DNA of 64,000 nt, taken from the NCBI RefSeq assembly GCF_003336245.1, contig NZ_QPHM01000004.1, forward strand, positions 62,001 to 126,000, in the 5' to 3' direction. The translations under genes and the position numbers were made by a program. A model generated the notes under the pieces. The model searched no databases, had not been told where the DNA came from, and saw nothing but the letters and a program-made list of their open reading frames with translations. Shown piece by piece: positions 1 to 64,000 of the stretch; positions within the stretch are counted from its first letter, which is position 1; each line of letters starts with the position of its first letter. The stretch is from Haloplanus salinus (GTDB taxonomy: Archaea > Halobacteriota > Halobacteria > Halobacteriales > Haloferacaceae).

Positions 1-1
1 C

Positions 2-1771
2 GCCTTCGGGTCTGGGAGTGTCACACTCCGAGAGGACGACGGCGGCTTCGGTGACCGGGAGGCCTTCGACGTGAGCAGCGACACTGGCAGCGGTGACGGA
101 ACGGTCTCGATTTCCGGACGCACGCTGACGATCACTCCCACGAGCAACTTCGCGTCAGACACGGAATACGCCGTCCGGATTGATGCAGGTGCACTCACTG
201 ACACCGCCTCGTCTCCGAACGACTTCGGCGGCATCAGCGACGACACCACCCTGAGCTTCACGACTACTGACTCGACACCGCCGACCGCAAGCGCTGGGCC
301 GGACACGACCATCGACGAAGGACAGTCAGTGAGTTTCGATGGGACTGGCTCGATGGACAACGTCGGCATCGTCAGCTACGACTGGGACTTTGACGACGAC
401 GGGACGACCGCGACCGGGCAGACGACGAGTCACACCTTCGACAGCCCAGGTACCTACACCGTCGAGCTGACCGTCACAGACGCCGCAGGCAATACCGACA
501 CGGACACTGTCGAAGTCACCGTTGAATCGGCTAGCAGCGATGGTGGCAGTAGTAGTGGGAGTAGCGGCTCCACCGACACTGGCGGCGATCAGTCTACTGC
601 CGACGATTCCAGCATTGGGACCGAGACCGTCGTCAGCGGCACCCAGTCTAGCGAGGCTAGCGTCTCGTTCACCGTTAATGCTTCCGACGATGACGGCCCA
701 ATCACGCTCGACCTCAGCGAGACCGACGCCGACGGGACCGATGGCGAGGACGAGAGTGGCGGGAACGACGACAGCGAAGGCGAGGGTGAGAATACAGTCT
801 CCGTCGACAGTCTGTCGATCACCCCGACAGAGAGCGGATCCCGCGAGTTCGATATCTCGGTGCGCGAGTGGGACGCCGACATCGATACCAGCGAGCGCGC
901 GACAGAGTCCGACGACACTGGGACGGACACAACAGACGTGTCCGATCCGCAGGGAGCAACCGACGGCGACCGCGCCCACACGGATCCACGGACATTTTTG
1001 ATCGAGACCGGCTTGTCCCCGCTGGGCTACGTCGAAGTGACCCACACCAACCCCGACTCGGACATCGACAGCGTCACGTTCCGCTTCCGAATCCGGAAAG
1101 ATGCCCTGAACGAGAGCGATGTCGACCCGAGTGGTGTGGCGCTCTATCGCAACGGAACAGACGGGTGGACGCGCCTCCCGACCGACGAAGTCGGTGAGAA
1201 CTCCACCCACTATGTCTTCGAGGGGACATCGCCCGGGCTGTCGCTGTTCACAATCGCCTCGGCGCAGCCAGCGTTCGAGGTCATGCGTGCCAGCAGCCGG
1301 TCGGAGACGCTCACCGCCTCCGAGGCAGTCACTGTCAACGCGACCGTCCGCAACCTCGGCGGTGCGGCTGGGACTTACACGGCCGAGTTACGAGCTAACG
1401 GGACAGTCGTCGCCACTAGCGATGTCGACCTCGCTTCGAATTCATCGCGGACTGTATCGCTCTCGTTCACGCCATCGGACCCCGGCGAGTACACGCTGAC
1501 GGTCGGCACTGTGTCTGCCGGGGCCGTCTCGGTTCAGTCGGACGAGACGCCGGCTGAGTCGACATCAGCAGACCAGACGCTAACCGAGCCAACACCAGCA
1601 GAGCAGGAGACCACACAACAGACCACCGTCGCCACAGACAACTCAAGCCAGACAGCAAGTGCCAACGGAACAAGGGAGACGACGACCGACGCAAGTGGCC
1701 CTGGATTCGGCGTTCTTGTGCTGATCGGTGCGTTCCTGATCGTGATCGTCTTCTTCCGGCGGCGGTCGTAA
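2..1771 (+). CDS. PGF-CTERM surface protein, 5' end outside window
   Basis: C-terminal part of a secreted cell-surface protein; the frame is open to the window edge, so the start lies upstream and the GTG at 71 is not a credible start. The first ~75 codons look like an SbsA/Big-type Ig-like domain, followed by a PKD domain (DxDFDDDGT and YTVELTVTDAAG motifs), a Ser/Asp-rich linker, a PGF-pre-PGF-like region around codons 310-400, and a CARDB-like domain. It ends in a Thr-rich stalk, the PGF motif, a hydrophobic helix and RRR. That tripartite tail is the known signal for archaeosortase ArtA processing and lipid anchoring in haloarchaea. The ligand or role at the surface is unknown. It belongs to DNA outside the plasmid-like operons. 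Confidence 0.85.
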   Translation, partial: AFGSGSVTLREDDGGFGDREAFDVSSDTGSGDGTVSISGRTLTITPTSNFASDTEYAVRIDAGALTDTASSPNDFGGISDDTTLSFTTTDSTPPTASAGPDTTIDEGQSVSFDGTGSMDNVGIVSYDWDFDDDGTTATGQTTSHTFDSPGTYTVELTVTDAAGNTDTDTVEVTVESASSDGGSSSGSSGSTDTGGDQSTADDSSIGTETVVSGTQSSEASVSFTVNASDDDGPITLDLSETDADGTDGEDESGGNDDSEGEGENTVSVDSLSITPTESGSREFDISVREWDADIDTSERATESDDTGTDTTDVSDPQGATDGDRAHTDPRTFLIETGLSPLGYVEVTHTNPDSDIDSVTFRFRIRKDALNESDVDPSGVALYRNGTDGWTRLPTDEVGENSTHYVFEGTSPGLSLFTIASAQPAFEVMRASSRSETLTASEAVTVNATVRNLGGAAGTYTAELRANGTVVATSDVDLASNSSRTVSLSFTPSDPGEYTLTVGTVSAGAVSVQSDETPAESTSADQTLTEPTPAEQETTQQTTVATDNSSQTASANGTRETTTDASGPGFGVLVLIGAFLIVIVFFRRRS

Positions 1772-2047
1772 CTTGAGTCCATGATAAGACCTGCTGTCGA
1801 ACCAGGGCTTCTGGCGACCCGCCAACGAGGGTGGTATCGACGTGGCGACACGGCGGACGCTCCTGCGACGGTCACGGCAGACACAGACGGGGAGGCCGAC
1901 ATCGTCACCAATCTGGCGCGGTGTGGACTGTCTTCGGTCTAGTCAGTGTCGCTTAACCACGAGAGGCGATCGGGGAGGATAACAGTCCACCTCTGGTCTG
2001 TATCACCACAAACTGAGTCTTGAGTGTGGTGAATCTAGTATCTCGTA
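1772..2047. other. Intergenic region between surface protein and transposase
   Basis: A 53-codon frame can be read at 1781-1942 (+) but it has no recognisable domain. I could not find convincing terminal inverted repeats for the downstream insertion sequence here. Confidence 0.4.
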
Positions 2048-3724
2048 GTGCCACCAACTCGTGACTCTCGACGCGCTGTCTATCGACGAGTTGCACAGCG
2101 TCCCCATATCGACTGGCCAGCGTACGATTCGACACCGCTGTACGATCGAACGTCGCTCGCTGGACTGGAATCCGATATCCGGACAGTGTCGGAGATGTGG
2201 CTCGACCACGAGAGCCACGACTCGGTCGAGGAGTTCGTCTGTGCACTCCCCCTAGCCTATTTCCGATTCAATGCCCACGACCGGTATGAGGGGTCGACAC
2301 GCTACCAGATGGACACCCTCTTTCGGGTGTTCGTCCTGAAGGAACTCCACGGATGGGCACACGAAACAGCACTCGTCGACTACCTCGAGGATCGCCCTGA
2401 ACTCTGCGAGCAACTGGGTTTCGAGACGGTCCCGGACCAGTCGACACTGTGGCGAAGCTGGCACGAGCGGTTCACCCCTGACCTCCGAGAGACTGTCGAG
2501 ACAGCGGCTCGAACGATTCTCATCAAAGCACAGAATGCAGGTGTCGCGGTTCCGCGTGAGCCGGCACGAAAGCTCCGATACCACGGGAACGAGTCTGGTG
2601 AGTCAGACCCGAATGATCAAACTACGTTGGAGCAGGCAGAGAAGATCACCGACCACGTCAGCCGCATCGTGTTCCCGGCGTTTTCGTTGGACCGTGGGGA
2701 CGGCTGTGAGATACACGAGAACGCCTACTGGGGCTTGCAGACATATTTAGGACTTCGCGAGCGGCTGGCTGCGAACGAAGGGGCTCGCAGTTTCATATAT
2801 GAATCTACTCGGGATCGGACACCGCTGGGCCACGCCCATCGCGAGCACATCCGCGACCTCTCGGTTGACCAAGTGCGAGAGATGTACCGGCAGGCCATCA
2901 CTCGGCTCCTGAACGAAGTTGCGGAGACAGAGCAGTTCTTTCGAGCCGGAATCGTCGCGATCGACATCACCGAGGACGACCCCTTTACCGGTGACCGCAC
3001 CGGCCGCGAGGACGAGATCATTGGCACGAAAGAGAAGACCGACGAGTACGCCTACCAGTGGGCCACCGTCCAGTTAGTCGGGAACGCCATTCCGGTTGTA
3101 CTGGACGCACGGCCAGTTCGAAAGGGGGAGTCACGCTTGGAAATCGTCAAGGACCTCTTGGATTCTGCTGAAGAGATGGTACACGTTGATAACGTGCTGA
3201 TGGATCGGGAGTTCGACAGTCAGCACGTCCTGGAGATGCTCAGCCAGCGTGGCCTGTCGTATGTCGTTCCCAAGCGGATGCAGACCAGCGAGAAGGCTCA
3301 GGCGAAGCGGCTGCTTCAGCGCGACCAAGACCGATACGAGACCGGCCGAAAGCTCCACCTCGGGAAGAACGAATGGCACGAGACCACGCTGATCTACCGC
3401 CGGAAAGAAGACTCCGAGTACGACGACCATCGGCAGTACTCGGTGTTTATGACGAATTGCGGGAGCGGGCATCTCACGGAGTACGGTTACCGGTGGGAAA
3501 TCGAGAGCGGATACAAGTCGATCAAACGCTTCATGGCTGCTACCACGTCGAAGAATTTCGGGCTTCGATTCTTCTACTTCGCGTTCTCGTGTCTGCTGTA
3601 CTCGATCTGGCGAGCCGTCGATTTGCTGGTGCAGGTCCAGTTGACTGGTGAGTACGAGCACTCGCCGATGGTGACGGCAGATAACACACTGACGCTGCTG
3701 AAGAAGGAAACTGGAATCGGGTAG
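2048..3724 (+). CDS. DDE transposase of a haloarchaeal insertion sequence
   Basis: Transposase of 558 residues that would cut and rejoin the ends of its insertion sequence. The N-terminal third carries the QMDTLFRVFVLKELHGW and DQSTLWRSWHERF signatures typical of DDE transposase N-terminal domains. The catalytic core shows AIDITEDD (first Asp), LMDREFDS (second Asp) and a YRWEIESGYKSIKRF block (Glu) like the Y-R-E-K signature of the IS4 superfamily. The only start is a GTG just after an in-frame stop, so the true N-terminus may differ. No disruption is visible, so it may be active. I could not define terminal inverted repeats or a target duplication. The exact ISH family is not assigned. Confidence 0.85.
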   Translation: MPPTRDSRRAVYRRVAQRPHIDWPAYDSTPLYDRTSLAGLESDIRTVSEMWLDHESHDSVEEFVCALPLAYFRFNAHDRYEGSTRYQMDTLFRVFVLKELHGWAHETALVDYLEDRPELCEQLGFETVPDQSTLWRSWHERFTPDLRETVETAARTILIKAQNAGVAVPREPARKLRYHGNESGESDPNDQTTLEQAEKITDHVSRIVFPAFSLDRGDGCEIHENAYWGLQTYLGLRERLAANEGARSFIYESTRDRTPLGHAHREHIRDLSVDQVREMYRQAITRLLNEVAETEQFFRAGIVAIDITEDDPFTGDRTGREDEIIGTKEKTDEYAYQWATVQLVGNAIPVVLDARPVRKGESRLEIVKDLLDSAEEMVHVDNVLMDREFDSQHVLEMLSQRGLSYVVPKRMQTSEKAQAKRLLQRDQDRYETGRKLHLGKNEWHETTLIYRRKEDSEYDDHRQYSVFMTNCGSGHLTEYGYRWEIESGYKSIKRFMAATTSKNFGLRFFYFAFSCLLYSIWRAVDLLVQVQLTGEYEHSPMVTADNTLTLLKKETGIG

Positions 3725-4174
3725 TGAGGTGCTCTATTCGGGTCAGCGTGCCGTCTGAGTGGCTACGCTACTGGAGGTCTCGAAAATTTGCCCATATAGT
3801 TGGAAGTATGACAAGACTAGCCGCTTGGGGAGCTATCTGGGGCAGGTTCTGCTGACCGAATCGGTCAAATTCACGCATCACAGCCCCTCTAAAACCGCTA
3901 TAGTCTCAACTTCCCCACACAAATTTTCGATATAGCAGCATATGGTTTATTAACTAAATCTGGATACCTAAAACACGGTATTTCTGCGTTAGGGGCTCTG
4001 TATCGTGTGTGTACCGAGTCACAGTTTCGAGATTCGAGTGGGTACTCTTAGTTCGATAAGAGTACGTACTTTCAAGCAGGTGGCCGCCCTCTACCAAAGC
4101 GAATCCCATGACTCCACCCGACATCCCGGGTATTCTAGCCCAAATAGCCCTCGAAGCACGGTTCCACGGAGGCC
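3725..4174. other. AT-rich intergenic region upstream of the recombinase
   Basis: About 450 bases without a gene. It holds a short palindrome near 3854 (TGACCGAATCGGTCA), an AT-rich stretch at 3930-3980 and a perfect hairpin at 4042-4065. No tRNA gene or attachment-site duplication was recognised. Confidence 0.5.
4042..4065. promoter_or_regulatory. Perfect 9-bp inverted repeat upstream of recombinase
   Basis: GTACTCTTA, a 6-nt spacer, then TAAGAGTAC. It lies about 110-140 bp upstream of the recombinase start. It could be an operator for a dimeric repressor or a terminator; the sequence does not decide. Confidence 0.45.
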
Positions 4175-5425
4175 GTGAGTGAGATGAGTTCTTCTGGCAA
4201 CGGCGAGGGCCACACGGATGGCCAGGATGATCGGCCGGTCGAGATCGCGGACGTCGTCGAGGATTACCTCACGGACAAGGGGAAAGGAGCGGAAGGAAAG
4301 AGCGGGACGTACCGCCGAGATGCCAAACGCGAACTCGACCGCTTTCTCACTTTCCTCGAAGATGAGCGCCCGCGTTCGCCTACGACATTCGAGGAGCTGA
4401 CTATCCGGGATATCCGCCAATACGCTCGCCATCTCGCGACACAGGATTGGACTGAAAGCACGAAGCAGAACTATTACGCCCACATTTCGGCGTTCTGCGG
4501 ATGGGCAGTACGCGAGGGATATCTCGACGAGAATCCGGCGTTAAAATCACGGGCGAAAGAGCCACTTCCAGAAGACGACGGACGTAAGACCGAGCGCCAA
4601 CAGGCGTGGTCACCCGAGCAGCGAACGGCACTCCTGAAGTACGTCGACGAACAGGCACACGAAGCCATCGACGAAGTAGGTGAGAACCGCTACGAGGCGA
4701 TCAAAGCGTGTCGCGACCGGGCGCTCGTCTATCTCCTGTGCTTCTCGGGCGTCCGCGGCGCGGAAGTCCTAGGCGATGTCGCCGACGCCCGGCGCGGTCG
4801 CGACGGTCTCCGGTGGTCGGACGTTTCCCTCGAGGACAACACAATCACCGTCCTCGGGAAGAAGGGTGAATGGAGCGATAGGGCTGTCCCACCGTCTGCG
4901 ATCCCGTCACTCGAACGCCTCCGGTCAGTACTGAACCCATCGAGTGACGACTGGCCCGTGTTCACGACGCTGTCGTATCCCACCCTTGTCGAGACGTTCA
5001 AAGACGAACTCGTTGAGCGGGACTATACGCGCAAAGAGGCTGAAAGTCTGCATCGCGAGCGGGTGAACGATGGGGACGTCTCGATGATCGAACTCTGTGT
5101 CGAGTACGATGTCGACCCTCCGGCGTTGACGACCCACAGCGCACGGCGGATTTTGCAGCGACTCACAGAGGACGCAGACATCGAGTTGGATGACGACAAA
5201 CACGGCTATCTTGCCCCGCACGGCGCTCGTCGGGGAGCTGGCGAGGTGATGGTTCGGGAGTTCGGGTACACGGAGGCTGCACGACACCTAGATAACTCCG
5301 AGGAGGTTGTTCGCGAGCACTACTCACATATCGAGGCGAGTGAACGTGCTCAGATGGCTGAGACGGCGTTTCAGAATCAGCGACCTAGCCAGAAAGATGT
5401 GCCCGACCAGGACTCCGACGGGTAG
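4175..5425 (+). CDS. Tyrosine recombinase/integrase (XerC/D-like)
   Basis: Site-specific recombinase of about 416 residues, likely for resolving plasmid multimers or for integration. An N-terminal SAM-like core-binding domain (roughly residues 23-125) precedes a complete catalytic domain: R194 (GVRGAEV), K229/230 in the beta hairpin (GKKGEW), H349 and R352 (HGARRG), H371 (ARHLDN) and the nucleophile Y383 (REHYSHIE). The GTG at 4175 is only 2 nt after a GGAGG, so the ATG at 4184 is the better start. It sits directly upstream of the partition region, which fits a plasmid maintenance role. All catalytic residues are present, so activity is expected. Whether it integrates the element cannot be judged because no att site is visible. 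Confidence 0.9.
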   Translation: MSEMSSSGNGEGHTDGQDDRPVEIADVVEDYLTDKGKGAEGKSGTYRRDAKRELDRFLTFLEDERPRSPTTFEELTIRDIRQYARHLATQDWTESTKQNYYAHISAFCGWAVREGYLDENPALKSRAKEPLPEDDGRKTERQQAWSPEQRTALLKYVDEQAHEAIDEVGENRYEAIKACRDRALVYLLCFSGVRGAEVLGDVADARRGRDGLRWSDVSLEDNTITVLGKKGEWSDRAVPPSAIPSLERLRSVLNPSSDDWPVFTTLSYPTLVETFKDELVERDYTRKEAESLHRERVNDGDVSMIELCVEYDVDPPALTTHSARRILQRLTEDADIELDDDKHGYLAPHGARRGAGEVMVREFGYTEAARHLDNSEEVVREHYSHIEASERAQMAETAFQNQRPSQKDVPDQDSDG

Positions 5426-5519
5426 CACTCATCTATCCACTGTGCCCCAGTCGGTAGCGGTCTTAATGTCCGTCATAGTAGTGCTAACATGTTGAATGTT
5501 CAAAAATGTAGTTACCGTG

Positions 5520-5810
5520 AATAATGGAAATAGTGTAACAAATAGTACTAACAGCAATAGCCCCTTTAACGGTGATATCGATAATAACGGTACTACTGAT
5601 CATAGTAGTAATAATGGTAATATCGCATATACTGTTGAAATCGGTATTACCGTTATTATTGTCGCATCAGAATAGGCCCTACATAAGTTAAAATGCCGAA
5701 TTGGAGGAATAGAAGCAGATCAATAATAGAATTATTAACGGTAGTACCGTTCTGAACGGTAATCGTCTGACGAACAATTATAACGGTATGAATTCAATTT
5801 GAGGGTAGTT
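5520..5810. repeat. AT-rich palindromic repeat array, candidate partition site
   Basis: A low-GC region carrying repeated copies of AACGGTA/TACCGTT half sites: near 5577, 5586, 5613, 5641-5654, 5733-5767 and 5781. The best unit is AACGGTAGTACCGTT at about 5735-5749, followed by AACGGTAATCGTC. It sits directly upstream of parA, the usual place for a centromere and/or ParA autoregulation operator. A nearly identical block occurs at 35636-35686 upstream of the pcna genes. The centromere role is inferred from position and repeat structure only. Confidence 0.6.
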
Positions 5811-6695
5811 ATGACCGACACCTATCCAGAAGTACTCGCCATCTCGTTTCAGAAGGGTGGCACTGGCAAGACATTCACCTCGTTGAACATTGCGGGCGGT
5901 CTTGCAGCTCGCGGCTTCAACGTGCTTGCCATCGACCTTGACCCACAGGGCACTCTCACCGCAAACCTTGGGAAGCGAGACCTCTACAAAGACCTGGACG
6001 CGCTCTCACTAGATGAAATCCTTTTAGATCCGAAAAGTTGGGATAATGTGAACGACCTCATTCACACCGATCACGAAGAGTTCGATCTTATCCCCAGCAA
6101 CCAGAGTTATAATGGAAATAAAACACCCCTAGACTCGGCTGATGCCGGCGAGAACCGATTGGGGCGACTCTTAGAACGACTTGAAGACGACTATCACTAC
6201 GTTGTCTGTGATTGCCCACCGGATTTCTCACCATACGCGAAAAACGCGGTCACGGCCGGCGAGAAGATCGTCGTGCCGATGGAGCCGGAAACGGAGATGC
6301 CGCATTCGACAGATCTGTTGTTCGACCAATATGAGGTCCTTGGAATGATGCACGATCTCGAGATTCAGTATCTCGCATTCCTGATGACGGTTAACTCGAC
6401 GAAGATGACCAACGAGAACAAGCGAATGGTCGAGTGGTTCAATGAAACTTTCGACGAGAAGGGCGTTATCACTGACCATCGAGCGGCGTTCGCGAGGGCC
6501 AAAAAGAGCCAGCAGTCAATCTACGCTCACCCAGAATCGCTCCGGAACGACGAAGTCGAACGATACGACGAACTCCTTCAATTGATTCTTAAGCAGACAT
6601 CACCACCGACGCTCGGATTGGATGTTGAAGCGGCAAAGGCGATGACCGTCGAAGATATTCGCGCTGCGGCGGCCGACCAGGAGGTGGAAGCATGA
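5811..6695 (+). CDS. parA: ParA/SegA-type partition ATPase
   Basis: Walker-type partition ATPase of 294 residues that would segregate the replicon. It has the deviant Walker A motif QKGGTGKT at residues 13-20, Walker A' (AIDLDPQG) and Walker B (YVVCDCPPDF), as in ParA/SegA/Soj proteins. The ATG at 5811 is preferred over the in-frame TTG at 5799 because a GAGG lies 6 nt upstream and the Walker A spacing is then typical. It lacks a long N-terminal DNA-binding extension, so it needs a separate site-binding partner. The next gene overlaps it by ATGA and is the obvious candidate. The repeat array upstream probably serves as partition site and/or operator. Confidence 0.93.
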   Translation: MTDTYPEVLAISFQKGGTGKTFTSLNIAGGLAARGFNVLAIDLDPQGTLTANLGKRDLYKDLDALSLDEILLDPKSWDNVNDLIHTDHEEFDLIPSNQSYNGNKTPLDSADAGENRLGRLLERLEDDYHYVVCDCPPDFSPYAKNAVTAGEKIVVPMEPETEMPHSTDLLFDQYEVLGMMHDLEIQYLAFLMTVNSTKMTNENKRMVEWFNETFDEKGVITDHRAAFARAKKSQQSIYAHPESLRNDEVERYDELLQLILKQTSPPTLGLDVEAAKAMTVEDIRAAAADQEVEA

Positions 6696-7174
6696 GTGAC
6701 GATCCCTCTGAAGACGACTTTGAGGCACAGATGAGCGATGTTTCAGAGCGGGCACAGAAGCTCGGAGTCTCCGGTTCGGACCCAAGCTCGAGTTCGGGCG
6801 CTGAATCGTTGTCCGAAAATACCACGGGCGACACTGAGGAGATAGCCGAAGTGGATTCTGATGATCCATCGGCTGCTCAGCAGGCAGTTGAACAAGAGTC
6901 ACGCACGACTGGAGGACCTGATACCCACGAGTACCCGAACCCAGATAGGGAGCTGGGAGCGCTTGCTGATGTCTATGTAAATAATAACGTATTCCTCTCA
7001 CCCGAGGTCGTCGACGCCGTTGAGGGTCTCTGGGATGACATCGAGTATGAATGGAAGAAGTCTCACGACACAGAACTCAACAAGAACTGGGACTTCTACA
7101 TGGCCTGCTTCCGGGTCATCTTAGACAATCCCAATCTCATCCGTGACGAACTTGGTATGGACACTGAGGAGTAA
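6692..7174 (+). CDS. Putative partition partner of ParA
   Basis: A 160-residue acidic protein whose ATG overlaps the parA stop (ATGA), so it is translationally coupled. Residues 1-75 are Ser/Asp/Glu-rich and likely disordered. Residues 80-160 look folded (DRELGALADVYVNNNVFL, then a helical WDDIEYEWKK and WDFYMACFRVILDNP). It is not recognisably ParB or SegB. Position and size suggest the centromere-binding or adaptor component of a haloarchaeal partition system. It could instead be an unrelated co-transcribed protein. Confidence 0.75.
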   Translation: MSDDPSEDDFEAQMSDVSERAQKLGVSGSDPSSSSGAESLSENTTGDTEEIAEVDSDDPSAAQQAVEQESRTTGGPDTHEYPNPDRELGALADVYVNNNVFLSPEVVDAVEGLWDDIEYEWKKSHDTELNKNWDFYMACFRVILDNPNLIRDELGMDTEE

Positions 7175-7682
7175 TCTCAGCGTTCTCTCCTGGCCAATAA
7201 TATCACTTGTTTATGTGTTCGGTATATAGGTGTGAACACTCATATTGGTAACAGTGGTAGTAACGTTAGTATGATTAATACCGTAAATACCGCAAACAAC
7301 TAGGCGGCCAGTGAGTTAGAGACTTCGCGAATCGATATCGAGATCTCGGGTTGTAGAGGTGGCGATAGGCATTCTAAGTGAGTCCCACAACCATCAACTG
7401 AATCTCGTCGATTCTCCCTGGAACAGCCTATCGGCTGTCGATTAGGCCAAAGGATATACCATGTGAGTCAGTATATTCAACTCCGACAGGACTACGACAC
7501 CCGGTCAGGAACGTCTGCGCGGATGAGTGACAGGTTCGCTCCCGTTAGAATGGGAGTGGCCTTTGTCACTCAGGCACTTCTTGGAGGGTGTTCCCCTGTG
7601 GCCGATGCTTTTGGAGGAGCACAGGCCACTACGCAGCAGACGTCTCCGGTAAGTGTCGTAGTTTTGAACCGGTTAACATGGT
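7175..7682. other. Intergenic region downstream of the partition operon
   Basis: About 500 bases with no convincing gene. Positions 7230-7300 are AT-rich and contain degenerate copies of the parA-region repeat (GGTAACAGTGGTAGTAACG, TAATACCGTAAATACCG). A CGGTTAA/TTAACCG inverted repeat at 7670-7689 overlaps the stop codon of the next minus-strand gene and may be a terminator. The plus-strand frame at 7463-7849 is antisense to the SWIM gene and was rejected. Confidence 0.45.
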
Positions 7683-8228
7683 TTAACCGAGGTCTGGCAA
7701 TGGTATACTACTCTCGTCAAGATTGTATCCCTCTGAAATGCCGACCTCCAGGAGAACCTCGACAAGGAACTCGATGTCATGAATCTCTTGGTCAAGCTGT
7801 GTGCGCTCGAGTTCGCGAGCGAGGAGGGCATCGAGAAGGTACTGTTTGAGAATAGTGGCCTCTGCTGACCGAACCGCGTGAATTTCTTCGTCGGTCAACG
7901 CTGATTGAGTAGTAGTGGGAAGCTTCCCATCAGGTCTGGGGACGAGGCCGGCTTGAATGTCAGTACGAACGCGCCTGTAGTGTTTACAGCCACTTTCCGG
8001 TGGCTCATCGGGGCACGTACAGGTTCGTTGGAGTACGTCGACCTCGTAGATACCCCCGGACGCCGATCGAACCTCGTAGATGCCACCCTGTCGGAGCAAC
8101 GAGACGTCCATCTCCTGAGTCTGTGCCCGGCCCTCACGTCGGATTGCGGCGTTCTCAATAGACGGTGTCGATTCTTCTACTGGGTTGGAATCGGATGCTG
8201 CTGTTGCCATCGGGATATCGGTCTCCAT
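7683..8228 (-). CDS. SWIM zinc-finger protein
   Basis: About 181 residues. A SWIM-type zinc motif (CTCPDEPPESGCKH, C-x-C then C-x-H) sits near residues 74-87 after a beta-rich segment (GGIYEVRSASGGIYEVDVL). A long helical C-terminus follows (LKQYLLDALLARELER). SWIM domains bind DNA or protein partners; the specific role is unknown. Starts at 8228 or 8210 are both possible; the frame also extends to 8258. A leader hairpin (8283-8312) and an inverted GTCCTAC pair (8352-8399) lie upstream. A second SWIM protein is encoded at 24598-25614. Confidence 0.75.
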   Translation of the reverse strand: METDIPMATAASDSNPVEESTPSIENAAIRREGRAQTQEMDVSLLRQGGIYEVRSASGGIYEVDVLQRTCTCPDEPPESGCKHYRRVRTDIQAGLVPRPDGKLPTTTQSALTDEEIHAVRSAEATILKQYLLDALLARELERTQLDQEIHDIEFLVEVLLEVGISEGYNLDESSIPLPDLG

Positions 8229-8282
8229 GGGACGACGACACGTCGAGATGCTGTACACGACTGGCAGGTTCCTCTGGTGTCG

Positions 8283-8312
8283 CCCCTCTACACTCTCGGG
8301 GAGACATAAAAT
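8283..8312 (-). promoter_or_regulatory. Leader hairpin (type I), SWIM gene
   Basis: In mRNA sense: ATTTTATGT, CCCC, a loop, then GGGG. It lies 54 nt before the 8228 start. This is a divergent member of the repeated hairpin-leader family. Confidence 0.55.
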
Positions 8313-8351
8313 CGGCCAAGTAAAACTGTGCGTTTGATTGGCGGAGGGGAT

Positions 8352-8399
8352 ATCCTACGTCACAACCTCAATGTGTCATTGTGATTATTGCGTAGGACT
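8352..8399. promoter_or_regulatory. Inverted GTCCTAC pair no. 1
   Basis: Arms TCCTACGTCAC and GCGTAGGAC separated by about 27 nt. It lies upstream of the SWIM gene leader. One of seven such pairs in the window; likely operator or promoter element. Confidence 0.6.
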
Positions 8400-8445
8400 A
8401 CTGGCATCTGCGACGAACGAGCGGTTTTACGGTTTGCAAACGGAA

Positions 8446-8856
8446 TTAGAGCTCATCCCACATAGGTGGATCAAATGATGAGGCGATTTCCTTGTCTGGC
8501 TCACTCCCGAGGTTATGGATATACGCAAGCAACTCTTCCGGTGGCGACATCGCTGAGACCGTCTCGGCTTCATCAACGGGCACGATGTCTCCTTCATGTT
8601 CGCCTTCCATCTCCTGTTCTTGACTCTGTTCTCCGGGCAGGATCTCGCCGTTCTCCTCGTAGATGTCGTCGATTCGGTCAGTGAGATAGCGGATGATACC
8701 CGCTCTGTCACGGTTCGCCCGCTCGTGCTCGAGGTATCGTTCAACGGTCGCGGCCTCTTCCATCATCCTAATTGCGGGCGTAATGACCCGCGTATTTCGA
8801 GTGTCGAGCAGTTTCTCGGGCGGGAGCTGTTCGAGGAGCGATTCATCGTGACTCAT
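8446..8856 (-). CDS. Hypothetical acidic protein
   Basis: 136 residues starting MSHDESLLEQ. The ATG overlaps the stop of the upstream gene by ATGA, so the two are translationally coupled. The N-terminal half is helical (EEAATVERYLEHERANRDRA) and the middle is Glu-rich. No family is recognised. Confidence 0.75.
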   Translation of the reverse strand: MSHDESLLEQLPPEKLLDTRNTRVITPAIRMMEEAATVERYLEHERANRDRAGIIRYLTDRIDDIYEENGEILPGEQSQEQEMEGEHEGDIVPVDEAETVSAMSPPEELLAYIHNLGSEPDKEIASSFDPPMWDEL

Positions 8857-9197
8857 GCTTGACCAGGGAGTGCAGGTGGCTCGGAGCGGTTCCACGCATC
8901 GAGATGGGAACAAATGTCTGCAAAGACGTATTCGATCGCTTCCGTCGTCGACGAATCGACAGGAGGTGTCTCGACGATTACAGCGAGTTCCAGGGCGTCC
9001 TCGAATCGGATGAGGGGGTGGGCGTCGTAGAGTGCTTTAACGACGGCCTTCGCAAGTGCATCCCTATCAAGCGTTTGGGGGTCGTCAATAGCGTCTCGGG
9101 CGACAGCAGAGAGGTGTTGCACACGGCGGGTGGCGGCGATACTGGCGTCGATGTCGCTGCTAGTGGAGATGCGCTGTGCGGTCGTGATAGTGTTCAT
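8853..9197 (-). CDS. Hypothetical protein
   Basis: 114 residues, predicted mostly helical (DRDALAKAVVKALYDAHPL). The start at 9197 was chosen over the upstream 9233 because the leader hairpin at 9208-9237 would otherwise be inside the gene. It is the first gene of a two-gene operon with the 136-residue protein. The function is unknown. Confidence 0.75.
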   Translation of the reverse strand: MNTITTAQRISTSSDIDASIAATRRVQHLSAVARDAIDDPQTLDRDALAKAVVKALYDAHPLIRFEDALELAVIVETPPVDSSTTEAIEYVFADICSHLDAWNRSEPPALPGQA

Positions 9198-9207
9198 CGG
9201 AATGAGT

Positions 9208-9237
9208 CCCTCCACCGAAGCGGGGGACGACAAACGA
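9208..9237 (-). promoter_or_regulatory. Leader hairpin (type I)
   Basis: mRNA sense: GTTTGTCGTCCCCCGC, loop, GGTGGAGGG. It ends 10 nt before the ATG at 9197. The 3' arm carries the GGAGG ribosome-binding sequence. Confidence 0.75.
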
Positions 9238-9251
9238 GGAGTGGTGAGCCG

Positions 9252-9292
9252 ACCCTACGTTACATTATTAGTACGAAGGTAGCGTAGGATAA
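9252..9292. promoter_or_regulatory. Inverted GTCCTAC pair no. 2, between divergent genes
   Basis: Arms CCCTACGTTAC and GCGTAGGATAA, 41 bp overall. It lies between divergent genes and ends 3 nt before the plus-strand start at 9296, so it could control both directions. Confidence 0.65.
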
Positions 9293-9295
9293 TAC

Positions 9296-9769
9296 ATGCC
9301 CGAACCTGACCCCGACGCTGGCGCTCCCACCAGCCCTGAAGAAAGGGGCGCAGAGATTCCTACACCCCCGGAAGGGCTGGCAAAGCGCGTATGGGAGCCC
9401 CTGCAGGCACAGACTGTGTACGATCTAGAGCGAGTCATCGACTACTGCGAAGAACTTATCGAGCACAAGGAACGGCCGGTGTCTCCGAGTGAGACGGCCG
9501 GAGAGGGTGAAGTCGCAGACAAGAAACCACCGCAGAACCTCTCTCGTGAGGAGCAGCGTGCAGCGAAAGAAGAGCTCGAAGAGATGAGTACGGACGAGAT
9601 GAAGGAACTCTCAGAGGATGAACTGACCCGATATGGACACGTACAGATACGGAAGCTCCCGTGTGGGCCAGGATGCGATGGTTGCCCCCATGGACCGTAT
9701 CGCTACATTGTCTATCGAGATAGCCGAGGGAAGGTGACCTCGAAGTATGCGGGAAAGGCTGATGGGTAG
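9296..9769 (+). CDS. DUF6788-like protein
   Basis: 157 residues. The C-terminus (RKLPCGPGCDGCPHGPYRYI, then YRDSRGKVTSKYAGK) matches my memory of the DUF6788 signature found in phages, plasmids and archaea: a Cys-rich CGxxxCxxCPHGPY knuckle followed by a short beta hairpin. The middle is Glu/Lys-rich and helical, probably a coiled coil. It is the only plus-strand gene in this stretch. It starts essentially at the edge of the inverted GTCCTAC pair, so it is likely leaderless. The molecular role is unknown. Confidence 0.75.
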   Translation: MPEPDPDAGAPTSPEERGAEIPTPPEGLAKRVWEPLQAQTVYDLERVIDYCEELIEHKERPVSPSETAGEGEVADKKPPQNLSREEQRAAKEELEEMSTDEMKELSEDELTRYGHVQIRKLPCGPGCDGCPHGPYRYIVYRDSRGKVTSKYAGKADG

Positions 9770-9814
9770 CACGATCGCCGTACGGAACCCACGGAAGACG
9801 AGAATCCTATAGAG

Positions 9815-10405
9815 TCACCCGTGGTTTGCAGTCTCGACAACGCACCCGGAATCACGACACGCCGCGAGCCACCCATTCTGGTAGCCGATCCCCGCAAGGT
9901 CGGCGAATGGAAACCGGATCGTCACGTACTCAGGAGTGACGTCGGGAAGTTGCACACGGAGCGCGTTGCCGTCCTGGTCGGCGGCCTCAAGGTAGTCACT
10001 CCCAGCGAGTACGTAAAGCTCCCAGACGAGGTCTCGACCGTCCTCGGTAGTCTCGGGCCACCCCACATCAGAGAGCGCCGTGCGGACGTCCTCGACCCAC
10101 TGAGCGGTGTCCACATCGTCATCGGTGATGGCGACGTCGTAATCGTCGATGACGCGGTCGGGATCAAGCAGTCCGAATTTCGCAGAAAGGATCCACCAGC
10201 GAGCACAGAGTGTCTCAGCAAAATCGCGCTTGAGGCCAAAGTATGTCGAACGGTATTTTTCGCGAGCAGGGAGCAAGCCGTCGTGTTTCGCGTCGCCACA
10301 CCCGACGAGGGCAGTTCGGCGAACGTGGAGATCGCTTCGAGTACTACCCTCGTGGCCTCCACCGTCAGTCTGGAGTATCCCGATCTTTGTCTGTCTCGTT
10401 GACAT
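9815..10405 (-). CDS. DUF6884-like protein
   Basis: 196 residues. The core (TALVGCGDAKHDG, PAREKYRSTYFG, WWILSAKFGLLDPDRVIDDYD) is the pattern I associate with DUF6884, a YaaA/ArcS-related fold common in phages and mobile elements. Its exact function is not established to my knowledge, but such proteins are often found near 7-deazaguanine or DNA-modification genes. A C-terminal extension of about 70 residues ends ACRDSGCVVETANHG. It is the last gene of the operon running down from 13037, 21 nt after the preceding stop. Together with the TGT-like genes at 13134 and 20847 it suggests a base-modification role, which is inference. Confidence 0.7.
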   Translation of the reverse strand: MSTRQTKIGILQTDGGGHEGSTRSDLHVRRTALVGCGDAKHDGLLPAREKYRSTYFGLKRDFAETLCARWWILSAKFGLLDPDRVIDDYDVAITDDDVDTAQWVEDVRTALSDVGWPETTEDGRDLVWELYVLAGSDYLEAADQDGNALRVQLPDVTPEYVTIRFPFADLAGIGYQNGWLAACRDSGCVVETANHG

Positions 10406-10426
10406 TTATCGTATCGGCGGTGAGGA

Positions 10427-11014
10427 CTAATAGTGGACGTCGACGGGCGTCACGAAAAACGAGGTCTCGTCGCTCCCCGTATCCTCGGTCGCGATCTCCT
10501 CGAGAAGTTGATCGAATTCGGCTTGGCTCCGAATTGCGGTTCCGTATTCGTTGTAGAGGTAGTAGACCGGGCCGGCGTATTCACCGACAGAGTACATCGC
10601 ATACCGGACGTCGATTGAGTAGGAGTCGATGAACTCCTCTTCGCTTCGGGCGGGGCCGAGAGGGTTCCACGGTTCGACGTCGGTTTCAATACGGGGGCTT
10701 TCGAGGAGTTCCTCGTCGGTGTACTCTTCGAATCCCTTGCGGATGACAGCCATTCGTCGAGCAAGTTCGCGAGTGGTTGATACCCAGGCGCCCTCGAGAA
10801 GATCGTTCCCGATCTCGGAGTCGGCACGAGCGGAGCCCTCTTCACGGAAGATGTCAGGGAGTGACTCGCTCCAGCGACCACCATCGGTCATGAGTGTGCC
10901 GTAGTCGAACGTCGGGTAGAGCGGCGCGTCAACGCCCTCAAAGAGGCCGTGGGCGATGCCGGTCGCGTCTTCGGCGTCGTAGGCTTCGCAGACGACTCTG
11001 ATGAGCATATGCAT
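10427..11014 (-). CDS. Hypothetical protein, paralogous to the 18056-18820 product
   Basis: 195 residues (ATG at 11014 or 11008). No known domain is recognised. The segment DVEPWNPLGPARSEEEF plus YLYNEYGTAIRSQAEFDQLL resembles LEPFNKAHNRTNWGDHL plus YLYGEDGTAICRAGQFIDLI in the zinc-ribbon protein at 18056-18820, so both probably share a domain. It lies 11 nt downstream of the 77-residue gene and 21 nt upstream of the DUF6884-like gene, so it is co-transcribed. Confidence 0.75.
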   Translation of the reverse strand: MHMLIRVVCEAYDAEDATGIAHGLFEGVDAPLYPTFDYGTLMTDGGRWSESLPDIFREEGSARADSEIGNDLLEGAWVSTTRELARRMAVIRKGFEEYTDEELLESPRIETDVEPWNPLGPARSEEEFIDSYSIDVRYAMYSVGEYAGPVYYLYNEYGTAIRSQAEFDQLLEEIATEDTGSDETSFFVTPVDVHY

Positions 11015-11025
11015 GATGAATTTGG

Positions 11026-11259
11026 TCAGGGGTAGAGGGCGAACGCAGTATCGTCGGCGTCGATACCGAATATTGTGCCAGGAGCGTTCCCTTCGGGATC
11101 AGCCGACGGGTAGAGGATCGTCCCGGACTCGAGTTCGAGAACGACTGTCGATTGCCAATCGTGGGCTTGCCAGCCTTCGCGTTCAAGTTCTTCGTTGGTC
11201 ATTTCACGGACGTCGACGATGCGCTGTCCGGCGATATTGTCGTCTGTGGTGGATTCCAT
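11026..11259 (-). CDS. Small conserved-looking hypothetical protein
   Basis: 77 residues beginning MESTTDDNIAG, with a beta-rich core (TVVLELESGTILYPSADPEGN) and the helix MTNEELEREGW. The start at 11259 is set by the leader hairpin 6 nt upstream. The function is unknown. Confidence 0.75.
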   Translation of the reverse strand: MESTTDDNIAGQRIVDVREMTNEELEREGWQAHDWQSTVVLELESGTILYPSADPEGNAPGTIFGIDADDTAFALYP

Positions 11260-11265
11260 TTTGAG

Positions 11266-11298
11266 TGGGCCTCCACCGCGTGGGGGCCCGACAAACGA
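11266..11298 (-). promoter_or_regulatory. Leader hairpin (type I)
   Basis: mRNA sense: CGTTTGTCGGGCCCCC, loop, GGTGGAGGCCC. The stem of the outer GGGCC/GGCCC is extended compared with other copies. It ends 6 nt before the ATG at 11259. Confidence 0.8.
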
Positions 11299-11305
11299 GC
11301 ACGAG
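11296..11305. repeat. Target-site duplication, left copy
   Basis: CGAGCACGAG, repeated exactly at 11528-11537 on the other side of the small inverted-repeat element. Confidence 0.8.
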
Positions 11306-11527
11306 CATGCGTCTTTAGTTAATACTCTCAGGAATACTGGTGAGAAGTGTTTTCCGGCCAAATAGCGCCGAGCTAGACCGGCTACGGCCAGAAATCACCG
11401 TTTGCGACAGACACGTATTGCTCAATCTTGAGAGGGAAAGAGCCTCAGCTTTGGATTTCTCTCTGTGAATACTGAGAGACATAATTTCAAGAAGAATATT
11501 ACTACTGGACTTAACTAAAGACGCATG
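11306..11527. mobile_element. 222-bp MITE
   Basis: A non-coding element bounded by perfect 17-bp terminal inverted repeats (left CATGCGTCTTTAGTTAA at 11306-11322, right complement at 11511-11527) and flanked by an exact 10-bp direct repeat. A 10-bp duplication and CTTTAGTTAA-like ends fit a MITE mobilised by an IS4-type (ISH8-group) transposase; the family assignment is from memory. The insertion is immediately after the stop codon of the 11538-13037 gene and before the leader of the next gene. Removing it restores a compact operon in which the leader follows the upstream stop by about 10 nt. Confidence 0.8.
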
Positions 11528-11537
11528 CGAGCACGAG
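11528..11537. repeat. Target-site duplication, right copy
   Basis: CGAGCACGAG, directly next to the TAA stop of the minus-strand gene ending at 11538. Confidence 0.8.
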
Positions 11538-13037
11538 TTAGTCCGCCGCGTCCTCGTTCTCGTTTTGGGAGTGCTGCACGGGAATCTCGAATATGATGTG
11601 ACTCTCCGTATCCGTGGTGAGTTCGTCCACCTCGGTCCAGGTGTACCAGGCTTCTTCGAGGAGATCGGTTCGGTTGGGTGTCTCGGAGATGGCGTAGACC
11701 GAGGCGCTAATGCCTTCGGTGGCGAAGCGAATATCGACGGTGAGTTGGTCGGTGTCATCAGGTGAGACACCCATCTGACGGGTTTTGCTATCCGGTACAT
11801 CGTCACTGCCGCTGTCCTGGTCGTCGAGATCGCCCCGGTAGCGGTGGGGGAGAACGTGGTCGGGGATATCGTTCTGCTCGATCACCGCGTCCTCCCGCTC
11901 ATCGAGTGTCTCCGTCAGGTCCGTGAGCTTCTCCTCGGCTGTCTCGATTGCGGTCTTCTTCCGGGCGTAGGTCTCATCCATGAAGTGGTACTTCCGGGTG
12001 TCGTCGTAGAAACGGATGCCCTCCGACCGCTCCCGTCGCTTGGTCCCCAGTATACCGTAGCCCGCCAGATAGTCAGTCCGATACTCGGCATGGGTGTCAC
12101 TCACGGTCTGCTCCCGGAGCCGAAAGCGCCCGATTGTTTCAGGCCAGTCGATATCTTCCTGCTCGGCCTGCTGTTCGGCCCGGTCGCGCTCCTCGGCCCG
12201 AACCTCCTTGATGTGCGGAACGAGTTCGTCGAGCGCGTCCTGGGCGCTCTCGTGGAACTGCCCGCTCCCGTCCCGCCGGGTCCCCACCGGGTCGAAGTAT
12301 TCGATGTCCCACTCACCGGCGCCGGATGAGACGTCGTCGTCCCGAAGCCACATTTCGGCCAAGTAGCCGTCCGGATGCTCAACGAGGATCGAGGGCTCTT
12401 GCTCGGCGTCCTCGTGCTCATCGACGATTATCCAGTGTTCGGGAACGTCCAGAGAGTCAACGATCCCCTCCATGACCGTCTGTTCGGTCACACTCTCGAC
12501 GCCCTCGAGCTCATCGACGTCGCCGCCGGCATCCTCGGTTGCCTGGGCATTGACGTCGATGGGGAGACCGTGGCGGGTGATTCCACGGGCCTTTAATTTC
12601 GGTATCGTTGTCCGGATCGATTTGGCCGAAGCGTCCCCGATTCCCGGCCACTCCGATAGGTCCTCGGTGTTATCTTCGACTTTCAGGACGTGACTGGCAC
12701 CCGAACCCATCTCTTTGATCGAGTTGGCGACGTTTCCAGTGACTTCGAAGGCTCGAGTGATCGTGGAGGGGGTCCATGAGCCGTTGGCCAGCGCATCGAG
12801 CGCACTCTCCCGAGTTCCACCATCGAGGTATTCCGGGTCCTCGGTCGCCTGGCTGCCGGTGAGATCCGTCTGCCCCTCGATCACCTCGGAAGCGAGGCTG
12901 GCCTGCTCGCCGGGGTTAGCAGGCGGGTCGCACACGTCGTTTCGGTTGTCGACGAACTCGTCACTCCTGTCCACGACCTCTCCAGTGGAGTTCGTCGAAT
13001 TGTTGCTACTCGCGTCGGTCGGCGGTGGTGAGGGCAT
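11538..13037 (-). CDS. Large acidic protein with possible helix-hairpin-helix
   Basis: 499 residues from the ATG at 13037, chosen because the leader hairpin ends 4 nt before it. Residues 1-80 are disordered. A helix-hairpin-helix-like segment (LSEWPGIGDASAKSIRTTIP) lies near residues 129-148 and suggests DNA contact. The middle contains a beta-rich domain (HWIIVDEHEDAEQEPSILVE) and a charged coiled coil (HIKEVRAEERDRAEQQAEQE). The C-terminal part repeats beta-rich character. No catalytic motif is recognised. It heads the operon that continues to the DUF6884-like gene. Confidence 0.8.
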   Translation of the reverse strand: MPSPPPTDASSNNSTNSTGEVVDRSDEFVDNRNDVCDPPANPGEQASLASEVIEGQTDLTGSQATEDPEYLDGGTRESALDALANGSWTPSTITRAFEVTGNVANSIKEMGSGASHVLKVEDNTEDLSEWPGIGDASAKSIRTTIPKLKARGITRHGLPIDVNAQATEDAGGDVDELEGVESVTEQTVMEGIVDSLDVPEHWIIVDEHEDAEQEPSILVEHPDGYLAEMWLRDDDVSSGAGEWDIEYFDPVGTRRDGSGQFHESAQDALDELVPHIKEVRAEERDRAEQQAEQEDIDWPETIGRFRLREQTVSDTHAEYRTDYLAGYGILGTKRRERSEGIRFYDDTRKYHFMDETYARKKTAIETAEEKLTDLTETLDEREDAVIEQNDIPDHVLPHRYRGDLDDQDSGSDDVPDSKTRQMGVSPDDTDQLTVDIRFATEGISASVYAISETPNRTDLLEEAWYTWTEVDELTTDTESHIIFEIPVQHSQNENEDAAD

Positions 13038-13041
13038 TCTG

Positions 13042-13074
13042 TGGGCCTCCGCCGTGCGGGGGCCGGACAAATCG
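13042..13074 (-). promoter_or_regulatory. Leader hairpin (type I)
   Basis: mRNA sense: GATTTGTCCGGCCCCC, loop, GGCGGAGGCCC. It ends 4 nt before the ATG at 13037. Confidence 0.8.
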
Positions 13075-13076
13075 AG

Positions 13077-13123
13077 CCCTACGCAACATACGGACACCGA
13101 CAGTTCGCACCGTAACGTAGGAC
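13077..13123. promoter_or_regulatory. Inverted GTCCTAC pair no. 3
   Basis: Arms CCCTACGCAAC and GTAACGTAGGACC, 47 bp overall, immediately upstream of the leader hairpin at 13042-13074. Confidence 0.65.
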
Positions 13124-13133
13124 CGGGCGACCG

Positions 13134-14336
13134 TTACGGCCGCTCGTCCACGACCTCGTCCCAGAGCCCTTCGTGGTATTCGACGTAGTTGCGCTCGGTC
13201 TGTGTCCGATATGCGAAAGTGCGCCCGTCTTCGTAGGTGACGATGATGGCCTGCTCGATGGGATAGGGGCCATCTTCGTCCTCGTAGTCCACTAGTTCTG
13301 CCCACTCATCGGGTGACCCAAGCGGATCGGGATCGCTGAGATCCCCTCCGTTGGCAGCCCAGATCGGGTCGTCCGGTTCTTTGACGGCGGGGTCGAGGCG
13401 TTCGATTGGCGTCTTCCCCTCGGCGGGCCACACTCCACGTTCCTCCCAGAATGCTCGCATCTCACGGAGGCTTCGACGGACGGTCTCGCGGATGGTGAGG
13501 AAGTCAGCGTCTTGCCACCCGTCGCGTGACCAGGATTCGCCTTTGTAGGCGATACCCTGCGGGCCGTTCCAATCGAGACCGATGATGTCCGCAGGCGGGT
13601 CCCCTGTGAGATTCGGTTGGGTGAGCTCCTGGATGACGCGCCATTGCTTCGTCGGGCTGGCTCCAAGGAGATGCACACGGTGACCGCGCCAGTTGGCGAT
13701 ATCCGAGAAGTGCCACGCTTTGATATTTGAACGCCCCATCGCGTATCCGAGGACGAGCGATTCCCCGGGGATATCAGCGTTGGCGACGATATCGATGGCC
13801 TCGCGACACTTCGGGACGATGATGATGGTCGCGTCTGGGTAGTCGGATTTGAGTTCGCGGGCGGCGTCGACAAACGTGTGTGCTTCCTCAGGAGTGCGGG
13901 CATCGCCAACGACACCGATTTCGGGCTCAACCTCACGGAAGCGGGTGAGATACCGATCGAGGTCGGGCCGATTGAAGTCGTTGTCGAGCATGAGGATCGG
14001 GACGTCAACGTTGCGGAGATGGCTATCCTGAATCCGACAGTCCTCGCGAGCGCCGGTAACGAATCCGAGGGCGTATGCCTCAGTCGCAAACGGGGCTCGA
14101 TGAAGGAACCCGATGTACTCGGCACGACGAGCGACTTCGATAGGAAGCGCGTCCTCTTCGCGTTCTCGTTCGGTGTTGCTGTCGGCCTCGATCTCGGACC
14201 GGTGGTCGGAATGCTCGCCTCCCGAGGCCCGGTGTCTGTCCTCGAGTGTGTCAAGAGTCGCCGGCGAGAGGTACGTGGAGAGGTCGAGTTGGCCGTGGCC
14301 GATGCTCTCGACTGAACTGGTATTGGAACTCACCAT
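13134..14336 (-). CDS. DUF6610-like, TGT-superfamily-like protein
   Basis: 400 residues. After a disordered 60-residue N-terminus it has the features of a TIM-barrel protein related to tRNA-guanine transglycosylases: FLHRAPFATEAYALGFVTGA, ILMLDNDF, ATIIIVPKCREAIDIV, LVLGYAMGRSNIKAW, VHLLGASPTKQW and IIGLDWNGPQ. The last Asp (GLDWNG) may be equivalent to the TGT nucleophile. I associate this pattern with DUF6610, but that label is from memory. Known TGT paralogues (DpdA) place 7-deazaguanines into DNA; whether this one does is inference. The C-terminal 60 residues form an extra beta-rich tail. A second TGT-like protein is at 20847-22064. Confidence 0.65.
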   Translation of the reverse strand: MVSSNTSSVESIGHGQLDLSTYLSPATLDTLEDRHRASGGEHSDHRSEIEADSNTEREREEDALPIEVARRAEYIGFLHRAPFATEAYALGFVTGAREDCRIQDSHLRNVDVPILMLDNDFNRPDLDRYLTRFREVEPEIGVVGDARTPEEAHTFVDAARELKSDYPDATIIIVPKCREAIDIVANADIPGESLVLGYAMGRSNIKAWHFSDIANWRGHRVHLLGASPTKQWRVIQELTQPNLTGDPPADIIGLDWNGPQGIAYKGESWSRDGWQDADFLTIRETVRRSLREMRAFWEERGVWPAEGKTPIERLDPAVKEPDDPIWAANGGDLSDPDPLGSPDEWAELVDYEDEDGPYPIEQAIIVTYEDGRTFAYRTQTERNYVEYHEGLWDEVVDERP

Positions 14337-14363
14337 AGGAAGTGGCCGTCAGGATGGTCAGCT

Positions 14364-14394
14364 GGCGGCGCACGGCTCCGCCGCCGACAAAAAC
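14364..14394 (-). promoter_or_regulatory. Leader hairpin (variant)
   Basis: mRNA sense: AGTTTTTGTC then GGCGGCG, loop, CGCCGCC. The stem has swapped C-runs for a GGCGGCG/CGCCGCC pair, which suggests the fold rather than the exact bases is conserved. It ends 27 nt before the ATG at 14336. Confidence 0.6.
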
Positions 14395-14412
14395 TGGCGG
14401 ACGAAACCTCGC

Positions 14413-15813
14413 CTACGCGGAAGACACAGAAGGGGAGCTCGACGACGAGGATGCTCGTGCGGATGGCTCCACGGATGGGTCACGAAGATGGTCGTAGTCG
14501 ATCTCGAGGCCAGCGATTCCCTCGACTGCGGCGGTCGCGACGTTCCCGGTGAGGCAGTTCTCGACAGTCGCGTAGCCGTGGAGCCGAGCCCACTCACAGG
14601 CGTCGGCGATGAGTCCCCGAAGCACGTTCACCGGGTAAGCGAGGGCGTCGGTCTGGACGCTCGCAGTGGACAGCGTGACGGCTTCGGTGTTGTCCCGGGT
14701 GTTCTGCTCCCCGGAGTGGTCTCGAAGGCAGAGTACGGCAACCAGGGAGTCTTCTGGCGTCCGGTAGGCGAAGCACGCGACGAGCGGTGCGGTGTCGTCA
14801 GGTTCGCCACAGTCGTACTCATCGAGGAACGCCCGGGCGTCGGGGGTGAGGGTGGTTTCTCGACGAGCCAGACGCTCCTCCCGGGTCTGGACGAGTTCCC
14901 CCTGAGCAAGCGTGCGGGCAGAGGCACACGCAGGTCCGGCTGGTGTGTTCTTGTCGGTGAGGCGGGCCTGATCGGGACTGACGCGACCGGCGGGCCGTCG
15001 AGCCTCGATCGAATGACTGGCGAGGACGTATCTGTAGCGCCATTTCCGGTACCGTCCACCCCCAGCACGGCCCTCACGAGAGTGCCAGTCACTCCGGTCG
15101 GCTATCGTCGTCCCGAGAAGCTCGAACCCAGCGGCCTGGTACATCGTCCCCACGTTGTTGTTCTGGACACCGGCGTACGTAAGCAGGCGATCGTATCCTT
15201 CCAGGCGACTCCACGCACAACAGCGTGAGAGGAGCCACGAGCCGGTATTCACGGGCCGGTCAGGGTGGGCAGCGAAGCGATACAGTTCGACCGTCCGACC
15301 GTCGGCGTTGTGTCGCCCCCGCGGGCGTCCGAGGACCGCCATCGCAACCTCTCGGTCCTGGTAGGTGGCAGTGAGTGCGATTCGGAAGGGCGTGGTCACT
15401 GGGTCGTGCTGATACGCGACGTCGGGGTGCTTCAGGAAGCCGTTGACACGCTCACGGACTCTGGACCCACGCTCAGCGCGGAGCGATAGGTGCCCCGTTG
15501 ACGACGCACCACCGGGCGAGACGAGACGGGGGTCACAGTCGCGGTATGTCCGATAGGCGTGGTAGGCGGCAAGGGAGTCGAATTCCGTCTCGAGTATGAC
15601 GATCTCCCCGGAGTCGATCATCGCATCAGTCTCGTCTTGATTGGGGAGGCGACCGATACTAAGTGGGCCCCCTGGCGGGACGTACCAGTTGAAGGATCCG
15701 ATGGAGTCATCCCCAGTGAATCGCCCGATAGCGTTGAGGTAGGGGAACGCGATGATGTCGCCGGCGCGAAGCGGCCGTATCACTCTGGACGAGGGGTGGT
15801 GACGAGTACTCAC
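14413..15813 (-). CDS. Tandem GNAT acetyltransferase-like protein (Mom/XF1762-like)
   Basis: 466 residues. The N-terminal 100 residues describe a substrate-binding region (GSFNWYVPPGGPLSIGRLP). Residues ~145-270 are a GNAT domain like the XF1762/Mom family of mobile-element proteins: AMAVLGRPRGRHNADGRTVEL, CCAWSRLEGYDRLLTYAGVQ, TMYQAAGFELLG, then RRYRK-like basic tail. Residues ~330-450 look like a second, degenerate GNAT domain (LVAVLCLRD, ADACEWARLHGYATVENCLT). Phage Mu Mom, of this fold, modifies adenine in DNA; a similar role here is inference. It lies between TGT-like genes in the same block. It ends in a Ser-rich tail. Confidence 0.7.
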   Translation of the reverse strand: MSTRHHPSSRVIRPLRAGDIIAFPYLNAIGRFTGDDSIGSFNWYVPPGGPLSIGRLPNQDETDAMIDSGEIVILETEFDSLAAYHAYRTYRDCDPRLVSPGGASSTGHLSLRAERGSRVRERVNGFLKHPDVAYQHDPVTTPFRIALTATYQDREVAMAVLGRPRGRHNADGRTVELYRFAAHPDRPVNTGSWLLSRCCAWSRLEGYDRLLTYAGVQNNNVGTMYQAAGFELLGTTIADRSDWHSREGRAGGGRYRKWRYRYVLASHSIEARRPAGRVSPDQARLTDKNTPAGPACASARTLAQGELVQTREERLARRETTLTPDARAFLDEYDCGEPDDTAPLVACFAYRTPEDSLVAVLCLRDHSGEQNTRDNTEAVTLSTASVQTDALAYPVNVLRGLIADACEWARLHGYATVENCLTGNVATAAVEGIAGLEIDYDHLRDPSVEPSARASSSSSSPSVSSA

Positions 15814-15828
15814 GGGAAAGGAGAGGCG

Positions 15829-16125
15829 TTAGGCGGATGCCCAGCCAAAGAACAGGTACGTGTCTTCTTCGACGTGAATACATCCAGCAGGGCCCCACTT
15901 GCTGTCGATTCGAGAGTCCTGTTCGTCGATAAGCTGGCTGGCGTACTCGGCGGGGTCGGTGTCGCCTACTTCGTCGTCGGGAATACGGGTGAAAGAGGTT
16001 TTCTCCGCGATGGTCCCGGTGTATCCACCTTGGCCGTAGTGGTACTGGGCGTCCTCAACGGCGTCGCTAAACGCGCTCTTGGCGTCCTCGCCGTTCGCTC
16101 GGGTGAAAAACGTGTGAGCGCCCAT
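15829..16125 (-). CDS. Small mobile-element hypothetical protein
   Basis: 98 residues starting MGAHTFFTRANGEDAKSAFS, with a conserved-looking AVEDAQYHYGQGGYTGTIAEK and a C-terminal GCIHVEEDTYLFFGWAS. This arrangement recalls short proteins found in many phages and plasmids, function unknown. Its ATG overlaps the stop of the upstream gene (TGATG), and its stop lies 15 nt before the GNAT gene, so the three form one operon. Confidence 0.75.
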   Translation of the reverse strand: MGAHTFFTRANGEDAKSAFSDAVEDAQYHYGQGGYTGTIAEKTSFTRIPDDEVGDTDPAEYASQLIDEQDSRIDSKWGPAGCIHVEEDTYLFFGWASA

Positions 16126-16400
16126 CAGCGGTCTCCCTCTAATTCGTCTTCACTGAGGTGAACCGCCTCGGCGTCGTCTGGAACAAGTTCCTCATAGGTT
16201 CGGAATTCCTGGCAATCGACACAGAAGACTCCGTTCTCACCGATATCGGAGTCGGTGATGGGGCCATTCTTTGTTACTTCGACATCAATATGTCCGTTCG
16301 CAAAACGATGCACAGCTCCGAACTGTACTTGATGGATGATCCACGAGAACCGTCCGTTTCCACAACCTGGACAGACAAGCAACTCCGATTCGGAGTTCAT
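16125..16400 (-). CDS. Small zinc-ribbon protein
   Basis: 91 residues with CPGC near residues 10-13 and CVDC near residues 60-63, a treble-clef or ribbon-type zinc site. Its ATG overlaps the stop of a 17-codon micro-ORF (ATGA). It is the first real gene of the operon running into the GNAT gene. Role unknown. Confidence 0.75.
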   Translation of the reverse strand: MNSESELLVCPGCGNGRFSWIIHQVQFGAVHRFANGHIDVEVTKNGPITDSDIGENGVFCVDCQEFRTYEELVPDDAEAVHLSEDELEGDR

Positions 16401-16450
16401 CTAACGACCTCGTATATTCGCCGGTTTGTACTGCGGCTGGTGGTTGCCAT
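16397..16450 (-). CDS. 17-codon micro-ORF behind a leader hairpin
   Basis: Reads MATTSRSTNRRIYEVVR. It starts 10 nt downstream of the leader hairpin at 16461-16492 and its TGA overlaps the ATG of the zinc-ribbon gene. It probably acts as a translated leader that passes ribosomes to the next gene. Translation is inferred from spacing only. Confidence 0.5.
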   Translation of the reverse strand: MATTSRSTNRRIYEVVR

Positions 16451-16460
16451 CTTGTTTGGA

Positions 16461-16492
16461 CTCCTCCACCGTCTCGGGGGGCCACAAACAGG
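16461..16492 (-). promoter_or_regulatory. Leader hairpin (type I)
   Basis: mRNA sense: CTGTTTGTGGCCCCCCG, loop, GGTGGAGG. It ends 10 nt before the micro-ORF ATG at 16450. Confidence 0.75.
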
Positions 16493-16663
16493 GTAAAATC
16501 GATCTCGTATGTGAAGGGAGTCATAGAATCGTTCACAGCCGATTTACTGCGGTGCAAGCGGTAGAAAATGTTGAATTATATGCATACAGAAGCTGATGCA
16601 AGATACAGAGCTTATATTCAGCAGCCGATGATCTACGCAGATTTCGCCGCCCGCGGTAGGCGT

Positions 16664-17755
16664 CTACTGTGACTCCTCATCGCCGAATCCGTCCAGTCGC
16701 GTTTGAGCCGTCTGCCCGCCGCCAGGGTCTGGATTCGGTGCGTGCCCCGTATCAATTTTCGTATGGCACGCCACACAGACGGTGACGAGATTCGGCATAT
16801 CGTTGCGCTCCCGCGGGTCCTCAACGGTGCGCGCCGGCTCGATGTGGTGAACGGGCAGCCGCCGGTCGAACGCCGCTAGGTGAGTGTCCTCGTCGAGCCC
16901 GCACCGCTGGCATTCCCGGCCGTCACGCTCGCGGACCGCGCGCTTCTTTGCATCGTCGAACCCCGGCCCGTAGTCGATGGTGTCCTGGGCGTCGCCACCG
17001 CCCGCCCCAGGCGAGTGGATCGTGTCTGTGACGCCGTGGTTCGCGCGGGTGTCCTCGACGTCGAACCCGGCGGCCAGCAGCGCCTCAATCCAGCTACCGA
17101 ACTCTTGTTGGTACACCCGATGGTACGGACCGTCGGCGGCGTTCACTTCCGGCGCCGAGGGCGGCCGGCACAGGGTATCGCCGAGGTCGCGCAGGTGCTC
17201 GCGCAGCTCCGCGCGGCTGTAACCCGGCGTCGGGACGTCGGCGGCCGCGAGGGCGTCCGACCAGCTCCCCCACCGGGTCTTGTAGAGGGTCGCGGAGTAC
17301 CGGCCGTGCTGGTCCATGTACTGGCTCGACGGCGGGTGTCCAAGCTCGCCGGTGAGCGCCTGCAGGTGCTCTAGCAGTTCGGCGTCGGTTGCATCCCGAC
17401 CGTGGGACGTGCGGGTGACCTCGAGGTTGGCGGCGCGCAGCGCGTCGTTGTAGGATCCGAACCAGTTGCCGTAGCTGGCGTGACTGGGGGCCCGCGGGTA
17501 TGCGTCCAGGTCCTCGGTGGTGGGAGTGTGTCCGAGATCGTCGGCGACCGCGGCGAGGACTTCGAGCATCGCAGCGTGGACGTCGTCGTCGGAGTGGGCG
17601 TTACTCGCGTGGCTCCAGAGCCCGTTGGGCGTGACCGGCGTGCCGCAAATAGGGCACTCGACGGTGTCGTCGGGCACGGAGACCAGTTGCTTATGAGGCG
17701 GTACCACTGGGTCGGGCTTAAGCATTTGTACGAGGGTCCTGGCTCGCCCCGTCAC
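16664..17755 (-). CDS. HNH endonuclease with homing-type repeats
   Basis: Up to 363 residues (ATG 17755; 17725 also possible). An N-terminal CPIC...HASNAH zinc finger is followed by three copies of the homing-endonuclease-associated repeat (for example YGNWFGSYNDALRAANLEV, RWGSWSDALAAADV, FGSWIEALLAAGF). The C-terminus is a full HNH domain: RDGRECQRCG, PVHHIEP, NLVTVCVACH. Such proteins are site-specific DNA nucleases, often free-standing homing endonucleases. It is more GC-rich by eye than its neighbours and is flanked by AT-rich, gene-poor DNA without a leader hairpin, which suggests separate acquisition. Confidence 0.88.
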   Translation of the reverse strand: MTGRARTLVQMLKPDPVVPPHKQLVSVPDDTVECPICGTPVTPNGLWSHASNAHSDDDVHAAMLEVLAAVADDLGHTPTTEDLDAYPRAPSHASYGNWFGSYNDALRAANLEVTRTSHGRDATDAELLEHLQALTGELGHPPSSQYMDQHGRYSATLYKTRWGSWSDALAAADVPTPGYSRAELREHLRDLGDTLCRPPSAPEVNAADGPYHRVYQQEFGSWIEALLAAGFDVEDTRANHGVTDTIHSPGAGGGDAQDTIDYGPGFDDAKKRAVRERDGRECQRCGLDEDTHLAAFDRRLPVHHIEPARTVEDPRERNDMPNLVTVCVACHTKIDTGHAPNPDPGGGQTAQTRLDGFGDEESQ

Positions 17756-18055
17756 GTCTTTGAGGCGAGAGCGGTGTGATGTGTCTTTCGCGGTTGGTTA
17801 TCTATTCTGCGCCACGCCATTCAGCAATTGCTTAAAATCCTCTGAGCCGAGTTTGGGGTCATTTATCCAGTAATACACGAAACAGTGCAGAGTCCGCCAC
17901 CCCTCCGAAAAGTTGGGGTCCTGAATCAAGTCCCTGTATTGGTGGATTCACTCATTGGTGGCCACGAGATATGCGCGCTGTATCTTGCACGCGAGTCTTG
18001 ACAAGACTTGGATAGACAGAGAGCGCGGAGCTTTCTATGACAGGCTCTCTCGTAA
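17756..18055. other. Gene-poor region with a coding remnant
   Basis: Apart from the fragment at 17798-17947 nothing is recognised. Neighbouring DNA holds short direct and inverted pieces (GTCTTGACAAGACTTGG near 17994). Confidence 0.4.
17798..17947 (-). pseudogene. 49-codon remnant of an unidentified gene
   Basis: An open frame with protein-like composition (IHQYRDLIQDPNFSEGW, then LHCFVYYWINDPKLGSEDF) but no start codon, entered directly after an in-frame TGA. It is probably the 3' end of a gene truncated by the insertion of neighbouring DNA. The parent family is not recognised. Confidence 0.35.
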
Positions 18056-18820
18056 TCAACCGTCAGTAGTAGGATGGACACTCAGGGTGAATGCCGGGAC
18101 GATCCATAGCTCCTCGTCAGTACTGCCGTACTCGGGCTGAGTGTAGTCGCTGGGATCATCAGGGACGGTGTAGCTGTCGATGAGGTCTATGAACTGCCCG
18201 GCGCGGCAGATTGCGGTTCCGTCCTCGCCGTAGAGGTAGATGTCAGGTTCGGGTTCGAAGTCAACTTCAGGGCCTTCAGAGAGGTGATCACCCCAGTTGG
18301 TGCGGTTGTGGGCTTTATTAAATGGTTCGAGGCCGCGTTCGCTCGCGACGGGCACGGCTTCAGGGAGTGCGCCCCAGCCGATATTGAAAGGACGGATATC
18401 CGGGTCGTCGGCTTCGTGGAGGAGCTCAAAGGTCATCCCGTCGAAGCCGGCGGGCTTCTTGGGGGCGTTCTCTCGAGCATCGAATGCAAGGGTGGCCTTG
18501 ACGATCGCCTCGAAGCGAGATTTCGCCGGCACGACGGCGAACGCGAGTGCGTCAATTCGTTTCTCGTAGGTCACGGAGACGTCGTCGTGAATAGGTCCAT
18601 AGGAATTCTCCGATTCGAGTTCCGTGTCGCGCTCACATTCCTTACAGAGGGCCCGATCGGGATCGACGGGGCGATCACACTGGGTACACCGCGGGGCTTC
18701 GTCGACGGTGAATTCGCCGGCGTCATTGGGGCCGTAATGCTCGTCTTCAAAAGATGTGTCTCCGAAGTCGTCCTTGCCGTAGAATCTCCGGTCGTCGTCC
18801 CAAGGGCTTTCGGCGTTCAT
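18056..18820 (-). CDS. Zinc-ribbon protein, paralogue of 10427-11014 product
   Basis: 254 residues. An N-terminal acidic region precedes a two-knuckle zinc ribbon (CTQCDRPVDPDRALCKEC) near residues 45-62. The C-terminal half shares short motifs with the 10427-11014 protein (LEPFNKAHNRTNW, YLYGEDGTAICRAGQF). Upstream of the ATG lies a different ribosome-site hairpin, GGAGGG-A-TTCCTCCCTCC in the plus strand at 18821-18840. Role unknown. Confidence 0.75.
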   Translation of the reverse strand: MNAESPWDDDRRFYGKDDFGDTSFEDEHYGPNDAGEFTVDEAPRCTQCDRPVDPDRALCKECERDTELESENSYGPIHDDVSVTYEKRIDALAFAVVPAKSRFEAIVKATLAFDARENAPKKPAGFDGMTFELLHEADDPDIRPFNIGWGALPEAVPVASERGLEPFNKAHNRTNWGDHLSEGPEVDFEPEPDIYLYGEDGTAICRAGQFIDLIDSYTVPDDPSDYTQPEYGSTDEELWIVPAFTLSVHPTTDG

Positions 18821-18904
18821 GGAGGGATTCCTCCCTCCTTCATAGATTGTTCTCTAATATAAACGAGCGCAAGCACTAGCGGCGAGCTTGAAGCAAAAGG
18901 GGGT

Positions 18905-19390
18905 TCATTGATAGGGTACGCGAGACGCGTCCTGGCAGCGAGAGTCCGCTTGTTGGCGGCGCTGGTCGGCCTCGAACATGAAGCGAGCGCTGGCTTTGTC
19001 CCCATCGAGGGTGCGCTGATCGACGGCGGTATCTGCAAACAGCGTCCTCTGGCGTCCGGACGCGTCCTCGGGAACCGTCTTCTCACCGTTCTGAGCACGG
19101 ATAGCGGAGAGAGAACGGTTGTCGACGAACTCGTCGGAGCCGCCGGTCTCGATTCGTGAGGCTCGCTCCCGGGTATCAACGTTGACTCCGTGGTGAAAGA
19201 GCGTGGTCTCGAAGGGTTCGTCATCGAGGGCAAGCAAACCGGCCTCGTCGATGATCTTCGTCTCGGTATTTTCGGGGTCATCTTGAGCTTCGTCTTCGTG
19301 TTCAGTTGTCACGAAAACAGACTGGTGATGCACAGTGAACGAGCGGTGTCGGTTCGGTACGCTGGCGCTGGTGTCGGTATCAGTACTCAT
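18905..19390 (-). CDS. Hypothetical acidic protein
   Basis: 161 residues from MSTDTDTSAS. A GTG start at 19438 is also in frame, but ATG 19390 gives the usual haloarchaeal Ser/Thr/Asp start. It contains TKIIDEAGLLALDDEPFETT and a helical Gln/Arg-rich end. No family is recognised. Confidence 0.65.
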   Translation of the reverse strand: MSTDTDTSASVPNRHRSFTVHHQSVFVTTEHEDEAQDDPENTETKIIDEAGLLALDDEPFETTLFHHGVNVDTRERASRIETGGSDEFVDNRSLSAIRAQNGEKTVPEDASGRQRTLFADTAVDQRTLDGDKASARFMFEADQRRQQADSRCQDASRVPYQ

Positions 19391-19472
19391 AGATTGTAGT
19401 TCCTGCAGAACGGGTGATTCGACTGATATGATTCTCACGTCGTGCGGATTAGTGGGGTTGATGAGGCAGGCG

Positions 19473-19505
19473 ATCCCCGCACCGCGTCCGGGGGCGACAA
19501 ACGAG
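19473..19505 (-). promoter_or_regulatory. Leader hairpin (type I)
   Basis: mRNA sense: CGTTTGTCGCCCCCGG, loop, GCGGTGCGGGG. It lies 82 nt before the ATG at 19390 or 34 nt before the GTG at 19438. Confidence 0.65.
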
Positions 19506-19563
19506 TAGGCCGTGGGCAGGCCGGTCTTGGATTTATATTGATGAGTTTAGCCATGACGGACCA

Positions 19564-20427
19564 CTATATCCCAAATTCCATCGTGTCTGTAGAATCAAAC
19601 TCGCCGAGGTTCTCGTTCCCGTTGAGGAGGATGATACGAAGCGTGTCGAAGTCTCCATCGAGGCTCCCCGTCACCGTAACAGGCCCGTACCAATACCCCT
19701 CTTCGTCGCGAACCTCACTCTCGGAGCAGGCAGGGTCGTGGCTGTACGCGAGGTAGATCGTCGCGGTGGGCCCCCTAACATAGAGATGATTGACGCCAAA
19801 GTATCCGCACTTGTTTCTGTAGTGGAAGCCGCCCTCTGCCGTGAACGCACCGTCGCCGTCGACGGTGAGCTCGAGGCCGTCCACCCGGTGCATCGTGTGG
19901 GGCGGGCTCACGACCCAGTCCTCGATGGTCGAATTGTGGACGGCAACGTCGGCGAGTTTCTTCCCAGGCTCGGGATCGTCGTAATGCGGATTCCAGTCGT
20001 TCGTGGCGGGCGAGGTGATCGGTCCGACATAGACGCGGTCAATTGGGTCGAAGCGTTCAGGATATCTGGTGTACGAAGGGGGGAGGTCGCCAGGCATCAC
20101 GCCGGGACCGTTCGGCAGTCCACCAGGTCTATCGTCGTCAGGGTCAGGCTCGGACGTTGGTTCGGGGGTTCCGTCGCTGGTGTCGGGTTGGTTCGTCGTC
20201 GTGGACGTTCGAGCAGGAGTCTGCCCACCACCGCTCCCGGGTCCGTCTTCGTCAGTCGCGTTCTGCTCGCTGTTGACGGGTTCTGCGCCGAAGACGCCGA
20301 GACATCCGGCGAGGCTGGCGAGGCCAACTGTCCCAATACCGCCGAGAACAGTCCGACGGGTTACTCGTCGAGTGCTGCCGGGAGTGACTGCTTTCGGTTG
20401 GGAGAGCGGATCTTGAGGGGTAATCAT
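19564..20427 (-). CDS. Tat-exported lipoprotein
   Basis: 287 residues. The N-terminus has a twin-arginine signal (TRRTVLGGIG) followed by a lipobox (LAGC) near residue 42, so it should be folded in the cytoplasm, exported by Tat and lipid-anchored. A Thr/Pro/Asp-rich linker of about 80 residues leads to a beta-rich domain (DVAVHNSTIEDWVVSPPHTM, YFGVNHLYVRGPTATIYLAY). It ends with a short acidic tail. The binding partner is unknown. A second lipoprotein of the same layout is at 50550-51230, so a surface exclusion or mating role is possible. Confidence 0.8.
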   Translation of the reverse strand: MITPQDPLSQPKAVTPGSTRRVTRRTVLGGIGTVGLASLAGCLGVFGAEPVNSEQNATDEDGPGSGGGQTPARTSTTTNQPDTSDGTPEPTSEPDPDDDRPGGLPNGPGVMPGDLPPSYTRYPERFDPIDRVYVGPITSPATNDWNPHYDDPEPGKKLADVAVHNSTIEDWVVSPPHTMHRVDGLELTVDGDGAFTAEGGFHYRNKCGYFGVNHLYVRGPTATIYLAYSHDPACSESEVRDEEGYWYGPVTVTGSLDGDFDTLRIILLNGNENLGEFDSTDTMEFGI

Positions 20428-20444
20428 AGAGGGCGGTCCCGCTT

Positions 20445-20789
20445 CTACACCAGTTCGCGTTCGTCGTCGGACAGTTCTCCTTCTCGTGCTCGTTTCGCTC
20501 GGAGCTGTCGAGCCTCACATTCGGTGAGGGCTTCTTCTGGGACACTGAGATAATCGAGCGCCCACTCTTCGACCTCAGGGAGCGTCATCGGGTGAGGGAG
20601 TTCGTGATGCCCGACGGGGCGGGCGAGGAATGAGCCATCATCGTCGCGAAGGTCCTCATCATAGTACCCGAGAAAGTATCGCTCGAGGCCGTTCACCCCT
20701 GGACCATCCATGATGGTAATCATGGTGAAGGAGTCCGCCTCGAACTCTGATTCGAGGCTGAGGGTCGGATATTTGGAGGTAATATTCAC
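20445..20789 (-). CDS. Hypothetical acidic protein
   Basis: 114 residues; the core ERYFLGYYDEDLRDDDGSFL and PHPMTLPEVEEWALDYLSVP looks folded, and the end is a charged helix. It is 17 nt upstream of the lipoprotein gene and likely co-transcribed with it. Confidence 0.7.
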   Translation of the reverse strand: MNITSKYPTLSLESEFEADSFTMITIMDGPGVNGLERYFLGYYDEDLRDDDGSFLARPVGHHELPHPMTLPEVEEWALDYLSVPEEALTECEARQLRAKRAREGELSDDERELV

Positions 20790-20846
20790 AGGTACAGTAG
20801 GACTGGTCTGCTCATAAGTGAGACTGAATCACATCAAATGTGGCGG

Positions 20847-22064
20847 CTACAGTTCTTTCGAAGGGTATGGCTCGTCTGTCTCGACGCCGTCGGTGTCGTC
20901 CACACAGAACTGCCTGTTCCATAGGTTGAACTGGAGTTGCTCGCAGAATCGACACCAGGCGGTATTTTCCTCGTATGGATGCCGATTCGGGTTGATTAGG
21001 TTCCCACAGATACACTCAACCAACGGGTCGGCAACGTCAGGATGGCTCGGCTTCCCGGCAGCGAACGCGCTGAGGGGGACGACTCGCAAGCGCCCGGATG
21101 CGGTTGCTGCGTCTGCCGGCTCATCGGCGTAGGCAGCCGCGATGAGTGCGTCGACGGCATCGCCGTAGTCCATGTACGCTTGGAGAGTGCGAATCCAGGC
21201 GGGGACGCGGTCAGCCCACTCAGGGTCAGTCACAAGAGCGTGAGCGGCCTTCGACTGCCACGACGTCGTATCGGCCGAATCGAGTGCCCGGAGGGTCTCG
21301 GCGTCATCGAGAACGGTCTTCGAGATCCCGAAGCCGTGGAGCGCATACTTCGAGGGGATAGCGTCGCGCAACTCCTGAATGATCGCACGAACTTCATTGG
21401 TTTTGTTCGGGCGAAGAATTGACCCGACGCCAAGCGTTGGTGAGGCGAGGCCGTGCTCTTTGAGGTAGTCGAACGACCACAGATACTCTTCGATGTCGTG
21501 CCCCTGCAAGACGGCAACGGGTTCGGCGGTGAGACCGACGTCCTCCGCAGTTTCCAGGCAGTAGACGTGGTCGCGTATTGACCACTCCTGGTGGGTGCGG
21601 ACATCCCGGTCGGCGTCGCGAAGAAGATCGTGGGCACACGCCCAATCCCGGAGCGTGTACTTTTCGATTTGATCGTCGTACTCGCTCAAGTAGGCAACAT
21701 AGTCGTCGATGCTCGTCGGGTAATGGTTGAACTTCTTCTGAACGCTGTACCCGCCGGAATCGATGAACCAGTTCGGCCCCTCGAAAGGGCGATTGTCCCG
21801 GCGAGCGTAGGATATCATCGCGTATCCAGGGTGTGGGATGGCGTTGAGGTCGACATCAGCAGCGAGAAGCGCTTCCAGGTCGTCGAGATCGAGTGCGTCG
21901 GGATTTGTGGCGGCAAGTGCAGCCGTCCCGATGGCTTTTCGCGATGATCCGGACCCGACCGTGTAGTGGAACTTGAACCGCTCACTCTCCTGTACTCCAG
22001 GCGATAGCGATTCACCGTGAGAAGGCGATCGCTGACGGGGACTGGCGGGTGCTTCTGAGGACAT
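20847..22064 (-). CDS. TGT/DpdA-like transglycosylase
   Basis: 405 residues. It resembles the tRNA-guanine transglycosylase superfamily: WFIDSGGYSVQ with Asp at residue 102 (the TGT catalytic DSGGY motif), VAVLQGHDIEEYLWSF, LGVGSILR, YALHGFGIS and a later LDSADTTSW whose Asp could be the nucleophile. A C-terminal zinc site (CICG...CRFC) is present. Free-standing proteins of this type in viruses and mobile elements (DpdA) exchange guanine for 7-deazaguanine in DNA. Assignment to DpdA rather than another TGT-like family is inference, and no preQ0 synthesis gene is visible. The ATG at 22064 was chosen because the leader lies just upstream. Confidence 0.7.
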   Translation of the reverse strand: MSSEAPASPRQRSPSHGESLSPGVQESERFKFHYTVGSGSSRKAIGTAALAATNPDALDLDDLEALLAADVDLNAIPHPGYAMISYARRDNRPFEGPNWFIDSGGYSVQKKFNHYPTSIDDYVAYLSEYDDQIEKYTLRDWACAHDLLRDADRDVRTHQEWSIRDHVYCLETAEDVGLTAEPVAVLQGHDIEEYLWSFDYLKEHGLASPTLGVGSILRPNKTNEVRAIIQELRDAIPSKYALHGFGISKTVLDDAETLRALDSADTTSWQSKAAHALVTDPEWADRVPAWIRTLQAYMDYGDAVDALIAAAYADEPADAATASGRLRVVPLSAFAAGKPSHPDVADPLVECICGNLINPNRHPYEENTAWCRFCEQLQFNLWNRQFCVDDTDGVETDEPYPSKEL

Positions 22065-22077
22065 CGTCTCTGATCTC

Positions 22078-22104
22078 GCGCACCCTCCAGCGAGCGACAA
22101 ACGG
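22078..22104 (-). promoter_or_regulatory. Leader hairpin (degenerate)
   Basis: mRNA sense: CGTTTGTCGCTCGC then GGAGGGTGCGCG. The TTTGTC box and GGAGGG arm are kept but the stem is weak. It ends 13 nt before the ATG at 22064. Confidence 0.5.
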
Positions 22105-22186
22105 AGGCAGTCGGGTGGCTTGGCGACCGAGCAATTGGGGGTTAACGAGATGCACAGTTGTCGCGAATTGAATCGGAGTCGAAATC

Positions 22187-22582
22187 TCACCTATTTGGTT
22201 CGTCCAGGAGTTCGATGGTGACGGCCGCCTCAATATGATGCCACAGTAGACCAGACCAAAACGTCTCAGTAAGGGCTGTTGCGCAATCAGGGAATTGAGC
22301 AGGCTCTTGGACGTCGTGGAGATCGTACACCCGAGCAAGGGTCTGGAGCGTATAGGCGATGGCGACGAGATCGCTTCCAAAGGTGTCGCGGTCAGTATGG
22401 AGGAGATCGTCGAGCGCCGAGTAGCGGGCCTCGAGCAGTTGGTCGGAACTCACTGTTTCGAGCGAGGTTCCCATCTCATCGAGTTCATCAAGGACGTTGT
22501 CGACGAGAGATTCGACGAGCGGTAGCGGTTCGGGGACGGTGTTGGAATAAACGTCTGAGTCATTCGGAGACTGCCTCCCCAT
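22187..22582 (-). CDS. Hypothetical helical protein
   Basis: 131 residues from MGRQSPNDSDV (an ATG three bases upstream also fits). Helical throughout (VESLVDNVLDELDEM, LVAIAYTLQTLARVYDL). The start lies inside the end of the upstream gene, so the two are coupled. Last gene of a three-gene operon. Function unknown. Confidence 0.7.
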   Translation of the reverse strand: MGRQSPNDSDVYSNTVPEPLPLVESLVDNVLDELDEMGTSLETVSSDQLLEARYSALDDLLHTDRDTFGSDLVAIAYTLQTLARVYDLHDVQEPAQFPDCATALTETFWSGLLWHHIEAAVTIELLDEPNR

Positions 22583-22973
22583 CATTAGTGCCATCATCAC
22601 CTTTGGCCTCGGCTTTCTCACGGAGGCGAGCTTTCTCGGCACAGTGGTCGGCATACACCCGAGAAAAGCGATTACGCTGGCTCTCGAGGGTCATCTGGGA
22701 GCACCGGGCTCGGCGAGCTCGGTCGAACGCAAACGGGTCGCGATACTGTAGATGCGTCGGGATACTGACTTTCGCGAGGTCACCCCCGGATGAGACACCG
22801 AGTTCTCTAAGATAGCATCGGAGCAGCGCCTCCGTAGAGCCGATTTTCGACCGCAGTGCTCGAAGCGTGCGCTCGTGACCGGATGCGAGGCCATCGCGCG
22901 CCTCGTAGTCGATAGCATCGAGGTCGATATCATCCCACCGAGGCACGTTATTGGGCGTAGAGTCACCGGTCAT
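22560..22973 (-). CDS. Hypothetical protein
   Basis: 137 residues, rich in Arg and helical (HERTLRALRSKIGSTEALLR, YADHCAEKARLREKAEAK). The ATG overlaps the upstream stop (ATGA). The mix of basic helices could mean nucleic-acid contact, but no domain is recognised. Confidence 0.75.
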   Translation of the reverse strand: MTGDSTPNNVPRWDDIDLDAIDYEARDGLASGHERTLRALRSKIGSTEALLRCYLRELGVSSGGDLAKVSIPTHLQYRDPFAFDRARRARCSQMTLESQRNRFSRVYADHCAEKARLREKAEAKGDDGTNDGEAVSE

Positions 22974-23305
22974 ACACTGGCTTGCGCTTCGTCCGGGATA
23001 TTCGCGCTCGGTGCGTCTGGGGTGATGGGTGCGCAGACAGCGGGTGGGTCGGGGTCGGTGTCGTTGTTGTCCTGAAAGCGACGGGCGATTCGGTCGTGGA
23101 GTGTTGTGCGCTCCCGATCGTCGTCCGTGTCATCGTACGGACGACCGGCAGGGAGGGCGATTCGACCGGAGATCGTCCCGTCGCCGTGAGCGGTGAAGAG
23201 GACATGGTCGGTGGCGTAGCCAAACGTGTTGACTGCGAGTTCGTGGAGCTGTTCTACTTCACTACGGGTGCGTTCAGGCGCGTCTTCTGCGACTTCATAA
23301 GTCAT
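22970..23305 (-). CDS. Hypothetical protein
   Basis: 111 residues. A short folded core (ELAVNTFGYATDHVLFTAHG, TISGRIALPAGR) is followed by a disordered Pro/Asp-rich tail. It opens the three-gene operon and is preceded by both regulatory elements (leader 23316-23345 and inverted pair 23346-23384). Confidence 0.75.
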   Translation of the reverse strand: MTYEVAEDAPERTRSEVEQLHELAVNTFGYATDHVLFTAHGDGTISGRIALPAGRPYDDTDDDRERTTLHDRIARRFQDNNDTDPDPPAVCAPITPDAPSANIPDEAQASV

Positions 23306-23315
23306 GTTTGTACGT

Positions 23316-23345
23316 CCCTCACCGACACGGGGGGCGACAAAACTG
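23316..23345 (-). promoter_or_regulatory. Leader hairpin (type I), best example
   Basis: mRNA sense: AGTTTTGTCGCCCCCCG, loop, CGGTGAGGG. It ends 10 nt before the ATG at 23305. Confidence 0.8.
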
Positions 23346-23384
23346 GTCCTACGCTACGCTCGCGTCCGTACTGTAATGTAGGAC
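23346..23384. promoter_or_regulatory. Inverted GTCCTAC pair no. 4
   Basis: Arms GTCCTACGCTAC and GTAATGTAGGAC, 39 bp overall, abutting the leader hairpin. Confidence 0.7.
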
Positions 23385-23405
23385 GCTGAACGCCGGAAGA
23401 ACGAT

Positions 23406-23705
23406 TCAAAATGCTCCGATCGAGACCTGTTCGGTAGTATCTCCATCTTCCTCGGTGGGCGTATCCGATCGATCTATGTCTTCGAGTGTTTCAGCGCAGA
23501 TATCGAGTGGACACGTTCCGTAGTGGCCTTCGTCGACAGCGAGGCGGTCACGCTTTCCGTGCGGATGGACGAAATTACCGGCGTGCCCCGACGGGCGCTT
23601 GCACTTCGTGCCGATAGGAGCGCTACACGATGGGCACCCTACCTCAAGCACGGGATCGCGGGGCCACGTTCGATCACAGCCGTCGAGATTGCAGGAGATG
23701 GTCAT
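23406..23705 (-). CDS. Phage-type zinc-finger protein
   Basis: 99 residues. The core VGCPSCSAPIGTKCKRPSGH matches a small DNA-binding zinc motif (C-x2-C...C...RPSGH) common in actinophage and archaeal mobile proteins; additional CNLDGC and CPLDIC pairs may bind a second zinc. The ATG overlaps the stop of the methyltransferase-like gene (ATGA). Role unknown. Confidence 0.75.
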   Translation of the reverse strand: MTISCNLDGCDRTWPRDPVLEVGCPSCSAPIGTKCKRPSGHAGNFVHPHGKRDRLAVDEGHYGTCPLDICAETLEDIDRSDTPTEEDGDTTEQVSIGAF

Positions 23706-24601
23706 GCGAACTCGTCGAAACCAGCCTGGGAGGTCTCACTCGGGTCGAGCGTGACATCGAGGTTCGGTGCGGGTGTTGGTTCTCCGGGTGTCGGTTCCGG
23801 GTCAACGTCCAGCTCAGATTCGGTGTCCGGTTCCTCTTGTGAGGCGCCGGCGTCGTTGTCGACGTGGGGCGCACCGAAGAATCGGGCGAGGACGCGGTCA
23901 CCCTCGCTCGTGTCGAGTTCTCGTACAGGATGGTCGCCCCCTATGAGCTGGGCAGTACTGATGAACCACACCCGGTGGGCGTCGAGTTTCAAGGCGTCAC
24001 CGAGGAGGACGTACCCGGTCATATCGTTGAGCACGAAGTTGAGAACGGCCATCTTCGCGCAGAGAGGATCTTTGTCGTATCCGAGATAGACGGCCGGGGC
24101 CTCCGGTGCGAGGTCCCGGAGTCGGCGGGCACTGTCGACGATGAGTCGACCGCTCCCGCACCCAGAGACATCACCGATAACGAGCGGCTCCTCCGGCGTG
24201 GCCTCACGGATACTGTTGGCATCAGGGAGGTTCATCTGGGCCATCGCTCGGCTCACTGCTCCGGGCGTGAAGTACTGGGCGAAGTGCTCGCTGGTGAGGC
24301 CGTAGTGCTCGTAGACGCCGCCGAGGACATCTTCTTGCGTTTCCTCCACCGCAAGGACGAGACCCCCGAGAGCGTTGGCGTGCAGCGTCGCAAGCGCTCG
24401 AATCGTCTCCTCGTCCCGACCATCATTTCGATACCGGTCGAGCGGTTTCTGATAGGCGTCTTCGTCGCCGGAGAAACTGGCAACCGACATGTTGATCCAA
24501 TCCGAGAAGACTTGATAGGGAGATTCGCCCGTCTGCTGACTGATGTCGTCAAGCGGGTCAGTGACGTGTTCGCGGTGTTCGGGGTCAAAGAGTGTCGTCA
24601 T
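23702..24601 (-). CDS. N6-adenine methyltransferase-like protein, catalytic motif missing
   Basis: 299 residues. It shows the HsdM-type layout: HFAQYFTPGAVSRAM, a SAM-binding motif I variant (IGDVSGCGSGRLIV near residue 142), YLGYDKDPLCAKMAVLNFVL and GYVLLGDAL. The catalytic NPP(F/Y) motif expected next is absent; instead the sequence runs VWFISTAQLIGG into an acidic Pro-rich tail. Known plasmid and phage relatives also lack NPPY, so the protein may bind SAM or DNA without classical methylation, or modify another target. It is coupled by ATGA overlaps on both sides to a SWIM protein (upstream) and a zinc-finger protein (downstream). Confidence 0.75.
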   Translation of the reverse strand: MTTLFDPEHREHVTDPLDDISQQTGESPYQVFSDWINMSVASFSGDEDAYQKPLDRYRNDGRDEETIRALATLHANALGGLVLAVEETQEDVLGGVYEHYGLTSEHFAQYFTPGAVSRAMAQMNLPDANSIREATPEEPLVIGDVSGCGSGRLIVDSARRLRDLAPEAPAVYLGYDKDPLCAKMAVLNFVLNDMTGYVLLGDALKLDAHRVWFISTAQLIGGDHPVRELDTSEGDRVLARFFGAPHVDNDAGASQEEPDTESELDVDPEPTPGEPTPAPNLDVTLDPSETSQAGFDEFA

Positions 24602-25614
24602 GGCGACGGGTGACCTCTCGCTGTTTGCGGCTGGTGAGAAACGGCAATTTCGGGACTAACGAATCGACGAGCGCGGTGAGGGACGTGGATACCCCGGGTG
24701 AGAGGGATGAATATTGAGTCGTGGTCGCCGCAGACGATGCTCGCGAGAAGTTCGTGTTTACACATCACGCGGAAGGGAGCGGATTGCTTGTACGGGCACG
24801 AACAGGTGAGGGCGTCCCCCCATGGGATGAATGGGTACTGGCTCCCGCTGTCGTATTCTCCGACAAGGACGGGTGCGGGGAGTTCGATACCGTAGTCAGC
24901 GAGAGCCACTGGTTCGTCAGTGTTCGCGTGTGAGAGCACAGATTCCTGGAGGACGTACACCGAGTCGATGTCGTGTTCTCGGGCAATTGCGTCGGGGTTG
25001 GTGTCGTCGTCGACGAGGACCATCCCCACGAAGGCGTTGTGCTCGAGGAGGTGGTTGGCGTCGGGAGTGGGTCCGATGCACTTCTCGATCAGCGACCCAT
25101 AGGACGACACCTTGAGGATCTGGCGGAGATTCGCGCCGGGGATGAGTTCCTGATACCACTTCTCCCGGTCCTTACGCACCTCACGGACGGCTTCGTGAGG
25201 GTCGGATTGCTCACTAGCTTCACGGATACGTGCGGCAAGGTAGGCAGGTGCGTCGACCAGAACAGTGTCATCGTCGGCGTGTTCGTAGAACTTCTCCTCT
25301 TCGCGAATCCGTACATCACACGATGCTTCGGCGTAATCGAGGCCCCTCGGCTTCTGTTTTACCCCCCGCCAGGGATGGGTTGTGGGAGTCTCGGCCTTGT
25401 ATGACCAGGGATTGTAGTCTCCGAGGAGCTGGTCGCGGCGGACAGGCCCACCGCCCATGAAGTCGAGGCGAATCTGGTGTTCGATGGGTTCGACGTTCGG
25501 TGGATCGCGATCAACTTTGTAGTCGTAGTCACGGTCCATATGGGCGAGTGCGCCTGGTGGCAACGCCAGGTGAGGCACACTGCCATCGGCTGAGTGGATG
25601 GTTCGACAGGACAT
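24598..25614 (-). CDS. SWIM zinc-finger protein
   Basis: 338 residues. A SWIM motif (CSCPYKQSAPFRVMCKH) lies near residues 273-289. The rest is mixed alpha/beta with no catalytic motif I can name (DFMGGGPVRRDQLLGDYNPW; EKWYQELIPGANLRQILKVS). It heads the operon with the methyltransferase-like gene, overlapping it by ATGA, which suggests a shared complex. Upstream lie a leader hairpin and an inverted GTCCTAC pair. Confidence 0.75.
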   Translation of the reverse strand: MSCRTIHSADGSVPHLALPPGALAHMDRDYDYKVDRDPPNVEPIEHQIRLDFMGGGPVRRDQLLGDYNPWSYKAETPTTHPWRGVKQKPRGLDYAEASCDVRIREEEKFYEHADDDTVLVDAPAYLAARIREASEQSDPHEAVREVRKDREKWYQELIPGANLRQILKVSSYGSLIEKCIGPTPDANHLLEHNAFVGMVLVDDDTNPDAIAREHDIDSVYVLQESVLSHANTDEPVALADYGIELPAPVLVGEYDSGSQYPFIPWGDALTCSCPYKQSAPFRVMCKHELLASIVCGDHDSIFIPLTRGIHVPHRARRFVSPEIAVSHQPQTARGHPSP

Positions 25615-25657
25615 GATTGACGAAGGGCGGAATGTTGAAGTCGGTCGTCTGCTGGAC

Positions 25658-25690
25658 GCCCCACTACCGACGCGGGGGGTGAAAAATTGT
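25658..25690 (-). promoter_or_regulatory. Leader hairpin (type I)
   Basis: mRNA sense: CAATTTTTCACCCCCCGCG, loop, GGTAGTGGGGCG. It lies 43 nt before the ATG at 25614. Confidence 0.65.
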
Positions 25691-25700
25691 CTCGGAAGAT

Positions 25701-25740
25701 GTCCTACATAACAAACCTGGTGTCTACGTAGCGTAGGACA
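25701..25740. promoter_or_regulatory. Inverted GTCCTAC pair no. 5
   Basis: Arms GTCCTACATAAC and GTAGCGTAGGACA, 40 bp overall, 10 nt upstream of the leader at 25658-25690. Confidence 0.65.
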
Positions 25741-25899
25741 ATCTCATAGCGGTTCGTGGAAGTCCTCGTGCTTTTCAACGTAATAGATCCTCAACTGAAT
25801 GAAATCACGTTGGCAGATATAGAGCGTGTAGTCAGTACTGCCCTATTCAAATGTGGCTGAGCGATAGCTTTGTGACAGCGGCCCAACCCATGTGGAGTT

Positions 25900-26148
25900 A
25901 TGAGTAGAGGTGGGGGCGACCCAGTAGGACTAGTCATCGGACTTATCGCCGGGAATGTCGCGTACCTGTTGTTCACTCTGATTTTATCGATGGTTATCGG
26001 CGTTGCCCCGATGGACATCTTTTCCGGCCCGTTCTCTGGTGCAGCAAGCAGTCTCGTGATGGGATGGGTGGCTATCGGTGGGTTGCTAGGCGTTGTTGAC
26101 GTACTAGCTGTCTTCGGGTTCATTTCATCGCTAACCAGTGGCTGGTAG
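25900..26148 (+). CDS. Small two-helix membrane protein
   Basis: 82 residues with two hydrophobic segments (LVIGLIAGNVAYLLFTLILS and SSLVMGWVAIGGLLGVVDVL) joined by a short loop, and a Gly-rich N-terminus. Plus strand, isolated between minus-strand operons. A GGAG sits 2 nt before the ATG, too close to be efficient, so leaderless translation is likely. No family recognised. Confidence 0.6.
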   Translation: MSRGGGDPVGLVIGLIAGNVAYLLFTLILSMVIGVAPMDIFSGPFSGAASSLVMGWVAIGGLLGVVDVLAVFGFISSLTSGW

Positions 26149-26274
26149 ACTGCTCAGTATTGTACATGTTTCTCGGAACGCAGGTGGTGACGGATATGCG
26201 CTGTGTATTCAGCAAACTGGATTTATCACTGACAGAGTTATTAAGATAGAATGTATGGAATCTTCAGCTAATTA

Positions 26275-29262
26275 TCACAACCCTGCTAGCAGACTCGCGA
26301 ACTGATCGAGTCTGTCGTCGAGACGATCGGGTGTGTAAACGGCTTCTTGGCGTTCGTAGTACCGGGAGAGTTCGGAGGCGCTGTCAGAGAGCGACCCGGG
26401 TTGGCAATCGGTCGCGATAGTGAGCGAACACACGGGTGCGTGCGACCGCCGGATCTGGTCGATGACATCGTCCGTCGAAGAGGGGTTGTCATCCGTCACA
26501 GTGATTATCAGCGGCTCGTCGCGTTGTGCTTCGACGAGTTCACGGGCGAGGCTAACCGCATCCGCGAGGGGCGTCCCGCCACCACACGTCGTATCAAGGA
26601 GATTCGCCTGGACGTGGCGAGTGTCTATACTGAATGGTTTCACGAGGCGTGCATCGCCACGGTAGAAGTCGGTGATCGCGACGCGAATCCCGAGGTTCTC
26701 GGCGGCGAGCGCGAATCGCGCGAGGGCTTGCGTCGCGACCTCGATCTTCGGTGGTGACCCCCGACGCATCGACCCAGAACGGTCGAGGACGAGGACGAGC
26801 GCGTATTGCTTTTCGTTCCCAAGAGTTCGAGATTTGCACACGCGGGGGTCGCCGATTGCGAGGCGATGGCCGGCTCGCGAATCGTACGCCCCGGAAGACA
26901 GGCCACGTCGAACGTTTTTGCGGCGGTCGAGTTGGAGATACATTTCGAGGGTGTCTGCGACCCGATCAGCCCCTTCTTCGATAGCGCCCCACTCGCGATT
27001 GAGGGCGAGATCGTCGCTGATGGGAAGGATATCGAGATCCTCGAGACTTCCAGGCCCACCGCGCTGTCCACCCTCTCCATTGTTCTGATCTTCTCCGTTC
27101 TGTGCTTGCTGGCGGGCGGAGTGTTCAAGCTGGTCAGCAAGCGCGGAGAGTTCTTCCTCGAGGGCCTGTTCGTCGATACCTTCGCGCTCGGATCCACCGT
27201 GGGCAGCGCGTTCGTCTCCGGCAAGGGCATTCTCGTAGGTGGCTTCGTCTTCGTCGGGCGACCTCGTCGAACTCTCGGCATGGGCAGGTCCTTCCGGGAT
27301 GTCTTGCCCCGATTCAGAGTCTGATTCTGCTTCGGGTTCTGAACCGGACTCCGATTCCGAACGTGCGTCAGTGTCGGTGTCTGCCGCCGCGCTGCTGCTC
27401 GCCGTCTCGAGCGTCGGGGTATCCGCTTGGTCCGACTGGCATGCCTCATCCAACCCGTCCGGGGAGTGCTTGTCGTCGGTCTCGCCTTCGCTCGTATCGG
27501 GATTTGCACTCTCGCGATTATCCTGGGTATCGGCGCCGAATTCCCCGAGAGTGAGCTGTTCTTGGTTCTGTTGCTGAGTGTCGATGGAACTCGAAGCGGC
27601 GGACCTCGGGACGTCATCCATGTCCTCCTCGGGTGATGGTGACTTCGACGGCGCTTCTGTCTCGGTCTTCTGGCCTGGATTCCCACTCTGTTGTTCCTGC
27701 TCGCGTTGTCGGGTACGGTCAGCAGCCTGCGCGATGGCTTGAGCCCGACTCAACGGTTCGGATTCTGACTCGGCCTGTCCATCATCCTCTCCCCCCGCCT
27801 TGTTTTTGACATCTCCCTCACCATCACTGTCGCCTCCCGTGTCCTGAGCGGCATCAGTTCTCTCCTCGTCGGCTTCTGCGTCACCTACGTCTTTATCATC
27901 GCGGTGGTGCCCCTGTGCGCCCTCGCCAGTGCTGGGGGCCTGCTCGTCGTTCTGTTCGTCCTCTTTCCCATGATTGTCGATCTCGTCGACGTCGGTGGGG
28001 CTGGGATCGTCCGTGACCGGCGGTTGTTCGAAGACGTTTTGATGGGGGTCACTCGTTGCTTCCCGCGACAGCGAGACGTCGGTCGGATCGAAGTCTTCGG
28101 GGAGTTGTGTCGGGGGCTGGGCCTGTGACAGCCGCTGTGAATCCCCATCTGTACTAGCGCCCTCTTCAGCGTCCTGTAGCCCTTCGTTTCTACTGGAACT
28201 GTCGTCGCCTGCGACAGAGTCGGATGGCGTTTCCGGCAGTTCTGCGGCTTCGTCACTCCCATCCCCGCTGGACTGGTCTTGATACCCGCCTTCGTTCTCA
28301 CCACCGACCTGTTGGTTGACCTGGACGTCCTGTTCCTGCTCTACTTCGTCCTCTTTGTCGGCCTCGAGGACGGGCTGAATGTGGTCGGTCCATGTCTGGA
28401 TGACTCGGCGCGCTCGACGGATCGAGGCGGTCTTGTCGTGGTTGTGAGTGATGTCTGATCGGTCGGCGCTCCGAATCGCGTGTACGTCGTCAGACAGCGT
28501 ACACAGTTCTGTGTGGATCGCCTCGAACGCGTCCCGATCCGCATCACTCTTGAATTGTAGGCGAGAATCGTCTTCGTCGAGAAGAACATCGGTCGTTCCC
28601 GTCGGATAGATGGCCTCGTCATACAGACAACTCGTCACAGCGTCCCAGAATGAGTAGCGAATTTCCTCACCGTCTGGGATGTCCTCGGGCGTCTGCGAGT
28701 GGAGCCGTCGAGTGAGTTCGAGCCGAATTCCGGCGTTATCGCTGAAATTCTCGCCGTGGATAGCTTCGGACTCGATAGCGCCATCCTCGACGATGTTGAT
28801 GAGGTCGTGAACCTGGGCATGGTATTTGACATCGACCTCGGTCTCGAGGAGTTCTGATATCGCTGTGATGGCTGTCTTGAGTATGTGGAGCAGTTCGTGA
28901 AAGGCAAGGCCGAACTGGTGGGCGTGGTCGGCGGTGAGCTGGTCGTTGAGCGGGATGCGTGTGAGGTCGGCCTCGGTCCCAGTCACCATCACCAGGTAAT
29001 CAGTGTCGACGCCGGCGAGCAACTGTTCGGCCTGAGCGCGTTCGATTTCGGTCGCATCTGAAGAGACGATGGCATCGACATCGACGGGGAGAACGGCAGC
29101 GGTCTGGACGCTGGAGGAAATGACGACATCGACGGTTACGCCCCTTGGCAGGTGACCGAGGATGAACTCTCGGAGACGGTCAGCCCGCTGCGGAGAAATT
29201 CGCGATCTCACAGCGGCGTTGGGTTTGAGATCGTCGACGACCTGGTGATGTTGAATTGACAT
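26275..29262 (-). CDS. CobT-like vWA protein with HELLH motif
   Basis: 995 residues. The N-terminal 280 residues contain FHELLH (residues 121-126), a zinc-metalloprotease-like HExxH, followed by NIVEDGAIES. A 450-residue acidic, low-complexity region (Gln/Glu/Ser/Asp) separates it from a C-terminal von Willebrand A domain with an intact MIDAS: DRSGSM, TPLADA and VTDDNPSS. This layout is that of CobT-like partners of MoxR/CobS AAA+ ATPases, and the matching ATPase gene is directly upstream. Such pairs act as chaperones that insert metals or remodel complexes; the target here is unknown. The ATG at 29262 was chosen over the 29373 frame start because the leader hairpin lies between them. Confidence 0.82.
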   Translation of the reverse strand: MSIQHHQVVDDLKPNAAVRSRISPQRADRLREFILGHLPRGVTVDVVISSSVQTAAVLPVDVDAIVSSDATEIERAQAEQLLAGVDTDYLVMVTGTEADLTRIPLNDQLTADHAHQFGLAFHELLHILKTAITAISELLETEVDVKYHAQVHDLINIVEDGAIESEAIHGENFSDNAGIRLELTRRLHSQTPEDIPDGEEIRYSFWDAVTSCLYDEAIYPTGTTDVLLDEDDSRLQFKSDADRDAFEAIHTELCTLSDDVHAIRSADRSDITHNHDKTASIRRARRVIQTWTDHIQPVLEADKEDEVEQEQDVQVNQQVGGENEGGYQDQSSGDGSDEAAELPETPSDSVAGDDSSSRNEGLQDAEEGASTDGDSQRLSQAQPPTQLPEDFDPTDVSLSREATSDPHQNVFEQPPVTDDPSPTDVDEIDNHGKEDEQNDEQAPSTGEGAQGHHRDDKDVGDAEADEERTDAAQDTGGDSDGEGDVKNKAGGEDDGQAESESEPLSRAQAIAQAADRTRQREQEQQSGNPGQKTETEAPSKSPSPEEDMDDVPRSAASSSIDTQQQNQEQLTLGEFGADTQDNRESANPDTSEGETDDKHSPDGLDEACQSDQADTPTLETASSSAAADTDTDARSESESGSEPEAESDSESGQDIPEGPAHAESSTRSPDEDEATYENALAGDERAAHGGSEREGIDEQALEEELSALADQLEHSARQQAQNGEDQNNGEGGQRGGPGSLEDLDILPISDDLALNREWGAIEEGADRVADTLEMYLQLDRRKNVRRGLSSGAYDSRAGHRLAIGDPRVCKSRTLGNEKQYALVLVLDRSGSMRRGSPPKIEVATQALARFALAAENLGIRVAITDFYRGDARLVKPFSIDTRHVQANLLDTTCGGGTPLADAVSLARELVEAQRDEPLIITVTDDNPSSTDDVIDQIRRSHAPVCSLTIATDCQPGSLSDSASELSRYYERQEAVYTPDRLDDRLDQFASLLAGL

Positions 29263-29313
29263 GGTTGGAACAGGACGGAGGACGGGACGGGCGAGTAATG
29301 GACAGAGTGTGCA

Positions 29314-29346
29314 GCCCCTCGTCGTCACGGGGGCGCACAAACAAGC
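29314..29346 (-). promoter_or_regulatory. Leader hairpin (type I)
   Basis: mRNA sense: TTGTTTGTGCGCCCCCG, loop, CGAGGGGC. It lies 51 nt before the ATG at 29262, between the AAA+ and vWA genes. Confidence 0.7.
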
Positions 29347-29359
29347 GCCGCTGGTTCCT

Positions 29360-30964
29360 CTAGAGGTAGTCATTCAGCGTTTCGTAGGCGTCCTCGGGGT
29401 ACTGGTTTGGTTCGGCAACTCCCCAGAGCACCCCCTTGACGGCCGCCTTCGGGTACACTCCGTCTTCGATGTGTTCACAGAGGATAGTGAGATTCCGCGT
29501 CGAGAGCGTGGGCCAGGACTCGTTCTCTCGGGTCTGGTGGGCGAACTGGACGATCTTTTTGAGCGTCGGTCGGTCCACGACGGTCTCACCGCTGTTCACC
29601 TGCCTGTCGAGCGTATCTACTTCTTCATCGACCTCCTGAATGTAGGGCTGCTCGAATGAACGGAAGCGGCCTCTCGTTGCCGAGTTCATCGGCTCCGAAT
29701 CCCGGTACTCGCGTGTCGGCGGATTCATAGTGATGACCATTCGAGCCGACGGGTGCGGCTCAACGAGTTCACCGTGGCTCTTCACCAGGAGTGTCCCCTC
29801 GTTCAGGAGTCGATGTAATGCGATGGCAGCGCCAGCCTGCATGACGGGGAACTCGTTGATGACGATCGTATCGCCGTTCAGAAGGCCCTGTTTCACGGCG
29901 CCGTTGCGAGGAACGATGACGTCGCCATCCGGGACGAGCGGGCCGAAGAGGTCTTCGGGTTCGGTCGCTCGGTCGACATCGATTGACTGGTAGCCCCGGT
30001 TTGTCTTGTGGCACAGATACTTGAGAAGGTAATTCTTCCCCGACCCACGCGGCCCGACCACCCGAATCGGGACGAGGCCACGAGCGAGTTTCTTCGCGAT
30101 GAGTTCATCGAGGGGGAGCTGGAAGCGTGGGTCGATGGGGACGGCTAGTGGGACGACCTCGCCGTTGTCGTCGACCGGGAGCGCGTCATAGGCTGCGTCG
30201 GGGTGAGTCGCGGCCTTCGGGACGCTCGGGTAGTCGGGATCGTCGAGGATGTGCAGGCCTGTGGGGACAGGACTCCCGGCATTGCGGCCGATGTCGGAAA
30301 CGTACATTCCTCGCTCGTCGTCGGGCTCCCACCCCTCGGAGCGGTACAGAGGTTCTCCGACGGAATCCGTGACAAGCGAGAGGTCGGTGACGCGAGCGGC
30401 AGCCCGTTCGGTGTCGGGGTCGATCCGCTGGTCGTAGTAGGTGGCGGCGTTCTTCGCAAGCCGGAGTCCAACGGGGACATGCGTGGCGGCCTCTTTGAGG
30501 AGGTTCTCGGCGCGGCTCTCGGTGAGCGTGCTGGTGAGGCCGGCGATGTGGTCAACGCTGGCGTCCGCAAGCGTCGCAAAATCGTCGTACCCGGCGTCTT
30601 GGAGGGCGTCGTTAATCGTGTCGGTCACGACGCTGATCTCGCGGAAGTCAACGTCGGTGTCTTGCCGGAGTTCGCCGAAGGCATCGGTGATGACCCTGGG
30701 TTCGGTCCCCTGTGGTGAAACGCCGGTGATGGTGGCGTTCCCGCCCGAAGAGCGATTTAGCGTGTAGATGCCGGCGTCCTCCCCCTCGTCGATGAGGTCG
30801 GCGGCGTCCTGGTCGGAGAGGTCGACGTAGTCGGACACTCGTAGCGCCACTCGCTCGACAGGGACGTTGCCTCCTTCACGTTGGAGGAGTCGGTTCACGA
30901 GGTGTGAGAGGACAACCTGGCCTTCGGGAGTGGTGTCGCCACTCGCGGTGGATGCTGAGGACAT
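29360..30964 (-). CDS. MoxR/CobS-like AAA+ ATPase with helix-hairpin-helix
   Basis: 534 residues. Residues ~100-165 carry a helix-hairpin-helix pair (FATLADASVDHIAGLTSTLT). The AAA+ core has Walker A GPRGSGKN (304-311), Walker B TIVINEF (366-372), a VITMNPP sensor-1 region and the RGRF arginine region, all as in MoxR/CobS ATPases. The Asp of the Walker B box is replaced by Asn (VINEF), also seen in some relatives. It is expected to hydrolyse ATP to drive the vWA protein encoded 14 nt beyond its leader. HhH suggests action on DNA. Confidence 0.85.
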   Translation of the reverse strand: MSSASTASGDTTPEGQVVLSHLVNRLLQREGGNVPVERVALRVSDYVDLSDQDAADLIDEGEDAGIYTLNRSSGGNATITGVSPQGTEPRVITDAFGELRQDTDVDFREISVVTDTINDALQDAGYDDFATLADASVDHIAGLTSTLTESRAENLLKEAATHVPVGLRLAKNAATYYDQRIDPDTERAAARVTDLSLVTDSVGEPLYRSEGWEPDDERGMYVSDIGRNAGSPVPTGLHILDDPDYPSVPKAATHPDAAYDALPVDDNGEVVPLAVPIDPRFQLPLDELIAKKLARGLVPIRVVGPRGSGKNYLLKYLCHKTNRGYQSIDVDRATEPEDLFGPLVPDGDVIVPRNGAVKQGLLNGDTIVINEFPVMQAGAAIALHRLLNEGTLLVKSHGELVEPHPSARMVITMNPPTREYRDSEPMNSATRGRFRSFEQPYIQEVDEEVDTLDRQVNSGETVVDRPTLKKIVQFAHQTRENESWPTLSTRNLTILCEHIEDGVYPKAAVKGVLWGVAEPNQYPEDAYETLNDYL

Positions 30965-31003
30965 GAGTTCTGGTGGTCGAGGCGTTCTGTCTGGGCCTTT
31001 CCA

Positions 31004-31036
31004 GCCCCTTCACCTGTCGGGGGGCGACAAAAATGG
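31004..31036 (-). promoter_or_regulatory. Leader hairpin (type I)
   Basis: mRNA sense: CATTTTTGTCGCCCCCCG, loop, GGTGAAGGGGC. It lies 39 nt before the ATG at 30964. Confidence 0.75.
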
Positions 31037-31224
31037 CGTTCCACCGTCAGAGAGCGTTCAACGGTCGGTTTCTAGAATCGAGTTCCGAATAGAGAAACGA
31101 GTGTGAAATTTTGTGAGTCATTTCGTGGGGCAATTGCTGCTTGCGTCCATCGTCTAACAATATCGCCACGCCCGCGTGATTCGCCGGACGCGAGTGGCGA
31201 GGAAACGGATACCGCCCTCTCGGA

Positions 31225-32784
31225 TCAGGTCACGCTCTCGATGTCGTCGAGGCGACGCTGAACCCGGTCCTGAAGTCGCTGCGCAGCGCCATCACTGAGA
31301 TCGGCTTCTGAATCCACCGTAATACCCGGGATATCGACGATATCATCGAGTGCGTCCGAAAGCGTCTGTTGGTCTTCAGGAAGCACACGTTCGTCGGGTT
31401 GGTCCGTCTGCCGGTCGTGTTCCTGCATCGCGAGTTGAATCATCATCGCTGGCTTTCTGAACAACTCGCCAGCGACCTCAAGGTACTCCTGATAGGTATC
31501 CGAGGCCATGGATCCCTCGTATTCCTGTAGTACCGCGATGAGCAAGGAGAGCTGAAGGTTGAACACAGTTGGTCGCGAGGAGGGCTTTGCGATCGAGATC
31601 GCTCGGTCGGCGGCCCGCTCTGCGTATTTGAATGCGATCCCCCAGTAGGTGTAGCAGTCTTCGACGGAGAAAGGGAGGTCCTCGAAGTCGTACGCGATGG
31701 CCCGTGTCCGACGAATAGCGGTATCGACCTCGATCATCCGAGTGTCGATGTCGTCGTAGATAGAGCGCCACCACTCGCTAATCGGGACACGGCCCTGACT
31801 GCGTTCGTGATCGGCATTCGTGGCTTTCCCGTAGTGCCGCCGTGTGTACCGTTCGCCCATATCGGGAAGGACGGTCCCGCTGTCGGGGAAGAAGAGGACA
31901 GGTCGCGCCCAGAGCGTCTGCGTGCCTCGGAAGTCGTACCCGGTCTGGAAGCCGCCGTAGATGATGGTCTCCGATCCTTCCTCGTCTTTGTTGGAGTCCT
32001 CATCGGAGTCGCTATCGTTACTAACAGCGATGGTGATGCCGTCGTCTTCGATGTCCTCCTGATCGCCGGAGACGACGTGACGGAGGCTCGGGCAGATGAC
32101 GACCATCTTGAGCAACCCACCCCAATCGCGATAGGACACCCACCCGAAGGGATTGTTCTCGCCGCGCTGCTGGAGCGCACTGATAATGGGGAGATACGCC
32201 TCCTGTGGGTTGATGATGGAGTACGAATCCGAGGCGATCTGCCACCGGAATTTTACATCGTAGCCGAGCGCGTTTAACGCCTTTCGGCGGTCGTCGACAA
32301 TGTCTTGGTGGTCATGGACGCGGACGACGGCGTCGGCATCGCTCGAGGCAGCAAGGTCTTCGAGCGAACTTCCGGTATAGGATTCGAGTTCGTCGACGTC
32401 GAGGCCATGCACACGGCGGATGACGTCGGTGTCGACACGCCCCGATGTCTCGACGAAGTCGTTAGTCGCCCAGAGTTCACCGGGACTCGCCTTCGGGAGG
32501 GCTTGGATAGCTTCCTTAAACGAGCGCGAGTTCGCTGCCGAACACCGGGTTTCCGGTGGAACTTCATCGGGATATTCCCGGGAGTCGTTCTCAGTGAGGC
32601 CGACGAATTTTCGGTCTGTCTCTCGGGTTAGGAGATCGGCAAGCGGAAGGGGCGGTCGGTCGGTATCGGTGCGACTGGCGCTAGTATCGTTCTCGTCCCC
32701 ACTGGTGTTCTCGGTCTCGTTCTCGTTCGAGTCGGAGCCGGGGGAGCGAGGCTGGCTGGAACTGGATTTGGATTCTGTTGACAT
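31225..32784 (-). CDS. DUF932-like protein
   Basis: 519 residues after a 60-residue Ser/Asp-rich N-terminus. The segment WQIASDSYSIINPQEAYLPI and the following FGWVSYRDWGGLLKMVVICP resemble DUF932, a phage/plasmid family of unknown activity with a beta-rich core. The C-terminal third is helical (YTYWGIAFKYAERAADRAIS). The start at 32784 matches the leader/micro-ORF region upstream. The ortholog status is from memory and should be read as tentative. Confidence 0.65.
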   Translation of the reverse strand: MSTESKSSSSQPRSPGSDSNENETENTSGDENDTSASRTDTDRPPLPLADLLTRETDRKFVGLTENDSREYPDEVPPETRCSAANSRSFKEAIQALPKASPGELWATNDFVETSGRVDTDVIRRVHGLDVDELESYTGSSLEDLAASSDADAVVRVHDHQDIVDDRRKALNALGYDVKFRWQIASDSYSIINPQEAYLPIISALQQRGENNPFGWVSYRDWGGLLKMVVICPSLRHVVSGDQEDIEDDGITIAVSNDSDSDEDSNKDEEGSETIIYGGFQTGYDFRGTQTLWARPVLFFPDSGTVLPDMGERYTRRHYGKATNADHERSQGRVPISEWWRSIYDDIDTRMIEVDTAIRRTRAIAYDFEDLPFSVEDCYTYWGIAFKYAERAADRAISIAKPSSRPTVFNLQLSLLIAVLQEYEGSMASDTYQEYLEVAGELFRKPAMMIQLAMQEHDRQTDQPDERVLPEDQQTLSDALDDIVDIPGITVDSEADLSDGAAQRLQDRVQRRLDDIESVT

Positions 32785-33000
32785 GGGTGAGTCCTCGGTA
32801 TCGAAAATGCCGTGGGAGTACGCACACGGCTGGGAGTGAACGGAGAACACGCAGAGACGAGACGACCGATCCCGTATCATGGGAGTTTGCCGCACAGTAT
32901 TACAGCTACGAAGGGGAGTGGAGCGTGGAGAACCGCTAGAGCCGAGAGGAGAAAGATGGGGGGTGGTGGAGAGCCCGAACAGAATCCGTCCCGGTGGTCG

Positions 33001-33042
33001 TCAATCGACGCGCGGAACGCTTGGAGTGTTCTGTTTGGACAT
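33001..33042 (-). CDS. 13-codon micro-ORF behind a leader hairpin
   Basis: Reads MSKQNTPSVPRVD, starting 6 nt after the leader hairpin at 33049-33077 and ending 216 nt before the DUF932-like start. Spacing matches that of true genes behind the other leaders. Expression is unproven. Confidence 0.4.
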   Translation of the reverse strand: MSKQNTPSVPRVD

Positions 33043-33048
33043 CCGATT

Positions 33049-33077
33049 CCCCCACCGAACAGGGGGGAACAAACAGG
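33049..33077 (-). promoter_or_regulatory. Leader hairpin (type I)
   Basis: mRNA sense: CTGTTTGTTCCCCCCTG, loop, GGTGGGGG. Followed by the 13-codon micro-ORF. Confidence 0.7.
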
Positions 33078-33112
33078 TGAGAGGGAAGCCGAGTCGGTCA
33101 GGCTGCTGTGGG

Positions 33113-33991
33113 TTACTCGTCTGCCTCACTAAGAGTACTTGTGAACGTCTGCTGGGCGGTGTCGCCCCGAGTGTTGGACATCTCCGAGAGCGACATTTCA
33201 CGGCTGTCGTGCTCGGGGATGTGCTCTGTACCGCCGAAGTACTGGACGAAGCCGGGGCGAGCGTTACGGATTTTCTTCGCGGATGCGTCGCTGATGCCCG
33301 CGAGCTGGGAGTGATTGCGCCCATAGCAGACCCAGGCTGCGAGTTCGCCCATCGAGTCGAACTGCTTGACGAGCGTACTGCGGGCGTTCGAGGGAATGTC
33401 GAGGCCTTGAATTCGATAAAGTGTCCCCGAAGCGACGGCGTCGCTGGCGGGATCTTCCTCACCGCTCCAGATGGCTTTCAGCCGTCGAAGGTTCTCGCGG
33501 CGGCTCCCCGACTGCCACAGAACCTCCGCGTACTTCTCGGCGAGAGCGATCTCCGCGGCGTACGTGATGGACTCGAGGTCGGCATCCTCGAGATCGGGAA
33601 CGTCTTCGGGGCCGGGGGCGGTGTTTTCGGGGTAGTCGCGACCGTCGATGGCCTCGACGTACTCATCTGAGCGGTAGTCTTGACGTTTGATTTCCCAGGT
33701 ATCGTCGGTTAGTTCACGCCGGACGAAGTTCTCCGCGAATAGGTGGTAGTGTTCGACAGCGTAGTCCACGCCTTTGAGCGGGGCGAGGAGTGCGATAGCG
33801 AGTTGACTGGCCTTCTCGTCAGAGGCGTCAGGCCCCCAGTCGAATCCGCCGGGAGCGAGTCGGTGGACGAACAGATGCTTGTCGAGCAGGTTATCGCCAG
33901 CGTGGACGAAGTTTCCGCCAACGCCTCTTTCGCCTTGGTACGGTTCGTTCTTCCATTTCGTTTTTCGCGAGTAATCGGGTTTTGCTGGCAT
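33113..33991 (-). CDS. DUF6166-like protein with helix-hairpin-helix
   Basis: 292 residues. Residues ~35-100 (GGFDWGPDASDEKASQLAIA, then YHLFAENFVRREL) match the DUF6166 pattern of mobile-element proteins. The C-terminal third has a helix-hairpin-helix-like stretch (HSQLAGISDASAKKIRNARP) for DNA contact. It is in an operon with the zinc-finger gene upstream (21 nt gap). Biochemical role unknown. Confidence 0.75.
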   Translation of the reverse strand: MPAKPDYSRKTKWKNEPYQGERGVGGNFVHAGDNLLDKHLFVHRLAPGGFDWGPDASDEKASQLAIALLAPLKGVDYAVEHYHLFAENFVRRELTDDTWEIKRQDYRSDEYVEAIDGRDYPENTAPGPEDVPDLEDADLESITYAAEIALAEKYAEVLWQSGSRRENLRRLKAIWSGEEDPASDAVASGTLYRIQGLDIPSNARSTLVKQFDSMGELAAWVCYGRNHSQLAGISDASAKKIRNARPGFVQYFGGTEHIPEHDSREMSLSEMSNTRGDTAQQTFTSTLSEADE

Positions 33992-34012
33992 GAGAGTAAG
34001 TCTGAAGGTGGG

Positions 34013-34309
34013 TTATCCATCAGCTGATTGGTGGGACTGCGACGGGTCCGAGGCGGGTCGTGCCTCGGTCGATGGTGTGGGACTCGATTGTGATTGCTCT
34101 AGGTTGGTCGGAGACGAATGGTAGATGAGGTACTCGTCGTCATCGGCAAGTGCCTCGAGAACGCAGGACGCGCAGCCCGCGTAGTCGTCTAGCCAGCTGT
34201 CGAGTCTATAGAGTGAGTTCGTCTCCCAGCGACAGTACGGACACTTCCGCTGGGTTTCAGTTCTCGTATCGATAATCGAGAGAGGAGCCGCGTAGCGTCT
34301 AGGAGCCAT
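34013..34309 (-). CDS. Small zinc-finger protein
   Basis: 98 residues with CPYC near residue 23 and CASC near residue 46, then a Ser/Pro/Gln-rich tail. Probably a zinc ribbon. It follows the PCNA region by a few nucleotides, so it may be in the same transcript. Confidence 0.7.
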   Translation of the reverse strand: MAPRRYAAPLSIIDTRTETQRKCPYCRWETNSLYRLDSWLDDYAGCASCVLEALADDDEYLIYHSSPTNLEQSQSSPTPSTEARPASDPSQSHQSADG

Positions 34310-34320
34310 CGATCGAGTAA

Positions 34321-34569
34321 CTACCCAAGAGCCAAATCGCTGCTCGTGATCGGGTCAGTCCCGGTATGTGCCCCAACGGTGGTCTCGTCGTTTGCTCCGT
34401 CAGGACTGAGATCGAGGCAGTGTTCGCCGATGGCGGTCTCCGGTTCGTCCGGGTGGAATACCCGGATAGTGAGTGCATCCTCGGAACGATCGACAGAAAC
34501 GATGAACGTCTCGCCAAGCCGTATATCTGCATAGGTATCGCCGTCGCTGAGGGAGGTTAGCGAAGTCAT
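34321..34569 (-). CDS. Hypothetical beta-rich protein
   Basis: 82 residues from MTSLTSLSDGD; the ATG shares bases with the TAA of the PCNA C-terminal frame (TAATG), so it is coupled to it. The core (GETFIVSVDRSEDALTIRVF) is beta-rich. No family recognised. Confidence 0.7.
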   Translation of the reverse strand: MTSLTSLSDGDTYADIRLGETFIVSVDRSEDALTIRVFHPDEPETAIGEHCLDLSPDGANDETTVGAHTGTDPITSSDLALG

Positions 34570-34991
34570 TAGTTGGACCGGATTCGGGGGGCAATCATCG
34601 AGAGAATCTCGCACTCGCCGTCTGCAAACTCGTATTCGATCATCATTGGAAAGTCCGTCCCGAAGGTGATGCTGATTGCAGCGTTCTTCGGGAATTTCCG
34701 GGAGATGTCCTTAACGTAGTCAAGCGAAAACAGCGCCTCCGCGTCGACGGCGGTCAGCTCGGTATACTCCTCCTCCGTAAGTTCCAGGGACACGTCGTCG
34801 GTGTCGCCTTGGGCTTCGATGAAGACGGCCTGCTCGGTCTCGTCACAACGGATTTGGATGTGGTCGGAGACCATATCAGCTGCTTTCACCCCCCGCCTGA
34901 TCTGCGATTCATCGACAGTGAAGGACGCGGGGAGATCCATGTCCGGAATTTCGGGTTCCGACCTGATGCTGTCGGGGTCGATACACGCCAT
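34569..34991 (-). CDS. PCNA C-terminal domain, separate frame
   Basis: About 140 residues beginning MACIDPDSIRSEPEIPDMDL. It is the second domain of an archaeal sliding clamp: DRGVKAADMVSDHI-like block (RRGVKAADMVSDHIQI), GDTDDVSLEL, LFSLDYVKDISR and the C-terminal MIAPRIRSN. In normal PCNA this is fused in one frame to the first domain, encoded here by the overlapping upstream frame. Either a frame-disrupting deletion has split the gene, or the halves are made separately. The ATG at 34991 fits an internal restart. A clean PCNA elsewhere in the genome would be needed for replication if this one is broken. Confidence 0.75.
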   Translation of the reverse strand: MACIDPDSIRSEPEIPDMDLPASFTVDESQIRRGVKAADMVSDHIQIRCDETEQAVFIEAQGDTDDVSLELTEEEYTELTAVDAEALFSLDYVKDISRKFPKNAAISITFGTDFPMMIEYEFADGECEILSMIAPRIRSN

Positions 34992-35568
34992 CGATGTAGA
35001 TGACGAGTTTGAACGTATTCGTGTCGAATAAGAATTCGACGAGATCATCCTTCTTCGCGAGTTTTAGGACTCCCTCGAGACGTTCGAGATTGAGGCCCAG
35101 GACACCCTCGGAGGCGTCGTAGGACTCGAACGCCCCTGCGGACAGCACACCGTCGTCCATCGCGACGTTTGCGGGATCGACCGCACGGACCTGAATGCCA
35201 TCAGGCTCAACATTGAACTTCGCCTCGTCGACGATGGCGCGAAGCGTACCGACGAACTCCTTGATGTCACCGCCCATAATGGCGGCCTGGAACTGGCTCG
35301 GCGGTCCGGTGCCGGCATCGGCCTCTTCTTCTGCGTCTTCCTCGACGTCCTCGTCGGCTTCACCGTTGGTGTTGGATTCTTGCTCCGGTTCAGAATCTGG
35401 TTCCGATTCCAGATCTGGTTCGGGCTCGCCTTTGGGTTGGGTATTTTCAGCGGTTTCTGCGGTGGTCGCGTCGTCGACGTCCATCTCAGATTCTACGTCT
35501 GAGGATCCGTCGTCGGGTGTGGTCGTTGGCTGTGCGTCCGCACTTTCGGATTCGGTGTTAGTACTCAT
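34909..35568 (-). CDS. PCNA N-terminal domain with acidic extension (frameshifted gene)
   Basis: 219 residues. The first ~95 form an acidic Glu/Asp extension unusual for PCNA. Then comes a clear clamp first domain: FVGTLRAIVDEAKFNVEPDG, QVRAVDPANVAMDD, AFESYDASEGVLGLNLERLE and FKLVIYIDG. After IDG the frame diverges into an unrelated 25-residue tail, while the expected IDPDSIR continues in another frame. Compared with haloarchaeal PCNA, about 17 nt (five to seven codons) are missing at this junction, near 34995-35005. The ATG overlaps a small upstream frame (ATGA). Confidence 0.75.
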   Translation of the reverse strand: MSTNTESESADAQPTTTPDDGSSDVESEMDVDDATTAETAENTQPKGEPEPDLESEPDSEPEQESNTNGEADEDVEEDAEEEADAGTGPPSQFQAAIMGGDIKEFVGTLRAIVDEAKFNVEPDGIQVRAVDPANVAMDDGVLSAGAFESYDASEGVLGLNLERLEGVLKLAKKDDLVEFLFDTNTFKLVIYIDGVYRPRQHQVGTRNSGHGSPRVLHCR

Positions 35569-35684
35569 GTTTGAGTGGAGTCGTGGTCGCGATACTGTCG
35601 GTGATCGAGCTGCTCACGAAGGGAGAAAATCGAACCAATAATAGTAATAATAACGGTAATACCGTTATGAACGGTAACCGTCAT
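35565..35684 (-). CDS. 39-residue small ORF over the palindrome block
   Basis: Starts 13 nt after the leader hairpin at 35698-35730, with GGGGGGAGG as ribosome site, and its TGA overlaps the PCNA ATG. The N-terminal half (MTVTVHNGITVIITIIGS) is hydrophobic because it translates the AACGGTAATACCGTT repeat. It may be a genuine membrane peptide or a translated leader for PCNA. The same DNA block occurs upstream of parA, where the corresponding frame is not open from an ATG. Confidence 0.45.
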   Translation of the reverse strand: MTVTVHNGITVIITIIGSIFSLREQLDHRQYRDHDSTQT

Positions 35685-35686
35685 GA
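35636..35686. repeat. Second copy of the parA-region palindrome block
   Basis: Contains TAACGGTAATACCGTTA (8-bp arms around one base, about 35651-35667) and AACGGTAACCGTC. Over about 50 bp it matches 5721-5770 at most positions. It lies about 80 bp upstream of the PCNA frame. Likely a binding site for the same protein that binds upstream of parA. Confidence 0.65.
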
Positions 35687-35697
35687 ACTCTTCTACC

Positions 35698-35730
35698 TCC
35701 CCCCATCCCCGTGGGGAGGGCAAAACCAAG
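35698..35730 (-). promoter_or_regulatory. Leader hairpin (type I/II intermediate)
   Basis: mRNA sense: TTGGTTTTGCCCTCCCC, loop, GGGGATGGGGGGAGG. It precedes the 39-residue small ORF and PCNA. Confidence 0.7.
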
Positions 35731-35746
35731 CATGATGGTCGCTCGG

Positions 35747-35956
35747 TCACTCGGGGAAGTCGATAACGTCGGGGTTGATCGAAAGCTCCCTGGCGACGCG
35801 GTCGAGTTCGACACCGTCGAGAGTGATTTTGATGAGCGCCTCGAGTGCATCGTCGTAGGCTTGCTGTACTTCACTCTGATTCGAGGCAGCGTCGAGGCGC
35901 TGCTGGAGTGCGGTCTGGAAGCGATTCGCTGCACGGTGGCGTGCGAGTGAGCCCAT
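35747..35956 (-). CDS. Small helical hypothetical protein
   Basis: 69 residues from MGSLARHRAANRF, predicted as two or three helices (SEVQQAYDDALEALIKITLD). Start fixed by the leader 7 nt upstream. Both regulatory elements precede it. Function unknown. Confidence 0.7.
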   Translation of the reverse strand: MGSLARHRAANRFQTALQQRLDAASNQSEVQQAYDDALEALIKITLDGVELDRVARELSINPDVIDFPE

Positions 35957-35963
35957 TTCGAGT

Positions 35964-35994
35964 TCCCCCACCGTCTCGGGGTGCGACAAACGAG
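35964..35994 (-). promoter_or_regulatory. Leader hairpin (type I)
   Basis: mRNA sense: CGTTTGTCGCACCCCGAG, loop, CGGTGGGGG. It ends 7 nt before the ATG at 35956. Confidence 0.8.
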
Positions 35995-36026
35995 CGGGGG
36001 TCGCAGGTTCCGCGTCCCGAGTGTTG

Positions 36027-36074
36027 GTCCTACGTAACGATTCGGATGGTTCGATTAGGACTGTTGCGTAGGAT
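36027..36074. promoter_or_regulatory. Inverted GTCCTAC pair no. 6
   Basis: Arms GTCCTACGTAAC and GTTGCGTAGGAT, 48 bp overall. Its far arm overlaps the 3' end of the TFB gene. Confidence 0.65.
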
Positions 36075-37242
36075 ATGGGGGTGTCATCCGATCCGTCTCG
36101 TCGCCTACCACCGTTCCACAGGCTAACGAGAAATGGTCGAGGTTGCCGTCCGGATCGGGAAGTTCTCCGTCATCGGCAAGGCCTTGGAGCTCCCTCCAGA
36201 GCTTGCGAATCGTTGTCGGAGTCGTGTAGCCTTCCTCGGCAAGAGTTTGTTGGGTAAGTCGGAGGTTGCTTTGCCCACTCTCTTTGAAGGCGTGATAGAG
36301 GCAGGCAACGGCGACGCCGTTCGGTTGCCGGCCGTTCGCGAGGACACCCACAGCGTTCGATCTGGAGAGCTGGTAGGCACGGCGTTCGAGACGAGGGGAG
36401 GCATCAACGGCACTCGCGAGTCGTGGGATGTAGTCCTGCGGGAGTGGTGGAGGCGTTGCGAGCTCAAGATCTTGATTTAGGCACTTGTAGTCCTGATTGA
36501 TTTCTTTAATATCGACACGAGCGACTTCACCAATCTCTTTGAGCGTGCGTGGCAGGCGTTCGAGACGGCAAGCAGCGTACACACAGGCACTCGCCATACC
36601 TTCGACGGAGTTGCCGGCGAGCATCCCTTCTGCGCTAACCTCGCGGTAGAGGTCAGCGGCGCGGTCGTGGATAGAGCCGGAGAGTTCGAGCGCACTGACG
36701 AGGCGAGCGATTTCGCCGAGGCCGAGGCGGAGCGAGCGGTCGCGACTCGAGCCGGTTTTCGATCGACTATCCCACTTACGGAGTCGACGGAAACGCCGTT
36801 TGGTCTGACGCGACAGCGGGCGGTCGTACCCGTCACTGTTATATCCGATCTCCGTCGGGAGCCCCTTATGATGGAGGCGATGTGTGGTGGGAGCGCCGCC
36901 ACGTTCGGGTTCACGGCCGTCCCCAGTATCGACCCAGCGAAGGCGCCGATCGAGGATGTCACGGAAGAGTACGAGGCCACATTCCCCACAGTAGGTTTCC
37001 TCCTCGTCAATGACGAGGTACTCGTCGGTTGCGCACTCAGGACACTGTATTTCATCGGTCGATTCCGAGTCCGTGGCTTTCGACTGCTCGTCTTCGGAGG
37101 CAGTCTCGCTGGAAAATGACTGAGTCTGCTGCTGGTTCTGCCTGAGGCGCGTCGAGACGGGAGTGGGAGACCCCGACCCGGCGGAAGACGAGCCGGTACT
37201 ATGGGTCGTAGTGTCAGTGTTCTCGAGGGCATCTTGAGACAT
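36055..37242 (-). CDS. tfb: Transcription initiation factor TFB
   Basis: 395 residues. After a 60-residue disordered N-terminus, a zinc ribbon (CPECATDEYLVIDEEETYCG, second pair CGEC) is followed by a B-finger region and two cyclin-like repeats: ELSGSIHDRAADLYREVSAE with VEGMASACVYAACR, and QDYIPRLASAVDASPRLERR with PNGVAVACLYHAF. This is a full-length archaeal TFIIB homologue that would recruit RNA polymerase to promoters with TBP. Haloarchaea use several TFBs for different gene sets, so a plasmid-encoded one could direct transcription of plasmid promoters. ATG 37242 was chosen by similarity and by the leader 18 nt upstream. Confidence 0.9.
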   Translation of the reverse strand: MSQDALENTDTTTHSTGSSSAGSGSPTPVSTRLRQNQQQTQSFSSETASEDEQSKATDSESTDEIQCPECATDEYLVIDEEETYCGECGLVLFRDILDRRLRWVDTGDGREPERGGAPTTHRLHHKGLPTEIGYNSDGYDRPLSRQTKRRFRRLRKWDSRSKTGSSRDRSLRLGLGEIARLVSALELSGSIHDRAADLYREVSAEGMLAGNSVEGMASACVYAACRLERLPRTLKEIGEVARVDIKEINQDYKCLNQDLELATPPPLPQDYIPRLASAVDASPRLERRAYQLSRSNAVGVLANGRQPNGVAVACLYHAFKESGQSNLRLTQQTLAEEGYTTPTTIRKLWRELQGLADDGELPDPDGNLDHFSLACGTVVGDETDRMTPPYPTQQS

Positions 37243-37260
37243 ATGGAACGGGGGCGTAGA

Positions 37261-37291
37261 CCCCCCAGTTCCTCCGGGGGAAGACAAACTG
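37261..37291 (-). promoter_or_regulatory. Leader hairpin (type I)
   Basis: mRNA sense: CAGTTTGTCTTCCCCCGG, loop, CTGGGGGG. It ends 18 nt before the TFB ATG. Confidence 0.75.
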
Positions 37292-37362
37292 AATGCGAGG
37301 AATCTGGTCGTAAGCAACCGAAGAGCACGATTCACGGTCCTTCGAGTTCGCTGTGTTCGTGT

Positions 37363-37887
37363 TCACTCATCGACGTCATCCCCGGAGGAGCGTGTCTGGC
37401 GGTGCTCACCGATCGGGATTAGTGGCTCGTCCATCCGAAGGATGAACATCCCCTCACTAGTAGTGATGACGTCGTCGGCGGGGGTCGGCTCATGGTGAGC
37501 ATAGTGCTCGATATCGTTGCCGAGCAGGACACGGTGGGTGTCCGAGTCGTGGACGCGCAACTGGCGTTCGTAGCCATCGTCAACGTGGGTGCCGGCGAGG
37601 GCGAGGGCGAGGACGAACCACCCCGAGTCGGGTGAGCCTCGTGTGGCTTCGAGAACACGATAGACACGGCCGGTGTCCTCGTCAAGGAAGTACACAGTCG
37701 GCGGGTTCTCGCGATCGATATCGTGGGCTTTCGAGAGCGTCTGGAGAACGCACTCGTCGTCGAATTGATCGCGAAAATCAGCGAACGTATCGGGAGCAGT
37801 GCCTATGTCAGTATTCGTTTTGTTCGCACTTGAGTCTGTATTTGCGTCTGGGTCAGTGTTCTGGGTCATGGGTTCGGGAGATTGCAT
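37363..37887 (-). CDS. Hypothetical beta-rich protein
   Basis: 174 residues (ATG 37887 or 37869). After a disordered 30-residue start, the core (TVYFLDEDTGRVYRVLEATR, GWFVLALALAG) is beta-rich. It is 15 nt downstream of the next gene's stop, so part of the three-gene operon beginning at 38988. No family recognised. Confidence 0.75.
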   Translation of the reverse strand: MQSPEPMTQNTDPDANTDSSANKTNTDIGTAPDTFADFRDQFDDECVLQTLSKAHDIDRENPPTVYFLDEDTGRVYRVLEATRGSPDSGWFVLALALAGTHVDDGYERQLRVHDSDTHRVLLGNDIEHYAHHEPTPADDVITTSEGMFILRMDEPLIPIGEHRQTRSSGDDVDE

Positions 37888-37902
37888 AGTTTCGGCTCTT
37901 GG

Positions 37903-38430
37903 TCATCCGGGTGGCCCGTTCGCGGATTCGAGAATCCCGAGGATGTCTGGGTCGTGCTTGTCGTGGAAGGCATCGAGGACATCCCACTGCCACTGGAAGT
38001 GACCAGGATCGCCGAATTGGTTGACGCCGAGGCCCTGCGTACGGGCGAAGTGTTCGAGGTCGATACAACGGATAGAAGAGACATCACCACCCTCACCAGG
38101 CGGAACGTTGGCGGCTTCGGGAAGCGGGGTCTCGATCCAAGCGTCGAAACACGCGTCGTTCGAGGACGTGACTACGACACCGTCGGTCGCCCCAGCGAAG
38201 AGTTCGGTGGTGATTCGACCGAGATTCTGGTACACACCAGCGGGAATTGCGAGGAGGTTGCGATCGTGGTCGATGGTAGCGTCAGTGCGGATCTCTCGGG
38301 GGTGACCTCGGACGAGCCACTGCTCGTCGTCGTTGAGCCAAGCGCCTCGCCTGAGGCGTTCGATGGCGGCGTCGAGGTGGTCGTGCGTGCGGTACTGGAG
38401 GTAGCCGGAGATTCGCGCGTAGAAGCTCAT
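37903..38430 (-). CDS. Hypothetical protein
   Basis: 175 residues starting MSFYARISGYLQYRTHDHLD. It has an RGAWLNDDEQWLVRG-like N-terminal domain and a C-terminal HFQWQWDVLDAFHDKHDPDI. Aromatic-rich, folded, no known domain. Middle gene of the operon. Confidence 0.75.
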   Translation of the reverse strand: MSFYARISGYLQYRTHDHLDAAIERLRRGAWLNDDEQWLVRGHPREIRTDATIDHDRNLLAIPAGVYQNLGRITTELFAGATDGVVVTSSNDACFDAWIETPLPEAANVPPGEGGDVSSIRCIDLEHFARTQGLGVNQFGDPGHFQWQWDVLDAFHDKHDPDILGILESANGPPG

Positions 38431-38499
38431 GCTGGATGGGGGATAGGAGATGGAGGCGAGTTGCGGCGAGCGTCGTGGCGAAAGATTCGAGCCGACTGC

Positions 38500-38988
38500 T
38501 CATCCCAACTGGATATGGTCAATTTCTCCATCGGGATCGACGCGGTACTGGTAGCCGACGTGGGGGAATCGACATTTCTCGTAGCCGACGGTCTGGATGA
38601 CAAAGGGCTCGGTGAGGAACGGCGAGAGTTCGCGAAGGAAGTCCTCGGTGTGCTCACCGGCGTAGTCCCAGAGGAGTTCCTCGGTTTCGTCGTTGATGAC
38701 GACCTCGCGTTCGTCTTCATCGAGATTGTCGTCGAGGCCCTCGAGGACGGCCTCGCGAACGGTCGGCCGATGCGTCGGGGAGAACGAGGCATATCCGTAG
38801 AGCGTGAGGTGCGGCGGGTCTGCCTCGCCGGTATCGGGATCGCGTTCGGGAACCGCAATCTTCAGCGTGATATCGTCGAATGAGCCCGTGCCGATGAGCC
38901 ATTCGTCGAGAAACTCGCGGAGTTCATCGACCTGAGTGGGGTCGATAGTCGGTGCGTTCGAGGCGGTGCTGAGCTGGAGTGTAGCCAT
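38500..38988 (-). CDS. Hypothetical protein
   Basis: 162 residues, first gene of the operon; a leader hairpin ends 10 nt before its ATG. Features: TQVDELREFLDEWLIG and a beta segment HLTLYGYASFSPTHRPTVRE; C-terminal FPHVGYQYRVDPDGEIDHIQ. Function unknown. Confidence 0.75.
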   Translation of the reverse strand: MATLQLSTASNAPTIDPTQVDELREFLDEWLIGTGSFDDITLKIAVPERDPDTGEADPPHLTLYGYASFSPTHRPTVREAVLEGLDDNLDEDEREVVINDETEELLWDYAGEHTEDFLRELSPFLTEPFVIQTVGYEKCRFPHVGYQYRVDPDGEIDHIQLG

Positions 38989-38998
38989 TTCGTGTTGA

Positions 38999-39030
38999 AC
39001 CCTCCACCATTTCAGGGGAGCACAAACGGG
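38999..39030 (-). promoter_or_regulatory. Leader hairpin (type I)
   Basis: mRNA sense: CCGTTTGTGCTCCCCTG, loop, GGTGGAGGG. It ends 10 nt before the ATG at 38988. Confidence 0.75.
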
Positions 39031-39507
39031 GGGGTCAATAGTTCTGTCACAGTACCCTTAGCCGTCACTAATTTTTTGACTATCGGCTTGCCTCGCGTCG
39101 ATATCGAACCGATCTATCCACCGCGCGACGATGGTCGCACCGCAGCCGCGGTGTTCACCGATTGCCTCTCCGGAGAGAGATTTCTCCCAGTGTAGTTCGT
39201 ACAGGAGATTCGGATTGCGTCACGGGGCCTCAGAGTAGTCGTGAGACCGGGGTTCGATTCTATGCCGTCTCAACCAGGAGAGTGCCGTGTTCTGCGCACA
39301 GCCCATCCGCTTTCGGCGACTTGTTCGACAGAGAGGGAGTTCTCGGCGCAGAGTTCGCATAAATACTGCTCATCACCGGAGATCGGGTTGCGAGTGATTT
39401 TTTGCGACTACGCTCGTCTCAGGTACGATTCCACACAAAGCTTACACCGAAACATAACTCTACAGCCAGTTGGAGGGGAATTGTCACACGCTCCCTTCCT
39501 TCTCCTG
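39031..39507. other. Gene-poor region
   Basis: No intact gene. A short plus-strand frame at 39080-39196 (ending SGERFLPV) looks protein-like but has no credible start or family and may be a remnant. A GGTTCGATTC at about 39250 resembles a tRNA T-loop but no tRNA can be folded around it. Confidence 0.35.
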
Positions 39508-39660
39508 ATAACCTACGATACTCCGAAACACGGGCAATGTCCGGAGTGTGATGAGAACATTTCTGCTGCACACGTCTTGGTTGAATATGAGTAAAACAAC
39601 GGAACGACTGGTATCTGGGCAGAGTGTCCCATCTGCGACGATGTCGTGAGTCCCGAGTGA
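39508..39660 (+). pseudogene. Zinc-ribbon protein remnant with in-frame stop
   Basis: The frame reads HGQCPECDENISAAHVLVEY, Glu, then TAA at 39592-39594, then continues in the same frame as NNGTTGIWAECPICDDVVSP. The two CxxC knuckles belong together, as in short haloarchaeal zinc proteins (DUF7837-like, from memory). The premature TAA and the absence of a good start codon indicate a decayed gene. Confidence 0.6.
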
Positions 39661-39727
39661 ATTCTGAGCAACGACACGACAGCAGAGTCAAGTGTTCTGC
39701 ACTATTACGCTGCCAGGAGGCCGACTA

Positions 39728-40150
39728 ATGAAGATTTCTGAAGAACTCCAATGTCTGTTTTCAGCTTCGATTGAGGAACAGGACGGGTCGTACGTGATCG
39801 ACGTTCCAGAGCGCGAGCTACAACTGGGTGATCTACAGCAAGGAGAAACATATCGCGTCGCACTCGTGTCTTCCCCGACACAGAGCGAGCCAGAACAGAG
39901 CGAACAGGCTGAAACGGGATCACAGTCCCAGCGTGAGCCACAGGAACCACCAGTTGAGGAAAGTGAGACTCGAGAAGTCGAGATTGAGGACATCGGCGAA
40001 CAGGGTGATGGCATCACTCGGGTCGAACGTGGTTTCGTCGTGATCGTCCCGGATACGAAAGAGAGTGAGCGAGTCAAAATTGAGATTACCGATGTACGGC
40101 AAAACGTCGCTTTCGCCGAGGTCGTCGAACGGTTGAGTTACTACGAGTAA
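39728..40150 (+). CDS. TRAM-domain protein
   Basis: 140 residues from MKISEELQCLF. The C-terminal 60 residues are a TRAM domain (VEIEDIGEQGDGITRVERGF, then VVIVPDTKESERVKIEITDV), an OB-type fold that binds RNA. The middle is Gln/Glu-rich and disordered. Haloarchaeal TRAM proteins are small RNA-binding or cold-shock-like proteins. ATG 39728 is preferred over the frame's first codon at 39692 because domain length then fits. Confidence 0.85.
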   Translation: MKISEELQCLFSASIEEQDGSYVIDVPERELQLGDLQQGETYRVALVSSPTQSEPEQSEQAETGSQSQREPQEPPVEESETREVEIEDIGEQGDGITRVERGFVVIVPDTKESERVKIEITDVRQNVAFAEVVERLSYYE

Positions 40151-40284
40151 TTCCTCGATTTTCGGTGCGAGAAGAGGACGAACATACACTCGCAGTTATT
40201 GTAAGAATAGGTTTTCCGTAGAGTCAAACTGCACTTACAGCTCAGGGAAGGTGGATTTCGACGGGGAGGAACGAACGACGGGGT

Positions 40285-40335
40285 GGGGAGGGGTGAAAGC
40301 CCTCCCGAGAGAGTTGTGCGACAACGTTAGAAAGT
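40285..40335. terminator. GC-rich hairpins between convergent genes, possible terminator
   Basis: GGAGGGGTGAAAGCCCTCC at about 40287-40305, then GTTGTGCGACAAC at about 40314-40326. They lie between convergent TRAM and RPA-associated genes; termination is inferred from position. Confidence 0.35.
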
Positions 40336-40371
40336 GTGGCCGGGAGTGAACGGAGGTGTTCCTACTTGGGC

Positions 40372-41148
40372 TTACTCCTCGAACCTGGCGTTTGCGACGG
40401 CAGCGGCGATTTCTGCCTCCTCAACCGTCGCTTCCTTGGTGACGCCGTCTTCATCTACGCTGACGTCGTCGTTCTGGTTCTCGGTCGTGGTCTCACTATT
40501 GGATCTGTCCGACCGGTGGTCCATGTCCATTCCGAGGTCCTCGCGAGCGTCGTTGACGGCCTCCCGATAGTTATCGAGGTCGAGACTGTCGCCGTACTGC
40601 TCGCGGCTCATCGCGGCGAACTCGCTGTCACTATCGGGGAAGGCGTCGAGTCGGGCTTCGGTACATTCGATGGTCTCGGAAACCCACTGATCACGGGTTT
40701 CATTATCGACGCGGGTGGTGGTCTCGGGCCGGAGCGAGACGTACGTCTCGCCATCGCTCTCGAACGCGGATGGCTTCGCGGTCACAGCGACGTACGCCGG
40801 GGGTTCGAGGCTGGAGAGGAACGCAGCGGCCTGGGGCTGGTACTGCCCGGCGTAGACAAACATAGTGCCCGTAGGGTCGACCACGCGAGCCTGCAAGTAG
40901 TCGTCCTCGTTCCCGACGTCGTTGACTTCGGTTATCGTGCCGACGAGGAAGTATCGGTTGGCGACCTCGCCCGACGGAAGCAGCGCGAAGTTCGGGGCTC
41001 GTTCCTCATCAGACTGTTTGAAGACGTGGGTAGCGTCGTTGATTTCGGCGGCGAAGGCACGCTTCGCTACCTGGCGACCTTGCCGGCCGGCATTGCTGTT
41101 CTCGGTGTCGGTGCTGTTGGATGTCGCTTCTGGGTTGGATTTGCTCAT
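40372..41148 (-). CDS. RPA-associated protein (RPAP/COG3390 type)
   Basis: 258 residues. It matches the haloarchaeal RPA-associated protein encoded with RPA: RQVAKRAFAAEINDATHVFK, NFALLPSGEVANRYFLVGTI, VVDPTGTMFVYAGQYQPQAA and YVSLRPETTTRVDNETRDQW. It contains an OB fold and a disordered acidic C-terminus. It should work with the RPA encoded just upstream in single-stranded DNA binding. The same protein is present as the second half of the fused gene at 52176-53783. Confidence 0.85.
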   Translation of the reverse strand: MSKSNPEATSNSTDTENSNAGRQGRQVAKRAFAAEINDATHVFKQSDEERAPNFALLPSGEVANRYFLVGTITEVNDVGNEDDYLQARVVDPTGTMFVYAGQYQPQAAAFLSSLEPPAYVAVTAKPSAFESDGETYVSLRPETTTRVDNETRDQWVSETIECTEARLDAFPDSDSEFAAMSREQYGDSLDLDNYREAVNDAREDLGMDMDHRSDRSNSETTTENQNDDVSVDEDGVTKEATVEEAEIAAAVANARFEE

Positions 41149-41218
41149 AAAGTGTTTAGTGACGGTTGTGGAGTCGAAAGTCAGGCTACTCGGGTCGCGT
41201 TCTGGTTCGGATTCGAGG

Positions 41219-42169
41219 TTACCCGTGCTGTTCAGCCTCGTTCACGAGCAGATATCGACCGACAATAGAGCCTTCTACACGGTAGTACCGGCCCACGAGC
41301 GCGTCGATGAGGGCGTCCTCGACAACGCTGGTATCGAGAGCGTCCATCGCCTGCTCGATGGCCTCATTGAGCGTGATACCCGCGATGGCCTCAGTCGCTT
41401 CGCGGTCGAAGATTGCGTACTGGACGGTCTCACCGTCGTCGAAGACCGCTTTGATGCGAAGGTCGAATTCCCCTTCGACGTCGCCGTGTTCTGCACACCG
41501 ACCATTCTGGAGGACGCGCGTGCAGTCCCCGTCGGGACACCGCTTGATGAGTCCCGACCCGGACTGGATTGCAACCATCGGGACAGAGAGTTGAACATCT
41601 TCGATATCGGCTCTAACGTCGATGTCGCCGTCGACAGGTTCGATGTTCGAGCGCGAATTGAGGTTGATGCTGTATCGCCCCTGGTACTCGCTGGTGATGA
41701 CGTTCGAAAGCTTGTAGACGCTACCCTCCTCAAGGGTTGGGAGTTCGGCCTTCGTCCACTTGGTGAACTTGAGGCGACCGCTCTCGTCGCCGATGAGCCC
41801 GACCTGGTCGATGCTGTCGTGGGTGGGGTCCCAGAGTTCGACGATTTTTACGGTCACGTCCACCCACTGCTCGTGCTGGTTGATTGAGGCGAGGGTGACG
41901 TCGCCGGCGCTCTGGCCAGGGAACTCGAGGTCATCGTATTCGAGGCCGAACACGTCGCGATAGTGGCTGACCGCGGCGCGGCGGGCCTCGTCAAGAGGAA
42001 CCTTGTACTGGTTGGTCATCTTCTCGAGACGGCTCGCGACTTCCTCTACGCTGGGGAGGTCGCCATCAAGGTCGTCTGGGAACTGTTCGAGGATGCCGGT
42101 TGTAGCCTCCGAGAGGTCTGTGTCGGAGACAGTTACGGCTAGTTCTGCGGATTTTGTGTTGCTTGACAT
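41219..42169 (-). CDS. Single-stranded DNA-binding protein RPA
   Basis: 316 residues, haloarchaeal RPA (rpa3-like). Two OB-fold regions: WVDVTVKIVELWDPTHDSID with DQVGLIGDESGRLKFTKWTK, then the region after residue 190. A zinc motif (CPDGDCTRVLQNGRCAEHG) lies near residue 211. ATG 42169 follows the frame's longer upstream extension, which has no similarity. It forms an operon with the RPA-associated gene (70 nt gap). It likely coats single-stranded DNA during plasmid replication or transfer. Confidence 0.88.
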   Translation of the reverse strand: MSSNTKSAELAVTVSDTDLSEATTGILEQFPDDLDGDLPSVEEVASRLEKMTNQYKVPLDEARRAAVSHYRDVFGLEYDDLEFPGQSAGDVTLASINQHEQWVDVTVKIVELWDPTHDSIDQVGLIGDESGRLKFTKWTKAELPTLEEGSVYKLSNVITSEYQGRYSINLNSRSNIEPVDGDIDVRADIEDVQLSVPMVAIQSGSGLIKRCPDGDCTRVLQNGRCAEHGDVEGEFDLRIKAVFDDGETVQYAIFDREATEAIAGITLNEAIEQAMDALDTSVVEDALIDALVGRYYRVEGSIVGRYLLVNEAEQHG

Positions 42170-42309
42170 TTTCTGGAAGTGGCGCGATTGCTGTCGCTGG
42201 CTGGAATGGTTCGACTGGGTGAACGAGACTAGATAGAAGATGAGATTCGAGTGGGAGTGCCCAGAGGACGGCTGCTGGAGCAGCACCCAGGATGTTTGCT
42301 CCTCCTCCG

Positions 42310-42341
42310 ATTCCCCTCACCCCCTTGGGGGAGCCAAAACA
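42310..42341 (-). promoter_or_regulatory. Leader hairpin (type II)
   Basis: mRNA sense: TGTGTTTTGGCTCCCCC, loop AA, GGGGGTGAGGGG. It lies 140 nt before the RPA ATG at 42169, so an untranslated leader would be long. Confidence 0.65.
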
Positions 42342-42365
42342 CAGGTATTGGTGGCCGATCGCGAC

Positions 42366-42668
42366 TCACCGGACTTCATCGAGGTTGATGGTTTCCTCGG
42401 CACTGATCCAGCCGCCGACGTTCCCGCGCTCGATGAACGCCCAGGTGCCGTCGATGAGCCTGACGAACCGCATCGTTCTTGGAAGGGGACCGGGTCCCGA
42501 CGGGTACGGGTTGAACTCGTTCTTGTCGTCGGTGACGGGCCGGCTGGGATCTTCGCCGTCGACGATGTCAAGATGGAAGTCGACATCGTCGTCGCCGGTG
42601 AGTTCCTCGTTCGTGAGTGGTTGACTGTGACTGTTCGTCGGACCGTGGTCGGAGTTGTTGGTTGACAT
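42366..42668 (-). CDS. Hypothetical protein
   Basis: 100 residues, acidic N-terminus, then PLPRTMRFVRLIDGTWAFIE and a DGTWAF/GGWISAEE beta segment. Between the OB-fold genes. Unknown function. Confidence 0.65.
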   Translation of the reverse strand: MSTNNSDHGPTNSHSQPLTNEELTGDDDVDFHLDIVDGEDPSRPVTDDKNEFNPYPSGPGPLPRTMRFVRLIDGTWAFIERGNVGGWISAEETINLDEVR

Positions 42669-42723
42669 CGTTCTATTGGAATAGTGAGACTGGATACACG
42701 GAGTGAAGTGCTGCTTCTGTCGA

Positions 42724-44472
42724 CTAGCTGTCTTCGCGCCATCTCTGGCCGCAATTCACACAGGAGAGGAGTCTCGTCGGTGGTTCGTCGATGGACCGGA
42801 GTTGAACGAGGCGATATTGCGCTCGATCGTGATCACACTCTGGACACCGGCACGTGGTCGTTGGAAGTCCAAGACCCGGCTTGTCGTCGCTCGCCACGGT
42901 AGTCTCCGAGGTGTCGGGGGTTGCAACGCCAGTGAGTACGCTCTCGTTCGTGTCGTCCGCTGTCTCCGTCTCTACCTCTCCCTCCTTGTCGTCATCAAGG
43001 GCGGTTCCGAAAAGGTCGAGGTCACGGATAAGCGCCCAGAGACGACGCTTACCCTGGGGAACGGGAGTAACGGGAACAGGCGTGGATTCGGGACGGCCCG
43101 TCGAGACGACCTCCCGGATGGCCGCGCCGATCTCGTCCCCTTCGGCGTCGACGTCGACGTCGACGATTAGGGCGACCACGTTCGCTTGTTCGCGCCACCA
43201 AGTTGGGAGTGGTATCTTGCTATCGTCCTCGTCGAATATCTCGGTGGCTTTGAGCCATTCGAGGGCGTCCAGCTTCTCGCCCTTCTCTTGGTCGAGTCTG
43301 TCGACGGGAGCATGCACGGGACGAGAGACTTCTTCGACGCCGGGAGCGCCCAAGGGGGGAATCGTACACGCGCTGTGCACTTGGAAGGGCTGTTCGATGC
43401 CCTGTTCGCGGTGACGCTTGGCGTATTTCTCCCAGTCTACGTTCGGGATGTCGCCTCTGGGAGCGGGCCCGTCGCCACGCTCGAGAACTTCGATATGCGT
43501 CTCGGAGTCAGCGGCGAGAGTGGCCTGTCCCTGGTACTTCCCGACTTTCCCGGCACGAATCCGAACGAGATCGCCTTCGTGGAGGATGACACCCTGTTGA
43601 GAGCGTGTCCACACGGTGAATTTGATGGTATCGCCGGCGTCGTCTTTGATGAGGCCGACCTGCTGTTGGCTCCCTGATTTGGGTTGCCAGAGGGTCGTGA
43701 CTTCGCCCTGGATGTCAGCCTCGACGTTGTACTTCGAGGGGATAATCGGCACGGACGAGATAGGTTGGATGACGCTCGCCTCCTGATAGAGCTGGTCCAA
43801 CGTGTTGGACTGAGCGGTGAAGACGTCCTGACCGCTCCGGACTTTGCGTGCGAGCAGGTGTCGGAGTACTTCGTCACCGGGGCCGGTGATAAGGTGGTCT
43901 TCGATTCGAGCAGCGGCCTCGTGGACAGCCTCAGCCTCGTTGTCGTCGATATCTTCGAATGCGTTGTTGCGGATGATTCCCTCCCCGAGGACGCGCTCGT
44001 TGCGCTTGGACTGGCGTTCCTCGCGCTCTTCGACGAGCTCCTTACGGCATCGTGTCTCGCGGTCGATGCCGACCACGTGGGCGGCCAAGGCCTTCTCGCG
44101 CTGGCGTTTGCGTTCCTCACGGAGTCCGTGTAGGCGTTCCTGGGCTTCGAGTGGGAGTCCAGTGAGGTCCTCGTCGGCGAGGTCGATAGGATCGACGTCG
44201 CGACCTTCGGTAGTGCGAAGGCTCGCACCGATCCAGTATGCGTCGAGTTCGTAGTTTCCATTTCTTTCGATTTCGAGGCCGAACTCGTCGTATTCGGGCT
44301 CACGACGGGCAGCCATCATGAGCTCGCCAGCGTTCTCGAGGCGGATGCCGAGGCAGTCGCTTTCGAGGTGCGGTGACTCGTAGAGGCCGCGCATGGTGAG
44401 TTCGTCGAACCGGTCGTCCTGTTCGACGTCGCCGTTCGTGAGCTGGTCGTCTCCGTTGTGGTAGTACGTCAT
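42724..44472 (-). CDS. OB-fold protein fused to a TFIIS-type zinc ribbon
   Basis: 582 residues from MTYYHNGDDQ. Residues ~130-160 are a charged coiled coil. An OB-fold region lies near 250-320 (EADIQGEVTTLWQPKSGSQQ, QVGLIKDDAGDTIKFTVWT). The last 40 residues form a TFS/TFIIS zinc ribbon: CRCPECDHDRAQYRLVQL, RSIDEPPTR, CVNCGQRWRED, including the acidic Asp-Glu hairpin that in TFIIS/TFS stimulates RNA cleavage in RNA polymerase. A link of OB-type nucleic-acid binding with this ribbon is unusual; it may tie plasmid replication proteins to RNA polymerase. A relative of the OB part is at 45081-46877. Confidence 0.75.
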   Translation of the reverse strand: MTYYHNGDDQLTNGDVEQDDRFDELTMRGLYESPHLESDCLGIRLENAGELMMAARREPEYDEFGLEIERNGNYELDAYWIGASLRTTEGRDVDPIDLADEDLTGLPLEAQERLHGLREERKRQREKALAAHVVGIDRETRCRKELVEEREERQSKRNERVLGEGIIRNNAFEDIDDNEAEAVHEAAARIEDHLITGPGDEVLRHLLARKVRSGQDVFTAQSNTLDQLYQEASVIQPISSVPIIPSKYNVEADIQGEVTTLWQPKSGSQQQVGLIKDDAGDTIKFTVWTRSQQGVILHEGDLVRIRAGKVGKYQGQATLAADSETHIEVLERGDGPAPRGDIPNVDWEKYAKRHREQGIEQPFQVHSACTIPPLGAPGVEEVSRPVHAPVDRLDQEKGEKLDALEWLKATEIFDEDDSKIPLPTWWREQANVVALIVDVDVDAEGDEIGAAIREVVSTGRPESTPVPVTPVPQGKRRLWALIRDLDLFGTALDDDKEGEVETETADDTNESVLTGVATPDTSETTVASDDKPGLGLPTTTCRCPECDHDRAQYRLVQLRSIDEPPTRLLSCVNCGQRWREDS

Positions 44473-44542
44473 CTGGTAGTCACTCCATCTGGGTGAGGTC
44501 TGAGGCGATCTGAACCGACAGCGGCGCTGCTGTCGACCCTCT

Positions 44543-44578
44543 CTCACTCCCTCAGCCCCATTTGGGGTCCAAAACTGA
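44543..44578 (-). promoter_or_regulatory. Leader hairpin (type II)
   Basis: mRNA sense: CAGTTTTGGACCCCAAATG, GGG, CTGAGGGAG. It lies 70 nt before the ATG at 44472. Confidence 0.75.
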
Positions 44579-45080
44579 GCGCAAGCTAGCCAATCGCGTC
44601 TTTAGGAACGTGTCACGTCTTCAGGTGTCCCCCGGTCAGTTCCCGCCCGCATTCGCTGGGGGTAGTCGATGAGCGTGTTCGGGCGGGATTATGAGGGGTA
44701 ACGTCCGGGGACAGGCTACTGTGCTATGGACTGGGTGGTCGGTAGCCGATACGATTATATCAACATCCTGAGTAGCTAATAGTGAGCCTTGAACGGCTCA
44801 TCATAACAATGTGGGAAAGGCGACTCTCGTCTTTCCACTTCCACACTTCTTGAGCGATTGCGACGTTCTATAACGGTCTGTGAGGACGAATTGAGAGGCT
44901 ATGGGCGACGATGAGTGTTGCTGGCGCGAGCGATCTAGTCGGAGGCTCTGTTAGAAGGGAGCGGTATTTCGGGGGTTTTCATCAGAAAACCGCATTACTG
45001 CGCGGTGATAGGCGCGATACAGTTATAGACGGTTCGAGCGTCTATGCGAATGGAAAGCACGGTCGCTTTCCCACATTGTT
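44579..45080. other. Divergent intergenic region with long inverted repeat
   Basis: No gene. Arms CATAACAATGTGGGAAAG at 44802-44819 and CTTTCCCACATTGTTATG at 45066-45083 form an imperfect 22-bp inverted repeat 282 bp across; the right arm overlaps the next start codon. Inside are a perfect hairpin (GGTTTTC ATCA GAAAACC, 44975-44992) and several short repeats (CTATAACGGTCT, GTTATAGACGG). Confidence 0.55.
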
Positions 45081-46877
45081 ATGAGTGGAAACACCGACAG
45101 TGTCCACCTCTCTGAGGCTGGTCACGAGAAGAACGGTAGAACCGAAATCGAATATGAGAATCCGACCCACATTGCCCGTCGCTACGATGGGTGGTTCTAC
45201 GATCTCCGCTCCCTCGATCGCGAGGAACGCCGTCGCTTGGACGGTAACGTGGAGTCGCCGACTATCCGCTGGCACGCTGGCCTCGATGAGTCCGAGCGTC
45301 GCCTCGATGCGGACGACGTGGAGTCGCAAGGCGCAATCTCTGAATTCACGTCTGGCTCCGAACATGAGTTCGAGAGCGAGAGTTCCGATGATTACTACGG
45401 CTGGTACAACGACCAACCGATGGTCCCATCCCGTAGTGACGAGCGGAGGGCTGAGATGAACGCGAGAGGCCGTCCGGCTGACGCGATCTCTGAACCCGAC
45501 GCTCTCTCGACTGGCGAGTACATCTACATGGGCCACGACCGCCTGACCGACCCAACTGGCGATCAGTTGACGGGCACAGCGTCTGGTCTTGAAGAGTACA
45601 TCCCCACGAGTTCGTCTACTGCCCCCGTACAGTTGGGACAGAAGCTCGAACCTGTCGAGACCCTCGACCCGGACACTCAACGGCTTCGTGAGCTGAAGAT
45701 CATCCCCAACGATGAACAGACGCCTCGCGAATCAGAAGGTGTCACGACGTCCGAATTAGAAGTGCTGCTTCCCTATGGCGAAGTTGCCTCCCTTCGGAGC
45801 GTCGTGCCGAACCCCGAGGACTACTCTCGGTCGTCGATAGCCGGAATCGAATTCCGCCTAGCGTTGGATGAAGAGCTCAAGCGGAGCTCTCATAGTATCG
45901 ACGAAAACGGTCACATGACAGGTGTGGCTGCTCTCTTGAATCAACACACAGACCTCCTTGCTCGTTTCCGCACGGAACACGATCGCACGCTTCCTGAGCG
46001 ACGGGATCGGAACCGGCGGAGCTTCGAACAACGGTTCAAACAGCAGATCTACGACCGAGCTGCTCCGTTGCGCGAGCTGGGTAAGGAAGATCCCGATCTT
46101 CGTGAAGAAATTCTTGCCGAGACACGCAGACTGCTTGACGGGAATGCACTGCACGAAATTCGGAAACCACCGGTCACTGTCGCTTCCCAACTTGCACGCC
46201 GTGTGCAGGCTGGGACGGACATCACGACCGCGTTCCTTTCGCTTGTCGAAGAGGAGCAGACCGACCCGAGAAACGTCATCAGGATCAACGCGATTTTGAA
46301 GGCGAATCTCGCGTCCTCGAAAGGCTATGTCACGACACAGGGCGTCGTGAAGAAAATCTACTATCCACCAGTTCCTAGCCTGAAGTTTGCTATGATCCTA
46401 AAGGATGGTAACCGCCGCGAGGATGAGGTCCGCGTTTCCGTCTGGGAGTCCAGCGAATACGAAGAGACTGCGTCAACGGCTGACCCCGGTGATGTCGATG
46501 GCGAAGTCCTAATCTCGAAGAAAACCTTCATTGAACCGAACGAGGGCGACACTGTGCGTCTGGTGGATTTCAAGCTTCCACGCGAGAGATCCAAGCAGAC
46601 GTATCAAGGTCAACCGAAGCTCGATTCACGATGGGCATCTGAAATCGAGATTGTCGAACGCGCTCCTGTCAAGTTATCCGATCAGACGTCGACGACTGCC
46701 AGACCGCAATATGTTGGTCGTTCGTCGAGTCCGTCTGATGATGGTGAACCAGTTCCCCGGAGTGAGGCTGCGAATTTCGACGGTGAAGTCTGCGTCTCCT
46801 GGCCCGAGCCAGTGATGATTGCTGACTTTATCGCCGATGAGCTCACCCGCATTGCCCAGACTGGTGATACTGCATGA
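45081..46877 (+). CDS. Large OB-fold-like DNA-binding protein
   Basis: 598 residues. Residues 1-240 are acidic and contain RRYDGWFYDLRSLDREERRR. A coiled coil with many Arg/Glu follows around 290-360. The C-terminal part (about residues 385-530) parallels the OB region of the 42724-44472 protein: SQLARRVQAGTDITTAFLSL, IRINAILKANLASSKGYVTT, then FAMILKDGNRREDEVRVSVW. This suggests single-stranded DNA or RNA binding. It is transcribed divergently from its relative, with the long inverted repeat between them. No enzyme motif is seen. Confidence 0.65.
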   Translation: MSGNTDSVHLSEAGHEKNGRTEIEYENPTHIARRYDGWFYDLRSLDREERRRLDGNVESPTIRWHAGLDESERRLDADDVESQGAISEFTSGSEHEFESESSDDYYGWYNDQPMVPSRSDERRAEMNARGRPADAISEPDALSTGEYIYMGHDRLTDPTGDQLTGTASGLEEYIPTSSSTAPVQLGQKLEPVETLDPDTQRLRELKIIPNDEQTPRESEGVTTSELEVLLPYGEVASLRSVVPNPEDYSRSSIAGIEFRLALDEELKRSSHSIDENGHMTGVAALLNQHTDLLARFRTEHDRTLPERRDRNRRSFEQRFKQQIYDRAAPLRELGKEDPDLREEILAETRRLLDGNALHEIRKPPVTVASQLARRVQAGTDITTAFLSLVEEEQTDPRNVIRINAILKANLASSKGYVTTQGVVKKIYYPPVPSLKFAMILKDGNRREDEVRVSVWESSEYEETASTADPGDVDGEVLISKKTFIEPNEGDTVRLVDFKLPRERSKQTYQGQPKLDSRWASEIEIVERAPVKLSDQTSTTARPQYVGRSSSPSDDGEPVPRSEAANFDGEVCVSWPEPVMIADFIADELTRIAQTGDTA

Positions 46878-47431
46878 GTACACGCGTAGTGCGTACTCCT
46901 CGGTATGGATTCGATGACGGAATACCGTCTCCGTACTGTCACCCCGAAATGTAACGAACCCTAACAACCACCCGAGTTCCCCCGACGAACTCAGAAAACT
47001 AATCCTTCCTTTTCACAGACCACAGAGCGAGCGGTCTTGATATCGATCGCGATCTCGCAGTCATCCATGTTTAGGATATCGAGACGATATCGAAAGAAGT
47101 GGAATGTGGGGGATGTGACGGATGTGAGGCTACAGTAAATGTGAACGGCAAATCATCTTATAACGTGACAGCGTTGGGTGCGGTACGGTTGCGAACCGGG
47201 ATGTTTAGTCATCCCGGCCGCTGACGCGACCGGTCGAAACACCCTCCAACAACACGGAATTGGCTCGGCTCGGCCCTCGTTGTGTCATTGACGTGGGCGG
47301 ATCGAGCGGATTCTCCCTCCACCGATGACACCGAGACCTCCACCGACAGCGAATAGGAGACGGCGATACACAGTTGATGCCCGCGTAACTGGTCGGCGAT
47401 CGCGATGACGAGCTGGCGCAGCGACGACAAG
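46878..47431. other. Gene-poor region
   Basis: About 550 bases with no convincing gene. The minus-strand frames that can be read in 47205-47513 have basic, non-haloarchaeal composition or lack a normal start and were rejected. Confidence 0.4.
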
Positions 47432-47863
47432 ATGAGTATCGATGAGCAGTGGTACGAAATTCAGTTGTCGGTCCCGTGGGTCGTCGCCGGAGCGAAGAGC
47501 GTCCAAGACGCAATCAACATCGCAGTTGCGGAAGTCGGTACGCGAACGAAGTCAACAGAAGCCCGGTCGTCGGAGATCCTCGTCCAAGATGTCGTCTGTC
47601 CCTCCTGTGGGTATGAAATGGAGGCGGCGCTCTGTACGACGGATTTTGCGCTGGTCGTACTGACTGTTATCGTCGAGATGTTGGCAGAGTCTCACGAGGA
47701 GAGCGAGCGTGTCGCGAAGCGCGAGTTGGGCGTCCGCATGAAGGACATCCCGCTCACGGTGTTGGAGACGCGACCGGTTGACGAAGCGGATGAAAAGCCA
47801 GAAATGAACTTCGTGGATCTTGGTCGCGACGTCCAATCCAGAAACGAAACAAAGCAAACGTGA
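47432..47863 (+). CDS. DUF555 family protein
   Basis: 143 residues. The full pattern of the archaeal DUF555/UPF0212 family is present: DEQWYEIQLSVPWVVAGAKS, VQDAINIAVAEVG, a CPSCGYEM zinc knuckle, DFALVVLTVIVEMLAES and a C-terminal VRMKDIPLTVLETRPVDE. The biochemical role of DUF555 is unknown. The ATG at 47432 is chosen because the preceding MTSWRSDDK is not part of the family. Confidence 0.85.
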   Translation: MSIDEQWYEIQLSVPWVVAGAKSVQDAINIAVAEVGTRTKSTEARSSEILVQDVVCPSCGYEMEAALCTTDFALVVLTVIVEMLAESHEESERVAKRELGVRMKDIPLTVLETRPVDEADEKPEMNFVDLGRDVQSRNETKQT

Positions 47864-48030
47864 GTTTAAGCGGGGTCAATCCGAAGGATTAGCATAAAAT
47901 ATTCCCGAGAAGAACATTATGCGTGAATAATACATTCTATATGGTTTTTACTGTAAATAGATCCTACCGGTTCATCATACTTCCAGACGACTACACTAAA
48001 TTCTTTTATTACAACCTCAAAGCGATCTAA
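47864..48030. other. AT-rich spacer between convergent genes
   Basis: Low GC by eye, as is the whole orc1 neighbourhood. No gene or clear terminator. Confidence 0.4.
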
Positions 48031-49428
48031 TCAGGCGAACCGTTTCAGCGAGGATTTAGAGATTTCTCTAAATCGAGTATCCTCCATTACAATATCAAGG
48101 ATAGTCTCAGGATTGTGGAGTAGCCGATGAGAGTTGTGGCGGCCGCCGCCTTTTCCCATATTTACCTCTTTAGTTTCAATTACCTGACTGAGTTGCATCT
48201 CATCAAGGATATCCCGAAACCGCCGTATCCCGATCGTGTCCATATCTATTGCGTTAGTGATCTGCTGGTACGCATCATATAGTTCACCTGTGATAACATA
48301 ATCGTCGCGCGAGTAGAGCGACTTGGCAGAGATCGAGAGGCATGCGGCTTTCATTTGAGTTGGGGTTCCCTGGAGGAAGTCGCGGAATCGATCCTTTTCA
48401 AGTGTGTCCTGAGCGCTTCGCACATGATCTTCTCCAACAACGTCTGATCCCTCGCGATCAGCAAGCTCTCCCGCTGTCCTGAATAATCGCATTGCCTTTC
48501 GCGCATCTCCGTGTTCCTGTGCTGAGAAAGCCGCAACAAGAGGAATAACGTCATCGGTTAGGACTCCATCACGGAAGGCGTCATCACGGCCTCGAAGAAT
48601 TTCTTGAATTTGATTTGCGTTGTATGGGTCGAAATTAAGTTCTTGGGTCTGGAAGGCACTCTTCGTGCGTGGGTTTAGCTCGTCGAAGAAATTGATTTGA
48701 TTGCTTATTGCGATAATTCCAATTTGACACGACGTATCATTCGATTCGACAGCCTTCGCGAGACTCATCAAGACGTGGTCGCTCTTGAGAAGGTCGACTT
48801 CGTCGAGAATGATGATAGCCGAATCATAGTGATCGAGAATCTGCCAGAGGCGTTTGTAGAACTTGTCTTTCGGTAGCCCGGTATCGGGCATTTTCACGAT
48901 GTCTTCATCCTCGTCATAAATATCCTCGTCGTTCAGCTGTTGCCCGATTGTCGAGATGACTTGAACTTCAGTTGAGGATTTCGAACAGTCTAGATACGTA
49001 TGACCTATTCGGATATCCTCAACAGATGCATTGACAGCGCGACGAGTGACGTATCGGGAGACAAGAGATTTTCCCGTTCCTGTTTTCCCGGTAATTGAGA
49101 TATGATTTGGGGCACCACCATAGACAGCGTCGTTCAGACAGCTGCTGATAGTGGAAATATAATCGTCACGTCCGACAATTCGATCGCCATCAGGTACCCA
49201 ACCGACACGGACCATCTCCTTATTTTGGAAAATTCCCTTCCGTTGAGAAAAGAGCGGGTCGTCAACTTTGAATTGTGTACCGTCCCCGTCGCTTGATGGC
49301 GGTTTTCCATTCTCGTCTGGACTCCCCTTCGGTTCCGATGTTTGGACGCGATATCGGTCGTCTTGACCGTCTGAAGACGCAGATTCCAAATCTCGACTTT
49401 CATCGGAAGTCGAGGTCTCGTTTGACAT
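48031..49428 (-). CDS. orc1: Orc1/Cdc6 replication initiator
   Basis: 465 residues. Residues 1-60 are a Ser/Asp-rich haloarchaeal extension. The AAA+ domain has Walker A GKTGTGKS near residue 114 and Walker B IIILDEVD near 210, sensor-1 (GIIAISNQ), then a helical lid with EHGDARKAMRLFRTAGELAD. A winged helix fills the C-terminus (YVITGELYDAYQQITNAIDM). It should bind the ORB-like repeats just upstream of its start and load the MCM helicase. Lower GC than its neighbours. It is transcribed away from the origin, the usual arrangement. Confidence 0.95.
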   Translation of the reverse strand: MSNETSTSDESRDLESASSDGQDDRYRVQTSEPKGSPDENGKPPSSDGDGTQFKVDDPLFSQRKGIFQNKEMVRVGWVPDGDRIVGRDDYISTISSCLNDAVYGGAPNHISITGKTGTGKSLVSRYVTRRAVNASVEDIRIGHTYLDCSKSSTEVQVISTIGQQLNDEDIYDEDEDIVKMPDTGLPKDKFYKRLWQILDHYDSAIIILDEVDLLKSDHVLMSLAKAVESNDTSCQIGIIAISNQINFFDELNPRTKSAFQTQELNFDPYNANQIQEILRGRDDAFRDGVLTDDVIPLVAAFSAQEHGDARKAMRLFRTAGELADREGSDVVGEDHVRSAQDTLEKDRFRDFLQGTPTQMKAACLSISAKSLYSRDDYVITGELYDAYQQITNAIDMDTIGIRRFRDILDEMQLSQVIETKEVNMGKGGGRHNSHRLLHNPETILDIVMEDTRFREISKSSLKRFA

Positions 49429-49462
49429 AGAGGCATCGACGAAACCTGATTACTTAAATGTA

Positions 49463-49484
49463 TTCCCACCTCGACTTCCGACGT
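49463..49484 (-). repeat. ORB-like repeat 1
   Basis: Minus strand: ACGTCGGAAGTCGAGGTGGG. Weakest G-run of the orc1-side pair. Confidence 0.65.
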
Positions 49485-49557
49485 AAATCTACCACCGAAG
49501 AGAGTATACTGGAAGGACTACCTCGGTCTCCGAACAACCACAGACCCCCAACACACA

Positions 49558-49581
49558 CACACCCCTTCGGTTCCGTCGTTA
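49558..49581 (-). repeat. ORB-like repeat 2
   Basis: Minus strand: TAACGACGGAACCGAAGGGG followed by TGTG. Orientation opposite to repeats 3-8. Confidence 0.8.
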
Positions 49582-49755
49582 CCGATGAACGTGTACCCCT
49601 CACAGGAAGCATAGGTACGATCACGGTCCAGAGGATAGAACGCGCCTCTACGGCGTTTCTGTGCGTTTCAATCTGTTACCGAATTTCGTCTCGAACAAAT
49701 CAGTCGCTTCGCTTCTTCATATCTAGTACTTCGTCCTACGGAGTTGTTTCAGCTG

Positions 49756-49860
49756 CATTGTGATAAAGCTATGGGTAAACTAAATCAAATTTTACATGTT
49801 TTTATCGTGAGATAGGATACGGATCACCTCTAATATTTTCAGTCTAGTTACCTGCTTTCG
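49756..49860. other. AT-rich segment, candidate duplex-unwinding element
   Basis: Runs such as TAAATCAAATTTTACATG and TAATATTTTC between the two oppositely oriented ORB groups. Confidence 0.55.
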
Positions 49861-49867
49861 TGGCCGC

Positions 49868-49891
49868 TAACGTCGGAACCGGTGGGGTGTG
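49868..49891 (+). repeat. ORB-like repeat 3
   Basis: Plus strand: TAACGTCGGAACCGGTGGGG followed by TGTG. Confidence 0.85.
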
Positions 49892-49933
49892 TCTGATCAT
49901 CCTATCCTCAATCTGGGTGGTCACCAATTCATC

Positions 49934-49957
49934 TAACGCCGGAACCGAAGGGGTGTG
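49934..49957 (+). repeat. ORB-like repeat 4
   Basis: Plus strand: TAACGCCGGAACCGAAGGGG followed by TGTG. Confidence 0.85.
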
Positions 49958-50131
49958 GGTCAACCATCGTGGGCTGGTAGAGTCTCCCGAGTATAACTCT
50001 CGTCTCTAACTTTCATATTCTATTTGTGGGATGCCGAATTATTCACTCTCAACGAGAGTTCTGAGGTAGTCTCCACCCGTCTTTTCATCTTATTTGTTCC
50101 GCTCTAATACTAAGAGAGTAGATTCACATGC

Positions 50132-50155
50132 TAACGTCGGAAATGGTGCGGTATC
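50132..50155 (+). repeat. ORB-like repeat 5
   Basis: Plus strand: TAACGTCGGAAATGGTGCGG followed by TATC; the G-run is degenerate. Confidence 0.65.
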
Positions 50156-50196
50156 TCATCTTGATCTCTGGTGAGCTAATACGATCTATCCTTCAT

Positions 50197-50220
50197 TTAC
50201 GACGGAAGTCTTGGGGTGTC
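50197..50220 (+). repeat. ORB-like repeat 6
   Basis: Plus strand: TTACGACGGAAGTCTTGGGG followed by TGTC. Confidence 0.8.
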
Positions 50221-50229
50221 CCTTTGTGT

Positions 50230-50253
50230 TAACGTCGGAACTCGTGGGGGGCC
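50230..50253 (+). repeat. ORB-like repeat 7
   Basis: Plus strand: TAACGTCGGAACTCGTGGGG followed by GGCC. Confidence 0.75.
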
Positions 50254-50265
50254 GACCATCTCTCC

Positions 50266-50289
50266 TTACGACGGAACCGGAGGGGTGTC
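50266..50289 (+). repeat. ORB-like repeat 8
   Basis: Plus strand: TTACGACGGAACCGGAGGGG followed by TGTC. Repeats 6 to 8 are spaced 33-36 bp apart, close to helical phase. Confidence 0.85.
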
Positions 50290-50549
50290 CCCTCTCTGAA
50301 TTTTCTTTCCCCACGTTGGATCGTGGTATATCCGATGTTCCGATTCACCTGTTCGTATGGAAGAGCGAGCCCCGTATGAGATATCACCTGCACTCCCCTG
50401 TCAGGCCAAGCACTAACCTCAACATCCGGGTCCTGAACGGCATAGCCAAAAATAAAGTTGCATATTGTTCTATCGCCAAGACGGGAAACTCTGAGCTCTC
50501 CCACTGCTGTTGGAGGACACAAGCAAAGCGGTGTAGTAGCACTTCACTA

Positions 50550-51230
50550 TTACTCTCGGAATTCCTCATCGAGGAGGTTGCGCTCGGCGGGGTCGCCGTC
50601 GTACCTGAACGAGACGAGTTCGTGGAAGTCTTGATTTGTCCGATCCTCAAGGTACACGCTGTAGTCCGTGTCCGCGTCGGGTTCGTCATCTTCGCCGTAG
50701 CCGAGGATGAGATACTCGGTCTCCGTCTCGTCGACGACGAAGTGAGCCCGCTCGACAAACCACTTATTCTCGACTCTGTACCAGCCCTCGTCCTTATTGA
50801 TGTGGAAGATGCGGCCGTACTCTGGGTTCCCACCGTTTTTCGAGACTCTGATGGGATACATCGTCGGAACGACGTACTCGTCGGAACTCTTCCAGTCATC
50901 GATATCGACGGCCAGATCGAAGGTAAGGTCGACAAGCCAGACAGGGCCGTGATATTCGGTGTGATCCTTGTATTCGTTAATGATCCGGTAGAAATGGTAC
51001 GGGTCGGAAACCGAGGCGGTGAGCGGGAAGACAGGCTCATCCGAGTCAGGCGTCGGGGTCGAACTCTCCCCACCATCATTCGTCCCGCCACTAGCGCTAG
51101 AGCTGGAGCAGCCGGCGATCGCGGTGATTGCTCCAGCACCGGCGAGCCCACCGCCCTCCTGGAGGAATGATCGGCGACCGAGAGTACTGTTCGAGTGCTG
51201 TGCGTCCGTGGAGGTATTGTTGGAGTTCAT
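50550..51230 (-). CDS. Tat-exported lipoprotein
   Basis: 226 residues. N-terminal twin-arginine motif (GRRSFLQEGG), hydrophobic segment and lipobox (IAGC) near residue 41. A Ser/Thr/Asp linker leads to a beta-rich domain (GPVWLVDLTFDLAVDIDDWK, YRVENKWFVERAHFVVDETE). The mature part is very acidic. Located next to the origin in a gene-poor area. Same architecture as the 19564-20427 lipoprotein but without obvious sequence similarity. Role unknown; surface exclusion is possible. Confidence 0.8.
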   Translation of the reverse strand: MNSNNTSTDAQHSNSTLGRRSFLQEGGGLAGAGAITAIAGCSSSSASGGTNDGGESSTPTPDSDEPVFPLTASVSDPYHFYRIINEYKDHTEYHGPVWLVDLTFDLAVDIDDWKSSDEYVVPTMYPIRVSKNGGNPEYGRIFHINKDEGWYRVENKWFVERAHFVVDETETEYLILGYGEDDEPDADTDYSVYLEDRTNQDFHELVSFRYDGDPAERNLLDEEFRE

Positions 51231-51282
51231 GATTGGAATGAACGAAATCGACCGATAACAGCGGTTACACCGCCTCTTCGAT

Positions 51283-51316
51283 CTCCATCACTCCTCTTCA
51301 GGGCCCAATACTCACA
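51283..51316 (-). promoter_or_regulatory. Leader hairpin (type II, degenerate)
   Basis: mRNA sense: TGTGAGTATTGGGCCCTG, loop, GAGGAGTGATGGAG. It lies 52 nt before the lipoprotein ATG at 51230. Confidence 0.5.
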
Positions 51317-51501
51317 CGATGCCGAGGAAGGAGCTTGGTGGGTGTTCATAGTCAGAACTAGCAGTGAAATGCAAGCATAACTCTTCGCGAACCACATTCA
51401 ATGTAGCCGCCACATTTCACGATGTGTAGCGGGTTGCTCTGACCGCAATTGGTGACGTTGACGGATTCTCCAGATGAGATGAAGTCGTACGAAAGGCTCA
51501 A

Positions 51502-51550
51502 ATCCTACGTTACAGTCCGAACGTAGATGCCGTTTGGTGTTGCGTAGGAC
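51502..51550. promoter_or_regulatory. Inverted GTCCTAC pair no. 7
   Basis: Arms ATCCTACGTTAC and GTTGCGTAGGAC, 49 bp overall. The only pair without a leader hairpin directly next to it. Confidence 0.6.
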
Positions 51551-51950
51551 AAGAACGGAGCGCCGGAACTTGCATCCGTCTGAAAACTGCTGGCGGATGG
51601 TCGAATGGTACAGAAAGTGAGATGCGAGAGCCAGGTGCGTCGTCAGACGTGGCATTGGCAATACTGGCCGACCTCCAAGGACCACGCTCTCAAGCGTATG
51701 GTCGGGTCGGCTGTGACTCTCGACGGGGACTCTGCGATGAGTTCGGTGGCGTTGCCAGATTGCTTTCTAGTGTTGCTATGAGTGGACACGGGCAGGACTC
51801 GTGCCAAGACTCCGGGAACGGAACCGATGGAAACAGAGTCGAACGGTCGGTGAGGGCTAGCGATTGATCATCGTGAGGCCCGCGATCTTCGACGAAGGCA
51901 GTGATAAGCCGACCTCATCGATGGGGCGAGCACTAATAGATGGTCGAATC

Positions 51951-51981
51951 GCCCCTCACCTCCTTCGGGGGGCAAGAACTG
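51951..51981 (-). promoter_or_regulatory. Orphan leader hairpin
   Basis: mRNA sense: CAGTTCTTGCCCCCCGAAG, then GAGGTGAGGGGC. No gene starts within the usual distance; probably left after gene loss. Confidence 0.6.
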
Positions 51982-52175
51982 GAGAAAAGAAGCGCCAGAG
52001 GGAACCAGAAATGGGTAGAAGCTAGTCAAGGGTCAAGAGCCGATGCAACTGCATACCGCTTGAGACCAGCGAACCGCCGACGTACCGGGGGCACTCGGCA
52101 GATTTTCGATGCACAGTGACGGCGTGCCGGAGGGCGACGTTCACCCTAGCCGGACGGAAATATCCCGCGCCGCCC

Positions 52176-53783
52176 TTACTGGGCGGGAGCTGGCTCCGAC
52201 TCGATGTCGCTGCCGGCAGGAGCGAGGTCCTCGGCTGCCGCCTGGACTGCCGCTTCGATGGCCGAGATATCACTGTTGTAGACGCTGAGAACGGCGTCCG
52301 CTGCATCCGATTCACCGCTCTCGAGCGCGCCTAGTCGCGCCCGGGTTGCGTCGATGGTTTCAGCCATCCACGAGTCGCGAATCTCCCCGCCCACCGTCGA
52401 GATGTGCTCGGGCTGGATGGAGACGTTCACGCCGGCGTCCGTCTCGTACTGGTGGACCTTGCCGACCACTGCGACGAACGACGGGGTCTCGGCCGAGCGG
52501 AGCACAGCCATCGGCTCCTGCTGGTACTGCCCCGCGTAGATGTTCACAACTTCACCACCTGCCATGACGCGCCCCTTCCAGAACTCGGAGTCATCGCCGA
52601 CATCCGAGGTTTCGATGAGAGCACCGACCACGAGCACGCGGTTGACCGCCTCACCCGAGGGGAGTAGCGTGAACTTTGGCGCACGATCGTCGCCCTCGTC
52701 CTCTGGACGGGTGAACGAGTGGGTCGCCATGTTCAGCTCTTCAGCGAACACGCGCTTGGCAGGTTGGCGCTGCGTGGCGGCGTCTGCGAGGGCTGCGTTA
52801 CTGAGGCCGGCATTCTCTCCCGAGTAGGAGATCTCCTCGACCTCGTCGACGAGGAAGTACTCGCCGATGACCGGGCCCCGGATATCATACGTCCTGCCGA
52901 TGAGCAACTCACGGAGCTCCGTTTCGACGACGCTGGGATCGAGGGCCTCGGAAGCCATCTCCATGGCGTCATCGAGACTCACTTCGGAGACTGCCTCAGT
53001 CATCTCAGCGTTGAACAGCGTGCGGACAGCACGGTTGCCATCGTCGAGGATGGCCTTCAGGCGAAGATCGAACACGCCATCGACGTCACCGTGTTCGGAG
53101 CAGCGACCGTTCTGGAGGACGCGCGTGCAGTCCTCGCTGGGGCAGCGCTTGATGAGGCCCGAACCCTCATCGAGGCCGACGAGCGTCCCAGTGGCGCGAA
53201 TCGACCCGTCCGTGGGTTCGACGGCCTCCTCGGACTCCGTGACGCTGCTCGCCTTGTTGAGCGAGATGGAGTACTTGCCCTCGTACTCGTTCGTGACCGC
53301 CGAGGTGATGTCGTAGGTGACGCCTTCCTCGAGTGTCGGGAGCGAGTCAGTGTTCTTCGCCCAGACAACGAACTTCATTTGGGCCGTTTCGTCGGCGATG
53401 AGGCCGACCTGCCGCATGGAATCGGAGTGCGGCTCCCAGAGGTCGACGATCTGCGCCCGGACGTCCACCCATTCCTCGTCACCGAGGTTCGAGATATCCT
53501 CGAGAGCTATCCGGTCGAAGCCCCGGGAACTGCTGTTACCGGTGCCGACGAAGCCGGCAACCGCCTTGACCCCGTCCGAGAGGTCGTTGGATTCGAGGTC
53601 GTAGTCGTTGATGACGTTACGAACTGTCGTCTCGACCGCCGTCTCGATCGGAACGGAGAACTCCTGCATGGCCGCAATTCGCTCTTCAATGCTCGACACG
53701 GGGATCTCCACGCCCATCTCGCCGAACTCGCCGCTGATGTCTTCCGCGCGCTGTGCTACGTCTGTGGTAATGTTTGCACACAT
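52176..53783 (-). CDS. RPA fused to RPA-associated protein
   Basis: 535 residues. Residues ~1-330 are an RPA like the 41219-42169 product: EEWVDVRAQIVDLWEPHSDS, MRQVGLIADETAQMKFVVWA, zinc motif CPSEDCTRVLQNGRCSEHG near 214. Residues ~343-535 match the RPA-associated protein: QPAKRVFAEELNMATHSFTR, KFTLLPSGEAVNRVLVVGAL, NIYAGQYQQEPMAVLRSAET. In other haloarchaea these are two adjacent genes, and this replicon also carries the unfused pair. The fusion fixes a 1:1 ratio. It likely protects single-stranded DNA in replication or transfer. The ATG at 53783 starts the conserved part. Confidence 0.9.
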   Translation of the reverse strand: MCANITTDVAQRAEDISGEFGEMGVEIPVSSIEERIAAMQEFSVPIETAVETTVRNVINDYDLESNDLSDGVKAVAGFVGTGNSSSRGFDRIALEDISNLGDEEWVDVRAQIVDLWEPHSDSMRQVGLIADETAQMKFVVWAKNTDSLPTLEEGVTYDITSAVTNEYEGKYSISLNKASSVTESEEAVEPTDGSIRATGTLVGLDEGSGLIKRCPSEDCTRVLQNGRCSEHGDVDGVFDLRLKAILDDGNRAVRTLFNAEMTEAVSEVSLDDAMEMASEALDPSVVETELRELLIGRTYDIRGPVIGEYFLVDEVEEISYSGENAGLSNAALADAATQRQPAKRVFAEELNMATHSFTRPEDEGDDRAPKFTLLPSGEAVNRVLVVGALIETSDVGDDSEFWKGRVMAGGEVVNIYAGQYQQEPMAVLRSAETPSFVAVVGKVHQYETDAGVNVSIQPEHISTVGGEIRDSWMAETIDATRARLGALESGESDAADAVLSVYNSDISAIEAAVQAAAEDLAPAGSDIESEPAPAQ

Positions 53784-53863
53784 GTTTGTCACTCTCTGAG
53801 GGGATTTCTGAGAAACGGCTTCGGGACTGGGCACTCGACCGTCGCGCCCCACCCCACCCGCTC

Positions 53864-53895
53864 TCCCTCACCCCCTTTGGGGGCTAATACTCACG
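53864..53895 (-). promoter_or_regulatory. Leader hairpin (type II)
   Basis: mRNA sense: GTGAGTATTAGCCCCCAAA, GGGGG, TGAGGGAGAG. It lies 80 nt before the RPA-fusion ATG. Confidence 0.75.
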
Positions 53896-54165
53896 GGAGA
53901 CGCAAGCAGGATAACCGGAAAGCGACGATTGGGACATCCCGACCGCCGCCGTATGGACTGATTCGCTCCGAGGTTGAACCCCGGATCTCGGCGAGAATGA
54001 ACGCAGTCACCGCTGCGCCCCTCTCTGACTTCCCTCACCCCTCTTTGGGGACCAAAACTCACGCTGCGAGGAGCTGGGGAAACCGAGAGAACAGAGGCAC
54101 TTTGCCCGTCCGAGCCGTCTAGTCGGAAAGCAGTACGTACAGAATCGCGTTCACATCCTCGACGA
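53896..54165. other. Gene-free region with orphan leader
   Basis: Contains the orphan leader at 54031-54062, whose 45-bp surroundings (through ACTCACGCTGCGAGGAG) repeat those at 54503-54550. This points to a segment duplication followed by gene loss. Confidence 0.5.
54031..54062 (-). promoter_or_regulatory. Orphan leader hairpin (type II)
   Basis: mRNA sense: GTGAGTTTTGGTCCCCAAA, GAGGGG, TGAGGGAAG. Near-copy of the leader at 54503-54536. Confidence 0.7.
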
Positions 54166-54498
54166 CTAGAAGGTGTAGTCGTCGCGATCGCGAGCTTCGG
54201 CACACGCCTCGCAGAGGATGTCGAATGGCGGCCACCCGGTCAGTCCGTCGGCATCTTCGAGGAGCGTGGTCGGGACCAGGCCCGACATCCCACACCCACC
54301 GTCACACGACGCCCAGGAATGGCTGACCGCGGCGAACGTCTCGCCATGTGGGTCATGGTCGGGCTTCCTGAACTCGGGGCCATCGCCGGTCTTGAACTGA
54401 ACGCTCACGGGTTCTCGCGGCTCAATTTTGGCTTCGGTCGCTGATCTGCTGAAATCGCTGTCGATACGCCGCTCATCGGGGTTGATGTTGTCGTACAT
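54166..54498 (-). CDS. Small zinc-binding hypothetical protein
   Basis: 110 residues from MYDNINPDERR. Cys pairs at CDGGCG and near the end CEAC suggest one zinc site. The segment GETFAAVSHSWASCDGGCGM is folded; the N-terminus is polar. Start defined by the leader 4 nt upstream. Function unknown. Confidence 0.7.
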   Translation of the reverse strand: MYDNINPDERRIDSDFSRSATEAKIEPREPVSVQFKTGDGPEFRKPDHDPHGETFAAVSHSWASCDGGCGMSGLVPTTLLEDADGLTGWPPFDILCEACAEARDRDDYTF

Positions 54499-54502
54499 CT
54501 CA

Positions 54503-54536
54503 CTTCCCTCACCCCCATTTGGGGTCCAATACTCAC
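54503..54536 (-). promoter_or_regulatory. Leader hairpin (type II), best example
   Basis: mRNA sense: GTGAGTATTGGACCCCAAA, TGGGGG, TGAGGGAAGTG. It ends 4 nt before the ATG at 54498, so GGTGAGG is the ribosome site. Confidence 0.8.
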
Positions 54537-54611
54537 GCTGCGAGGAGCGGGGGTACACACGGAACGAACGGCGCGATCAGCCCGCCGGCCGAACAGTTCG
54601 GAACAGCGCCG

Positions 54612-56828
54612 TTACCTGAAGAGTCGCGAGAGGAAGCCCTGTTTCTTGCGTCGTTCGCGTTCTTCGGCCTTGATACGTTCGTTCGCCTCTTCGTACTCCT
54701 GGAGGACGGCGTCGATTCCTGTGAGTGTCTCTTTTGCCGTCTTTGCGTCTTCACGCCGAATCTTCGGACGCATAATCTGCTTGACTCGCTTCACGGGGTC
54801 GTCTGGAAGCTCGGCAGCGTCTCTCGAGAGCTCCCCGAGGTGCTTGAGTTGCGTACGATACTGAGCGCGTTCCTCCATCAGCTCATCCATCGTTTCGAGG
54901 TAGACCCTGAGGACAAACCGGAGGCGTCCGTTCTCCTCGCCCTGCTCGCTGAGTTCGGCGAGTTCCCTTGATTGCCGGTCGAGTTTCCGAGCGAGAATTC
55001 GCTGGTCTTCACGAGCGAGACGCATTGCCTGGTCGGTCGCGGAGTAGCCCCGGATCTCACCGATGGTCCAATCCGCTGGGTACTTCTCGTCATCATTGAG
55101 CGTCGGGTCGGTGCGTTCCCATCCCGGCCCGGCGTCGCGAGCGGACGCTTCCATCATTCGCTGGGTGCTCTCGTCGAGGTCGGAATCGGTGTCCACCCCA
55201 CGCGGGTCAGCGGGTTCGCGACCATCCGTCGTCGGCGGCGCGGCCCCTGGCCCGGCCGTTCTCTGCCCTGAGACAGGACTATCATCAGCACTTGTCCCAG
55301 CTGTCGTGGAACCTTTGGGTGTGGTCGTCGACGAAGCGGCGTCATGACTATGGGCCCGGGCGTGGCTGTTCCCCTGTTCCGGTTCCTGCCTAGTTGCGTA
55401 GGCGTCGGCGACTGCTGCCGGGTCGCCATCTTCGTCGGGGTTGACGGGAATGAACTCTTCGTCGTCCTTGAGGTCGGGATGGATATCGGCATCGACGGTG
55501 GTAGTCTCCCCGCTCGTCCCCTCGCTGTGTAGTGGGCCGCTCTCGTCCGTAGTGGTGTCGACGGTCTCGGACGGGCCGGAATCGGAGCCAATCTTGAAAT
55601 CCATTGGCGGGAGATCGTGGTCGTCCGCCCCCGAGGATGACGATGACTCCGAGCCGTTGGAATCGGTCTTCGAGAACTTTACACCATCTTTGCTCGGGAC
55701 TTCGTAGTAATCGTCCACCCGGAGGAGCGCACGGGCGAGCGTGACATCGCCGTAGGTTGCGCCACTCGCGTAGTGACGCCGCTCCCACTTATCGCGGTGC
55801 AGGCCGGATTCCTCGAACAGCGCGTTCATCCGTTTGGGGTCTTTCGCCGTCCAGAACGCGAGGTTGTGAGCGAGCGCCATATCTGCCTCGGACTGGCTTG
55901 GATAATCGGCGTTATGGGACCCCCACATCGAGGCGTCGCCTTCGTAGAGACGTTGCCTGCGGTCACCTCCCTGAGAGTCGAACATCCGCGTGAGTATCTC
56001 TTGATCTGATAGATCCACACCGGGTCCCGCGAGGTCGGCGAACGTACTCGGACACTTGGAGGGAAGGTACTTCGTCGCGACCCGCTCGAGGGCCTCCTTG
56101 ATTGCGGGGTCGTGGATGCTCCTGAAGACGTCTCCATAACGTTCGATGAGTGAACTTGCACTCTGCTGCGCCCGGGCCTCGGTGTCGCGGCGACCATCCG
56201 CGTCACCTCTGTTTTCTGAATCTTCAACTTCCGTCCCTCTGGTGAGAGTTGTCTGTCCATCTGGTCTCACGCCATCCTGGATGAACTCGCGGTGAACGGT
56301 CTCTATCTCATCCTGACGCTTTCGGATTTTCGTGGGGGTTCCCTCGACGTGAGCACCAGTCGTAGCGAAGTACCGTCCGGAGTCATACATCTCGATAGGG
56401 CCCTTCCGGTTTCCGCCGGGCGGGAGTTTACCACTTGCGAGGATATGCACACCAGTTCCGGAAGCGGAAACCTCCGTATATGAGTCGACCTTGTCGATGA
56501 TTGTTTGCGTCCATTCCTTGATTTCACCAGTAACAGAATCACGACAGTTATCGAGGTCGATACCGACGATGGTGACGTCGTCACTGAAGACGAACCCCAG
56601 ACCATCGGCGTTCACGCGAGAGTCGTTGAGTGAATCCCAGGCGGTGTCGAAGTCTCGGCGATGTTCGGGGTTGGTAACGTCGGCATTAATGTCACCACTT
56701 GTCCGATATGGTTTAGTCGGAATCTTGGTAGGTTTCCCGTCACGCATACCTTCACGCCAGCAAATCCAATTCCTGATAGTGCGGATTTTGTCTGGAATCC
56801 CGTCTTTAGCTACGTCTACTTTTGGCAT
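54612..56828 (-). CDS. PrimPol-type primase/polymerase without helicase
   Basis: 738 residues. The N-terminal 170 residues match the NrS-1-like archaeo-eukaryotic primase-polymerase of phages and plasmids: WICWREGMRDGKPTKIPTKP, catalytic Asp pair in VGIDLDNC (residues 91 and 93), SASGTGVHILASG (His128) and MYDSGRYFATTG. Residues ~260-390 match the region that follows it in such proteins (LSDQEILTRMFDSQGGD, WGSHNADYPSQSEADMALAH). The usual superfamily-3 helicase is missing; instead there are 230 acidic disordered residues and a C-terminal coiled coil with basic end (KRVKQIMRPKIRREDAKTAK). It probably primes plasmid or transfer replication together with the host helicase. GTG 56837 is an alternative start; ATG 56828 is better placed. 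Confidence 0.82.
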   Translation of the reverse strand: MPKVDVAKDGIPDKIRTIRNWICWREGMRDGKPTKIPTKPYRTSGDINADVTNPEHRRDFDTAWDSLNDSRVNADGLGFVFSDDVTIVGIDLDNCRDSVTGEIKEWTQTIIDKVDSYTEVSASGTGVHILASGKLPPGGNRKGPIEMYDSGRYFATTGAHVEGTPTKIRKRQDEIETVHREFIQDGVRPDGQTTLTRGTEVEDSENRGDADGRRDTEARAQQSASSLIERYGDVFRSIHDPAIKEALERVATKYLPSKCPSTFADLAGPGVDLSDQEILTRMFDSQGGDRRQRLYEGDASMWGSHNADYPSQSEADMALAHNLAFWTAKDPKRMNALFEESGLHRDKWERRHYASGATYGDVTLARALLRVDDYYEVPSKDGVKFSKTDSNGSESSSSSGADDHDLPPMDFKIGSDSGPSETVDTTTDESGPLHSEGTSGETTTVDADIHPDLKDDEEFIPVNPDEDGDPAAVADAYATRQEPEQGNSHARAHSHDAASSTTTPKGSTTAGTSADDSPVSGQRTAGPGAAPPTTDGREPADPRGVDTDSDLDESTQRMMEASARDAGPGWERTDPTLNDDEKYPADWTIGEIRGYSATDQAMRLAREDQRILARKLDRQSRELAELSEQGEENGRLRFVLRVYLETMDELMEERAQYRTQLKHLGELSRDAAELPDDPVKRVKQIMRPKIRREDAKTAKETLTGIDAVLQEYEEANERIKAEERERRKKQGFLSRLFR

Positions 56829-56850
56829 GGATATCACCTATTGTCAGTCC

Positions 56851-56887
56851 GCCTCGTCGCCTGACTTCGCGGGGCGAGACAAACCGG
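56851..56887 (-). promoter_or_regulatory. Leader hairpin (variant)
   Basis: mRNA sense: CGGTTTGTCTCGCCCCGCG, loop, GGCGACGAGGC. The stem is extended by CTCG/CGAG. It lies 22 nt before the ATG at 56828. Confidence 0.65.
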
Positions 56888-57025
56888 TTTCGTCGATTTC
56901 CCCCGACTCAGGGCGAAAACCAACAGACAGCACACGAATTGTGAGGGAATGACCCCCCTCCCGTATCCAATACTATGTAAAATCACTCCGGAGGTGTCGA
57001 ATGGAGCGATCTGGTTGGTTGATAG

Positions 57026-57145
57026 CCTGTCTAAAGCGCTTTGCGCACGTGCGCTAAGTGCTGACGCTGATGGGGTGTTAGAAAAGGCAGATTCTGACGA
57101 TAGAGCTCCCATACTGCCGATGCGCGTCACACGCGAATTTTGCGC
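57026..57145. repeat. Long direct repeat, copy 1
   Basis: About 120 bp containing the palindromes AAAGCGCTTT (57033-57042) and GCGCACGTGCGC (57042-57053), then CTAAGTGCTGACGCTGATGG and GGTGTTAGAAAAGGC. Copy 2 follows about 190 bp downstream. Confidence 0.75.
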
Positions 57146-57215
57146 GAAGTTGCGAGCACTCGAAACCCCCGCAACCCCAGTGGATTCGTTTTGAACCTCA
57201 AAATGCCGTTTTAGA

Positions 57216-57335
57216 GCCTCTAAAGCGCTTTGAACCCGCGCACTAAGTGCTGACGCTGAAGGGGTGTTAGAAAAGGCGGACTTGCGAGGTACAGCGTCCG
57301 TACTGCTCGTGCGCGTCGTGCGCGGACTTTGTGCG
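57216..57335. repeat. Long direct repeat, copy 2
   Basis: Shares TCTAAAGCGCTTTG, CTAAGTGCTGACGCTGAAGG and GGTGTTAGAAAAGGC with copy 1, then diverges toward GCGCGTCGTGCGCGGACTTT. It could be a replication or transfer origin component. Confidence 0.75.
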
Positions 57336-57350
57336 AATGCGTGGATGTGA

Positions 57351-60300
57351 CTAGTCGAGATCATCGAGGAGATTTGGAGCGCCGATGAATGTCCACTCAC
57401 CATCTTCACCCCAGATGGCTTCGGTAAGCTTCTCGTAGGTCCGCTTACTTCTCTTGGGGGGCAGTTCGTCGATCCGGCCAGCATTTGCGAGGGCTCGAGT
57501 GATATCCCATGCGACTGATAGATTAGGCACAATCCAGATTTTCTTCTCGACGTCGAACCTGTTGAAGTCGTCATAGTGCTTGACCATCAGCGAGGGATGG
57601 ACGTTTGAGATGACCTCTCCAATAATGACGGGATCTTTGCCATCGTAGCCGACCACGTCTGGCTTCACATCAGTCCCGTGAAGTGGTGTATATTTTTTAA
57701 CAAAATAGTGATTGTTCGGGTCACGGGCGAGTGAGCGAGCGAACGCCTCTACCATCACCTTGTGGTAGGTCTTCTCGTTCACATCGCCCTGGTCTTCGCC
57801 CGTCGCGACCTTCGCTCCACACGCTCGCTGGCCGTCGCGAGTCACAGTGTAGTAGACCCGCAGATTTTCGGTCTGCTTCTCGAGGTAGCCGAGTTCGATG
57901 AGTTTCTCTTCGTCTACCTCATCAAACTGATTTTTTATCCTCTCCATCGAGTTCACAACGTCGTAGGCAGGGTGGTTGCCGTTGACTGTGGTGACAATCG
58001 CGGTCAGGAAATGGCGTTCTTCAACTGTCAGACTCTTATCTATACCTGATCGAGTCTCTCTATCCTCTTTGTCGGGACTCTCAGCGGCGTTCTCGTTGGG
58101 TGCATCAGACGCACTCTGATCGTCTGTATTGTTGGCACTTGTTCCTCTCTCCTCGTCGGTGTCTGTATCGTCGGTTTTGGACGGATCTTCGGAGCTAGGG
58201 TCAACTCCACCGTAGAGAAAGCCGTCAACTCGATCTCCCAGATTACTGCCCCCTTCATCAGCTAATCGCGGAACCCCGCCATCGGTCTCGTTTTCATCGC
58301 TCGTCTCTCGCGGTGGGCGGCGTGAACCGAGATCGTCTGTGAGGTCGTCTGCGGGAACTCGACTAGCCCCTGATTCGGCCTGTTCGCCGTGCTCGTTCGA
58401 TCGGGGTTGTCCCTCTGTGCTGGGGGCGTTTGGACTCCCCGTGCCGAGTTGCGTCTGAGGGTTGGACCCAGTCTTCTTGCCTTCGTCGTTTGCGTCTCCG
58501 TTCTCGCCGGACACGACAATCTCGAAGTCACGATTCTGGCTATTTTCACTACCGTTGATGCCGCGTCTGTGTTCGGCTGAGAGCTGCTCGTCGGAAGCGT
58601 CGGTGTTGCTTCCGGGTAGCAGGCAGTGGTCACGCCGCGTTGTACGGGTGATTTCTGCGTTGATGTCGCTGAAGACATGACCCTGCGTCGACACGGTCTT
58701 GTTGATCACGGGGTTGTCGGAATCGCTGTGACCGTCGGGGATATCGACGGGGAGCATCGTCACGATTTCGGGGATATCGGTCATGAACCCGGTGTCAGGG
58801 AGTTGAGCGACCCATTCTCCACGCGGGAGCGACGTGATCCGGTCGACGAGTTCCTCGTCCTCGATGCCTTCGTGGAACAGCGTCATCACGAGTTCGTCGT
58901 CGACGGCGAGTTTCCCGATGAGTTTCGTATTAATGTTCCGCAGAATTTCCTTGTACGAGGAAACGTCGAGGGCATCGGCCTTGACCTGCTCTGCGAAGTG
59001 GACGATGACTTCGAGGGAGAGACCGAATTCACGCCCGTCAGGAATCATGTCGTCGCGTACCAGTTCGGACTGGAGCATCGCCGCAGCTTCGTCGATGATG
59101 AGGTTGATAACGTATCCATCCTCGACCGGCGGGGTGTTCCTAAGTCGATGACGGAGACGAGCGCCCGACCAGATGTAGTCGAGCAGCATGAACGTAAACA
59201 GATTGCTCGAGGCGGGCCGGAGGTCGCCCGTGTCGATGAGGATGACCTTCTTCGAGGCGAGGACGTCCTGGATGTCGAACATCGGCGATTGGTTGGCGTA
59301 GCAGCCCTTCTCGTCGTTCCATTCAGGAACGAAGTTGAGGACACGCCAGACGAAGCTCCGCTCAGCGAGCTTTGTGATACGGTTCATGACGGCATCGATC
59401 GACGTTTGGAACCGCTGCTCGTCGGCGTGGAGATGCCGCGTGAGAGCGAGGCGAAGCGTCCGGTCGCTCACTTCGGGGAGTTGGCCCTGCTGCATCTCGT
59501 AGGCAACCTGGAACAGGTCTTGGATGGGCCATGCGTCCCGGCCGTACACGGGGTCGAACATCGCCTTGATGAGGTTGTTGAGGATCTCTTGGGCGACGAA
59601 CGCCTGCTGGGTCATTTCTCGGCCCAGCACGTACACGAGGAGTTCGTTGTAGCGGTCAACTTTCTCTTGGACGGCGACCGTGCGTGAGACGCCGGCAGCG
59701 AGTTGCGGTCGAATGTCGAAGTACGGGAAAGCAAGTACCTCGTCGTTCGGCCCTGGAACGGGGACGTGGAGAACGTCATCGAGGTTGCCGAACTTCTTGA
59801 AGTGTGCTTTCTTGTACTCGTCGGCCATTGTCCCACCTTTCCGGTCGAAGACGAAGATGGGGCCGTCAAACGATTGGTAGGCCGACAGCGCATCGTTGAC
59901 CATTGCGGTTGTCTTCCCGCCGCCCGTCGTCGCTGCGCGGAGGATGTGGTGCGTCAGCTGCTCTGCACTGAGACGGATGGGAATGTCTCGCCGGTTGTCG
60001 ACGGCGGTCTCGGCGTACCCGATGTGCATTCCATAATCGTACTGCGAGAGCAGGTCCTCATCTGTCGCCGTGAGTGGCGAGCGAGCGTCGGGTGACCCGC
60101 CCGAGGACCCACGCGAGGCTCGCGGGAGGGCGTCCGTGTGTGGGACGACGACGAAGTTCGCGAGTTCGTCGGGAGAGGCACAGATGAGTGGGTCACCTTT
60201 ACTGAAGCGCCCCGTAAAACCGCTGATGCTGGCCTGACGGGCGTGGCACAGGCGGGCGAACTCTTTGCTGTTGAACCCGAGGAGTTCCCCCTCGATGCCA

Positions 60301-61625
60301 TAATATGGCCCCGAGAGCGACGTGAACGCGTTTGAGATACTCTGGACAGTCTGTTCGTCGCAAGCAGCCCGGAGTGTGAGGTCGAACGTTGTGGTGGGTT
60401 GTTTGCGGTCGATCTGTTCCATCCGCGACCCCGTGATCTTGTCATCATCGCCGGCGCTGACGGACCCTCCGACCTGCTCGGAAATGTCTCCACGGTGGAT
60501 GTTTCGGCGTTCCTGGTCGGATGTTCCAAACATCTGCCGGGCAAACTCGTTTTTAAACGCGGAGAGCGTCCCGTGGTTACCCATTTTGAGGTTCCGCTTG
60601 TGGGTTTCAGCCTCACTAGTCCAGTTAGAGCGTGGCCTGAAGGTGGCCTGGAAGATGAACGGATCGTCGGTGTGGACGGCCTGCTCAAGGAGCACACTGA
60701 GCGGCGAGCGATACTGATCGTCGCTGTCGATAGCCAAATCGCTGAACGGCCGAAGCAGCGTCATCCAGTCGTCTTTTTTTGAGGCAATGCCTTTCCACCG
60801 GACGAGCGAGGGACGCTTCTCTTCACGGATTTCCTCGGGACGGAGCGGAACGCCTTCCCTGACGAGCTGTTCTTCAGCCTGCTCGGAAGAAAGATTGTGC
60901 CCGCTTCCAATACTATGGTCCACAAAAACCTCGGGGTCCTCGAAGCCAGCGAGGTTCTCGAGGTCGATAATGTCGTCGAGCGTAGCGATACGTCGCCCGC
61001 CAACGCGGGCGTTCCCGTCTTCTGAGGCAAACGCCGCGACGGGGTTGAACGGGACGATCTCGAACTCGAAGGACTCGGGATACATCGCGGCGATGTTTGC
61101 GGCGAGCGTCTTGAACGCAGTCGCCTCGTAGGGCGTCACGGAGATATAGAAGTCGAAGCGCTTCGTGTTCCGCGGCTTGTGGATGATAAACTCAAACGTC
61201 TTCTTGTAGTCCTTGATGCCGAGGCTGGCTTTGAGATTGAACCGCGAAGTGCTCGTCACGCCCGCCCGGTACAAGCCAAAAAGCCCCGCGATGACGTTCC
61301 CGGGCGTGACCTGCTCACGGGCGGGTGAGATGTGGATATACGGCCGGGCTTCGATCGGGTCACTGAGTTTCTTTCCCGGCCCAGTCGTGCCCTTGACCTC
61401 GTAGGATGTGAGTTGCTCCTCACGCTCTTCGTTCTCCTGATCGACCCCGTTCTCGGTCGGAGGGATGCGGTCAAAGTTGGTCGATTCTTCCTGGTTCTGA
61501 GTGAGGTGGTCCCGTCCCGATTCGGTCGAGTCTTCTCCGCGCGTTGACGACAAAGAGTTGATGCGATCGTGGAGGGTGTCCTGTTCATGATCGTCCCGGC
61601 TGGGGTCCGTGGATGGGGGAGTCAT
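57351..61625 (-). CDS. VirB4/HerA-type conjugation ATPase with nuclease-like C-terminus
   Basis: 1424 residues from MTPPSTDPSRDD. The N-terminal 400 residues include IHISPAREQVTPGNVIAGLF and a ferredoxin-like region (FDFYISVTPYEATAFKTLAA). The ATPase core has Walker A ATTGGGKTT near residue 563, Walker B INLIIDEAA near 843, and FVFDRKGGTMADEY, as in VirB4/TraG/HerA pumps. A 300-residue acidic linker follows, then a winged-helix-like region (LTVEERHFLTAIVTTVNGNH) and a C-terminal HGTDVKPDVVGYDGKDPVII plus GEV, resembling a PD-(D/E)xK nuclease fold with the Lys replaced. It likely powers DNA or protein transfer at the membrane with the VirB2-like pilin encoded next to it. Confidence 0.82.
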   Translation of the reverse strand: MTPPSTDPSRDDHEQDTLHDRINSLSSTRGEDSTESGRDHLTQNQEESTNFDRIPPTENGVDQENEEREEQLTSYEVKGTTGPGKKLSDPIEARPYIHISPAREQVTPGNVIAGLFGLYRAGVTSTSRFNLKASLGIKDYKKTFEFIIHKPRNTKRFDFYISVTPYEATAFKTLAANIAAMYPESFEFEIVPFNPVAAFASEDGNARVGGRRIATLDDIIDLENLAGFEDPEVFVDHSIGSGHNLSSEQAEEQLVREGVPLRPEEIREEKRPSLVRWKGIASKKDDWMTLLRPFSDLAIDSDDQYRSPLSVLLEQAVHTDDPFIFQATFRPRSNWTSEAETHKRNLKMGNHGTLSAFKNEFARQMFGTSDQERRNIHRGDISEQVGGSVSAGDDDKITGSRMEQIDRKQPTTTFDLTLRAACDEQTVQSISNAFTSLSGPYYGIEGELLGFNSKEFARLCHARQASISGFTGRFSKGDPLICASPDELANFVVVPHTDALPRASRGSSGGSPDARSPLTATDEDLLSQYDYGMHIGYAETAVDNRRDIPIRLSAEQLTHHILRAATTGGGKTTAMVNDALSAYQSFDGPIFVFDRKGGTMADEYKKAHFKKFGNLDDVLHVPVPGPNDEVLAFPYFDIRPQLAAGVSRTVAVQEKVDRYNELLVYVLGREMTQQAFVAQEILNNLIKAMFDPVYGRDAWPIQDLFQVAYEMQQGQLPEVSDRTLRLALTRHLHADEQRFQTSIDAVMNRITKLAERSFVWRVLNFVPEWNDEKGCYANQSPMFDIQDVLASKKVILIDTGDLRPASSNLFTFMLLDYIWSGARLRHRLRNTPPVEDGYVINLIIDEAAAMLQSELVRDDMIPDGREFGLSLEVIVHFAEQVKADALDVSSYKEILRNINTKLIGKLAVDDELVMTLFHEGIEDEELVDRITSLPRGEWVAQLPDTGFMTDIPEIVTMLPVDIPDGHSDSDNPVINKTVSTQGHVFSDINAEITRTTRRDHCLLPGSNTDASDEQLSAEHRRGINGSENSQNRDFEIVVSGENGDANDEGKKTGSNPQTQLGTGSPNAPSTEGQPRSNEHGEQAESGASRVPADDLTDDLGSRRPPRETSDENETDGGVPRLADEGGSNLGDRVDGFLYGGVDPSSEDPSKTDDTDTDEERGTSANNTDDQSASDAPNENAAESPDKEDRETRSGIDKSLTVEERHFLTAIVTTVNGNHPAYDVVNSMERIKNQFDEVDEEKLIELGYLEKQTENLRVYYTVTRDGQRACGAKVATGEDQGDVNEKTYHKVMVEAFARSLARDPNNHYFVKKYTPLHGTDVKPDVVGYDGKDPVIIGEVISNVHPSLMVKHYDDFNRFDVEKKIWIVPNLSVAWDITRALANAGRIDELPPKRSKRTYEKLTEAIWGEDGEWTFIGAPNLLDDLD

Positions 61626-61875
61626 TGGCCCACCATCTTCTTGCGAGTAGACACACCCTTCCGCCGACACTGTACAACGGTCGAGTGAGTCCCAACCCAT
61701 CGGGCGATTCGGTTAGATAGGCACACTATTGGACTGTTTGTTGTCATTTTGGATTGTGTTGTGTCGTTTGATTCAGCCGCTACTGGATTGTGACATAATT
61801 CTCCCCACAATTGGAAATTCGCGCACGAGCGGAGAGCGGGGAAGGCGTCCGTACCGTCTGGCCAGTGTAGACGGT
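61626..61875. other. Intergenic region with imperfect direct repeats
   Basis: TTGGACTGTTTG, TTGGATTGTGTTG and CTGGATTGTGACA occur between 61730 and 61793. No gene. May bind a regulator of the ATPase gene. Confidence 0.4.
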
Positions 61876-62220
61876 TTACGGGGTGGCGATCCACTCCAAG
61901 ACAGCCACGAAGATCGTGACGCCGAAGTAGAAAATCGTCATGCTCATTCCACCAATCATGAGCCACATCCCGTTCTCAGCGCGGTCGGAGTTTTTCCGTG
62001 CAGTGAACCACACGATCGCGCCAAAGGCGAGAGCCACGAGGCCAGCGTACTTCAGAACGAGCAGGACGGTGTCGTATAGATTGGTCATGATACCCTCGAA
62101 ATCGGCTGGGGGCCCACTCTGCGCGGCGACTGGATCCACGAAAACGACTAGGACGAGGATTCCCAAGACGAGGGATGTGCTGTGCTTTCTCAGGAGTTTC
62201 TTTGTTCGGAGGGTGCTCAT
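61876..62220 (-). CDS. VirB2/TrbC-like pilin
   Basis: 114 residues from MSTLRTKKLLRKHSTS. A cleavable-type signal sequence (LVLGILVLVVFVDPVAAQS) is followed by two membrane helices (TVLLVLKYAGLVALAFGAIV and WLMIGGMSMTIFYFGVTIFV) joined by a polar loop, the layout of VirB2/TrbC-type pilins of type IV secretion and conjugation systems. The upstream part of the frame (to 62433) is unlikely because ATG 62220 begins the signal sequence. It stands next to the VirB4-like ATPase, which supports the assignment. Confidence 0.75.
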   Translation of the reverse strand: MSTLRTKKLLRKHSTSLVLGILVLVVFVDPVAAQSGPPADFEGIMTNLYDTVLLVLKYAGLVALAFGAIVWFTARKNSDRAENGMWLMIGGMSMTIFYFGVTIFVAVLEWIATP

Positions 62221-62414
62221 GTTACCCACCGGGAAGAGGTGAGAATCTATTATAAAGAAGAGTAGACTACACCTAATGTGGCAGATGTAGAACGGCGGTT
62301 TTAGGGTGTCAAAGGGCGGGATTACGGGGGTTTTCACCGGAACAGTTATGTGGTTACCAATAGCACACCTAATTGTTGGACTTGGAACACCCTCCAGTGC
62401 CTCCTTGTCCATAG
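62221..62414. other. Intergenic region, divergent promoters
   Basis: AT-rich stretch at 62250-62280 (TATTATAAAG) is a plausible promoter for the pilin gene. It contains CGGGGGTTTTCACC, similar to a piece at 44970. Confidence 0.4.
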
Positions 62415-62678
62415 GTGATTGCAGTGCCAACAAACAGCTCCAAGCCCACCACGAGTGATAACACCGACCGCGATCCTGAGACGACGATCAACGTCTGCCT
62501 CCACCGGGATACGCATACGCGGTTGACCGCCTACAAGAACGATAACCCCCTGATAGAGAAGTCGTACGACGAAGCGATCAACGAAATCCTTGAAAAAATC
62601 GACTTCCCACAGGCTGAAATGATCGAGAACAAGTACCTTCCGTCAATGTCCGACGCACATCCTAGCGACTCAGACTGA
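62415..62678 (+). CDS. Ribbon-helix-helix/CopG-like small protein
   Basis: 87 residues (GTG at 62415; a second GTG at 62424). TTINVCLHRDTHTRLTAYKN followed by SYDEAINEILEKIDF has the strand-helix-helix shape of ribbon-helix-helix antitoxins and repressors, like the VapB-type families of haloarchaea. No toxin gene is seen next to it. It could repress the divergent transfer genes. Confidence 0.55.
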   Translation: MIAVPTNSSKPTTSDNTDRDPETTINVCLHRDTHTRLTAYKNDNPLIEKSYDEAINEILEKIDFPQAEMIENKYLPSMSDAHPSDSD

Positions 62679-62747
62679 GACAAACGACCCACCTACGACA
62701 CGTTCTTTTTGACGCTGGTTTCTTTTCCCCACTGACGTAGCACGGTA

Positions 62748-63482
62748 TTACGGAGAGTTGGCCGTCGGGCGGCGTTCCAAATTGATCGGGACATCGTTGT
62801 GAGGGCCGCTACTGGAAGCTATCGATATCCCACCCGTTTCGGTGCGCGGGGGGCCCCACCGGAACTCGACGGTATCACCGATGTCGATGCCGTTCTCGGT
62901 GGTCCAGTAGTAGGGGACTTCGAGGACGTATTTCGACTGGCCCCGGTACTCTGTGAGGTGATCTCTGTTTTCGAGTTCAGCGTGGTGGATCACGGTGATC
63001 CGCCCCTCCTTGTCAATAAAGATGATATCGATGGGGAAGGCCATGTCCCGCATCACGTAGGTGCGTTCTCGTTCTGTGTCGTGGAGAAAAATCATCCCGT
63101 GACCATCTTCGAGGGAGTCAGTATTCGAGAGGCCGGTGTATTGTTCTCGCCATGTGGCGGCGACATTTCCCTCGACGGACGCGAGGTAGTCGCCGTTCTC
63201 GTCGTAGATGGTCGCAGTCCCGTAATCGGGAGAATTCAGGTCTGCGTGAACAGTATAGCCGACCCATACGACCATCGGTACGAAAACGACGATGAGGATA
63301 GCGATGACCCAGGGGTTCTTGAGACGGTCAATAATTCGCCGAGCGATTGTGCCTTCGGGGAGCAACGGTTGGTTCGTGGGGCCGTACTCTTCTTGCTCCT
63401 GATCAAGTCCCTGTTCTTGCCTGCGGTCGAGATCTCCATCACAATCTCTTCCGGCGTCCGGGCGTTGGCCGTTGCCGGTCAT
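62748..63482 (-). CDS. Membrane-anchored DUF192 protein
   Basis: 244 residues from MTGNGQRPDAGRD. One membrane helix (PWVIAILIVVFVPMVVWVGY) near residue 65, then a DUF192 domain: VAATWREQYTGLSNTDSLED, GMIFLHDTERERTYVMRDMA, FPIDIIFIDKEGRITVI. DUF192 is a secreted or membrane domain of unknown enzyme activity. The ATG overlaps the upstream stop (ATGA), so it is coupled to the multi-helix membrane gene. Its presence beside the pilin suggests an envelope role in transfer. Confidence 0.85.
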   Translation of the reverse strand: MTGNGQRPDAGRDCDGDLDRRQEQGLDQEQEEYGPTNQPLLPEGTIARRIIDRLKNPWVIAILIVVFVPMVVWVGYTVHADLNSPDYGTATIYDENGDYLASVEGNVAATWREQYTGLSNTDSLEDGHGMIFLHDTERERTYVMRDMAFPIDIIFIDKEGRITVIHHAELENRDHLTEYRGQSKYVLEVPYYWTTENGIDIGDTVEFRWGPPRTETGGISIASSSGPHNDVPINLERRPTANSP

Positions 63483-63982
63483 AGCAAAATCCACGCGAAA
63501 ACGCTGAACACGTTGCCTCCGATGCTTCCACCGATGAGAGTGAGCCCCATCGCGATCCCACGACGGCCGCGAGACTCGGCACGCGAATCGCGGCTGCCGA
63601 ACGCCCACCACGTCACACCGATGATGAATAAGACGAGGCCAAGGCTGTGGAGGACGATGCTGAGAGCGGTGGCGAGCTGGGAGAGGTTGCTTTCGTGAAC
63701 GCCGGTCACGGCGCCGTAGGGCCACCCATCCGGGAGGAACTTGCTTCCAAAGATAAACACGAGAACCTCGTAGATGACATCGATAGCGACGATCGCTATG
63801 TAGCCGGCTCCGCCACCGACGGCCATCCCCCGGAAGCGGGCCATCGCTCGAGGACTTTTCGCGTAACCCCACCAGCCGATGATACCGATGACGAGCGCAA
63901 TGAGGGTTCCGTAGCGCCCGATAATGGTCGCGATTTCGAGGAGTTCGATTGCGGGCTCAGTAAAACCACTAACCTTGCTCAT
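63479..63982 (-). CDS. Multi-helix membrane protein
   Basis: 167 residues with about four hydrophobic helices (LIALVIGIIGWWGYA, VGGGAGYIAIVAIDVIYEVL, IVLHSLGLVLFIIGVTWWAF, IAMGLTLIGGSIGGNVFSVF). No family recognised; the arrangement could be the VirB3/VirB6-like membrane partner of a transfer system. First gene of the operon with DUF192. The end of the window is 18 nt upstream of its start. Confidence 0.7.
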   Translation of the reverse strand: MSKVSGFTEPAIELLEIATIIGRYGTLIALVIGIIGWWGYAKSPRAMARFRGMAVGGGAGYIAIVAIDVIYEVLVFIFGSKFLPDGWPYGAVTGVHESNLSQLATALSIVLHSLGLVLFIIGVTWWAFGSRDSRAESRGRRGIAMGLTLIGGSIGGNVFSVFAWILL

Positions 63983-64000
63983 CCTGATTTCCCCTTGCTG

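Follow-up and report, generated by a model that had tools for sequence, protein, structure and literature searches.

A repeat-bearing gap between ATPase and PrimPol genes in haloarchaeal plasmids as a candidate recognition site for DNA transfer

Our analysis showed that the gap between the genes of a TraD/HerA-like ATPase and a PrimPol in a haloarchaeal plasmid carries two related direct repeats, that this arrangement is conserved among related plasmids, and that in more distant relatives the type of repeat follows the C-terminal end of the ATPase. We give about an even chance to the reading that the repeats are a DNA recognition site of the plasmid's coupling ATPase, i.e. an oriT/clt-like transfer locus. 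The DNA analyzed (the window) is a stretch of 64,000 nucleotides from a contig of 156,361 bp in the haloarchaeal genome of Haloplanus salinus. In the window the gap comprises 522 bp from the ATPase stop to the PrimPol ATG (56829-57350). On one side lies the gene for a 1449-aa TraD/HerA-like DNA-translocating ATPase (57351-61700, minus strand), assigned from weak profile matches (DUF87 at E 9e-4, and TraD-, TrwB- and CedB-type matches) that were all under the curated cut-offs, and beyond it a gene for a TrbC/VirB2-like pilin (61876-62433, minus strand; 27.4 bits, cut-off 27.9). On the other side is a PrimPol with an NrS-1-type HBD (54612-56828, minus strand; profile match), which has many invariant residues in the alignment, presumably including the AEP catalytic motifs. 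It is followed by genes for an RPA-like single-strand DNA binding protein (52176-53852, minus strand; NF005553, E 6e-95, 318 bits, cut-off 353) and an Orc1/Cdc6 initiator (48031-49428, minus strand; profile match).

The initial annotation had described two direct repeats beside the ATPase gene, and these proved to be real. Comparison of the repeats placed the PrimPol-proximal copy A at 57030-57148 and the ATPase-proximal copy B at 57219-57337, 189 bp apart and identical at 92 of 119 bases (77%), compared with a top score of 53/119 in 200 Markov shuffles of the gap. The three blocks named at the outset were all found in both copies: AAAGCGCTTT at 57033-57042 (copy A) and 57222-57231 (copy B), CTAAGTGCTGACGCTGA at 57054-57070 and 57243-57259, and GGTGTTAGAAAAGGC at 57074-57088 and 57263-57277. 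The gap with both repeats is single copy, and a search of the genome returned the self-match only. Across seven representative plasmids AAAGCGCTTT and GGTGTTAGAAAAGGC showed no conservation; the elements retained by 12 or more of the 14 copies are TGC.C.CGTGCGC.AAGT, ACG and, further on, TAC, TGC.CG and TTTG blocks. The CGTGCGC is central to a near-palindrome, CTTTGCGCACGTGCGCTAAG, at 57039-57058 in copy A. GCGCAC occurs five times in the 522-bp gap, with 0.24 expected from the window's own density; every other sampled 522-bp stretch held three at most, and five were reached by one of 2000 shuffles. Following AAGT, the alignment revealed a clade-specific block (57060-57067 in copy A, 57249-57256 in copy B), which reads GCTGACGC in the window and CCCGACGG or TGTAACGG in other clades and is unrecognisable in Haloarcula pelagica. 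Copies A and B of one plasmid agree in this block, with a difference of one base in two near-identical plasmids, and when copy B was shuffled among the seven representative plasmids none of 5000 shuffles reached the real within-plasmid agreement. Such co-variation would be expected from a co-evolving binding protein or from gene conversion between copies A and B.

The gap was matched in nine of 170 genomes of the family, its own genome included, the weakest match (G007, 32 bases) being probably due to chance. A PLSDB search for the gap and its flanks gave 11 plasmids, belonging to nine haloarchaeal genera, with 80% or more of the query covered in ten; in the eleventh record, Haloarcula pelagica, the match was confined to the PrimPol gene. 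The gap itself is present in all 11 records, and together with the PrimPol, ATPase and pilin neighbours this supports the earlier view that a cis-acting site belongs to a transfer/PrimPol module. Its length is 521-523 bp in 11 of the 12 aligned plasmids, window included (the value of 523 bp stems from a start codon that was set one base away, and was 522 in a separate gap analysis), and 531 bp in Haloarcula pelagica. Single-base gaps suffice to align everything outside the Haloarcula row, and the window gap is 56-68% identical to the gaps of four distant members. The proposal that the named blocks would recur next to similar ATPase genes held in part, as the exact blocks are absent in distant relatives while equivalents in the same place and with the same spacing are recognisable in 10 of the 11 records, all except Haloarcula pelagica.

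The order ATPase, gap, PrimPol also recurs in other haloarchaeal plasmid families. A contig scan with the PrimPol alignment gave the best 80 of 227 relatives, 77 of which entered the gap analysis (L118, L122 and L124 were left out), and in 65 of these 77 loci a long open frame is followed by a gap of 200-700 bp and then by PrimPol. The window-like class has 15 loci (L052-L066), and 50 gaps lie outside it, in what we call the D5 class. Gap length is near-fixed per subfamily, e.g. 248-268, 351, 367, 388, 419 or 521-531 bp, and many gap families have distinct repeats of their own, such as TGTTCCACCC, GTTACGGCA, GGTCAGGG, TGTTCAGGG, TGTCCACGCA and TGTCCAGGGTA. In an 8-mer repeat search with 100 shuffles per gap, 44 of the 65 gaps had a P of 0.05 or less, and in 20 of the 65, including L052-L054, L057 and L058 of the window family, no word was found three times. 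Upstream of the ATPase a VirB4 homologue is present in 40 of the 50 loci of the D5 class, and multi-spanning membrane ORFs in 13 of the 15 loci of the window's class, where TrbC-like pilin matches were also seen, mostly under the Pfam cut-off. The host has a second, related ATPase-gap-PrimPol locus on another contig (L050, G000:C3, about 7546-13798), with an ATPase that is 53% identical. In Salinigranum rubrum the ATPase gene (L034, 12750-16975) consists of two overlapping frames, perhaps through a frameshift or sequencing error. The gaps of L067-L131 contain a conserved ACCAACTAGTATAGA-like box 108-146 bp upstream of PrimPol (45 of 50, with the pattern loosened stepwise), in several cases followed by a hairpin-like AACGGG...CCCGTT; box and hairpin are a possible promoter or nick site.

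Outside the window-like class the repeats could be typed, as 44 of the 50 gaps have at least two copies of a word, 40 of these 44 with a usable ATPase. Removal of near-duplicates left 34 loci and 110 pairs with ATPase cores at least 85% identical. With repeat labels that we set after the repeats had been seen, the ATPase tail (the last 105 residues) was 84.7% identical between loci of the same repeat type and 36.1% between loci of different type, and none of 5000 permutations reached this. A difference was also seen in the segment just before the tail (87.7 vs. 69.4; 0/5000 permutations). Neither the ATPase core (92.9 vs. 92.0; 1714/5000) nor the N-terminal 300 residues of PrimPol (89.5 vs. 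88.4; 1254/5000) tracked the repeat type. Three pairs are exceptions: L087 has the same type as L081 and L088 with a tail identity of 39%, and L077 and L098 carry different labels with tails 89% identical. Of 19 aligned relatives, 18 have a tail that matches Pox_D5 and four a tail that matches an RFX DNA-binding domain, and the tail of the L089 ATPase matches the C-terminus of P4-family primases. We take the Pox_D5 tail and the winged helix of the phage P4 alpha protein to be the same domain family, which fits the P4-family match. In P4 alpha the C-terminal winged helix binds the repeats of the phage origin (PMC4234260). Since the repeat type follows the tail and the tail matches Pox_D5, the ATPase likely reads the repeats in the D5-class relatives, as judged from sequence comparison. 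Recognition by PrimPol, as originally suggested, is not supported: in these separable relatives it is the C-terminal domain of the ATPase, and not the PrimPol N-terminal part, that the repeat type follows. In the window-like class such a link with the tail is inseparable from common descent.

The end of the window ATPase gave no significant match to Pfam and no D5 domain. A structural model of this end (pLDDT 78) contains a predicted winged-helix domain (57810-58040, minus strand; model residues 32-108, Z up to 7.3) and a predicted restriction-endonuclease-like domain (57354-57791, minus strand; model residues 115-260, Z up to 8.2). The best structure match, 1y88 with Z 8.2, is middling, and Foldseek returned no match at E 0.001 or better. 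E129, D159, E173 and K185 in the nuclease-like domain are invariant in 19 aligned sequences and may be nuclease residues. A model of the ATPase core was too poor for use (pLDDT 44), and the core profile had no match among PDB sequences. The class II tail gave only weak matches to PDB sequences (best E 0.016), and a profile comparison of the class I with the class II ATPase ends gave no significant link. The window ATPase, putatively a hexamer, may nonetheless act like its D5-class relatives despite having no D5 match.

The gap is crossed by a stop-free frame of 176 codons (56834-57364, minus strand), which starts inside the ATPase end, 14 bases short of the end of the gene, with a conserved ATG (GTG in Haloarcula), and stops immediately ahead of the PrimPol ATG. 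In each of the 12 aligned plasmids this frame on the ATPase/PrimPol strand is without stops to about the PrimPol start, and base swaps between relatives would create stops in it 74 times out of 3630. Such a frame would be explained if it encoded a true 176-aa protein containing an internal duplication, and similar frames occur in most of the related gap families, but the codon signature of a gene is missing: in seven plasmids the synonymous share was 0.284 compared with 0.678 and 0.682 (about 0.68) in the flanking genes, and the changes were equal over the three codon positions. The same lack of signature was seen in E367, A351 and B388, the other families with enough differences. A protein-coding gap was rejected on these grounds despite the open frame, and we consider a small protein gene very improbable. 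The description of the repeats as non-coding can be kept as regards amino-acid constraint and needs to be amended for the one minus-strand frame that runs open through the gap. In 26 gap representatives of our choosing the longest same-strand open stretch covered on average 95% of the gap, compared with 64% on the opposite strand and 72% in 63 further co-directional gaps taken from these plasmids, and a cover of at least 95% was found in 20 of the 26 representatives vs. 17 of the 63 controls. Against shuffles, p was 0.05 or less in 17 of 26 representatives and in 0 of 52 length-matched controls; the Fisher p of 1.2e-14 over the 26 is too optimistic, as the representatives are related. When 63 of the 65 gaps were counted (L062 and L083 were dropped, their ATPase end being apparently misassigned) the open cover was 94% vs. 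61%, with p 0.05 or less in 38 vs. 4. In most A-type gaps the open stretch reaches only about 79% of the length, and in L131 59%. Our tentative explanation of the open frame is selection that lets ribosomes pass through a cis-acting site to PrimPol, and an open, unconserved frame over such a site is a separate, testable oddity.

Regulation of transcription is another function that could maintain sites in this gap, with the repeats as autoregulatory operator or promoter elements for PrimPol or the transfer operon. The alignment of the window family does contain a conserved TATA-like box, located some 140-150 bp ahead of the PrimPol ATG (56967-56979; TACATAGTATTGG on the minus strand), promoter-like or a further site, and a comparable box is found in 45 of the 50 gaps of the other class. 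Against this explanation stand the spaced motifs, spread over 250-530 bp in gaps of fixed length, and their covariation with an ATPase that pumps DNA, and we regard it as improbable. Fixed gap length and conserved blocks would also be seen with a structured non-coding RNA. This we find barely credible, as the gap had no match in Rfam at gathering scores and its strongest block, a near-palindrome with no interruption, is of a kind typical for DNA sites.

A second replication origin resembling that of P4, where the ATPase would be an origin-binding helicase, PrimPol would prime, RPA would coat the DNA and the repeats would be iterons, is in our view possible, if somewhat unlikely. PrimPol matches phrog_1829 (phage DNA primase) over model positions 5-308 (E 4e-75) and the C-terminus of the L089 ATPase matches the same model at 667-760 (E 3e-4), which looks like the outcome of splitting a phage primase-helicase. 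The Pox_D5 tail of the relatives and the adjacent RPA-like gene also fit an origin. These likenesses of the D5 domain and PrimPol to phage replication proteins count against a role in transfer, as does Haloarcula pelagica, which has kept the gap without recognisable repeat blocks. However, the ATPase core has DUF87/TraD-type matches only, VirB4 or pilin genes adjoin, and Orc1 (Cdc6_C match) was found in 19 of 19 plasmids tested. Beside orc1 of the window lies a set of inverted ORB-like repeats (49465-50291), six direct copies of a 28-base unit and inverted partners, ending in G-runs, which in this position and by the G-string criterion fit the haloarchaeal ORBs described in PMC3528665. These are likely the vegetative origin, separate from the gap repeats, which have a different motif and lie about 7.6 kb from orc1. 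The maximum of the detrended GC skew was within 4 kb of orc1 in three of five complete plasmids and away from the gap in all five (within 4 kb of it in none), a weak test, since the maximum was picked after the traces had been seen and without strand correction, and the minimum was near neither orc1 nor the gap. For the plasmid of the window the trace has a broad maximum, about 32 kb away from orc1. The gap as main replication origin is disfavoured by Orc1 in all 19 plasmids, by the skew maximum and by the ORB-like repeats at orc1; the presence of Orc1 does not exclude a second origin.

We favour a site for transfer because of the VirB4, pilin and membrane ORF context and because vegetative replication is otherwise provided for. 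In such a transfer locus the C-terminal DNA-binding part of the ATPase would bind the repeats next to its own gene and load on the plasmid, a type IV secretion-like channel would move the DNA, and PrimPol and RPA, encoded just downstream, would prime and protect the strand. Against transfer, the MOB-suite calls in PLSDB are non-mobilizable for all 11 relatives. In the window short repeats adjoin the translocase gene in cis. Translocases of the clt type have a C-terminal sequence-specific winged helix matched to repeats, to which the covariation and Pox_D5 tail of the relatives and the predicted winged helix of the window ATPase may correspond. The closest likeness is to TraB and clt of Streptomyces, where an FtsK-family translocase recognises short TRS repeats in cis (PMC4170104), whereas the plasmids here are archaeal, have T4SS-like genes (VirB4 or pilin) and PrimPol adjacent, and their binding and transfer are putative. 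The oriT of bacterial conjugative plasmids similarly has repeats beside transfer genes, but our relatives are without a MOB-suite-typed relaxase and no nick site was recognised. P4 alpha (PMC4234260) shares a C-terminal winged helix with repeats and the link to a primase; in the relatives, however, the D5-type domain is part of a TraD-like ATPase, with PrimPol encoded separately as the primase, and the window ATPase is without a D5 match. With the haloarchaeal orc/cdc6-ORB origins (PMC3528665) the gap shares repeats beside a replication gene, in a different motif. Archaeal conjugative plasmids have VirB4/VirD4-like motors and few or no recognised relaxases (PMC9905601, PMC12857230, PMC3158045), and passages of PMC9905601 and PMC12857230 state that no archaeal relaxase has been recognised. 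pT33-3 and other such plasmids resemble ours in their VirB4/VirD4-like ATPases and in that no relaxase was identified, and passages of PMC12857230 on them describe no transfer site. Among the matches listed in the open-licence literature on haloarchaeal PrimPol origins, VirB4/VirD4 plasmids and archaeal oriT or relaxase, no paper described the gap site.

A more specific proposal, which is speculative and unlikely to hold in full, is a relaxase-free start of archaeal transfer, where an ATPase with its own DNA-binding and nuclease-like domains would recognise, and may nick, the adjoining site and PrimPol would then prime, the site itself lying inside a passenger frame kept open only for ribosomes moving from the ATPase gene to the primase gene. 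The repeat type could help to classify these plasmids, and the gap offers a concrete, testable candidate transfer origin in haloarchaea, where a site and its matched motor could show how archaeal transfer starts.
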